Source: Candidatus Hydrogenedentota bacterium
GTDB lineage: Bacteria > Hydrogenedentota > Hydrogenedentia > Hydrogenedentales > CAITNO01
Reading direction: 5' to 3'
Assembly: GCA_012523015.1 (NCBI GenBank)
Contig: JAAYJI010000030.1
Location: forward strand, 1 to 39,405
Length of the DNA: 39,405 nucleotides
Numbering within the stretch: position 1 is the stretch's first letter; the number at the start of each line of letters is the position of its first letter. The position numbers were made by a program, and so were the translations under genes. Positions 1 to 39,405 of this stretch are shown piece after piece. A model generated the notes under the pieces. The model did not search any database. It worked only from the letters and a program-made list of their open reading frames with translations, and had not been told where the DNA came from.

Positions 1-2
1 AG

Positions 3-284
3 AATGCTCTTGATTTTTATGAACCGACCGAATATAAGTATGATCTCATCGTACGTTTACTTGAATCGGTGAATCTTGAAGCCAATCAACCTAAATATAA
101 ACAAAAAATAAACTTCCTCTTGAAAAGATCAGATGCTTTTATAAAGTGGTATGCGCCCTTTATTGCTTTGCTGTTATTAATCGCAACAATACTTTTTTTG
201 ATAATAAGCACGATACTATTGGTTCGAGTGGTTGATAATTGCAGGCGAAGACCAGCTATTCATGAAGATTTACCTTTCCCATAA
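3..284 (+). CDS. C-terminal part of an unidentified membrane protein (5' end outside window)
   Basis: The frame is open from the left edge to a TAA at 282-284, so only the last 93 residues are visible. A GTG at 69 could act as a start but has no clear ribosome binding site, and the frame continues upstream of it, so I read this as the tail of a longer gene. The visible part is charged, then has one strongly hydrophobic segment of about 25 residues (roughly residues 50-78 of the visible part), followed by a short basic and proline-containing tail. I do not recognise a family. It ends about 360 bases before the next likely start, so it need not belong to the following cluster. Confidence 0.5.
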   Translation, partial: NALDFYEPTEYKYDLIVRLLESVNLEANQPKYKQKINFLLKRSDAFIKWYAPFIALLLLIATILFLIISTILLVRVVDNCRRRPAIHEDLPFP

Positions 285-648
285 TCCAGGGCGCTTATAC
301 GTTATTGCTATTTGAAAAGGGCAAGTTCTTTCCAAAACTGCCTCGCATCTGCACCCCTCCTTGAAGGGCGACAGTCTGGTTTTTTAATTTTACGGATTAT
401 CAAGGGCACCTGATTAGTTCCGAGCACGAAATGTCAACGCCGGAATGGGTGCGCCCCGGGGGCGGTTCATTCTATAAGATGCAGCTTCTTAGCGTGCTGC
501 GCTCTTCATGAAAAATAGGGCGCGGCGCTCCAACTTTTGGCTTTTCAGTTCTTTGTTGTACAATAAAGGCAGAAGCGAGTACCGTTTACCATTCTTTTCC
601 TGTAGTTGAATGGTGCACTGTCCAACAGGGTACGACGATCAAGGATTT
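285..648. other. Intergenic region before the rhomboid gene
   Basis: No convincing gene is seen here. The region holds a GC-rich palindrome (CGCCC and GGGCG arms, 452-464) without a following T-run, and a possible promoter at 537-564 near its end. It is AT-rich around 540-570. Confidence 0.5.
537..564 (+). promoter_or_regulatory. Putative sigma-70-type promoter for the rhomboid cluster
   Basis: TTGGCT at 537-542 (4 of 6 to TTGACA) is followed after 16 bases by TACAAT at 559-564 (5 of 6 to TATAAT). A start near 572 would give a leader of about 75 bases before the preferred ATG at 649. It was found by eye, without scoring. Confidence 0.35.
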
Positions 649-1371
649 ATGGAACAACACTACTATTCACAACCGCGGATGACCCTGCAATTTCCCAGAA
701 TCACCATGGGTGTTCAGCGGCTTATTCTGGCGAATGCCGCCTTATTTATGTTTGGGTTAATTGCGGATCCCATACTGTTTTATTGTAGCGATTATCAGCT
801 TCTAGATTTTTTTGGATTTTATCCGCCCACGTTTATTCGCGGATTTCTGTGGACACCCATAACCTATCAGTTTTTGCATGGCGGGATCATGCACTTGTTT
901 ATGAATATGTTGTGGCTCTTTGTCTTCGGTCCTGATGTAGAACGGCTGCTCGGTACCCGTCAATTTATCGGCTTCTACATTATCTGCGGTGTGCTAGGTG
1001 TTTTAGCATCGGTACTGCCTGCCCTCCTTGGCGCGCCCATGGCGCATGTCATTGGCGCGAGCGGCGCGGTGATGGGGGTCATGGTCGCTTTTGTTGTGGT
1101 TGATCCGCAACGCAAGTTTTTCTTGTTTCCGCTGCCTATCCCCATCACGGCAGTATGGCTCGTCATTTTGGTTGTTATTTTTAACTTGATGACCGCCGGT
1201 TCGGGGAATTCGGATGTCTCGGTGGCGACCCATTTTGGCGGCATGATTACAGGTTGGCTGTTAATGAACGCCATTCCTCGGTATAATAGTTGGCGTTACA
1301 GTAATGCAACGATGACAGAACGTCTCCGTGACGCTGTGAACAACATTTTTTATAAAAACAAAGAAGAATAA
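649..1371 (+). CDS. Rhomboid-family intramembrane serine protease
   Basis: Rhomboids cleave transmembrane substrates within the membrane using a Ser-His dyad. The protein shows the family layout: a His-rich segment with HGGIMHLFMNMLW (the HxxxHxxxN type oxyanion region), then GASGAVMG carrying the catalytic Ser (codon at 1060, residue 138 from this start), and THFGG carrying the catalytic His (codon at 1231, residue 195). About six hydrophobic segments are visible, and the length of 240 residues is normal for a minimal rhomboid. The frame also allows an ATG at 610, but AAGGA at 641-645 sits just before the ATG at 649 and nothing like a binding site precedes 610, so I prefer 649; the 3-base spacing is short. 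The next gene begins 34 bases downstream, suggesting co-transcription. Substrates are unknown. Confidence 0.88.
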   Translation: MEQHYYSQPRMTLQFPRITMGVQRLILANAALFMFGLIADPILFYCSDYQLLDFFGFYPPTFIRGFLWTPITYQFLHGGIMHLFMNMLWLFVFGPDVERLLGTRQFIGFYIICGVLGVLASVLPALLGAPMAHVIGASGAVMGVMVAFVVVDPQRKFFLFPLPIPITAVWLVILVVIFNLMTAGSGNSDVSVATHFGGMITGWLLMNAIPRYNSWRYSNATMTERLRDAVNNIFYKNKEE

Positions 1372-1405
1372 AAATCTTTTTCGTTAAGCGACGGTAAAAT
1401 CCACC

Positions 1406-1732
1406 ATGCCCGGAATCCAAGAGTTTTTAATCATTATCATCATCATTGTGGTCTTGAGCTGGACCGGCTTATGGCCCGTAGTGATCCGCGCACTCCGTGA
1501 ATTGCGCGGCGACTATGTGCAGGAACCGCCCCGCCAATCCCGTTCCGCTCAGGATACGGATATGTGCTATCGCATTTTGGGGCTATCCCCTTCAGCACGG
1601 TGGGAAGAAATTGAAAAGGCCTATCGCGCGAAAGCCAAGCGGCACCATCCTGACTTGGGCGGCGACGAAGACACCATGCGTGCTGTGAATGAAGCCTATA
1701 ACCGTATTAAAGAATTAAAGAAACCGAGATGA
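1406..1732 (+). CDS. Membrane-anchored J-domain (DnaJ-like) co-chaperone
   Basis: This 108-residue protein has an N-terminal hydrophobic helix (about residues 7-25) and a C-terminal J domain (about residues 50-108) with the invariant HPD at residues 81-83, which in this family stimulates the ATPase of Hsp70/DnaK. It has no G/F, zinc-finger or substrate-binding region, so it is a type III J-protein that would recruit DnaK to the membrane. The N-terminus, a short MPG segment, a single helix, then a tryptophan-proline hinge and an amphipathic basic helix, resembles the TatA/TatB N-terminus; that resemblance is weak and is inference only. It lies 34 bases after the rhomboid gene, and its stop overlaps an alternative start of the next gene (ATGA at 1729-1732). 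Confidence 0.8.
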   Translation: MPGIQEFLIIIIIIVVLSWTGLWPVVIRALRELRGDYVQEPPRQSRSAQDTDMCYRILGLSPSARWEEIEKAYRAKAKRHHPDLGGDEDTMRAVNEAYNRIKELKKPR

Positions 1733-1743
1733 GGAATGCCAGA

Positions 1744-2712
1744 ATGAAAAAATATGCTGCGATGAGCGCCCTCTTTGTTGTGATGGCTATTGTTGGCCTA
1801 GTTGTGGCGGCTTGTTCCAAGTCCGATTCAGACAAAGCTTCTACCGATGCCGCGGGTCCTCGAAAATTCACTATAGGCATGAGCCAATGCAATCTGGGAG
1901 AACCGTGGCGTGTGCAAATGAACAGCGACATTGCAGCCGAAGCTAAAAAACATGCTGAGCTGCGCGTCATTTTCAAGGATGCGCAGAATCAGACTTCCAT
2001 ACAACAAAATCACGTGCGTGAATTTATCAGCCAAGGTGTGGATTTGATCATTGTCAGTCCCTTGGAAGCGGCACCCCTTACCGGTCCTGTAGAGGAAGCC
2101 TATAGCAAAGGTATTCCTGTCATCGTTTTGGATCGCGCCGTACTCGGCGAAAACTTCACCATGTTCATTGGTGCCGATAACGTGAAAATAGGGGAAGCTG
2201 CCGGGCGCTGGATCAAAGAAGAACTTCAAGGTCACGGAAAAGTTGTCGAATTAAAAGGACTTATGACCAGCATCCCGGGCCAAGATCGTCATGCCGGTTT
2301 TCGCGAAGGCATCAAAGACAGTGACATCGATATTATTTTTGAAGCAGATATGCGGTGGCTCCAACCCAACGCACAAAGTGAAATGGAATCAGCGCTCACC
2401 CGATTTCCCGAAATCGATCTGGTCTACGCGCACAATGATCCCGGCGCTTACGGCGCTTATCTGGCTGCCAAGGCGGCAAATCGTGAAAAGGAAATCCGCT
2501 TTGTTGGTATTGATGGGTTGCCGCAAGAAGGGCTCGCCTATGTGGAGCAGGGTATATTGGATGTAACTTTTGAATATCCCACAGGCGGCGCCGAGGCGGT
2601 GCAATATGCCCTCACGATTCTTCAAGGCGAATCCGTGCCTAAAAATGTGGTACTTCCTTCCCGCTTTTTTACCAAGGATAATCTTGATCAAGGAGGCGAA
2701 ATGCTGGAATAG
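1744..2712 (+). CDS. Ribose-type periplasmic sugar-binding lipoprotein (Peripla_BP_4 family)
   Basis: The protein resembles RbsB-type substrate-binding proteins of sugar ABC transporters: a bilobed fold with the family phrases IIVSPLEAAPLTGPVEEA, IPVIVLDR, FIGADN and FVGIDGLPQEGL. The N-terminus is a lipoprotein signal with lipobox VAAC (Cys at residue 24), so it should be tethered in the periplasm. I chose the ATG at 1744 because GAGGA at 1731-1735 lies 8 bases before it; an ATG at 1729 overlapping the previous stop is possible but would add five residues before the signal. The length of 322 residues is normal. No RbsA-type ATPase or RbsC-type permease lies in the window; the nearby transporter genes belong to the unrelated Opp/Dpp class. 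It may serve a transporter encoded elsewhere or act as a ligand sensor. Confidence 0.85.
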   Translation: MKKYAAMSALFVVMAIVGLVVAACSKSDSDKASTDAAGPRKFTIGMSQCNLGEPWRVQMNSDIAAEAKKHAELRVIFKDAQNQTSIQQNHVREFISQGVDLIIVSPLEAAPLTGPVEEAYSKGIPVIVLDRAVLGENFTMFIGADNVKIGEAAGRWIKEELQGHGKVVELKGLMTSIPGQDRHAGFREGIKDSDIDIIFEADMRWLQPNAQSEMESALTRFPEIDLVYAHNDPGAYGAYLAAKAANREKEIRFVGIDGLPQEGLAYVEQGILDVTFEYPTGGAEAVQYALTILQGESVPKNVVLPSRFFTKDNLDQGGEMLE

Positions 2713-2780
2713 TCACGCTTTTGATACCGGACAATCAAAATTGATGTGTGTGTAGAGACGGTAAAGCGTAAAGGTCGAAT

Positions 2781-5700
2781 ATGTCATCTTCCCGTGAAAA
2801 GTTGAATCTAAAAGAGCCGTGGCTGGTCGTCGTTGATCCTCAAGACGAAGGCATAGCAAAAGGCTGGTTTGAAAGCTACCCTGACGAAAAGGCGCAACCG
2901 AAATGCAGTCCCTTCATCGGACACGCAGACAAATCGGCAGCTGCGGCGCCCTACTGGTATTGCCATCGCTTTGATCTGGACAAATCCTTTTCGGAAAAAT
3001 ATTTGGAATTACAGATAGATGCGCTGCGCGGTAATGTGCATCTATGGCTGAATGGTGCCGCCTTATCCACCGTTGCAGGCGACGGCGGTCCCTTGCACTT
3101 TAGCCTAGACAATGCGCTGTGTAAAGAACACAATGAATTGGTCATGCGCGTGGCGCCGCCGGAACAACACGATGAAAGACTGTTGGCAATCCAATCGCTC
3201 TATCCTACGATAGGCAAAGGCGGAGCAGCTGTGCGTTGGGGGCTTATGGGCGCGGTTTATCTTTTGGCGCAGCCTCGGTTTTGTATTACGACCTTACAAG
3301 TGCAGCCTGATCTGCGGCGCAGACGTGTTGTGGTCAACGTGGCGCTTTCCGAAGAGATGGAAGACGCCGAAATTCTTCTGAAGATTGAGGGAACTGATTA
3401 TGCCGCCTCCGGCAGACCGGGGAAAATTTCAATACCCCTCAATCATTTTGACCGTTGGAGTCCGAAACAGCCCCATCTCTATACACTGTCCGTAACTTTA
3501 TTGTTGGAACAGCAGGTATTAGATCAAAGGCAAACGCGCTTCGGCATGTTCGAATTCGGTGTGAAGGATCACCGCTTTCATCTCAACCACCGTCCGTTTT
3601 TACTGCGTGCCCTTCACTATCGACCGCCCTGTCCCACACGCTTTTCCCCTGCCGATCAGGTATCGCTCGTACGTCATGATATGAACCGCGCGAAAGCGGC
3701 GGGCTTCAACATGCTCCATTTGACCGATCTGCCGCTTCCCCCTTGTATTTTTGATCTTGCCGATGAACTCGGCATGTTATTGTATGTCGAATATTCTTGT
3801 CAGGTTCATGGTCCATGGGACGGAAGCACCGAGCCCTATACTCAAGGCTTAAGAAATCTGATTCAAAGCCGATGTCAGCATCCGGCGGTCGCTATTTGGG
3901 GCGTTCGCACAGAAGCGGGCACATCGGAAGCACTCACTGATGAGGCGCTGCGTAATGCCGCGGAAACACTGTGTACAGAGGCGCGCCTTTTGGATCCTTC
4001 CCGTCTTATCTTTGGGCATCACGGCGGCGAAGTGCGCTGGGGTTCCTCGTACTTGATCCGTCCCTATCACTCCGACATCATGCCCTATGATGCACTTTGT
4101 CTGTACCAACGCGCTCCTTCCGATATCTTAATTCGCGATTATTTCGCGAACCACGGCATTCCCTCACGCCTTGCTTTTGTCAGCGCCTTCGGTTTTGCTA
4201 CCCCCACAGACTGGCCCGTTATCCTCGAAGGAACCGATGACGACGCAGATCACTCTGAATCTGCTTCTCCCGACTGGCAGCACTGGAAATCCTGTTTGGA
4301 AGGATTTAAAACCCGTGGGCTCGACCGACTTTTTGGTGATTTCTTCGGCTTCTGTGATGCGGCGCGGCAACTGCAAACGGAAGCAGCTGCTATTCAAATC
4401 GACGCCATATTGTCGAATCCAAAACTTGCAGGCTATTGTTATCTTGGGATGACAGAAGGCGCGTCCTCATCGCCCGACGACGGAGCAGAGAAGGAAGAGA
4501 CGCCTGATACTGCCGTGAAACATTTTGCCAAGGTGCAGGCTTCGTTACGGCCGATCATTAATCTTTCCAAAATGAATCTGGGTCTGCGTGAACAATGTGA
4601 CGTACAAATTAGGTTATGCAATGAAAATGGCTTTAGCGGAACGGTGTGGCTTACCTTACAGGTGATTGGTCCTACCAACCAGACCTTGTGGAAGAAAAAA
4701 CGCACGCTCAAGGTGCCCCGTAATTATCATGAGTTGTGGTCGGGAACGGTTACAGCTTCCAGTACGCCGGGACAACATCGTTTTGTAGCCCGTTTTATGG
4801 CGGAGGATATGACGCTCTTGGCAGAGCATACCGAGAGTTTTTATGTATTTGAAAAATGCGCAGCTTCTGATGTCAATATTCATCTTCTAGACCCGGAAAA
4901 CGAATACGGCGCCGTGCTGCGCAGCTTTGCCAAGACCGCCAATCTTTTGGCTCCCGTTCATATCATTCCGCCCCTTGCCAATACCATACGCGCCTATCCC
5001 GATAATGAATTGGCGCAGATTATGGCACAAGTGAAGGACGGCGCCATTGCCATCTTTTTTAGACCGCCAGAAGATTGGAATGATCTCGCGCCATGGTTTG
5101 CTGAGGGCCTTAATGCCACGGCGAAAGAGGTGATCGGCGGCGACACATCTGTCTATCATTACGCTAAATTGCATCCCGTCTTCGACAAATTACCGTCGCG
5201 CTGTCTCATGGGACAGCCCTATGCCGCTATCGTGCCCGACAAAAGCTTTCTAGAAGCGGGCGACGAAGATATTCGCGGCGCTTTTCATGCGCCGCCCATC
5301 ACCGACGATACAGACGCCCAACAAGGCGAAGACTGGTGGCGCACAAATATTCTAGTGCACACTTACGGCGCCGGCCGTATTGTCATGACCCATTTACGCA
5401 TACTTGAAGGGCTCGGAAAAGATCCGGCGGCGGGACATCTCTTTGTCAATCTCTTAAATCATTTCGGACGACGGAGCGTGCCGTCCAACGTGCCCCTGCA
5501 GCCCGAACCCAAAGCGGTTGAATGGATGCACGGACAACATCATCGGGTGGTGCGCCGCTGGATGGTGATCGGTGAATTCCCCAACTGGGTGCTGAACGGC
5601 GGATTGAATACCGTCTACCCCCCTGAAGAAGGCATCGACTTTAACGCAGCGTATGAAGGCTGGTATCAGCCGGTGCGCTGGCGCAGCTGGTACACACGGA

Positions 5701-6062
5701 CGGATCAAGACAATCTGTTGGACTTTCAGCAGGCATTGACGCCTGTACACGCCTCCTATCCAAAATATGATCATGCCCTTGCCTATGCCTATACGGAGAT
5801 CAACGCTGATCGCCGTGTCGAAGCAGTTTTGCATCTGGGGCTGCAAAATGATACCCGGATCTGGCTAAATCAGACGCTTATCTATGAATACAAGAAGCAA
5901 GCCCAGTCTGATCCTATTGTTCGCCATGCAATGACCATTAGCTTAAAACCCGGCAAAAATACGATCTTGGTCAAGGGTGCGAAACATTACGGAGCCTTCG
6001 CCTTTTCCCTTGATTGTGTTGCTGAGGGAGCCGCCTTGCGTACCATCAAGTGGTGGAAATAA
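2781..6062 (+). CDS. Large GH2-fold glycosidase-like protein, probable loss of catalytic nucleophile
   Basis: This 1093-residue protein has no signal peptide and is probably cytoplasmic. Residues about 10-190 resemble the GH2 sugar-binding jelly roll and about 195-275 the Ig-like domain. The barrel begins with the GH2-like stretch FHLNHRPFLLRALHY. The acid/base region reads HPAVAIWGVRTEAG, where GH2 enzymes usually have W-S-L-G-N-E: Glu378 is kept but the preceding Asn is Thr377. The nucleophile region reads FVSAFGF where GH2 enzymes have SEFG or SEYG, putting Ala469 in place of the nucleophile Glu. Residues about 560-690 look Ig-like, about 700-870 may be amidotransferase-like as in the trimerisation domains of some beta-galactosidases, and about 900-1093 form a second beta domain starting WMVIGEFPNW. 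The stop overlaps the next gene's start. It may be a carbohydrate-binding pseudoenzyme or use an unusual mechanism. Confidence 0.75.
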   Translation: MSSSREKLNLKEPWLVVVDPQDEGIAKGWFESYPDEKAQPKCSPFIGHADKSAAAAPYWYCHRFDLDKSFSEKYLELQIDALRGNVHLWLNGAALSTVAGDGGPLHFSLDNALCKEHNELVMRVAPPEQHDERLLAIQSLYPTIGKGGAAVRWGLMGAVYLLAQPRFCITTLQVQPDLRRRRVVVNVALSEEMEDAEILLKIEGTDYAASGRPGKISIPLNHFDRWSPKQPHLYTLSVTLLLEQQVLDQRQTRFGMFEFGVKDHRFHLNHRPFLLRALHYRPPCPTRFSPADQVSLVRHDMNRAKAAGFNMLHLTDLPLPPCIFDLADELGMLLYVEYSCQVHGPWDGSTEPYTQGLRNLIQSRCQHPAVAIWGVRTEAGTSEALTDEALRNAAETLCTEARLLDPSRLIFGHHGGEVRWGSSYLIRPYHSDIMPYDALCLYQRAPSDILIRDYFANHGIPSRLAFVSAFGFATPTDWPVILEGTDDDADHSESASPDWQHWKSCLEGFKTRGLDRLFGDFFGFCDAARQLQTEAAAIQIDAILSNPKLAGYCYLGMTEGASSSPDDGAEKEETPDTAVKHFAKVQASLRPIINLSKMNLGLREQCDVQIRLCNENGFSGTVWLTLQVIGPTNQTLWKKKRTLKVPRNYHELWSGTVTASSTPGQHRFVARFMAEDMTLLAEHTESFYVFEKCAASDVNIHLLDPENEYGAVLRSFAKTANLLAPVHIIPPLANTIRAYPDNELAQIMAQVKDGAIAIFFRPPEDWNDLAPWFAEGLNATAKEVIGGDTSVYHYAKLHPVFDKLPSRCLMGQPYAAIVPDKSFLEAGDEDIRGAFHAPPITDDTDAQQGEDWWRTNILVHTYGAGRIVMTHLRILEGLGKDPAAGHLFVNLLNHFGRRSVPSNVPLQPEPKAVEWMHGQHHRVVRRWMVIGEFPNWVLNGGLNTVYPPEEGIDFNAAYEGWYQPVRWRSWYTRTDQDNLLDFQQALTPVHASYPKYDHALAYAYTEINADRRVEAVLHLGLQNDTRIWLNQTLIYEYKKQAQSDPIVRHAMTISLKPGKNTILVKGAKHYGAFAFSLDCVAEGAALRTIKWWK

Positions 6063-6979
6063 AATTGGCTTGGATCAAGCCACACAAAAGAGACAAAGAA
6101 ACTGTGCTGAAACGCGCGCCTGAAATAGAACAAGGTGTTTCCTTGTGGATGGAGTTATGGCGGCGCTTGCGCGCTAACCGCCTCGCCTTGGCAGGTATCG
6201 TTCTGCTCGCTGTTGTCGTATTGCTCACTGTCATCGTGCCTTGGATTACGCCTTATGGCTACGAGACACAAGACACGGCTTTAGGCGCTTCTTCACCCTC
6301 ACCACAGCACTGGCTGGGAACGGATATATTGGGGCGTGATCTGCTCACCCGCCTTGTGTACGGCGGCCGTGTTTCATTAGGGGTAGGCTTCATTGCCACA
6401 CTTGTTTCCGTATTGATCGGTATCGTATACGGCGCATTATCGGGCTATGCCGGCGGCCGCACTGATATGGTCATGATGCGCTTGGTCGATATTCTTTACG
6501 CACTGCCCTTCACCGTCTTTGTCATCATTCTCATGGTATTCTTCGGGCGTAATTTCATCTTTCTTTTCGTAGCCATCGGTGCCGTGGAATGGCTGACAAC
6601 GGCGCGCATTGCCCGCGGCCAAACCTTGTCTCTGCGCAAGTCTGAATTTGTACAAGCTGCTGTGGTTATGGGCTTCAGCCGCGCCCGCATCCTCTTTCGT
6701 CACGTCATTCCGAACATGCTCGGCCCCATTATTATTTATGCGACCTTGACGGTGCCCCGCGTCATGTTGCTGGAAGCCTTTCTCAGTTTTTTAGGATTAG
6801 GCGTGCAGCCGCCCATGAGCTCTTGGGGATTGTTGATCCGTGAGGGTGTCGAGACCATGGAAGAGTATCCGTGGCTGTTGCTTTTTCCCGGATTCCTCTT
6901 TACATTGACCTTATTCGCGTTGAATGCATTGGGCGACGGATTGCGGGATGCGTTGGATCCACGCATGGCGAAAGAGTAG
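6050..6979 (+). CDS. ABC transporter permease, OppC/DppC type
   Basis: This is an inner-membrane permease subunit of the peptide/nickel (Opp/Dpp) ABC transporter class. It has the OppC-type N-terminal helix, the phrase HWLGTDILGRDLLTRLVYGGR, and the cytoplasmic coupling loop with EFVQAAVVMGFSRARILFRHVIPN, which docks onto the ATPases. The C-terminal phrases SFLGLGVQPPMSSWG and NALGDGLRDALDPR are also typical, as is the length of 309 residues. The GTG start at 6050 overlaps the GH2-like gene by 13 bases, so the two are translationally linked; an ATG near 6149 would cut into the conserved N-terminus. The OppB-type partner permease that normally precedes this gene is missing, its place being taken by the GH2-like gene. 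Confidence 0.92.
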   Translation: MVEIKLAWIKPHKRDKETVLKRAPEIEQGVSLWMELWRRLRANRLALAGIVLLAVVVLLTVIVPWITPYGYETQDTALGASSPSPQHWLGTDILGRDLLTRLVYGGRVSLGVGFIATLVSVLIGIVYGALSGYAGGRTDMVMMRLVDILYALPFTVFVIILMVFFGRNFIFLFVAIGAVEWLTTARIARGQTLSLRKSEFVQAAVVMGFSRARILFRHVIPNMLGPIIIYATLTVPRVMLLEAFLSFLGLGVQPPMSSWGLLIREGVETMEEYPWLLLFPGFLFTLTLFALNALGDGLRDALDPRMAKE

Positions 6980-6998
6980 CGTTATGGATGGAGTCTCC

Positions 6999-7991
6999 AT
7001 GCCTCTGTTAGAAGTGAAAGCGTTACGGATCTGGTTTCATATGCGCGACGGGATTACGCACGCCGTGGACGGTATCGACTTTTCTGTAAACCGCCGAGAA
7101 AGCTTGGGTATTGTCGGTGAATCAGGCTGCGGCAAATCGGTCACTTTTCATGGCGTGTTGGGACTGCTGCCCAAACCGCCTGCACAGATTCAATCGGGCA
7201 CCGCGCTTTTTAAAGGGGTTGATCTGCTCACAGCCCATAGCGCCCACTTATCGCAAATCCGCGGCAAAGATATAGGCCTTGTTTTTCAGGATCCCATGAC
7301 CGCCCTCAATCCCTATATGAAGGTGGGCATTCAAGTAATGGAACCGCTCCTTGCTCATGGTCTATGCAGCCGTGCCGAGGCAAAGGATCGTGCCCGTGCT
7401 ATGCTAAGTGCCGTGGGTATCGCGGACAGTGCAGCACGGATGAACCAATATCCTCACGAATTTTCAGGTGGAATGCGTCAACGTATTGTCATTGCTATGG
7501 CACTGATTGCACGGCCCACACTGCTCATTGCCGACGAACCCACCACTGCGCTGGATGTAACAGTACAAGCCCAGATACTGAGCTTGTTAAAAAAACTGCG
7601 CGCAGAATTCGACATGACCGTCGTCTTAATCACCCATGATATGGGTGTCGTTGCCGGTTTTTGTGAGCGTGTGCTGGTCATGTATGCAGGACGTATCCTT
7701 GAAGCGGCTCCGGTTGGTGCTCTTTTTAAAACACCGCTCCACCCCTACACCTGCGCCTTGATGCAGTCTTTGCCGGGAACGGGGAAGGCGGGACAGGATT
7801 TGTATACCATACCCGGGTTGCCGCCCGAACGCGGCGCCTATGGGAGCGCCTGCCCCTTCGCTCCCCGCTGTGCCTATGCCATCGATGATTGTTTCAACCT
7901 GCCCTGTATATTAACACTCTGCGGAGCGGCAGACCACAGCACCGCTTGTTTGCGGGTACAGCGCGGCGAACTGTCGGAGATGATGCCATGA
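6999..7991 (+). CDS. ABC transporter ATP-binding protein, OppD/DppD type
   Basis: This is one of the two ATPases that power an Opp/Dpp-type transporter. Seen: Walker A GESGCGKS (residues 40-47), signature FSGGMRQR, Walker B LLIADEPTTALD, the switch His in ITHDMGVVAG, and the OppD/OppF C-terminal extension with CPFAPRCAYAIDDC, whose cysteines in this family may bind an iron-sulfur cluster. Start choice: ATG at 6999 has GGAG at 6990-6993, 5 bases upstream, and gives the usual MPLLEV beginning; an in-frame ATG at 6984 is also possible and would add five residues. The gene follows the permease stop by about 20 bases and overlaps the next gene by ATGA. Confidence 0.92.
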   Translation: MPLLEVKALRIWFHMRDGITHAVDGIDFSVNRRESLGIVGESGCGKSVTFHGVLGLLPKPPAQIQSGTALFKGVDLLTAHSAHLSQIRGKDIGLVFQDPMTALNPYMKVGIQVMEPLLAHGLCSRAEAKDRARAMLSAVGIADSAARMNQYPHEFSGGMRQRIVIAMALIARPTLLIADEPTTALDVTVQAQILSLLKKLRAEFDMTVVLITHDMGVVAGFCERVLVMYAGRILEAAPVGALFKTPLHPYTCALMQSLPGTGKAGQDLYTIPGLPPERGAYGSACPFAPRCAYAIDDCFNLPCILTLCGAADHSTACLRVQRGELSEMMP

Positions 7992-9028
7992 CGTCCTGTC
8001 CCCGTCTCGATGCGCTTCTATGTGTGGATTCTCTGAAGGTTTGGTTTCCCATAAAACAGGGCTTCCATTTTTGGAATACCCGGCCCAAGCAATGGTTAAA
8101 AGCTGTAGATGGGCTGTCCTTATGGCTCAACAAAGGCGAAGTCTTGGGCGTTGTGGGTGAGTCCGGCTGCGGAAAATCAACCCTTGCTCGTGCTCTCACC
8201 GCCTTGGAAAAGATTCACAGCGGCCATATCTATATTGAAGGACAAGAGGTGAGCGCCTCTAACGCCGCCACATTGCGCTTGCTCCGTTCCCGTGTGCAGA
8301 TGATCTTTCAGGATCCTTATGCCTCCTTGAACCCGCGCATGTCTGTCTTCGAAACCATCGCCGAACCGCTCCACGTTCACCGAAAGCTTGGCGGTTCGCA
8401 ACTGGCCGACGAAGTGACCGCCCTCATGGACCGGGTCGGCTTGGCACCTTCTTATGTACGTAAATATCCCCATGAATTCTCCGGCGGACAACGGCAGCGC
8501 ATCGCCATCGCACGTGCTTTGGCGCTGCATCCCCAACTATTGATCGCCGATGAACCTGTCTCCGCTCTTGACGTATCAATTCAAGCGCAGATTATCAATT
8601 TGTTTACCAAACTGCAACGGGAATCTTCCCTTGCCATGCTCTTTATCTCCCATGATCTCAGCGTGGTAAAGCATGTTGCGCAGCGCATTGCAGTTATGTA
8701 TCTGGGCCGCATCGTTGAGATCGGATCTGCCGAAGCGCTTTTCAAGGAACCCCGTCATCCCTATACACAAGCGCTGCTTGCTGCCATACCGCTACCCGTA
8801 CCCGTGGAAAAACAAGAGCAACCGACCACGGCAACGCAAGGTGAACCGCCCTCACCCATTGACCCGCCGCCCGGCTGCCCTTTTCATCCCCGCTGTCCGA
8901 TCGCAGTTCCCGCCTGTGCCGTGCGACGCCCTGAACTCATGGATTGTGCGCCTGGTCATGCTGTGGCGTGCCCCGTTGTTTTGGAAGAGCAAGGAGCCCA
9001 TTCCGACCCAGATCAACAGAATGATTAA
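7988..9028 (+). CDS. ABC transporter ATP-binding protein, OppF/DppF type
   Basis: This is the second ATPase of the pair. It carries Walker A GESGCGKS (residues 57-64), FQDPYASLNPRMSV, signature FSGGQRQR, Walker B LLIADEPVSALD, the switch His in ISHDLSVV, and the C-terminal CPFHPRCP extension. The ATG at 7988 overlaps the TGA of the preceding ATPase (ATGA), so the two should be made in equal amounts. The frame extends upstream to 7889, but that part lies inside the preceding gene and lacks family similarity. The tail after the cysteine motif is proline-rich, then acidic. Substrate cannot be told; oligopeptides are usual, but the adjacent GH2-like gene would also fit an oligosaccharide. Confidence 0.92.
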   Translation: MTSCPRLDALLCVDSLKVWFPIKQGFHFWNTRPKQWLKAVDGLSLWLNKGEVLGVVGESGCGKSTLARALTALEKIHSGHIYIEGQEVSASNAATLRLLRSRVQMIFQDPYASLNPRMSVFETIAEPLHVHRKLGGSQLADEVTALMDRVGLAPSYVRKYPHEFSGGQRQRIAIARALALHPQLLIADEPVSALDVSIQAQIINLFTKLQRESSLAMLFISHDLSVVKHVAQRIAVMYLGRIVEIGSAEALFKEPRHPYTQALLAAIPLPVPVEKQEQPTTATQGEPPSPIDPPPGCPFHPRCPIAVPACAVRRPELMDCAPGHAVACPVVLEEQGAHSDPDQQND

Positions 9029-9033
9029 AGGGG

Positions 9034-9079
9034 CCAGCTCATCTATAAGAAGGAGTGAGGAACAGGGAGCGGGAGCTGG
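9034..9079 (+). repeat. Inverted repeat between the ABC ATPase gene and truA
   Basis: CCAGCTC (9034-9040) and GAGCTGG (9073-9079) are perfect 7-base inverted arms separated by 32 purine-rich bases. It could act as a weak transcription stop after the transporter genes, but no T-run follows directly, so this is only a structural observation. Confidence 0.3.
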
Positions 9080-9151
9080 GAGTTATGGTACTTTGTTATT
9101 GTGTCCTATTATCTGTGCGCAATTCGTATCCTTCTGCCCCGATACGATAAA

Positions 9152-9997
9152 ATGAAGTTTATGAATCCCACCACTTTAAAATGCACCGTTCGTTATGATG
9201 GAACCAATTTTTCGGGTTGGCAGCGGCAGGATAATCAACGCACTGTACAGGGCGAAATTGAGGCAGCTTTATCGAAAATAGCCAATAGGGCGGTCACAAT
9301 TCAAGGCGCAGGCCGAACCGACGCCGGTGTCCATGCCTTAGGCCAGGTCTTTTCCTGCCGTTGGCGCGGCACGCCGCCGCAGCGGCTCGCCCATGCCCTA
9401 TCCCGCATGCTCAAGCCGGAGATACGCATTGAGTCCATAGAGCAGGCGGCACCCGACTTTAACGCACGCTTTGACGCAGTGGACAAAAGTTATCACTACA
9501 CCTTTGACTTCAACCGTTTTCCGGATCCTCTGCTTGCGCGCTATGCCTGGCATATGCCCGGTACGCCCGATTTGGATTTGTTGAAACAGTGCCTCAGTCA
9601 GGTGGTCGGCACTCATGATTTTGCCGGATTCCAAAGTGCGGGCAACCAGATGAAAAACACGGTACGCACCATTTTCAGCGCTGACTTTGCCCCCGGCGGT
9701 TTGATGGTTGCTCCCGCCATGGAGGGCGTGTATAGCATGAAACTAAGGGGCAACGGCTTCTTATACAGAATGGTGCGCAACCTCGCAGGCACCTTGGTCG
9801 AGATAGCGCGCGGCCGCTTTGGAGCGGATTTTATTACCGAATCCCTGCTGCGCGGCGGGCCTTTTCTCGGCATGTGCGCGCCTGCCCATGGGCTTGTCAT
9901 GGTCAACGTAAATTATGATACGGAACCACCGCCCCACCGCCATGAAATACCGCTGCACGACGAAATGTTTCCTTCTAATATGGATCTTTTAGGATGA
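9152..9997 (+). CDS. truA: tRNA pseudouridine(38-40) synthase TruA
   Basis: TruA isomerises uridines at positions 38-40 of the anticodon stem of many tRNAs. The catalytic block GAGRTDAGVHA is intact, with the nucleophilic Asp at residue 57 (codon at 9320). Other family phrases are RYDGTNFSGWQRQ near the N-terminus, RYAWHMP, HDFAGFQSAG, and FLYRMVRNLAGTLVEIARG near the C-terminus. The length of 281 residues is slightly longer than the usual 245-270, the excess being a C-terminal tail. Start: the frame is open from 9101, but similarity begins near the ATG at 9152; an ATG at 9161 is an alternative. The binding site is weak. It is separated from the transporter genes by about 120 bases and followed after 48 bases by a radical SAM gene. 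Confidence 0.93.
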   Translation: MKFMNPTTLKCTVRYDGTNFSGWQRQDNQRTVQGEIEAALSKIANRAVTIQGAGRTDAGVHALGQVFSCRWRGTPPQRLAHALSRMLKPEIRIESIEQAAPDFNARFDAVDKSYHYTFDFNRFPDPLLARYAWHMPGTPDLDLLKQCLSQVVGTHDFAGFQSAGNQMKNTVRTIFSADFAPGGLMVAPAMEGVYSMKLRGNGFLYRMVRNLAGTLVEIARGRFGADFITESLLRGGPFLGMCAPAHGLVMVNVNYDTEPPPHRHEIPLHDEMFPSNMDLLG

Positions 9998-10045
9998 TAT
10001 CTCAACCCTTCCAAAATGAGGCAAGCCGTCCTCTATGGAGTTGCT

Positions 10046-11188
10046 ATGGCTATTAATCACCGTTGGCGGATGCAATGGTCCTATGATGCTATACAGACCT
10101 TATATAGTGAAGCGCCCTACCGACTATCGCGTTCGGGCAGGGCTTTCCCCCCATGGCATTATTTCTTAGAACTGACCCGCCGCTGTAATCTCCGCTGCAT
10201 GATGTGCCAATACAGTACCTTTTTGGAAGGCGTCGCCTTGGCGGAACAGGACGCAGGCGAATTGACGACGGAAGAATGGAAAAGGGTCATTGATCAAACG
10301 GGCCGCTTCAGTTTTTTGACCTTTACCGGAGGTGAACCGCTTCTGCGCAAAGATTTTCCGGAATTGCTCGAATATGCTTCCCGACGCACACGCACCCACC
10401 TTGTATCCAACGCCGTATTGCTGGATGAAGCAATGGCGCAGCGCTTTGTTCAACTGGCACCGAAACGCGCCGGAGGACGGGGACTGAATTTCATCGGTGT
10501 GTCGCTTGAAGGACCGCCAGATTTCCACGATGAGATTCGGCGCAGAAAAGGAGCTTTCAGCAAAGCCGCCGCAGGTTTACAAGAGTTGCAACAATACCGT
10601 TCCGCAGCAAAAAAGAACTGTCCCTACATTCATATTACGACGGTCATTCAGGCGCGCAACGTGGATGTACTTCCCCAGATGCCCCGTATCACAGCCGAAC
10701 TCGGCGGTGACGTGCTTAATCTCGTTACGGAGACGCGCATGCATGACTTGCCCGGACTGGGGGATGTCTCACCCGGAAAGTGGCGGGCTGAAGATGTGGA
10801 CTGGCCCCGCATCCCTTATGACGACTTGCGGCAAGCCCTCGAAGAAACAGACCGGGAAGCGCAGCGCCATGGAGTGGAATTGCGTATGCCTCGCATGCCC
10901 AGAGAGGAGTTGTTGCGATATTATAGTGATCAGGTAGACGTTAAGGACTACCGTTGCCGTAATCCGTGGAACACCGTTTTTATAGGAAGAACAGGCGATG
11001 TATATCCCTGTTGGCTCATGAAAATCGGCAATGTCCGTGAGCAGCCGCTCAAGGTAATATGGAACGATAAAAAGGCGCGCGGATTTAGGCGTGCCTGCCG
11101 AACAGGATTATTTCCCTTGTGTCCGGGATGTTGTCATATCGAGTATAAAGGCGCTGAACACCGCAACAAAGGGGATCAGGCGAATTAA
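10046..11188 (+). CDS. Radical SAM/SPASM domain protein
   Basis: The protein binds a [4Fe-4S] cluster and S-adenosylmethionine through CNLRCMMC (Cys47, Cys51, Cys54 from this start), followed by the FTGGEPLLRKDF motif that contacts SAM. The C-terminal third has a cysteine-rich SPASM-type region (YRCRNPW, YPCW, RACRTGLFPLCPGCC) that would hold one or two auxiliary clusters, as in peptide-modifying and sulfatase-maturing enzymes. The GGAG at 10037-10040 lies 5 bases before the ATG at 10046; an upstream ATG at 10016 has no such site. The protein is 380 residues. No small precursor-peptide gene is evident beside it. It is flanked by truA and, 42 bases later, by a large secreted glycosidase-like protein. 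The substrate is unknown. Confidence 0.85.
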   Translation: MAINHRWRMQWSYDAIQTLYSEAPYRLSRSGRAFPPWHYFLELTRRCNLRCMMCQYSTFLEGVALAEQDAGELTTEEWKRVIDQTGRFSFLTFTGGEPLLRKDFPELLEYASRRTRTHLVSNAVLLDEAMAQRFVQLAPKRAGGRGLNFIGVSLEGPPDFHDEIRRRKGAFSKAAAGLQELQQYRSAAKKNCPYIHITTVIQARNVDVLPQMPRITAELGGDVLNLVTETRMHDLPGLGDVSPGKWRAEDVDWPRIPYDDLRQALEETDREAQRHGVELRMPRMPREELLRYYSDQVDVKDYRCRNPWNTVFIGRTGDVYPCWLMKIGNVREQPLKVIWNDKKARGFRRACRTGLFPLCPGCCHIEYKGAEHRNKGDQAN

Positions 11189-11230
11189 GCCTGACTGTGG
11201 GATCGGCTCCGTGTTGGGAAAGGATTGTCT

Positions 11231-14200
11231 ATGCGTTTTCTAGCCCTTTGTCTAATCGTAAGTGTCATGGTCGCCAATGCTTTTGCTTTTAATGAGCCTA
11301 TAGACGAAGCCGGTTCTCTGCAACTGCGTATTGAAGGCCCCGCCAAGATTGATACAGCAGCCGACCCGTTAGCCTGTACGCTCATTCTAAAAAATTTGGG
11401 AGACAAAAGTATTACCGGATCCCTGCGTGTGGAGGTTATCGACCAATGGACTGCGCACCTTCCGACCGGTAGCTTCACAATCAATCCCCGCGCCGAGGAA
11501 GCTTTCCCCTTCCGGGTTGTACCTGATAAAGGAACATTGAACGCGTGGTATCCTATTCATGCCTATGCCGAATATAAAGAGGACGGAGAAAAGATCGTCG
11601 TTCATCCCGTATTGCTCGTGCGTACCGATGTGCCCCCGCTGCCGTTGGCAGAAACTGCACACCTTTGGGAACCCCTGACCTTAACGGAGAACAGCCGCTT
11701 CTCACTGGCGCAACTACCTCGTCATCGTGCGCGCGTTGACGTCTTCGGCGAAGCGCCGCGATATTTGCCTGTGGGCTGGCGCGGCAGCGATCCCCTTACG
11801 TTAGCTCATCTGATTGTTGAGGGGAAAAAGGCAATGCCTGAACTCCACCCTGCCCTTGGGGTACATCCGCCTTGGAATCAAGGGCGTAAAGGCTCCCTCT
11901 TCATCGAATTCCCATTGCAATTGCCACAGGCGCAACCCATTACCTTCACGGCATTTCTCGCGTTGCAGCCCGTCAACCCCGGTGAGCCTCCCTCCGACGG
12001 CGTCCTATTCCGTGTTTACGCTGCGCCTTTTGATGATTCCGAGGTAGAAACAGGGACCCTGCTCTTTGAGCGCTTCACCGATACCTTAACTTGGGAGCCC
12101 ATTAGAGTTGATTTGTCCGCCTATGCAGGCGAATCCATGAGGCTGCAATTGGAGACCCACCCCGGCCCCAATAAAGACACCACCTGCGACCGTGCCCTGT
12201 GGGGCGCCCCCTCGTTGGTCGTTGGAACACCCAAGGTTTCGGGACCCGATCCCCAATGTACGCCCTTTGTTCTGGGCCGTATCATGACAGATGCCGCCGC
12301 CTGTGAAGTGGAATTACTGCCGGGGTCGCGGGGTCTGCTCGATAGCCGTGTTGTTTTTAACCGAGAAAATACTACCCTTGCCTTTGATGGCTTTTCTGTT
12401 ACGGTCTTAGATACGCCCCTTGAAGAAGAAGGCGGGATCTTTACCCTTGAGAGCGTGGAAGATGACAGCCGTCCGGGCGTCTATCGTCAGATTCACCATT
12501 TCCGCGGCCCCGATAATTTCTTCGATCTCATCGGCGAAGTACGCTTGGAAGAGGGCTCCCATCTTCGCGCATCCTTTTCACTGGAGAACGAAAGCCCGCC
12601 AAAGCCATGGCGAAAGGTGGTGATTGAAGACGCCTGTCTCGGACCTTGGAGCAATGGGCTTCACCGCATTTATGCCGGTTTGGGCAATGTGATTGAAGAG
12701 CCCGAAGCCTTTACCATGCCTTTTGACGGGCATCAACTCGCCACCTCTTTTGTCGGCATGGACTTCATAAATAGCTTCTCTCTCGTACAAGCTGTTACCG
12801 CGCCGCCGTCTAAACTTGAGGTGCTGCCGCAAGCCCATATCTATAGTATGCACAGTCCCATTGCGCCTACCTTTATTGTGATCCCTGCAGAGGATGTCTG
12901 GCAGGGTGTGCGCATCTGGCGCAAGATCAACAATGTGACGGCAGCGCCGGGTGTGCCCCGTCTTGCAGGCAGATTTGTTTTCGATGTTTGGGGCGGCCGC
13001 TATGATCATGCGGCGCAAGCCATAAGCAATGCCGCCCGCTATGGCTTGACCAATAGCGTGCTTGTGTGGCACAACTGGCAGCGCTGGGGGTATGATTATC
13101 GACTGCCCGAGATTTATCCGCCTAATCCGCTTCTGGGAAGCTTGGATGAGTTTATCGCGCTCTCTGCCCTATGCGAAGAAAATGATATTCTCTTCGCGCC
13201 CCACGACAATTACACCGATTATTATCCCGACGCGCCGAGTTTTTCTTACGATAAATTGCTCTTCAACAAAAATGGACAGCCCCTCTGGGCGTGGCTCAAT
13301 GAAGGCCGTCAAGCCCAGGCATTCCGTTGGCGTGCCGGAGCCTACCGACCTTATCTGGAAGAGACCATAGTGAGCCTCCGTGATCATGTGAAGCCCACCG
13401 CCTATTTCATCGACGTGTGGTCAAGCATGGGACCCTTCGACGCCTGGACACGGGAAGGCGGCTTTGAAAGCCGCTGCCAACAACGAGACGATTGGGCGCA
13501 TAGCTTTGAGTGGATACGGGAGACACTGGGAAACAATGCCCCACAAATATCGGAAAGTGGTCATGATCTTTTGATCGGCAGCCTCGACGGCGCCCAAGCA
13601 AACCATTTGCGCGTCGATTATCCGCCCGAAACAATGAGCTGGACCGTGTGGAATATTCGTTGTGCTGATGCGGAGCGTATCCCGTGGAGCGATATGGCGT
13701 ACCACGACCGTTTTATCCTGCACGGCGCCGGCTATGATGGTCGCTACCGCGGCGGACTGTCTTCGGCCTTACACGGCATATACAGCGATGATTACCTATC
13801 GACGGAAGTCATGACCGGGCGCCCCGGCATGGCAAACACCATATTCAGCCGGAACGTAGTTCGGAAATACTGGTTGCTCAATGACCTTATGCGCAGTTTG
13901 GCTTTGAAACAAATGGAAACGCTAACTTTCCATGAGGGAGATATACATCGGCAAGAGCTGGGCTGGGAAGAGGACGGCAAGGTCTGGGTGAACCGCGGCA
14001 AAGATGAATGGGAAACTGAAGCGGCTCTATTGCCGCAATACGGTTTTTTCGCAAAGACGCCGCAAGTGCAATGTGCCATCGAACGCAAAGGAGACACCTT
14101 TGTGGAATGGAGCAAATCTGATGGCGGATGGTACGTCAATGCGCGTAGACCGATACCGGCGCCCTTGCCCATTTCCTTGACAGGCGCTGAGCTGAAGCTG

Positions 14201-14872
14201 CGGGAAGATTGTAATTTTGAGATTCAGCTGCAATGGCTGGCGGAGGGTAAGGCGTCTGAAGACCTACGTGTCTTTGTACATTTTCTAGATGATGACGGCA
14301 ATATTCTATTTCAAGCCGATCATCAATCGGACCTGCCTACCCAAGCGTGGAATGGAACTATACAGACGATCGGACAAGGCACGATACCCGAGGCGTATCA
14401 AAAGGGCGATAGCTTCCGTTTGTTTGCAGGCCTGTGGAAGCCGGGCGTGGCGCGACGCTACTTGAAAAACTCTTATCGTGATGAGGCGGCCGTATACTTG
14501 GGACAGGTCACCCTTGACGGGGAGGATGATAAGGTGAACGCTCTCCTATTAACGCCGCCCGAACCCGAAGAAAATCCCCTTATGGCAAGAATGAATCCCC
14601 TTCGTATTCCCGTTGATTTCGGCGGCGTGATTACCAACGGAGCCTGTCGCATTGCTCCCCATCAGGACAGCTTGGTCGTGACGCTCTTGCCCGAGGAGCC
14701 GGATTTCGAACTCATCTTGGATCTCAAACAACTTCCATTTGCGCCGGCTGCGCCATCTGTCGTACACGCTGAAATGATAGACGGTTCTATAAAAGAAGAA
14801 CACTTTAAACAGGAAGACGAACAATTAATACTTCAGTGTTCGTCAGACGTTTTTGCCTACACCATACGATAA
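11231..14872 (+). CDS. Large secreted glycosidase-like protein with a probable (beta/alpha)8 barrel
   Basis: AAAGGA at 11219-11224 stands 6 bases before the ATG at 11231. The first 19 residues form a Sec signal peptide ending AFA, so the 1213-residue product should be exported. The N-terminal part (to about residue 560) consists of beta-rich segments of the type seen in carbohydrate-binding and Ig-like modules. The central part (about 575-930) looks like a TIM barrel: FVFDVWGGRYD, NSVLVWHNWQRWGYDY, FAPHDNYTDYY, TAYFIDVWSS and ISESGHD. By analogy to GH101-type barrels I suggest Asp728 (in FIDVW) as nucleophile and Glu775 (in SESG) as acid/base; this is inference, not an alignment. The C-terminal part again looks beta-rich. 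The gene ends 24 bases from the convergent comB-like gene. It could be an endo-acting glycosidase on complex glycans. Confidence 0.65.
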   Translation: MRFLALCLIVSVMVANAFAFNEPIDEAGSLQLRIEGPAKIDTAADPLACTLILKNLGDKSITGSLRVEVIDQWTAHLPTGSFTINPRAEEAFPFRVVPDKGTLNAWYPIHAYAEYKEDGEKIVVHPVLLVRTDVPPLPLAETAHLWEPLTLTENSRFSLAQLPRHRARVDVFGEAPRYLPVGWRGSDPLTLAHLIVEGKKAMPELHPALGVHPPWNQGRKGSLFIEFPLQLPQAQPITFTAFLALQPVNPGEPPSDGVLFRVYAAPFDDSEVETGTLLFERFTDTLTWEPIRVDLSAYAGESMRLQLETHPGPNKDTTCDRALWGAPSLVVGTPKVSGPDPQCTPFVLGRIMTDAAACEVELLPGSRGLLDSRVVFNRENTTLAFDGFSVTVLDTPLEEEGGIFTLESVEDDSRPGVYRQIHHFRGPDNFFDLIGEVRLEEGSHLRASFSLENESPPKPWRKVVIEDACLGPWSNGLHRIYAGLGNVIEEPEAFTMPFDGHQLATSFVGMDFINSFSLVQAVTAPPSKLEVLPQAHIYSMHSPIAPTFIVIPAEDVWQGVRIWRKINNVTAAPGVPRLAGRFVFDVWGGRYDHAAQAISNAARYGLTNSVLVWHNWQRWGYDYRLPEIYPPNPLLGSLDEFIALSALCEENDILFAPHDNYTDYYPDAPSFSYDKLLFNKNGQPLWAWLNEGRQAQAFRWRAGAYRPYLEETIVSLRDHVKPTAYFIDVWSSMGPFDAWTREGGFESRCQQRDDWAHSFEWIRETLGNNAPQISESGHDLLIGSLDGAQANHLRVDYPPETMSWTVWNIRCADAERIPWSDMAYHDRFILHGAGYDGRYRGGLSSALHGIYSDDYLSTEVMTGRPGMANTIFSRNVVRKYWLLNDLMRSLALKQMETLTFHEGDIHRQELGWEEDGKVWVNRGKDEWETEAALLPQYGFFAKTPQVQCAIERKGDTFVEWSKSDGGWYVNARRPIPAPLPISLTGAELKLREDCNFEIQLQWLAEGKASEDLRVFVHFLDDDGNILFQADHQSDLPTQAWNGTIQTIGQGTIPEAYQKGDSFRLFAGLWKPGVARRYLKNSYRDEAAVYLGQVTLDGEDDKVNALLLTPPEPEENPLMARMNPLRIPVDFGGVITNGACRIAPHQDSLVVTLLPEEPDFELILDLKQLPFAPAAPSVVHAEMIDGSIKEEHFKQEDEQLILQCSSDVFAYTIR

Positions 14873-14880
14873 AGAAAGAC

Positions 14881-14903
14881 GGCGTTGCGGGCGCTGCTAC
14901 GCC
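14881..14903. terminator. Possible short hairpin between convergent genes
   Basis: GGCGT and ACGCC form a 5-base stem with a 13-base loop in the 24-base gap between the convergent glycosidase-like and ComB-like genes, overlapping the ComB stop. There is no T-run on either strand, so terminator function is weakly supported. Confidence 0.2.
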
Positions 14904-15637
14904 AAAGCATCCTGAAGCAGCAGCCCCGTTGAAATCTGTTCTGTGGCGAGGGGCACACTGTGATAACAGTCGATACGGGCACAGCGCTCTATATCCGCTT
15001 CCAAGTTTACGGCACGCAGCTTATCGGCATGAGGTGACCGTGAGAATAACGCCGCCACCCCTTCACGGTCGATGCGGGTTTTAATGCGCTTATAGGCGTC
15101 GTAGCCTTCGCCCCATTGATGGTCACCCGCTTCATAGACCTGTGCCGCAATCCATGCCGCCCCGGTCCAATCTTCTAACCCGTCGAAATGAGGATCACCC
15201 ATTAAGCCGGCAGGGATGATGACCAGATCCTTTTCACCACGGTCTTTGAGATACCGAACAAGTGCCGCTGTATTGACCACCGACGCCATGATTGCTTGGG
15301 AGGCATCCTTTGCCGCCACGAGCCGACCCGCGCCCGTAGTGGTCGTGAAGATCACCCGTTTTCCTTTAGCGGCCTGTGCATCTTGAGGACTGTTTCCATA
15401 ATCGAAGCCGGCGGGAGGAAGACCGCCCCGCTCGCCGAAGAGCAATGCATCGGGCCAAAGCTCTTTCAAGGCAAAGGCTTCTTTCACTTCGCCCACCACA
15501 CAGAGCCTTTCCGCGCCCCCATCCAGGAGCGCCGCCGCGGTGGCGCTTGCGCGCAAGGCATCCACAATAACAGCAATTCCTTGATGTTCCACAGCAAAGC
15601 GGCAACCCGCATCGCCCTCTATAAGATGTATATTCAT
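14897..15637 (-). CDS. comB: ComB-like 2-phosphosulfolactate phosphatase
   Basis: ComB hydrolyses 2-phosphosulfolactate to sulfolactate, known from coenzyme M synthesis in methanogens and also found in many bacteria. The family features are VIVDALRASAT near residue 25, GERGG at 68-72, and the signature GFDYGNSP at 77-84, followed by TTTTGAGRL and PAGLMGDPHFDGLEDWTGA. The length of 246 residues is normal. I chose the ATG at 15637 because AAGGA lies about 7 bases upstream on this strand and similarity starts there, although the frame stays open to 15730 inside rsmI. No other sulfolactate or coenzyme M gene is visible, so the physiological role is uncertain. It is probably the last gene of the pilC-kinase-rsmI-comB unit. 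Confidence 0.82.
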   Translation of the reverse strand: MNIHLIEGDAGCRFAVEHQGIAVIVDALRASATAAALLDGGAERLCVVGEVKEAFALKELWPDALLFGERGGLPPAGFDYGNSPQDAQAAKGKRVIFTTTTGAGRLVAAKDASQAIMASVVNTAALVRYLKDRGEKDLVIIPAGLMGDPHFDGLEDWTGAAWIAAQVYEAGDHQWGEGYDAYKRIKTRIDREGVAALFSRSPHADKLRAVNLEADIERCARIDCYHSVPLATEQISTGLLLQDALA

Positions 15638-15692
15638 AGTTTTTCCTTGATTATGAAAAGTGTAGCCGGAGATCAACGCGTTTGTTCCTCGG

Positions 15693-16436
15693 TCAGGGAA
15701 AGCGCGGCATCCCCCGTTCCGTCCCGGCATCTTCTTCTTGTCCGCTCATAAATTTCGGATTGTTGCCAGCAATGACTACGGTGATTTCTCCGCGAGGGGG
15801 ACCGCTCTCTTCGAGCATCGCGACCAGCTCTGATAAATAGCCGCGGTGGGTACGTTCAAATTGTTTGCTTATTTCGATGCACAGTGCCGCCAAACGATCG
15901 CCCAGCACTTCTACGGCATCCTCCAAGAAGGCTTGAATCCGAAAGGGCGACTCAAAGAAAATTAAGGTGTGGGGCAGCTCCTTTTCCATTTCGAGAAAGC
16001 GTTTCCTACGCCCGGACTTGCGCGGCGGGAAGCCTTTAAAAGTAAAGCTAGCCCCGGATAAACCCGACATCACGAGAGCGGTGACAGGCGCACTCGGCCC
16101 CGGGATAATCTGGATGTCATGACCCTGTTCTCGGCACAGATTGATCGTGTGATATCCCGGATCGCTGATGCCCGGCATCCCCCCGTCGGTGACCAGTGCC
16201 ACCTGCAGCCCTTCATCCAACAACCCCAATATACGCCGTGATGCTTGTTGTTCATTATGTTCATGGCAGGAGAAGCGTGTCTTCGGCGACGGGATTTGAA
16301 AGCGCTCATAAATCTTGCGGGTGACCCGTGTATCTTCACAAGCGATGGCGTCCACCTCGCCGAGTATACGAATGGCGCGGGAAGATAAATCTTCCAGATT
16401 GCCGATGGGCGTTCCCACGACATAGAGCGTACTCAT
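15693..16436 (-). CDS. rsmI: 16S rRNA (cytidine-1402-2'-O)-methyltransferase RsmI
   Basis: RsmI methylates the ribose of C1402 in the 16S rRNA decoding centre with SAM. The sequence begins LYVVGTPIGNLEDLSSRAI, the family hallmark, and continues with ACEDTRVT, the motif DGGMPGISDPG (residues 84-94; most RsmI proteins have DAGTPGISDPG) and IPGPSAPVTAL. It belongs to the tetrapyrrole-methylase fold. The length of 247 residues is a little short because the C-terminal domain found in some RsmI proteins is absent. Its ATG overlaps the stop of the upstream kinase gene by four bases, so the two are translationally coupled. Confidence 0.93.
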   Translation of the reverse strand: MSTLYVVGTPIGNLEDLSSRAIRILGEVDAIACEDTRVTRKIYERFQIPSPKTRFSCHEHNEQQASRRILGLLDEGLQVALVTDGGMPGISDPGYHTINLCREQGHDIQIIPGPSAPVTALVMSGLSGASFTFKGFPPRKSGRRKRFLEMEKELPHTLIFFESPFRIQAFLEDAVEVLGDRLAALCIEISKQFERTHRGYLSELVAMLEESGPPRGEITVVIAGNNPKFMSGQEEDAGTERGMPRFP

Positions 16437-17440
16437 AGCAGCTCCGCAAGAATCTGGGGCTTGAAAATGCGAATGCCGCCCTCGCGCATGCTGTCTTCCA
16501 GCCGTGTATAGGTTTCTTCATTGTCATAAGTGCCGATGATGGCACCGCCCGAGCCTGCCAATTTCGCATGAGCTCCCGCTTCTTTAGCGCGGCGCACCAT
16601 GTCGAGATTCTCCGGGGAAACCTTAAATATGGAACAGCGTCGTGCAAAATTCTTGTCCATAAGTGCGCCAATTTCCGAAGCACGACCGCCAAGCAGTAAT
16701 TCCCGCCCTAATGCCGCATAGCTGGCGAAATCCTCCATGGCACGGTGGACTTCTATATCGCCCTCAAGCCAACGTTCGCGCACGGTCTGATGAATAACCT
16801 CCGAGCCTTCCCCTAAATCCTCACGATAGGCAATAAATAAGGGAGGCAGAAGCGATTCGTCCAGAGCTTCATATTCACCATAGCCGCGGCGTTCCATAAG
16901 ATCACGGTTGAAATCCATATAGACCACGCCTTCATAAACCTGGATCACCCGATCTTGTAGGCCTGCCGTAATGCCGAGCTCTTCCGTTTCTACGCTCAAG
17001 ATTAAATTGGGAAGCTGTTCCCGTGAAATCTCAATATCATAAAATTCCATGAGGCAGCGCATGGTCGCAGTGACCAAAGCGCTGGATCCTGCCAAGCCCA
17101 ATCGCCGCGGAATCGTAGAGCGGTAACGAATCGAAAAATTGCGGTCTGCAAGCTCAATTTGGTGGTGCCGACAATATTCGTGAAATTTGCGGATAGAAGC
17201 CTTCATCAAGCGAATACCGCCGTAATAGCCATTATTTTTTACGTCACGCGCAAGATCGCACATGCTGTTATAGCGCATCCGATCCTGAAAACTTGGGACA
17301 ATCTCCAGTTCAGGATTCTCATAGAGCGTCACTTTCGCGGCAAAATTGCGCACAAGAACACTGATGGTCTTGCCAAAATAGCCGTCTGAAGGGTTGCCGA
17401 GTAATCCCGCACGTGCATATGCGGTTGCTTCGCAAGTCAT
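16433..17440 (-). CDS. GHMP-family sugar kinase, glucuronokinase-like
   Basis: The GHMP kinase fold is shown by the ATP-binding motif PRRLGLAGSSA (residues 111-121) and the C-terminal glycine-rich KLAGSGGAIIG. The N-terminal phrase GLLGNPSDGYFGKTIS (residues 12-27) closely resembles the start of plant glucuronokinases, which phosphorylate D-glucuronate at C1 for UDP-glucuronate salvage. That resemblance comes from memory of the family and not from a search, so sugar specificity is inference. The length of 335 residues fits. The gene sits 39 bases after pilC and overlaps rsmI by ATGA. With a sodium:solute symporter upstream, a uronic-acid salvage role is plausible. Another sugar kinase of this superfamily, such as one acting on heptose or fucose, is the main alternative. 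Confidence 0.75.
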   Translation of the reverse strand: MTCEATAYARAGLLGNPSDGYFGKTISVLVRNFAAKVTLYENPELEIVPSFQDRMRYNSMCDLARDVKNNGYYGGIRLMKASIRKFHEYCRHHQIELADRNFSIRYRSTIPRRLGLAGSSALVTATMRCLMEFYDIEISREQLPNLILSVETEELGITAGLQDRVIQVYEGVVYMDFNRDLMERRGYGEYEALDESLLPPLFIAYREDLGEGSEVIHQTVRERWLEGDIEVHRAMEDFASYAALGRELLLGGRASEIGALMDKNFARRCSIFKVSPENLDMVRRAKEAGAHAKLAGSGGAIIGTYDNEETYTRLEDSMREGGIRIFKPQILAELL

Positions 17441-17479
17441 ATTTCTTTCCCGCTGCCTGACAATTTCTGTAAAAGGGCG

Positions 17480-18697
17480 CTATTGATTGATAATTTGGGG
17501 CAGTTGCAAAATAGGCATAAAGAGGGCGATCACAATACCACCCACCACAATACCCATCACGGCGATCAAAAGCGGTTCGATCAGACTGGTCAGCGCATCC
17601 ACAGTTGCCTTCACTTCGGAATCATAGAAGTCTGCAATCTTAATCAGCATGCCTTCTAAAGCGCCGGTCTTTTCACCAATACCAATCATGCGTGTGACCA
17701 TGGCGGGGAAAGCGCCCGATTGCATCAGGGGGTCTGCCAAAGTATTGCCGTTGCGGATCGCCTCTCCCGCTTCACGGATCGCTTTGGAATAAACCTCATT
17801 GCCCGCCGTTCGTTCCACAATGTCCATGGCTTGCAATATGGCGACACCGCTTTTAATCAAGGTGCTCAACGTACGGGTGGCACGGCTGATCGCAACCTTG
17901 CGCAGCAGATTACCGAAAACGGGCAGACGCAATTTGGCTGAGTCCAAATTGTAGCGTCCTGATGGAGTCTTTCCGTAAATCCTGATAGCAAACACGGCGC
18001 AGACAACGGAAGCGGCAATGATTCCCAAAGAATACCATTGTCGTAAAAAGTTGCTTATTTGAATCAGGAGTGCTGTGGGAGCAGGAAGCTTCGCCCCAAA
18101 GGAATTGAAAATTTCAGCAAATTGGGGAACCACAAAGACGACCAGTCCGGCTGCAATCAGCAAAATCATGGAAAAGGCGACTACGGGATACGTCATGGCA
18201 GAACGGATTCTGCGTTTGAGCTCTTCTGAAGCTTCCAGATAGTCAGCCAATTGAAGCAACACGCCATCCAAATCACCGCTCGCTTCGCCCGCGCGCACCA
18301 TATGCGTGTACAGTTCGGGAAAGGCGCGCGGGTATTTGCGCAGTGTCTCGGAAAAGGTTTCGCCCGCTTCAACGTTTTGCGCCACCGCGTCAATGATAGC
18401 GCAAAAGTTTTTATTCTCTGTTTGTTCGGCAAGAATATCAAGACCTTGCATGAGGGGGAGACCGGAACTGACAATGGTTGATAATTGTCGCGTGAAGACC
18501 ATCAGATCCGCCGCTTTGACACGCCGGTTCAGGGAAGACGTTGTTTTTGAAAAAATCGTCTTCTTTTCAATCAATTTGTCCGCTTCAATACCCATGGCGG
18601 CCAATTGCCGCAAGGCAGTTTCACGGTTATCGGCTACCAATGCGCCATCTTTTTTCGCCCCGGAAGCCATGCGCCCGGAATAAATGAATGTTGCCAT
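17480..18697 (-). CDS. pilC: Type IV pilus inner-membrane platform protein PilC (GspF family)
   Basis: PilC/GspF is the polytopic platform that couples the cytoplasmic motor ATPases to pilin assembly. Two tandem T2SSF domains are visible, at about residues 70-190 (FTRQLSTIVSSGLPLMQGLDIL) and 270-395 (ISRATRTLSTLIKSGVAILQAM), with hydrophobic segments near residues 170-230 and 370-400. The length of 405 residues is normal. AGGAGA lies 8 bases upstream of the ATG on this strand. The gene is oriented away from pilB and pilT, which lie 5-7 kb away, and heads the unit pilC, GHMP kinase, rsmI, comB. Confidence 0.93.
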   Translation of the reverse strand: MATFIYSGRMASGAKKDGALVADNRETALRQLAAMGIEADKLIEKKTIFSKTTSSLNRRVKAADLMVFTRQLSTIVSSGLPLMQGLDILAEQTENKNFCAIIDAVAQNVEAGETFSETLRKYPRAFPELYTHMVRAGEASGDLDGVLLQLADYLEASEELKRRIRSAMTYPVVAFSMILLIAAGLVVFVVPQFAEIFNSFGAKLPAPTALLIQISNFLRQWYSLGIIAASVVCAVFAIRIYGKTPSGRYNLDSAKLRLPVFGNLLRKVAISRATRTLSTLIKSGVAILQAMDIVERTAGNEVYSKAIREAGEAIRNGNTLADPLMQSGAFPAMVTRMIGIGEKTGALEGMLIKIADFYDSEVKATVDALTSLIEPLLIAVMGIVVGGIVIALFMPILQLPQIINQ

Positions 18698-18807
18698 TCC
18701 AAAAATCTCCTGTATTAAGGTGTGTTATTGCTGCTGCAACTAGGCAAAGAGAAGCATGCACACCATGTCATACCGACGCGTTGACCGTCGAATCAATACG
18801 TATCTAT

Positions 18808-18836
18808 AGTATAAGCAAATCCTTTTTTAAAGCCAA
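18808..18836 (-). promoter_or_regulatory. Putative sigma-70-type promoter for pilC
   Basis: Read on the - strand, TTGGCT (18831-18836) is followed after 17 bases by TATACT (18808-18813), 5 of 6 to TATAAT. Transcription would start near 18801, about 100 bases before the pilC ATG. It lies in the 167-base gap between the symporter gene and pilC, which supports pilC heading its own transcript. Confidence 0.5.
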
Positions 18837-18864
18837 AAGATAATACCTTGGCGCGTTGTTGCTG

Positions 18865-20544
18865 TTAATACCAAATGTAATAAAGGATGATCGTGGCAAG
18901 GATAACCCCGCTGCCCAACCAATACACTTTCGGATCGGGAGTAACGTCCACTTCTGATTTGGGCATGGTCACCGGTGCCGCCATAGGCTTCAGGAGGCTG
19001 ACCAGAGCAACAAACGCGAAGAGGATCAAAAAGATAATCGCCATGTGATGGAGAAAAGCGAGATCGCTGAAACGATAGACGAGATTAAGCGCGCCCGCGG
19101 GAGGTTGCACAATGCCTTCAGCATCAACATAGACTGCCTTGATAATCCAGCCCGGCACACGGACCAGGGCATAGAGCAGGGGTCCCAGAATGAGCGCGCC
19201 TTTTCCCGCCAAAGGCGGTGCAAACTTGAAAATTAATCCGCCTAGGAAAGCTGCCACGATACCGGGTGAGATGAAGCCCCAAATTTCTTGAATATAGGGA
19301 AACACACCGGGGAAGAAATCGATCAGCGGTGCCCACAGACACGCGATAATCACGATGATCACCGTTGAAATACGGCCGATCACCATTTCTTTATGGGAAC
19401 TGATTTCCGGATCCACATATTTGCTGTAAAGATCAATGGTAAAAATGGTTGCCGCCGAATTCAAGCCTGAATTAACGGTGCTGATAATAGCGCCGGCAAG
19501 GGCCGCAAACACAGCGCCGCGAAAACCGATGGGAAGCAAGACCTTCATCAGATGGGGATATGCCTCTTCAGGACGGGCCAGTACATTACCATAAATTTGA
19601 TAGGCCATAATGCCGGGCATTACGATCAAAAAAGGAATGAGAAGTTTCAAACAGGCCGCAAAGAGAATACCTTTTTGACCTTCAGCAAGATTTTTTGCGG
19701 CAAGGGTCCGCTGCGTGATGAATTGGTTCAAACCCCAATAGAACAGGTTGGGAATCCATAGACCGCCAAAAAAGACGGCGAGCCACGGCACATCCGGATC
19801 ATTCCAAGACCGAACCATATGCAGCTTGTCGGCGCTGCCTTCTGTAAAGCTTTTCCAGCCCTCGAACATATTGCCGCTCCCTAAAAAGCGTAATGCAAAA
19901 TAGCCGGTGACCCCGGCGCCGATGAGCAGCGCTGAACCTTGGATTAAGTCTGCCCAAACCACGGCAGATAAGCCGCCGTAAGCCGTGTAGGCACCGCCGA
20001 TAATACCAATGAACCAAATAGACGCGATCATAGACCACGTTCGCGCTGCCTCCGCTTCCATACCGAAACGGTTCATAAATAATTCCGGCAAGTTCAATAC
20101 GTTACATAGGGCGATAGCGCCGCTGAATAAGACCGTGGCAAGAAGCACGATGACATAAGCAATCATAAGATAGGCGGCCATGATAGTGCGTGTACCGGAA
20201 TCGAAACGAAATTCGAGATATTGCGGCATCGTATAGATTCCGGCAGAAAGGAATTTAGGCAGAAAAACCCAAGCCACAATCACGAGCGTGACGGCGGCCA
20301 TCCATTCATAGCTGCCAATGGCTAGACCGGGGCCGCCTTCTTTAAAGGCTGTGCCCGCCATGCCGACAAAGTGTTCAGAGTTGATATTCGCTGCGATCAG
20401 CGAAAATCCTATCACGGGCCAGACCAGAGAACGACCTGCCAAAAAATAATCTTCTGTCGATTGTTTGCGGCGGCTGCTCCACAGTGCAAAGGTAATCACG
20501 CTTCCGATAAACAGGAAAAATACAAGAATGTCAAACCAAGCCAT
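18865..20544 (-). CDS. Sodium:solute symporter (SSS family), sugar-transporter type
   Basis: This is a Na+-coupled secondary transporter of the SSS/SLC5 family with about 13-14 hydrophobic segments over 559 residues. Family features are DYFLAGRSLVWPVIGFSLIAANIN near the N-terminus, GLSAVVWADLIQ, and NLFYWGLNQFITQRTLAAKNLAEGQ in the middle, which matches SglT-like sugar symporters better than proline or pantothenate ones. CAGGAGT lies 7 bases upstream of the ATG. The substrate is not certain; sugars or uronates are likely. A Na+ gradient for it could be made by the NQR complex encoded at the right end of the window. It is transcribed divergently from the DnaA-like fusion gene. Confidence 0.9.
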   Translation of the reverse strand: MAWFDILVFFLFIGSVITFALWSSRRKQSTEDYFLAGRSLVWPVIGFSLIAANINSEHFVGMAGTAFKEGGPGLAIGSYEWMAAVTLVIVAWVFLPKFLSAGIYTMPQYLEFRFDSGTRTIMAAYLMIAYVIVLLATVLFSGAIALCNVLNLPELFMNRFGMEAEAARTWSMIASIWFIGIIGGAYTAYGGLSAVVWADLIQGSALLIGAGVTGYFALRFLGSGNMFEGWKSFTEGSADKLHMVRSWNDPDVPWLAVFFGGLWIPNLFYWGLNQFITQRTLAAKNLAEGQKGILFAACLKLLIPFLIVMPGIMAYQIYGNVLARPEEAYPHLMKVLLPIGFRGAVFAALAGAIISTVNSGLNSAATIFTIDLYSKYVDPEISSHKEMVIGRISTVIIVIIACLWAPLIDFFPGVFPYIQEIWGFISPGIVAAFLGGLIFKFAPPLAGKGALILGPLLYALVRVPGWIIKAVYVDAEGIVQPPAGALNLVYRFSDLAFLHHMAIIFLILFAFVALVSLLKPMAAPVTMPKSEVDVTPDPKVYWLGSGVILATIILYYIWY

Positions 20545-20743
20545 AATTCATACTCCTGATCTTACATAAGGATTAAGAAGTGCATTCAGCGGTTTCCATC
20601 CGCATGAATAAAGTAATCATAAACTAAAGGAGGGACCGAAAAAAAACCAAGGCAAGAAAACAGGATAATTTTCAATGCGCAAAAGTTCCGACAACCTGCT
20701 TTCTGTGCCCGCCATAAGGTACAATTTCTTGACCCTTCATCGA

Positions 20744-20758
20744 ATAAGCTCTGCTTAT
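20744..20758 (+). repeat. Small hairpin ATAAGC-TCT-GCTTAT
   Basis: A perfect 6-base inverted repeat with a 3-base loop in the divergent intergenic region, 27 bases upstream of a larger hairpin and just after a possible -10 sequence. Confidence 0.4.
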
Positions 20759-20785
20759 CCCCATAATATCCTCATAAATACCTTC

Positions 20786-20821
20786 ATCGGCTCCTTTGCT
20801 GAGCGCAGCAAAGAATCCGAT
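20786..20821 (+). repeat. Strong two-part hairpin in divergent intergenic region
   Basis: CTTTGCTG (20794-20801) and CAGCAAAG (20806-20813) form a perfect 8-base stem with loop AGCG. After a 3-by-3 internal loop, ATCGG (20786-20790) and CCGAT (20817-20821) add five more pairs. It is followed by TTCACCTTTTAAGG, which is only mildly T-rich. No gene ends here on either strand, so it is either a leader or regulatory structure, or the 3' end of a small untranslated RNA. Confidence 0.5.
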
Positions 20822-20877
20822 CTTCACCTTTTAAGGACACGCACACCTGCGCCTTCATTTTCCTAACAGAACTTAGG

Positions 20878-20907
20878 TTGTGCAATATTTTCTCAGCGTG
20901 TTACAAT
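20878..20907 (+). promoter_or_regulatory. Putative promoter of the DnaA-like fusion gene
   Basis: TTGTGC (20878-20883) and TACAAT (20902-20907, 5 of 6 to the consensus -10) are 18 bases apart. A start near 20914 would give a leader of about 55 bases. The -35 match is poor (3 of 6). Confidence 0.35.
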
Positions 20908-20968
20908 GGTTAAGTATTGGCTTCTATTCTTTGATAAACGAAGAAGTCTTTAACCTACAGGATGACCT

Positions 20969-23434
20969 ATGCTTGGTTTCGGTTCAAAAAGTACACGTAC
21001 GCAATCACGCAATCGGCTGGGTGAGTTTCTGGTGGAAAAAGGGAGATTGCGCCCTGACCAAATAAAACAGGCTTTGGCACAACAAAATCGCAAGGGCGGG
21101 TTGCTGGGCGAGATCCTCGTTGACTCGGGTATTCTCGAACAAAATGTTCTCCTAGCCTTTCTTATGCGCCTCCATAGACCGAACACGATCAGCCTGTCCG
21201 ATTACAATATTGATTCCCAAGCCTTAGCGCAAATACCACAGGATGTCTGCGAAAGATTTGGCATCCTTCCCGTTGATAAGCTCGGGCGTATCCTCACCCT
21301 CGCCATGGTGGACCCGCTCGACACAGAGGCACTCAAACAAGCCCAATCCTATTGCCCCGATGTGCGCCTTAAACCCGTGCTCTGCGAGTGGCAGGATTTT
21401 CAAGATGTCTTTCAGCGCGTTTACGAGGTTGTATTGAAAAAACCCAAAGATTTAGATAAGCGCTACGACTATTTAAATATTGATGAATTGACCCGAACCG
21501 CTGCAGGCGAAGAGATCGACACAAAGTCAACAGCGAAAACAAAAAAATCAACATCGACGCCGGAGGACGGAGCAGCCCGATCAGATGCCGCCGATGACGA
21601 CGCCGCGTTGAGAAAAACTGATATTCCTGTGGCTGCGTCAGAAGAACAACCTGAGACGGCGCCTCCGCGCGCTATTTACGGTATGCCTCTTTCTAGTGAT
21701 GCTTTTTCATCTGGTATTCGTGAACTGGCAGAAGCCGTACAACAAAGCATTGATCATGCTGTGAATCTTGTGACCGCAGCACGGGCCGAACAGCATGGTG
21801 AGGGAAACGCAGCTTCTGAACAACTCGCCGCTGTAATGGAACAGACACTGCAAAGTAGCGTACACGCCTTTACCGAGGCACTGGAGCAAGAACATCAAAG
21901 CTTGGCCGAGCCTCTGAAGCGATTGCTCGAGATGATGGGCGAACAAACGGGGCAATTGGGCGCCGCCTTAAAAGCCGTGGAAAGCGCCTCTGAACAGACT
22001 GCCGGCAGTGCTGAACTTATCGCGTCACTCCGCCTTACCCTCTCCGAGTCCGCCCAAGAATCGGCTGCAGCGCTGAGGGATACATTGCGCCAATTACTGG
22101 ATGAAAAAGAACGGTCCGCCGACAAAGAAGAGGTCGATCCGCAGCAATTAGCAGAACTGCTTCGCGAAAACATTGGCACTGTATTGGGACAAGGTCTCGA
22201 AAACCTGTCTCAAATGATGCAAGAACAATCCGGTATGTATCGCCAACAGCTAGATGCCTTGCCGCCGCCTATTGACATTGAAGCCATGGCGCAGCGTCTG
22301 CATGAAGCCATAAACAATAGTCTTGACAGTCGAACGCAATCTTTGGTGGAAAGTCTTCAATCGTCCATTACAAACATAAATCACGGGCAGCAACAGGAAT
22401 TAGGCAAACTGGCTGATGCCATCCTCCGCTCTCTAGAACAAGAACGGGCGGCGCAGCAAGAAAAACAAGAACAGCTTACCCACTTGGTAGAAGCAGCGCT
22501 TGAGTCGGTCCATCAGAGCGCCCGGTTAATTGAAAGCTATGTTGCCGAGTCAAAGAACCGTGATGAAAAAAAAGGGACTTCCCAACGAAATTACGCTTCT
22601 GTAAGTGCATTTAATCCAAGCTTAAATCCTCAATCAGAAGAATTTAAAGAAGCCGATGCACGCTTACGTACCGTATTCGATAGTGACAATCCTTTACGCA
22701 TGTTGACCTTCCAAAACTTCTTCTTTGGAAGGCCCAACACTTTTTCCGTGAAATTGGCGCAAGCCGTGGCAACCGCGCCGGGAGGAGGATATAATCCTTT
22801 CTTCTTATATGGAGGGATAGGTGTGGGGAAAACCCATTTAGTCAGCGCTATTGCTAACGAAATTCTCGCCCGCGCCGCCAAAAATAAAAATCAGACCATC
22901 AGCCGCGTCGGGTATTTATCGGCGAGCCGTTTCGTAGAAAAATTCAATCGCGCCCTCCGAGATGATTCTGTGTCAGTATTCCGGGATCACTATTGTCAGT
23001 GGGATGTTCTTATTTTAGATGACATCCAATTTCTAGACGGACATAGTGACGCCCAAGAGGAATTCTATCATATTTTTAATGGATTAATACTCGCGGGTAG
23101 ACAAGCTATTGTTGTGGGCGATCAGCCCCCACACAAACTTGCCATGCTCGAACAACGCTTGGTGTCTCGCCTCACCGGCGGTATTGTGGCGGAACTAAAA
23201 ACACCCAATTTGGAAACACGGCTGGCCATACTCAATCAAGTGCTGCAGTACGCAAAAATGAAATTACCGGAAGATATTGTCTCCTTTGTTGCTTTGCACG
23301 CCGGCAACGACATGCGGCGGATGATTGGCGCTCTTCGCAAAGTGATGGCTTATGCACACTTACAAAACAAGGCCGTTACCATAGAAGAAGCCCAAGAGAT
23401 TCTCAATCATTTTGATATGCGTGAGACTATCTAA
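20969..23434 (+). CDS. MshEN-type domain, coiled coil and DnaA-type AAA+ ATPase fusion protein
   Basis: This 821-residue protein has three parts. Residues 1-155 match the N-terminal (MshEN/T2SSE_N) domain of pilus and secretion ATPases; the first motif (residues 16-39) begins RLGEFLVEKG and ends in Gln, fitting the published c-di-GMP-binding pattern, while the second (45-68) lacks the leading Arg and final Gln. Residues about 160-230 are charged and low in complexity, and about 230-545 are Gln/Glu/Ala-rich and look like long coiled coil. Residues about 565-821 are a DnaA-like AAA+ domain: Walker A GGIGVGKTHL (Lys621), Walker B VLILDDIQFL (Asp684, Asp685), arginine-finger region RLVSRLTGGIVAEL and sensor II MRRMIGALRKVMAYA. 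The DnaA DNA-binding domain IV is absent, so it is Hda-like rather than an initiator. AGGA lies 7 bases before the ATG. pilB follows 84 bases later, suggesting a pilus role. Confidence 0.85.
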   Translation: MLGFGSKSTRTQSRNRLGEFLVEKGRLRPDQIKQALAQQNRKGGLLGEILVDSGILEQNVLLAFLMRLHRPNTISLSDYNIDSQALAQIPQDVCERFGILPVDKLGRILTLAMVDPLDTEALKQAQSYCPDVRLKPVLCEWQDFQDVFQRVYEVVLKKPKDLDKRYDYLNIDELTRTAAGEEIDTKSTAKTKKSTSTPEDGAARSDAADDDAALRKTDIPVAASEEQPETAPPRAIYGMPLSSDAFSSGIRELAEAVQQSIDHAVNLVTAARAEQHGEGNAASEQLAAVMEQTLQSSVHAFTEALEQEHQSLAEPLKRLLEMMGEQTGQLGAALKAVESASEQTAGSAELIASLRLTLSESAQESAAALRDTLRQLLDEKERSADKEEVDPQQLAELLRENIGTVLGQGLENLSQMMQEQSGMYRQQLDALPPPIDIEAMAQRLHEAINNSLDSRTQSLVESLQSSITNINHGQQQELGKLADAILRSLEQERAAQQEKQEQLTHLVEAALESVHQSARLIESYVAESKNRDEKKGTSQRNYASVSAFNPSLNPQSEEFKEADARLRTVFDSDNPLRMLTFQNFFFGRPNTFSVKLAQAVATAPGGGYNPFFLYGGIGVGKTHLVSAIANEILARAAKNKNQTISRVGYLSASRFVEKFNRALRDDSVSVFRDHYCQWDVLILDDIQFLDGHSDAQEEFYHIFNGLILAGRQAIVVGDQPPHKLAMLEQRLVSRLTGGIVAELKTPNLETRLAILNQVLQYAKMKLPEDIVSFVALHAGNDMRRMIGALRKVMAYAHLQNKAVTIEEAQEILNHFDMRETI

Positions 23435-23518
23435 CTTTTCGCATCCAACATTGTATATAATAGAAATGCGGCTCGAAATGTCTTGAGCACGTTGCTGTCT
23501 TTAGTTCGGAGTATTTGA

Positions 23519-25249
23519 ATGGCCATAAAAATGCATAAAAAACGCCTTCCTGACATGCTGCTGGAAGAGGGGTTGATCACCAAAGCCCAACTGGAAGAAT
23601 GTATGGAAGTGCATCGTACCAGTGGGCAAAGCCTTCCGCTTCTCCTCGTCAACATGGGCTATCTTAATGAAGAGGATATGGTTATCGCCTATTCTGACAA
23701 CCTCGGCATTCCGCATATCCGTGTGGCAAATTGCAATATCTCTAAAGAGGTACTGTCGCAAGTACCGGAGACTTTGGCGCGTCAGTATTTAATGTTGCCT
23801 GTATCCATTACCGGAAACACGCTGACGCTGGCAATGGCGGACCCCCTCAACATCATGGCTATAGACGATGTCCGCATGGTGACACGCTATGAAATTGAGC
23901 CTGTTGTGGGCATTATCTCCGAGCTGCGCGAAGCCATCGATCTCCTTTACGGCGGCGGCAAAACAGCGGATCTGCTCAAGACAATTATGAGCAGTACCGA
24001 TACGGCGACATCCGATTTGATGGAAGCTGAAAGCGATGACGACGAAGTAGAAAATCTCTCTGTCTTGGAAACAGGCGCCGGCGAGGAACCTGTTAAACGT
24101 CTTGTACGGGTTATTTTATTTACAGCCTTGGAGCGCGGCGCCAGCGATATTCATATTGAACCTTTCGAAAAGATCGTTCGTATTCGCTACCGTATTGATG
24201 GTGTTTTGGAAGAGGCCATGTCGCCGCCCAAGACGCTGCATCCCAATGTGGTCGCGCGGCTGAAAATATTATCACGTTGCCGTATTGATGAACATCGACT
24301 CCCTCAAGACGGGCGCAGTCGCATGCGCTATGACAATCGTGACATCGATTTCCGTGTCGCTTTTTTGCCCACCAAATACGGAGAAAAAGTCGTGCTCCGT
24401 GTGTTGGACCAAGGTTCACTGACCCTTGATCTTGAAAAACTCGGCTTTGAGCCGCAGCCTATGGATGCTTTTACAGAAGCGCTCGCCATGCCCCATGGTA
24501 TGATTCTCATGACGGGCCCCACGGGAAGCGGTAAAACAACGACCCTCTACAGCGCACTCCTTAAGCTGAACAAAACAACGACCAATGTGGTGACCGTCGA
24601 AGATCCCATCGAATATGAGATGTTTGGCGTGAACCAAGTTCAGGTGCAGCAGCGAATAGGCTTTACTTTTGCGGAGGCATTGCGGCAGATACTCCGGCAA
24701 GACCCTGATGTGGTCATGGTCGGTGAGATCCGTGATGGTGAGACAGCTGACGTGGCGGTGAAAGCCGCCCTCACCGGGCATCTGGTGCTCAGCACCCTAC
24801 ATACCAATGATGCGGCCGGCGTCTTTCCCCGATTGATCGATATGGGCGTAGAACCCTTCCTTGTCCAATCCTCTGTTGCCCTCGCCGCCGCTCAGCGTTT
24901 GATGAAACGGGTATGCACCGAGTGTTCTCATTCTGTTGTCATCCCGCCCGATGTCTTAAAACGGGCGCAATATCAGCCTTTCAGTTATATTGAAAACGAA
25001 AATTTTGTACACGGTCAGGGCTGTTCAAAATGTAAGGATACGGGTTATAAAGGGCGTGTGGCGGTTGTTGAAGTAATGTTGAACTGGCCGGAACTGCAGG
25101 AGCTGGTGTTACGCCGTGCTTCGGGCCATGAAATCAAAAAAGCAGCTATGCAATGCGGTATGAAGACGCTGCGCAGAAACGCCCTCGCCAAAGCTGTAAA
25201 AGGGATTAGCACCATCGAACAGGTCTTGGATCATACCATTGCAGATTAA
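23519..25249 (+). CDS. pilB: Type IV pilus assembly ATPase PilB (GspE family)
   Basis: PilB is the hexameric ATPase that drives pilus extension. It has an N-terminal MshEN-type domain (residues 1-145), a linker, and the motor core: the N2-type region with LERGASDIHIEP, Walker A GPTGSGKT (residues 333-340), Asp box VEDPIEYE, Walker B VGEIRDGETAD and His box TGHLVLSTLHTNDA. The tetracysteine zinc site is seen as CTEC and CSKC. The first N-terminal RLG motif is degenerate (RLPDMLLEEG at residues 9-18, ending in His not Gln at 32). GGAG at 23508-23511 is 7 bases before the ATG. The length of 576 residues is normal. It lies between the DnaA-like fusion gene and pilT. Confidence 0.95.
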   Translation: MAIKMHKKRLPDMLLEEGLITKAQLEECMEVHRTSGQSLPLLLVNMGYLNEEDMVIAYSDNLGIPHIRVANCNISKEVLSQVPETLARQYLMLPVSITGNTLTLAMADPLNIMAIDDVRMVTRYEIEPVVGIISELREAIDLLYGGGKTADLLKTIMSSTDTATSDLMEAESDDDEVENLSVLETGAGEEPVKRLVRVILFTALERGASDIHIEPFEKIVRIRYRIDGVLEEAMSPPKTLHPNVVARLKILSRCRIDEHRLPQDGRSRMRYDNRDIDFRVAFLPTKYGEKVVLRVLDQGSLTLDLEKLGFEPQPMDAFTEALAMPHGMILMTGPTGSGKTTTLYSALLKLNKTTTNVVTVEDPIEYEMFGVNQVQVQQRIGFTFAEALRQILRQDPDVVMVGEIRDGETADVAVKAALTGHLVLSTLHTNDAAGVFPRLIDMGVEPFLVQSSVALAAAQRLMKRVCTECSHSVVIPPDVLKRAQYQPFSYIENENFVHGQGCSKCKDTGYKGRVAVVEVMLNWPELQELVLRRASGHEIKKAAMQCGMKTLRRNALAKAVKGISTIEQVLDHTIAD

Positions 25250-25398
25250 GCTCCTTCACTTCCAGTGGCACCGGTATGTGATCAAGCAAAAAGATCCGCG
25301 CCGCCGAAGACTATCTTCAAAAAAAGAGCACGAAGGGCGGTAAGCAGCCTCGCTTCGGGTGTGAACGTGAAAGAGCGCTTCTTTAGAAACTCGATAAA

Positions 25399-25426
25399 TT
25401 GGGATAATCCTTGTAAAGTTTAAAAT
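25399..25426 (+). promoter_or_regulatory. Putative promoter of pilT
   Basis: TTGGGA (25399-25404) and TAAAAT (25421-25426, 5 of 6 to the -10 consensus) are separated by 16 bases in the 226-base gap between pilB and pilT. The gap also holds an imperfect hairpin with arms CGAAG (25331-25335) and CTTCG (25353-25357). pilT may therefore be transcribed partly on its own. Confidence 0.35.
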
Positions 25427-25475
25427 GAGTGTCTAAATCAACCTGATTTTCTTCCAAGCCAATAAAGGAAGGTAT

Positions 25476-26555
25476 ATGCACATTCTCAATATTAAAGATC
25501 TGTTGTCAAAGGCGATTGAAGAAGGCGCCAGTGACTTGCACATTTGTGCAGGAGTGCCGCCCATGATACGCGTGAATGGAAATGTGGATCCCATTCCAGG
25601 CTACAAGCGATTAACCGGCGAAGACACCCAAGAATTGATATACAGTGTCATGAACGAGGAACAGATCGCCAGTTTTGAAACGGACAAAGAATGTGACTTG
25701 TCTTTTGGAATTGAGGGGCTGAGCCGTTTTCGATTGAATGTATACCGTGATCGCGGCTCTGTGGTCGGCGCTTTCCGTGCTATTCCGTTGAGTATCATGT
25801 CATTTGAGGAGTTGGGATTGCCCCGTGTAATTGCTGAATTTGCAAACAGACCCACCGGATTGGTGCTCATATGCGGACCCACGGGATGTGGTAAATCAAC
25901 CACTCTCGCCACCATTATTAACAAGATAAATAATGAACGAAAATGTCATATTATCACCATTGAAGACCCTATCGAATATCTTCATCATCACCGGCAGGCA
26001 ATCATCAACCAGCGCGAAGTGTATTCCGATACAAACTCCTTTAACAACGCTCTGAAATACGTCTTGCGTCAGGATCCCGACGTCATTTTGATTGGGGAGA
26101 TGCGCGACACGGAAACCATCCAAGCAGCGTTGACCGTCGCAGAAACAGGACACCTTGCCTTTGCAACGCTCCATACCAATGATGCGCTGCAGTCTGTGAA
26201 CCGAATTGTGGACGTCTTCCCAACAGCGCAACAAGACCAAGTACGCACGCAGCTATCCTTTGTCTTGGAAGGAGTTGCCGTGCAGCAACTCATCCCCCGT
26301 ATAGACGGCAGAGGGCGTGTGCTCGCCATGGAAATCATGATTCCCAATCCTGCCATCCGTTCGCTTATACGTACACAAAAACTCGAGCAAATACCGAGTA
26401 TGATCGAGATTGGGAAAGGCGAGGGGATGATGACCATGAACCAATCCCTGTACCGCTTGTTGCGGCGCGGTGTGATCAGCACAGATATGGCTTTTAAGCG
26501 CAGCATGAATCCGGAAGGACTTCCGAGCTTGATCAACAAAGCAAACATGGAATAA
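25476..26555 (+). CDS. pilT: Type IV pilus retraction ATPase PilT
   Basis: PilT is the hexameric motor that depolymerises pili for retraction and twitching. It begins with the short PilT N-terminal PAS-like domain (GASDLHICAGVPPMIRVNG), then Walker A GPTGCGKS (residues 134-141; most PilT proteins have GPTGSGKS), Asp box IEDPIEY, Walker B IGEMRDTETI and His box TGHLAFATLHTND. The C-terminal AIRSLIRTQKLEQIPSMIE motif is the PilT hallmark important for retraction. The length of 359 residues is normal. AAGGAAGG stands a few bases before the ATG. Confidence 0.95.
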   Translation: MHILNIKDLLSKAIEEGASDLHICAGVPPMIRVNGNVDPIPGYKRLTGEDTQELIYSVMNEEQIASFETDKECDLSFGIEGLSRFRLNVYRDRGSVVGAFRAIPLSIMSFEELGLPRVIAEFANRPTGLVLICGPTGCGKSTTLATIINKINNERKCHIITIEDPIEYLHHHRQAIINQREVYSDTNSFNNALKYVLRQDPDVILIGEMRDTETIQAALTVAETGHLAFATLHTNDALQSVNRIVDVFPTAQQDQVRTQLSFVLEGVAVQQLIPRIDGRGRVLAMEIMIPNPAIRSLIRTQKLEQIPSMIEIGKGEGMMTMNQSLYRLLRRGVISTDMAFKRSMNPEGLPSLINKANME

Positions 26556-26600
26556 GTCGGTCGGGTCTATTAAATCTGAAGTACACCCTGTGAGAATATC

Positions 26601-28265
26601 ATGGACAAAGATGAAGACATTGGAATCGGACGTTCCGATCCCTCAATGACACATAGCCTGCCTGAAGACAATTCATTTCCTGTCCTTTGGTTCAGACGTC
26701 TCCTGATGTCCTTGCAGCCCGTTTACGACGGGCCTACCCTATGGCTGTGGTTCTTTGGCTTGGGGCGGATCGCCGTGCTGCTCGTCGTCCTCGCCGGAGC
26801 CGCCAAAGCCAGCACTTTTGAAGCGGGGCTCATTGCGCTCTACCTAGTCTTTTGTGCCGCCCTCGCCTGCAGTCTTTGGCATTTGGTCATACTTTATAGA
26901 GAACGGATCGTCAATGGCACGTTGACTTGGGCGCAGGTAGTTCTGGACTTTTGCATCATTAGCTTTGCGATCAGTCTATTGAGCGGCCAGTCCGATTACT
27001 ACACCTTGTTATTGGTCATTGTGATTCTGGAATCAGGTATTTTGCTCGGTCTGATTCATGCCTTCGCCTTCGCAGTTGTCTCCATAATCTTCCTGTCTTT
27101 GTCCGGGCTGCATCAACAATACGAAGTCATCGGTTGGGTGCCGTATTGGTACAACCTGCTCATTCAATGGATTGTCATGATTTGCGCCGCTTTCTTGAGC
27201 GGCTACTGGAATCAGCGGCTCGGACTCATGAAACGGTTTCAGCGTGAGATACTGGACAATATGCTCAGCGGTTTTTTCGTTTGTGACCTGCAAGAAAAGG
27301 TGGTCCTCATCAATCAGTCGGGATGTGCCATTTTGGGGCTGAAAGAAACGGAGGTATTGGGCCGTTCCGTGGCGGATATATTGGTTTGTGATTTAGGAAC
27401 AGAATGCCCCGTAGTCACAGCGCTGCATAGCGGACACAATTATATAGGCTATGAATTTCTATGCTGCCTTGCCGATGGTTCCACCAAGATGTTAGGCTTA
27501 ACCACCAACCCCGTCTATGATTGGCTAGGGCGGCTCACATCGTTGATCGTTGTCTTTCAAGACCTCACCGAAACGGTGGCATTGCGGGAAGCAGTCAGAC
27601 AACATGACCGTATGGTAGCGGCAGGCGCTTCTGCCGCAGAATTCGCCCATGAAATCCGCAATCCCTTGGCAGCCTTGCGCAGTGCCGTCGATGAAATGCA
27701 GCGTAGTCTTGACGCGCCTGCCTTGACGCAACGGCTTTGCAGCATAGCGCTGCGCGAATCCGAGCATCTGAGTAACATTGTCAATCGTTTCCTGGAATTT
27801 GTCCGCCTTCCCGATACGCCTCAAGTGGAGGTTGATATCAATGCATTACTGGATAAAACGATTACTTCATTCAAGCAGCGCTTTTCGAATTTGGAAATTG
27901 CAACGGATTTAGACCCCAAAAATCCGCATGTTCTTGGTGATGAAACACAATTTAGACAATTATGTGATAATATTCTTCATAACGCTGTGGAAAGTATCCA
28001 AGAAAACGGTACCATCACGGTAACCTCCCGAATCTTGGCTAACCATGTTGTGCTTCGCTTTGACGACACAGGATCCGGCATAGCGCCCGACAAAGCTATG
28101 AAAATTTTCGAACCCTTCTACTCTGAAAAAGAAAAGGGCTTAGGAATGGGGTTGGCGGTGTGCATGCGCATTGTTACCGCCTATAATGGTGATATTCGCG
28201 CCGCTGCCGCGCCCGGCGGAGGATTGTCTATTATTGTACGGCTGCCTTGTCGCGCCGACGCATAA
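26601..28265 (+). CDS. PilS-like membrane sensor histidine kinase
   Basis: The kinase has about six N-terminal hydrophobic segments (residues 45-205), a PAS domain (about 210-325) and a cytoplasmic kinase core. The dimerisation helix holds the phosphorylated His350 in FAHEIRNPLAALRSAV, and the ATP-binding domain shows the N box (DNILHNAVESI), G1 (DDTGSGI) and G2 (GLGMGLAVC). This six-helix-PAS-kinase layout is that of PilS, which with PilR controls pilin genes. The gene lies 45 bases after pilT and 21 bases before the regulator, supporting the PilS assignment. The signal sensed is unknown; in Pseudomonas PilS senses pilin in the membrane. Confidence 0.88.
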   Translation: MDKDEDIGIGRSDPSMTHSLPEDNSFPVLWFRRLLMSLQPVYDGPTLWLWFFGLGRIAVLLVVLAGAAKASTFEAGLIALYLVFCAALACSLWHLVILYRERIVNGTLTWAQVVLDFCIISFAISLLSGQSDYYTLLLVIVILESGILLGLIHAFAFAVVSIIFLSLSGLHQQYEVIGWVPYWYNLLIQWIVMICAAFLSGYWNQRLGLMKRFQREILDNMLSGFFVCDLQEKVVLINQSGCAILGLKETEVLGRSVADILVCDLGTECPVVTALHSGHNYIGYEFLCCLADGSTKMLGLTTNPVYDWLGRLTSLIVVFQDLTETVALREAVRQHDRMVAAGASAAEFAHEIRNPLAALRSAVDEMQRSLDAPALTQRLCSIALRESEHLSNIVNRFLEFVRLPDTPQVEVDINALLDKTITSFKQRFSNLEIATDLDPKNPHVLGDETQFRQLCDNILHNAVESIQENGTITVTSRILANHVVLRFDDTGSGIAPDKAMKIFEPFYSEKEKGLGMGLAVCMRIVTAYNGDIRAAAAPGGGLSIIVRLPCRADA

Positions 28266-28286
28266 AGCAATGTTATTGGAATTAAA

Positions 28287-29681
28287 ATGTCTAAACGTGC
28301 ATTTAAAATACTGGTTGTTGATGATGACGAAGGGCTCCGTGAAGTACTGGATATCGTTCTTTCTAATGCGGGCTATAATGTCATTACAGCGGCCTCTGTC
28401 GAAGAGGCACAATCCCCGCTCGAACGCGAACTTATTGATGTCGTAGTCACTGATTTGTATATGGGCCGGGATCGCAAGGCAGGATTACGACTCCTCGAAT
28501 ATCTCAATGAGAACCAACCTGATACGCCCGCGCTTATGATCACAGGACACGGCACCATCGAATCTGCCGTTGAGGCCATGCGCTTAGGGGCACTGGACTA
28601 TTTGCAGAAACCTTTTAAGAGCAATGAAGAGGTGTTACTGCGCGTAGCACGCGCCGTAGAGAAACGGATCCTATTGCGCGAAAATAGGGCGTTCCGACTT
28701 GATCAATCCCGTACAGCCCATGTCAACACCCTTGTAGGCGACAGCCCGAAGTTTAAAAAAATGTTGGACATGGTGCGGCGCGTTGCAGGTCTGCCCAGCA
28801 CTGTTGCCATTAACGGGGAAAGCGGCGTGGGAAAAGAGTTGGTCGCAAGAGCGCTCCATTCCTTGAGCCCCCGCGCAGAAAAACCCTTTGTGGCGATCAA
28901 CTGCGGCGGCATTCCTGAAAACTTATTGGAGAGCGAGCTTTTCGGCTACAAAAAAGGTGCCTTTACCGGCGCACAGCAAGACAAAGAAGGTCTCTTTGTC
29001 GTTGCTGACGGCGGTACCCTTTTCCTCGATGAAATCGGAGAAATGCCCATAGCACTGCAAGTGAAATTGCTGCGTGTCTTAGATGACGGATCTGTTACGC
29101 CTGTCGGAGGCTTGTCGTCGAAAGCGGTAGATGTGCGCGTCCTTTCTGCTACCAATCGTAATCTTGCCGAAATGGTTGAACAAGGTACCTTCCGCAATGA
29201 TCTCTACTACAGGCTGAATGTTATTCCCATTACTGTACCGCCCCTGCGTGAAAGAATATCTGATATTCCTTTGCTCGTCCGTTATCTTATAGCGCGTCAT
29301 ACGAAGAACCTGATCTGCAAGGAAAAATCCTTGTCGCCTGAGGCGCTAGACGCGTTGACCCGCTATGCCTGGCCCGGCAACATCCGGGAAATGAGTAATG
29401 TTCTCGAACGGGCTTTGGGATTGAGTGATCATGATGATATCCGTTTGGAAGATTTGCCCGCCCATATTCGCGACCTTCCCGATTCCCATCCGCCCAAAAA
29501 ACCGATTCTCTTGGATGACTATATAGATTTGGAATCAGAAGTGGCGCAATTTGAGCGCGAATATATACAACACGCATTGGAACAATGTCATTATTCACTT
29601 TCTAAAACGGCGCAGCGATTGGGCTTGACACCCAGAACGCTCCGATACCGATTAGAAAAATATAACCTAACCACTGAATAA
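28287..29681 (+). CDS. PilR-like sigma-54-dependent response regulator (NtrC family)
   Basis: The protein has three domains: a receiver with acidic pocket DDDE and phosphorylated Asp56 (in VVVTDLYMG), a sigma-54-activating AAA+ domain with Walker A GESGVGKE (177-184) and the sigma-54 contact loop GAFTGA (224-229), and a C-terminal Fis-type helix-turn-helix (SKTAQRLGLTPRTLRYRLEKY region). It would activate -24/-12 promoters when phosphorylated by the adjacent kinase. By context it is PilR, which drives pilin transcription, but no pilin gene and no clear -24/-12 promoter are visible in the window. Confidence 0.92.
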   Translation: MSKRAFKILVVDDDEGLREVLDIVLSNAGYNVITAASVEEAQSPLERELIDVVVTDLYMGRDRKAGLRLLEYLNENQPDTPALMITGHGTIESAVEAMRLGALDYLQKPFKSNEEVLLRVARAVEKRILLRENRAFRLDQSRTAHVNTLVGDSPKFKKMLDMVRRVAGLPSTVAINGESGVGKELVARALHSLSPRAEKPFVAINCGGIPENLLESELFGYKKGAFTGAQQDKEGLFVVADGGTLFLDEIGEMPIALQVKLLRVLDDGSVTPVGGLSSKAVDVRVLSATNRNLAEMVEQGTFRNDLYYRLNVIPITVPPLRERISDIPLLVRYLIARHTKNLICKEKSLSPEALDALTRYAWPGNIREMSNVLERALGLSDHDDIRLEDLPAHIRDLPDSHPPKKPILLDDYIDLESEVAQFEREYIQHALEQCHYSLSKTAQRLGLTPRTLRYRLEKYNLTTE

Positions 29682-29701
29682 AATATCACATAAGATTTTG
29701 A

Positions 29702-29727
29702 TTGAGAATTGTATAAAAGGGTACAAT
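29702..29727 (+). promoter_or_regulatory. Possible promoter of the small lipoprotein gene
   Basis: A -10-like TACAAT (29722-29727) preceded by GG, and TTGAGA (29702-29707) 14 bases upstream; the spacing is short, so either the -35 is not used or the -10 is the TATAAA at 29712-29717. The element lies just after the response regulator gene. Confidence 0.25.
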
Positions 29728-29753
29728 GCTCCAAACTCAAGGGAGACCAAATT

Positions 29754-30422
29754 ATGAACCGACAAATTGCCATGTTTACCTGCATGGTGCTCGCTGTCAG
29801 TGCAGGCTTTTTGGGATGCGCCCGTGCTGCTCGTGACACTTCAGGATTTGCGTTGCGTGAAGAAACTGTAATCAATTCCTCTTTTGATGACGTTTGGCAC
29901 GCAGTAAAACGTGCTGCACGTGAACAGGGCTATGATATCTATACCCGAGATAAACGCGGAGTTTTTGTCATCTATACCCCTCTCAAACGGATCTTATGGA
30001 CACAGCCGCGACGGACTAAGCTGACCATTGAATTGGCGCAGCAATCTGCTGTTGAGACGGCCTTGTCCATTGAGAGTGTGCGCCAAGTCTATGGCGTTAC
30101 GCTCTTGACCCATCCAAATTGGCATGACAGAAAGCAGACGGATCAAAGCTACTCTCAACTCCTCTTAGAAGGCATTTTAGCGCAGGTCGCCTCAGGCGTA
30201 GACAATGAGGAATTGGAAGATACGCAGGCGGAGCTTTCGGAAACCACGGAAACAGTGGAAGAACAGCCGCTCATTGATGCGCAGCCTTTGCCCGCAGAGC
30301 AAGAAGCAGAAACCGCCGCTGAAGAAGCAGAAGAAGTATCTCAAGACGAAGCCGTAGAAGTACCTGAAGCTCCTGTGTCAGATGACGACAAAGCTGCAGC
30401 TGACGCAGCTGCGATCAACTGA
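29754..30422 (+). CDS. Hypothetical lipoprotein with acidic C-terminal tail
   Basis: The ATG at 29754 has GGGAG 8 bases upstream and starts a lipoprotein-type signal ending FLGC (Cys22); the -3 and -2 residues are not ideal for a lipobox. An upstream ATG at 29709 lies before the ribosome binding site and is unlikely. Residues about 30-150 form a compact domain with a basic, aromatic stretch (DKRGVFVIYTPLKRILWTQPRR). From about residue 155 the chain is very rich in Glu, Ala and Asp and is probably disordered. I do not recognise the family. The total is 222 residues. A similar acidic tail ends the next gene's product. Confidence 0.7.
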   Translation: MNRQIAMFTCMVLAVSAGFLGCARAARDTSGFALREETVINSSFDDVWHAVKRAAREQGYDIYTRDKRGVFVIYTPLKRILWTQPRRTKLTIELAQQSAVETALSIESVRQVYGVTLLTHPNWHDRKQTDQSYSQLLLEGILAQVASGVDNEELEDTQAELSETTETVEEQPLIDAQPLPAEQEAETAAEEAEEVSQDEAVEVPEAPVSDDDKAAADAAAIN

Positions 30423-30825
30423 TACGACACACTGCTTTCACACGGTACCTAGTAAGAGATTGGCATCGCTTGCCTGCAACCGAGCCTATGAATGTGCTTT
30501 TCACGACCGGCTTGTAACAGACGCTAAGGCGGGCTGCACAAGTACCGGTCGTTTCTATACAGCACGGACGCCCCTTTTATCAGGATAAGGGGATAGCTGT
30601 GCTCTTGCTAAAAAGTCGCGCCCTTCTTGTTACGACGCCATAAAAATATGATATCATTCCCCATGAAGTTGCCCTACGGAGAGGGCTTCGTGCAGCGTCT
30701 TATAGTATTCATTATCCCTTAGGGATGTCCTGAATCCATGTTTGTTTAATGGCGTTAATTGACATAGCGTGCTTGGCCTATACGTCGGTGTCGTTATCGC
30801 CCAACCCCTCACGGAGAGAGATCCT
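30423..30825. other. Intergenic region before the ceramidase-like gene
   Basis: No gene is evident in these 403 bases. It contains a bulged inverted repeat (30505-30550), a second inverted repeat with CCCC and GGGG ends (30571-30592), and AT-rich sequence with a weak promoter-like pair TTGTTA (30627-30632) and TGATAT (30649-30654), 16 bases apart. Confidence 0.45.
30505..30550 (+). repeat. Bulged inverted repeat downstream of the lipoprotein gene
   Basis: GACCGGCTTGT (30505-30515) pairs with ACAAGTACCGGTC (30538-30550) through 11 base pairs with a two-base bulge; the loop is 22 bases. No T-run follows, so factor-independent termination is doubtful, but it may stabilise the upstream transcript's 3' end. 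Confidence 0.4.
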
Positions 30826-32679
30826 ATGCGTTCCATTGCCTCTTTTTTTCGTCGCCACAAGATTCTTACGACTTTCTTGATTTTGATTATTCTGCTGGCA
30901 TTGTGGGTTTTTAGTCTGCGGCGCAGTCCCCACCATTCCTACGAACTGGATTTCATGATTCCGGTGGGCGGTGTACCTACACAAGAACCGGGAGCCATAG
31001 AAGTTGGTGTTGCCAAGAGAGAGATTACCATTGACTTCGACACCCACGATACGTGGATTGACGGCAACGAAAACAGCGAATATGATATTTGGACCGATGC
31101 ACTGAAACCGTGGCAAAAAGTTCTTTTCGCCACATTAAACAAAAAGCTTAAACTCTATGATGCAGAAAAAGCCGCGCAATCGGGCGACTCCTATGTGGAC
31201 AAAAACGGAAACGGCAGATTTGATCCAGTATGGCTGGCAGGCTTCAACGTGAACCGCCCTGCTAAAGGTGTACACGATCCCCAATGGACGCGTGCCATGG
31301 CATTACGGAATAACGGTGTTACGGTGGTCATGGTGACCATTGATGCCATCGGGATCTTTCACAACGATTTTATAACCATTCGCAAAGCGATCAATCCCGC
31401 GCTCAATATTGATCACATCATCTTTTCTTCCACCCACTCCCATGAAGTTCCGGATACCATGGCCATTTGGAGCGGCCCTGTTCCCGTGCTGAACTATGAC
31501 GATTCCTACATGAAATCAATCCAAAGCAAGACCATTGAAGCCATTGACGAAGCCGTCGCCGCCTTGCGGCCCGCAGATATGTATTGTGCCACGACGACCT
31601 TGCTGCCCCGAGAAGATTTCGTACATGATTCACGCAAACCGCAAGTACTAGATGATTCCCTCTATCTGTGGCGTTTTACGCGACCCGGTTCAGACGCCAC
31701 CATTGCGACCCTCGTCAACTGGGGCAACCATCCCGAAGCTCTAGGCGGGAGCAATGGCTATCTCACTTCTGACTTCCCCCATTGGCTTCGCCTCGGTCTG
31801 GAAGAAGGTGTGCCCGAACCTAATGGCGTTGAAGGCTTCGGCGGTATGTGTCTTTTCTTCCAAGGTAAACTGGGTGGACTTGCCAATCCCCTGCATGTGA
31901 ATGTACCCAAACGAGACGGTTCCGGCGTAATCGATAAAAACAGCTTCGAGAAGGCCGAACACCTAGGCTATAACGTCGCCATTGAAGCGGCGAATGCATT
32001 GCGTGGCCCTGACGCATGGTTGAATGAAAATCCCGTGCTTGCCGTGACAGCAAAGCCCATCTACGCGCCTATGGAGGGTGCCTTCAAATGGGGAATCATG
32101 TTCGGACTGATTCACCAAGGCTATTATTGGGGTGGATATTCCAAGACGGAAGTCAATGCCTTGCGCGTGGGCAATGTCATGGTCACCACCGTTCCCGGCG
32201 AGCTTTATCCTGAAATCGCCATGGGCGGCATCGAAGCGAAACCGGGCAGAGACTTCGAAATCAGTCCTGTCGAAGTACCGCCGCTGCAAAATGAAAAGTT
32301 AAAATTTGCACGACAAGCCTTCACCTTAGGGCTTGCCAATGATGAGATCGGCTATATCATTCCCAAAACCCAGTGGGACACAGAGAAGCCCTATGTTTAC
32401 GAGAAGAGCCAGTACGGCGAACAGAATTCCGGCGGTTCTGATGTGGGGCCTGTGATTCATGCGGGAATGATGGAGATGATCCAACGGGTAAACGCTTCCT
32501 TTGACGCGTATCCCTCCCCGGAGCCGCAGGAACAGCCTCAAGAAGCGCTTCAGCCGGCAACGGATGCTGAGGAAGCTGAAAGTACAGCCCTAAGCGCTGA
32601 GGTGCCGGTTCCGGACGCTGTATCAGAAGAAATACCGGAAGCCGCTCCTGAAGTCGAAGAGCCCTCGGCCGACGAATAA
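30826..32679 (+). CDS. Membrane-anchored neutral/alkaline ceramidase-like protein
   Basis: The protein resembles the N-terminal catalytic part of neutral ceramidases, zinc amidases that release fatty acid from ceramide. Likely metal-ligand regions are THSHEVPDT (residues 203-211; ceramidases usually have THTHSGPG) and NWGNHPE. The N-terminus has a basic stretch then a hydrophobic helix (residues 12-30), so it is probably anchored and faces the periplasm. Two short Asp/Asn-rich loops at residues 79-87 and 125-133 look like EF-hand or dockerin-type calcium loops. The last 55 residues are Pro/Glu/Ala-rich. GGAGAGAG lies 5 bases before the ATG at 30826; the frame is open from 30769 but that extension has no ribosome binding site. 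The length of 617 residues, without a clear C-terminal Ig domain, is near the bacterial enzyme. True substrate is unproven. Confidence 0.75.
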   Translation: MRSIASFFRRHKILTTFLILIILLALWVFSLRRSPHHSYELDFMIPVGGVPTQEPGAIEVGVAKREITIDFDTHDTWIDGNENSEYDIWTDALKPWQKVLFATLNKKLKLYDAEKAAQSGDSYVDKNGNGRFDPVWLAGFNVNRPAKGVHDPQWTRAMALRNNGVTVVMVTIDAIGIFHNDFITIRKAINPALNIDHIIFSSTHSHEVPDTMAIWSGPVPVLNYDDSYMKSIQSKTIEAIDEAVAALRPADMYCATTTLLPREDFVHDSRKPQVLDDSLYLWRFTRPGSDATIATLVNWGNHPEALGGSNGYLTSDFPHWLRLGLEEGVPEPNGVEGFGGMCLFFQGKLGGLANPLHVNVPKRDGSGVIDKNSFEKAEHLGYNVAIEAANALRGPDAWLNENPVLAVTAKPIYAPMEGAFKWGIMFGLIHQGYYWGGYSKTEVNALRVGNVMVTTVPGELYPEIAMGGIEAKPGRDFEISPVEVPPLQNEKLKFARQAFTLGLANDEIGYIIPKTQWDTEKPYVYEKSQYGEQNSGGSDVGPVIHAGMMEMIQRVNASFDAYPSPEPQEQPQEALQPATDAEEAESTALSAEVPVPDAVSEEIPEAAPEVEEPSADE

Positions 32680-32756
32680 TAACGCAGGGAGCAACAAAAA
32701 AAAGCTTTAAAAGAGCGTCATTGATGAATATCTAATCAACGCCTTGGTCTTTACTG

Positions 32757-32797
32757 CAGCCGGCTGTCCCGCAAGGATCGCCGGCTGTTCCTTATTT
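32757..32797. terminator. Hairpin terminator between convergent transcription units
   Basis: CAGCCGGC (32757-32764) and GCCGGCTG (32780-32787) form a perfect 8-base stem with a 15-base loop. On the + strand it is followed by TTCCTTATTT, a moderately T-rich tail, in the 169-base gap between the ceramidase-like gene and apbE. It suits termination of the + strand gene best; on the - strand no T-run follows. Confidence 0.55.
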
Positions 32798-32848
32798 CCC
32801 CTGTTCCGTGCGGCTGCAGAGTATTGCTGACCCACCCCTACTAATCCC

Positions 32849-33925
32849 TTATTTGCTGCGGTAAGCGTCAAATTGGGGCGTACTGCGCTCTTTAAACTGC
32901 TTGTGCTCCCCATCATGAATGATCAGCATAACAGCAAGGCCCTGCTCCTTCGCAAAAGCGAGGGCTTTTTCTTCGCCCATGACCATGAGTGCCGTTGCGT
33001 AAGCATCCGCCCAAGTGCAAGACGGATGAATGACAGATACTGATGCCACAGGATGTTGAACCGGGTAACCCGTATGGGGGTCAATGGTATGGCTCACAAG
33101 CTGACCTTCAACTTCGAACATATTGCGGTAATCGCCGGAAGTGGCAAGGGATGCGTCGCTCAGATGCACCACGATAAATAGTTCTCGCCCTTCCGGATTA
33201 GGAGTCTCAATACCGAGATTCCAATCTTGTCCTTGACTATTTTCCCCGCTTACCCGGATTTCCCCGCCCACCTCAATCATAAAATGTTTCAGCCCGAGGG
33301 CCGTCAACGCCTCTGCAATGGCGTCCACGGCGTAGCCTTTCGCGATACCCGATAAATCACAATAAAGCGTCGCTTGTGATTTTGAAATCTTGTGATCAGG
33401 GAGCAAGCTGAGTTTCTCATAGCCAACCGCTTCCTTAAGTTTTTGTATGGCAGCATCATCCGGAACCTTGGTAAAGGCCTCCGGCCCAAAACCCCATACA
33501 TTCACCAAAGGCCCGACCGTAACATCAAAAGCGCCGTCACTTTGTGCCGAAACGCGTTGCGCGATTTCAAACACGGTGTAAGTCTCCGGGCTCAGTTGAA
33601 AAGGGGTATGGGATTCGTGTGTGTTAAAGCGGCTGAGTTCGGAATCATCCAAATAGGTGGACATGAGTCGGTTGATCCGATCCAAAGTACTGTCAACGAC
33701 ATCTTGGATCTCCTCGCTCGTCACCTCATCGGGCAATTGGGAGATGTTAACGGTATAAAAGGTACCCAAGGCATTGCCATGGAGCACCGTCGCCCGTGAA
33801 GGGGCAGTACACCCCTGTGTACATCCCTGAGAAAGGGAGAGACTGAAGCCCATAAGGAATAGCGGCACGACGCGCACCGCGCGCGTGTATCGGTGTAAAA
33901 AAGACAAGAGACTCAAAGACAACAC
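32849..33925 (-). CDS. apbE: FAD:protein FMN transferase ApbE
   Basis: ApbE transfers FMN from FAD to a Thr (or Ser) side chain of target proteins such as NqrB and NqrC. Family features: STYLDDSELSRFN, DVTVGPLVNVWGFG, DLSGIAKGYAVD, IEVGGEIRVSG, ATSGDYRN, SHTIDPHTGYPV and WADAYATALMVMG with the metal-binding Asp. The N-terminus is a lipoprotein-like signal ending near SQGC, fitting its periplasmic site of action. The GTG start at 33925 is uncertain since AAGG directly abuts it; an ATG at 33853 would shorten the signal. The length of 358 residues is normal. It is the last gene of the nqr operon, 71 bases after nqrF, exactly where its substrates are made. Confidence 0.93.
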   Translation of the reverse strand: MLSLSLLSFLHRYTRAVRVVPLFLMGFSLSLSQGCTQGCTAPSRATVLHGNALGTFYTVNISQLPDEVTSEEIQDVVDSTLDRINRLMSTYLDDSELSRFNTHESHTPFQLSPETYTVFEIAQRVSAQSDGAFDVTVGPLVNVWGFGPEAFTKVPDDAAIQKLKEAVGYEKLSLLPDHKISKSQATLYCDLSGIAKGYAVDAIAEALTALGLKHFMIEVGGEIRVSGENSQGQDWNLGIETPNPEGRELFIVVHLSDASLATSGDYRNMFEVEGQLVSHTIDPHTGYPVQHPVASVSVIHPSCTWADAYATALMVMGEEKALAFAKEQGLAVMLIIHDGEHKQFKERSTPQFDAYRSK

Positions 33926-33996
33926 CCTTATATCGGTTGTGGGATACCTACAGTACCGGGCAGATGGCTGTCAGCATTGGATAACTTGGAGTAGGA

Positions 33997-35229
33997 TCAT
34001 CCGAAGTCGTCAAAGCGAATCATATCTTCTTCGACGCCCAGATCAGATAACATCTGTCTGCAGGCGGAAAGCATCATCGGCGGTCCGCACAGATAATATT
34101 CTACCCCTTCCGGTTCCGGGTGTTTGCTCAAATATTCATCATAAAGAACTTGATGAATAAAGCCGGTTAATCCCGACCAATTATCTTCTGCTTGGGGTTC
34201 AGACAAGGCGGTGTACCACGTGAAATTAGGAAATTCGCTGCTGATACTGTTGAAGTCGTCGGTATAGAACATTTCACGGAGACTGCGCGCGCCGTACCAG
34301 AACGTGACTTTGCGGTTGGTTCTGAGCCGCTTGAATTGATCGAAGATATGGGAGCGCATGGGGGCCATACCCGCGCCTCCGCCGATGAAGCACATTTCAC
34401 GCTCCGTTTCTTGGGCAAAGAATTCGCCGTAGGGACCCGATATGGTCACTTTGTCGCCCGGCTTCAGATTGAAGATATAAGAAGACATAATTCCCGGCGG
34501 GATGCCGTTTGTGCCTGGAGGCGGCGGTGTAATGCGCACGTTCAGCAAGATAACGCCCTCTTCTTCAGGGTAATTCGCCATGGAATACGCACGGGTTACT
34601 TCTTCATCTACCACAGAATTATATTGCCAGAGATCGAAACGATCCCACGCATCTCGGTATTTGTCTTCGATGATAAAATCACGGTAATTGACGGTATGGG
34701 GCGGACAATCTATTTGTATATACCCGCCGGCGCGGAAGGGTACAGATTCTCCTTCGGGCAGTTCCAGCACAAGTTCTTTGATGAAGGTTGCCACATTATG
34801 GTTGGAACGCACGGTGCATTGCCATTTGCGGACATCAAAGACTTCCGGCGGAATTTCAATCTTCAAATCATTTTTAACTTTGATCTGACAAGAGAGCCGC
34901 ACATGATCCCGTGCTTCCCGTTTATTGATATGCGCTTCTTCTGTGGGAAGGAATGCGCCGCCCCCTTCAAAAACTTTCACGGTACACACGCCGCACGTAC
35001 CTTTGCCGCCGCAGGCAGAAGGCACGAAGATTTTGTTCGCGGCCAAGGTGCTCAACAAGGTGTTGCCCATCGGGGTGATCAGTGCTTTCGCTTCATCGTC
35101 ATTTATCAAAATTTTGACTTCACCCGATGGCACTAATTTCCATTTTGCCACCAATAAAACACCGACCAGCGACAATACGACGGCGCAGAACATGACCACG
35201 CCCATTACAACAGTAACCAGACCGCCCAT
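33997..35229 (-). CDS. nqrF: Na+-translocating NADH:quinone reductase subunit F
   Basis: NqrF takes electrons from NADH into the complex. It has one N-terminal membrane helix (residues about 5-28), a 2Fe-2S ferredoxin domain with Cys73, Cys79, Cys82 and Cys114, an FAD-binding domain with [11 protein letters not shown], and the NADH-binding part with [13 protein letters not shown] and YYLCGPPMM. The length of 410 residues and all cofactor residues are as expected. AGGAG lies about 9 bases before the ATG. Confidence 0.97.
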
Positions 35230-35250
35230 GAAGGAAGTCTCCTTTATTGG

Positions 35251-35865
35251 TTATAACTGGATGCCAGAAAAAGACATGAAGCCAAGGGCCATCAATCCCG
35301 TCAACATGAACGCAATGCCCAGCCCGCGCAATGCGGGGGGAACTTTGCTGTATTTCATGCGTTCGCGAATGCTGGCTATACACGTGATCGCCAGTGCCCA
35401 GCCAAAGCCGGCACCAAAGCCGTAGACGACGCTCTCACCGAAATTGTAGCTGCGCTCCACCATGAACAGCGCCGCCCCCAAGATAGCGCAGTTTACCGCG
35501 ATCAAGGGCAGGAAAATGCCCAAAGCCGCGTACAGCCAAGGCACATAACGGTCTAGGGTCATCTCAAGGATTTGGACGATGGCAGCGATCACACCAATGA
35601 AGCTGAGGAAATACAAAAAAGAAATATCTACCTTTGCAAGGGAAGGATGGATCCATGCCATTGCACCCGGTGCCATCAACCAGCGATAGACCAGATTGCA
35701 GATCGGTGTTGTGATGGTCATCACTACCACCACAGCGATGCCCAAGCCCATGGCATTGTTTACTTTTTTTGAACACGCCAAAAAAGAGCACATTCCAAGG
35801 AAAAAGGCAAGCGCCATATTTTCAATAAAGACCGCTTTCGCGAAAAGACTTAAATAATGCTCCAT
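35251..35865 (-). CDS. nqrE: Na+-translocating NADH:quinone reductase subunit E
   Basis: NqrE is an integral membrane subunit that with NqrD holds an intramembrane iron site. The protein has six hydrophobic segments, and the conserved cysteines appear in GMCSFLACS and VNCAILGAA, which are the expected half-site segments. The ATG at 35865 is chosen because GGAGGAG lies 7 bases upstream; the frame extends to 35925 inside nqrD without homology. The length is 204 residues. Confidence 0.96.
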
Positions 35866-35866
35866 G

Positions 35867-36496
35867 TTAATTCTCCTCCACCTGTTCGGGTTTCCACAAA
35901 CGAACAAGCCAGACAATGGCGCCAATCAGGAAGAAGGCGCTGGGCGCGAGCAGCATCAAGCCGTTGGGCTCATACCAGCCGCCGTCTGCAGTGCGTTGAA
36001 GCAGCGTAAATCCAAAGAGAGAACCGGAACCGAAGAGTTCGCGAATGGCTCCCACAATGACAAGGATAATACTGTAGCCCAACGCGTTACCGGCGCCATC
36101 TAAGAAACTGAGCCAAGATCCGTTTTGCATGGCATAGGCTTCTGCACGGCCCATAACAATGCAGTTTGTAATGATCAAGCCCACAAAGACGGACAGCTGT
36201 TTGCTAATATCGTATAAAAAGGCTTTCAATATTTGGTCGGTAAGAATGACAAAGGAAGCGATAATAGACAATTGGACAATGATCCGAATACTGGATGGGA
36301 TACTGTTGCGTATGGCGGCGACGGCAGCGGAACTGCCGCCCGTAACAAAAATAACGGCGATGCCCATGACCACGGCGGTAGACAATTTGGAAGTCACCGC
36401 CAAGGCGGAACAGACCCCCAATATCTGGACCGTGATGGGATTGTTATTGACAATAGGATCCAGCAATGCCTCGCGCTGCTTTTGATTGAATTTCAT
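35867..36496 (-). CDS. nqrD: Na+-translocating NADH:quinone reductase subunit D
   Basis: NqrD is homologous to NqrE and shares the membrane iron site. Seen are six hydrophobic segments and the cysteine segments GVCSALAVT and [11 protein letters not shown]. The length of 209 residues is normal. It begins 3 bases after the nqrC stop, and its own stop is one base before the nqrE start, a tightly packed operon arrangement. Confidence 0.96.
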
Positions 36497-36499
36497 AAA

Positions 36500-37249
36500 T
36501 TAGGCCTTTCCACTTTCTCTAAAGGCTTTCAGGAATGGCGCATATCCCTGTTCGCCCAGCCAGAAATGCAGCATATTGGTGACGCCGCGACTGGTCAATG
36601 AAGAGCCGCTCAAGCCATCAACGCCATAAGGATTGTCTTCCACGGAACCGGCAGCGCCTTTGACCACTTCAATCTTAACCTTCCAGTCTTCATCGTAGGC
36701 GAGCCGCCCTTTCCATAGGGCTTTCCATTTCGGATTGACGACTTCACCGCCCAGACCGGGCGTCTCGGCTTGGTCATAGTAGGTCAGACCGCGTATGGTC
36801 CGTGTATCGGCATCAAGGGCAAGGAAACCATACATAGTAGACAACAGTCCTTTCCCTACAATAGGAAGGACAAACATGGTCACCTCATCGCCGTCCATGA
36901 CTTCATAGAACTTGATATGTTCGTTCAATTCAATTAATCCGGCGTTATTGGCCGGGGCAGCAATCTTAGGCGCATTGGCTTCATCAAAGCTTTCTGCATC
37001 CACATCATCCAAGATTTCGCCGGAGCTCAAATCGAGAATACGAACGCGTATATTTTTAAATAATTCTTCGATCCGCGCACGTTCCAGCTTTTCGCCCGGC
37101 TCTACCAGCCACGCCGCCTGCAGCACACTTTTTTGTTTGTCGAGAACCTTGTTAATCTCTTGCCGTTCGCGAAGTCCCACGTTGGCGGAGGATATCAAGA
37201 TCGAACATATAAAGCAGAGTACAGCGGCAAAACCGAAAATATATTTCAT
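36500..37249 (-). CDS. nqrC: Na+-translocating NADH:quinone reductase subunit C, unusual flavin site
   Basis: NqrC has one N-terminal membrane helix and a periplasmic FMN-binding domain in which FMN is normally bound covalently to the Thr of an SGAT motif by ApbE. Here the aligned motif in VDGLSGSSLTSRGV reads SGSS (residues 214-217), so Ser217 replaces the acceptor Thr and Ser216 replaces Ala. The surrounding residues (ETPGLGGEV, SRGVTNMLHFWLGEQGY) are typical, so this is not a wrong frame. The ATG at 37249 gives 249 residues and starts one base after the nqrB stop; the frame remains open upstream to 37309. Confidence 0.95.
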   Translation of the reverse strand: MKYIFGFAAVLCFICSILISSANVGLRERQEINKVLDKQKSVLQAAWLVEPGEKLERARIEELFKNIRVRILDLSSGEILDDVDAESFDEANAPKIAAPANNAGLIELNEHIKFYEVMDGDEVTMFVLPIVGKGLLSTMYGFLALDADTRTIRGLTYYDQAETPGLGGEVVNPKWKALWKGRLAYDEDWKVKIEVVKGAAGSVEDNPYGVDGLSGSSLTSRGVTNMLHFWLGEQGYAPFLKAFRESGKA

Positions 37250-37250
37250 A

Positions 37251-38516
37251 CTATACTGCACTGCGAGCAACCCTCCTCGTGATGTTTCTGGCGACCACCA
37301 CATAATCAATGAGCGGAGCCAGCAAATTCATAAACAATATGGCAAGCATAACGCCATCAGGGTAAGCAGGATTCACCACACGTATCAGAGCCGTCATGAC
37401 CCCAATACCGAAACCGTAAATATATTTTCCTGTGAGCGTATAGGTTGCAGTGACAGGTTCGGTCGCCATGAAGACCATGCCAAAAGCAAAGGCGCCAACA
37501 ACAAAGTGCCAGTGGAAAGGCAGGTTCATCATTTCATTGGTTTCCGAATGGACCAAGTTCAGTGCGAAGGTCATGGCAAAACCGCCGGCGATCATGGAAA
37601 CCATAATGCGCCATGAAGCGACGCCCGTAATAATGAGCAACACAGCGCCTAGTAGGCAAGCCAAGGTAGAGGTCTCTCCCATGGAGCCCGGGATCCAACC
37701 CAGAAAAGCATCAATCCAGCTGACACTCTTGCCTTGGATGACAAGGCCGCTGATGGCGCTTTCATAAGCCCTGCCCGCGCTGTCCGGCGGAATTTCTGCA
37801 ACTCGTGCCAGCAGAGTGGCGCCGCTGTAGCCGTCGAATGCCTGACTTTGGTTTACCGCGACCCAGACTTTGTCGCCTGAGTTTTGGGCGGGATAGGCAA
37901 AATATAAGAAGGCACGCGTTACCAGCGCCGGGTTGAAAATATTCATGCCCGTACCGCCGAAAATTTCCTTGCCGATCACCACGCCGAAAGCGGTTGCCAA
38001 AGCGACCTGCCAAAGCGGAATCGTAGGCGGCAAAATACAGGGGATCAAGAAGCCCGTCACAAAAAAGCCTTCGTTGACCTCATGTTTGCGTATCATGGCA
38101 CTGAACACTTCGATGCCGCCGCCCGCCGTAAAGGCGACAATCAGAACGGGCAGAAAATATAAGGCGCCATGTATAAAACAGGCAAGGAAAGAATTCGCAT
38201 CGAATCCGATGCCAAGGGCGCTGATCAACGCGCCGCGCCAGCCCTCAGGGGTCACCCCTGCTGCCAGCGCTGCATTAATCTGGTAGCCAACATTCCAAAT
38301 ACCCATAAAGATGGCGGGTACAAGGGCGATCACCACGGTAAACATGAGCCGTTTTAAGTCTATGGCATCTCTTACATGGGGGGCGGATTTTGTCACCTCA
38401 CCCGGTGTGAAGCTGAAGGTATCCAAAGCTTCATATAAGGGGTAAAAGAATGACAGTTTGCCGCCCTCTTTAAAGAGAGGCGCCGGCTTATCCATTAACT
38501 TTCGGAGGAATTTCAT
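37251..38516 (-). CDS. nqrB: Na+-translocating NADH:quinone reductase subunit B
   Basis: NqrB is the largest membrane subunit, carrying riboflavin and covalent FMN and forming the main Na+ path. The covalent site DGYSGATLL is intact, with acceptor Thr234 (codon at 37817-37815). Other typical stretches are the N-terminal MDKPAPLFKEGGKLSFFYPL, GGIEVFSAMIRKHEVNEGFFVTG and FGGTGMNIFNPALVTRAF. The length of 421 residues is normal. The stop lies one base before the nqrC start; AAGGAAGG within the end of nqrA serves as its ribosome binding site. Confidence 0.97.
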   Translation of the reverse strand: MKFLRKLMDKPAPLFKEGGKLSFFYPLYEALDTFSFTPGEVTKSAPHVRDAIDLKRLMFTVVIALVPAIFMGIWNVGYQINAALAAGVTPEGWRGALISALGIGFDANSFLACFIHGALYFLPVLIVAFTAGGGIEVFSAMIRKHEVNEGFFVTGFLIPCILPPTIPLWQVALATAFGVVIGKEIFGGTGMNIFNPALVTRAFLYFAYPAQNSGDKVWVAVNQSQAFDGYSGATLLARVAEIPPDSAGRAYESAISGLVIQGKSVSWIDAFLGWIPGSMGETSTLACLLGAVLLIITGVASWRIMVSMIAGGFAMTFALNLVHSETNEMMNLPFHWHFVVGAFAFGMVFMATEPVTATYTLTGKYIYGFGIGVMTALIRVVNPAYPDGVMLAILFMNLLAPLIDYVVVARNITRRVARSAV

Positions 38517-38524
38517 GGGCCGTC

Positions 38525-39405
38525 TTACCCTTCCTTCTCTATAATTTCAAGATTTCTACGCAACAACAGACCAAAATCTGTTTTACCCGGATCTACAAAA
38601 CTGCATAGGGCAAGGTCTTCTTCATCCAGTTCCAAACAGCCCAATTTCTCTGCCTGTTCCACATCATCCACACAAAGAGAACGCAGCAGATAGGTCGGCT
38701 GAATGTCCATAGGCATCACAGCTTCATAAAGACCCATGGGCACAATGGCACGGACACTGCCGTTCGTGTCTGTAGTCATACTGAACAAGCGTTTGGGCAG
38801 AAGCCGTGACATAAAAAGGCGGCTCGCTGAAAACTTTTTTGCGCCCGGAGCCAGCCACCCAAGAAATTCACGATCGCGGCCTTCGCGCAACACGCATACT
38901 TGGTTGGAAAAACGATCCAGATAAGCGATCGTTTCATGAGAGGCGTCGCGTCCACAAAATACACTGCCCGATAAAATACGGTTTTCACCCGGCTCCAGCT
39001 CTTTCGCAGTAAGCTGGTCAAGACATGCGCCTATGCGCGTGCGCAGAAGATGCGGATCCTTGACAGCCGGTCCCGCTAAACTGACCACACGGGTCACATC
39101 CAATTTGCCGCTCAAGAAAAGATCGCCCAAGGACAATAGATCTTGAAGACCAATATGCCATACAGTTTTAATATTGTCCAAGGGATGGAGCCGATTCATT
39201 TCAGGGGGAGTACTGGGTGTGCGGCCCGGAACACGAAGACCCACAGGATCCAAAACGTGAATATGGACGCCTACAGTACCGCTCGGATGAGGGCCCGAAA
39301 AACTTTCTGTCTGCAGATTGGAAGCAATGACTTGAGGGCGAAGCTTGTCCTTTTCATCGGTACAGAAATACACCTTCCCGGGTGTTAATTTACACAGGGC
39401 GGCAA
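38525..39405 (-). CDS. nqrA: Na+-translocating NADH:quinone reductase subunit A (N-terminus outside window)
   Basis: NqrA is the cytoplasmic subunit at the quinone-reducing end of the complex. Family stretches are PSGTVGVHIHVLDPVG, VWHIGLQDLLSLGDLFLSG, RVVSLAGPAVKDP, and the C-terminal SFVDPGKTDFGLLLRRNLEIIEKEG. The frame stays open to the right edge; 292 residues are present of the usual 445 or so, so about 150 N-terminal residues lie outside. A GTG at 39373 is an internal codon, not the start. It is the first gene of nqrABCDEF-apbE, whose promoter must be beyond the window. Confidence 0.95.
   Translation of the reverse strand, partial: AALCKLTPGKVYFCTDEKDKLRPQVIASNLQTESFSGPHPSGTVGVHIHVLDPVGLRVPGRTPSTPPEMNRLHPLDNIKTVWHIGLQDLLSLGDLFLSGKLDVTRVVSLAGPAVKDPHLLRTRIGACLDQLTAKELEPGENRILSGSVFCGRDASHETIAYLDRFSNQVCVLREGRDREFLGWLAPGAKKFSASRLFMSRLLPKRLFSMTTDTNGSVRAIVPMGLYEAVMPMDIQPTYLLRSLCVDDVEQAEKLGCLELDEEDLALCSFVDPGKTDFGLLLRRNLEIIEKEG

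Follow-up and report, generated by a model that had tools for sequence, protein, structure and literature searches.

We analyzed a 39,405-nucleotide stretch of DNA from a Candidatus Hydrogenedentota bacterium (contig JAAYJI010000030.1 of assembly GCA_012523015.1, hereafter the window), in which a single open frame at 20969-23434 of the + strand precedes the genes of a type IV pilus motor. This frame, the first gene of the pilB operon, starts with ATG, is preceded by an AGGA-type ribosome-binding sequence just upstream, and encodes a protein of 821 aa. The gene pilB (23519-25249, +) starts 84 bp after its stop codon and is followed on the same strand by pilT (25476-26555), by a sensor histidine kinase that is PilS-like by position (26601-28265), and by an NtrC-family response regulator that is PilR-like by position (28287-29681). 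A pilC/gspF-type platform protein is encoded on the opposite strand at 17480-18697. The window also carries three long open frames of 1093, 1215 and 636 aa at 2781-6062, 11225-14872 and 30769-32679, the last two of which had no NCBIfam match at 1e-10.

Profile searches showed that the 821-aa protein joins an MshEN domain to a DnaA-type AAA+ module. Pfam placed MshEN (PF05157) at residues 74-153 with an E value of 5e-15 and Bac_DnaA at residues 579-741 with an E value of 1e-47, while the NCBIfam model of the c-di-GMP motif, NF053729, matched residues 16-65 with 52.1 bits for a cut-off of 38. The MshEN_N part (residues 16-68; 21014-21172, +) contains two 24-residue motifs, RLGEFLVEKGRLRPDQIKQALAQQ and LLGEILVDSGILEQNVLLAFLMRL, separated by the 5-residue spacer NRKGG, and is followed by the MshEN_C subdomain (residues 74-153; 21188-21427, +), which gave a Foldseek match to 5htl. 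The AAA+ module of the DnaA domain III type (residues 579-815; 22703-23413, +) carries a Walker A motif GGIGVGKTHL, a Walker B motif LILDDIQF, the box VII motif RLVSR (R730/R734), and the sensor II R783. The protein ends about 6 residues after the AAA+ lid, and no domain IV match was found. The solved relatives by sequence were DnaA domain III and the N-terminal domains of MshE, PilB and PilF. AlphaFold2 modeled the MshEN (mostly 80-93 pLDDT) and AAA+ (mostly above 90) domains well, with a helical linker of low confidence (pTM 0.40), and the best Foldseek hits were DnaA domain III (38% identity, TM-score to target 0.88-0.89) and MshE bound to c-di-GMP. The T2SSE motor domain PF00437 is absent from the fusion but present in the neighboring PilB, and no GGDEF or EAL domain was found among the Pfam hits. 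The domain fusion described in the first-pass annotation was therefore confirmed, with one correction that concerns the linker.

The first-pass annotation had described about 300 residues of coiled coil, which is only partly right. The linker (about residues 154-575; annotated at 21428-22630, +, residues 154-554) is Pro/acid-rich and then amphipathic, and is alpha-helical by prediction. Its hydrophobic period is 3.6 over about 290 residues (p<0.001 against shuffles), whereas the 3.5 periodicity of heptads was at shuffle level (p 0.59). Across the family most members peak between 3.56 and 3.8, with a mean peak near 3.69. The length of the linker is not conserved, the proteins ranging from 601 to 1204 aa, and a motif preceding the AAA+ domain (R-H-A-S-V-A-P-F-G) was conserved in part of the family only. 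Folding of the shortest member (601 aa) gave good domains but a pTM of 0.50, so that no fixed mutual arrangement was obtained. These data suit a long amphipathic tether or a non-heptad bundle rather than a classical coiled coil.

We then examined whether the fusion could result from an assembly error joining two genes. Among 68 genomes of this uncultured phylum (44 genera, all of one order; searches at the level of the phylum and of the class returned the same 68), 54 contain the AAA+ half of this family at E<=1e-100, clearly above true DnaA, which scores 1e-73 to 1e-88. Some of these frames are cut by contig ends (for example in genomes numbered G005, G010, G055 and G058). This recurrence rules out an assembly chimera. 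Of the 54 genomes, 53 have a strong pilB match, and the exception (G044) has the fusion 684 bases from a contig end; conversely, 8 genomes lacking a strong pilB match also lack the full fusion. In all 35 loci examined, pilB follows on the same strand at a distance of 15-214 bp (median 53), and in most of them pilT, the histidine kinase and the NtrC-type regulator follow as in the window, whereas the genes upstream differ. In one genome (G051) pilB is broken by a single in-frame TAG (locus L092:5662-7386) while the rest of the operon looks intact. No consistent sigma-54 promoter signal was found in about 30 upstream regions.

A maximum-likelihood tree of 57 AAA+ domains placed all 35 fusions in one fully supported clade, separate from the DnaA of the phylum, and the genomes also have a normal DnaA. 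A third Bac_DnaA-type protein (E about 1e-16), with the AAA+ domain at the N-terminus followed by a coiled-coil-like tail, occurs in most genomes of the phylum tested; in the genome of the window (G000) it has 384 aa (contig C269, L048:2900-4051). Outside the phylum the search covered Bacillota and Auribacterota only: none of 300 Bacillota gave a match at E 1e-96, and no single-frame fusion was found in 44 Auribacterota. A scan of genome contigs with the single protein returned two true DnaA proteins with domain IV (Oscillospiraceae, Auribacterota), which are not relatives of the fusion. Auribacterota also carry proteins of 627-668 aa with a DnaA-type AAA+ domain at the N-terminus, no domain IV, a long linker and a C-terminal hydrophobic segment, which are not next to pilus genes (L106:8732-10621, L107:4350-6230, L108:1776-3779). 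In the unrooted tree these fall on the fusion's side of a supported branch (99/94) away from the true DnaA proteins, although long branches make this uncertain. Several Auribacterota genomes (G088-G092) appear to carry two DnaA genes of unequal score.

The residues expected for ATPase function are retained in the AAA+ module, while positions that contact DNA in DnaA are lost. The Walker A Lys, both Walker B Asp, the arginine finger (R734, equivalent to R285 of E. coli DnaA) and the sensor II Arg (R783, equivalent to R334) are invariant in 35/35 members. The two positions that bind single-stranded DNA in E. coli DnaA are V211 and R245 (PMC5835720, PMC12122000). The V211 equivalent is Ile in 11/11 DnaA of the phylum but mostly Ala, Thr, Ser or Gly in the fusion, and the R245 equivalent is Glu or Asp in 32/35, the E. 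coli numbers being assigned from the known E. coli sequence. The residue following the latter is Ala in 35/35 where DnaA has Thr, and a Trp (678) is present in 34/35 where DnaA mostly has Val. The protein scored 263.9 bits with the DnaA equivalog model TIGR00362, below its cut-off of 343.9. So the module looks like a working ATP-dependent AAA+ that no longer handles DNA, ATPase activity being inferred from sequence.

The best clue to function, missed by the first-pass annotation, came from comparing the MshEN domain of the fusion with that of the PilB encoded next door. In MshEN, the glycine at position 3 of each 24-residue motif gives the backbone hydrogen bonds to the guanines of c-di-GMP, and XpsE, with G11V and G40L among its changes, does not bind (PMC5013675). 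In the fusion this glycine is kept in 28/29 members in motif I and in 28/29 in motif II, and both are present in the window protein. In the neighboring PilB it is kept in only 5/28 and 0/28, being replaced by Pro, Glu, Gln or Ala (RLP and SLP in the window). The PilB of the window nevertheless still scores 40 bits with NF053729 (cut-off 38), so that residual binding is not excluded. The Gln at position 24 of motif I is present in the window protein and in 25/29 members, while at position 24 of motif II the window protein has Leu (Gln in 22/29). Motif II starts with a hydrophobic residue in 29/29; for Thermus PilF GSPII-B such a residue was proposed to predict very tight binding, and the consensus was widened to (R/K/L)LG (PMC11731258). 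GGDEF proteins occur in 17/17 genomes tested, with three of them in the genome of the window, but a GGDEF gene is a neighbor of the fusion in only 1 of 35 loci (G020, L038:11964-12947, 419 bp upstream on the same strand). PilZ-domain proteins also occur in these genomes, and the fusion is thus not the only possible c-di-GMP receptor. Other MshEN proteins were seen as well: paralogues of about 440-470 aa in several genomes of the phylum share the LRIKPILC signature of the fusion's MshEN_C, and their C-terminal part, read by eye in four of the five, looks like a Crp-type cyclic-nucleotide-binding domain (L039:9693-11051, L040:2067-3473, L041:9298-10644, L042:9754-11124, L049:3124-4449), while in the window's own genome the C-terminal part of another (contig C72, L046:970-2634) looks by eye like an HDOD domain.

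The same split was found independently in Auribacterota. Several of the 44 genomes have an MshEN-containing frame without AAA+ directly before pilB, often with pilC, the histidine kinase and NtrC after it. In the 14 loci read, this frame keeps the motif-II glycine in all readable cases and the motif-I glycine in all that are not cut, while PilB has it in 1/14 (motif I) and 0/14 (motif II). In three of these loci (L138, L144, L145) the frame is longer than a single domain, partly because frames were read stop to stop. The phylum of the window therefore seems to have added the AAA+ domain to an existing MshEN partner gene. Natural variants also exist within the phylum. Two genomes of one genus in the window's family (G008 and G013) keep pilB-pilT-HK-NtrC, with a 75-77% identical PilB that has not regained the glycines, but have another gene (oxidoreductase-like, by eye) in place of the fusion. 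One genome (G027) keeps MshEN and the linker but has lost the AAA+ part. The protein is therefore accessory to the operon, and neither part is strictly needed.

We propose, with moderate confidence, that the protein is a c-di-GMP-receptor partner of the type IV pilus extension motor, which would take the sensing role played elsewhere by the N-terminal domain of PilB itself and add an ATP-dependent assembly module derived from DnaA. In this view, c-di-GMP would bind MshEN_N and alter docking of the protein, through MshEN_C (a homologue of the PilB N1 domain), at PilB or at the PilM/PilC motor base. The AAA+ domains of several copies, tethered by the long amphipathic helices, would assemble head to tail when ATP-bound, using the arginine finger, and so cluster, recruit or gate a c-di-GMP-blind PilB. 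All the support is comparative sequence evidence: the analysis establishes the domain make-up, the operon position, the retention of the c-di-GMP glycines in the fusion and their loss in PilB, and the retention of the ATPase residues with loss of the DNA-binding positions, whereas c-di-GMP binding, ATPase activity, ATP-driven assembly, the partner and the direction of the effect on pili are inferred. The interpretation of the first-pass annotation was supported in part. The domain order, the absence of domain IV, the link with the pilus motor and a c-di-GMP input domain with an intact core motif held, and an Hda-like tie to replication was not supported; its two other suggestions, a polar localiser and a c-di-GMP-gated remodeler of PilB/PilT, are considered below.

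Of the alternatives, the least unlikely is that the protein is a polar or motor-site localiser, the AAA+ domain forming ATP-dependent filaments or clusters that position the pilus machine and MshEN serving as the cargo hook. This overlaps with our proposal but puts position before gating. The long helical tethers of variable length, the arginine finger kept in 35/35, the ATP-dependent oligomers formed by DnaA domain III, and the accessory nature of the protein agree with it; however, no localisation domain, transmembrane segment or landmark partner was found, and the canonical c-di-GMP glycines would be unexplained if the domain were only a hook. Somewhat less likely is an ATP-hydrolysing remodeler that swaps or disassembles PilB and PilT at the pilus base, in the manner of a DnaC-like loader. 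The AAA+ active site is complete including sensor II, the fold relatives include clamp and helicase loaders, and the operon contains both motors, but DnaA-type AAA+ proteins act by ATP-dependent assembly more than by processive remodelling, no substrate-recognition domain is present beyond MshEN, and G027 does without the AAA+ part. It is doubtful that only the MshEN part matters and that the AAA+ domain is an add-on of minor effect: the Auribacterota frames and G027 argue for this, but the catalytic residues are invariant in 35 diverse members and the AAA+ domain carries most of the invariant columns of the alignment, which points to strong selection. An Hda-like regulator coupling pilus or c-di-GMP state to DnaA through mixed AAA+ oligomers is the weakest reading because, although the domain is DnaA-type with an arginine finger and the genomes have a separate DnaA, the protein scores 100 bits with the Hda model TIGR03420 (cut-off 194.8), the regular expression Q[LIM][SDPGT]L[FPL] found no clamp-binding-like motif in 35 members, the gene tracks pilB and not dnaA, the ssDNA-binding residues are lost, and its clade is deeply separate from the DnaA of the phylum.

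A broader reading, which remains tentative, is a split-sensor organisation of the motor in two phyla: PilB would have given up c-di-GMP binding, a dedicated MshEN partner encoded just before pilB would have taken it over, and in one phylum this partner would have recruited a DnaA-derived AAA+ domain that now assembles on ATP to control the motor. This would be a second way in which c-di-GMP reaches the type IV pilus motor, through a partner gene rather than through PilB itself, and a case of the replication initiator's ATPase working outside DNA metabolism, in a surface machine. The pattern lends itself to cheap and direct tests, and full fusion, MshEN only, AAA+ lost and gene lost form a natural series of variants. 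Literature searches for MshEN combined with DnaA, and for a DnaA-type AAA+ with PilB and PilT, returned nothing relevant among open-licence papers, and the fusion is thus apparently undescribed.

The MshEN receptor domain of MshE, PilB and PilF (PMC5013675, PMC11731258) shares with the fusion the two 24-residue motifs with their 5-residue spacer, the guanine-contact glycines and the MshEN_N plus MshEN_C fold, but is joined there to a T2SSE motor; the other fusions named in the main text of Wang 2016 are to REC, HD-GYP, CheA, CheX, cyclase and Ser/Thr kinase, not DnaA. The AAA+ module is 38% identical to B. subtilis DnaA domain III and shares with it Walker A/B, sensor I, the arginine finger and sensor II, but domains I, II and IV are absent, the V211 and R245 equivalents are lost, and the conserved Trp678 stands where DnaA mostly has Val. 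Hda is likewise a DnaA-like AAA+ without domain IV, from which the fusion differs by its MshEN domain and linker, its score below the Hda cut-off, the absence of a detected clamp-binding motif and its place in a pilus operon. The MshEN-containing frame of Auribacterota occupies the same operon slot and shows the same glycine pattern against PilB, without an AAA+ domain. FimX, which acts on PilB in the PilZ–FimX complex (PMC11656802), provides a precedent for a separate c-di-GMP receptor partner of PilB, but the analogy is one of function only, since FimX is a GGDEF-EAL protein unrelated in sequence to the MshEN–AAA+ fusion.
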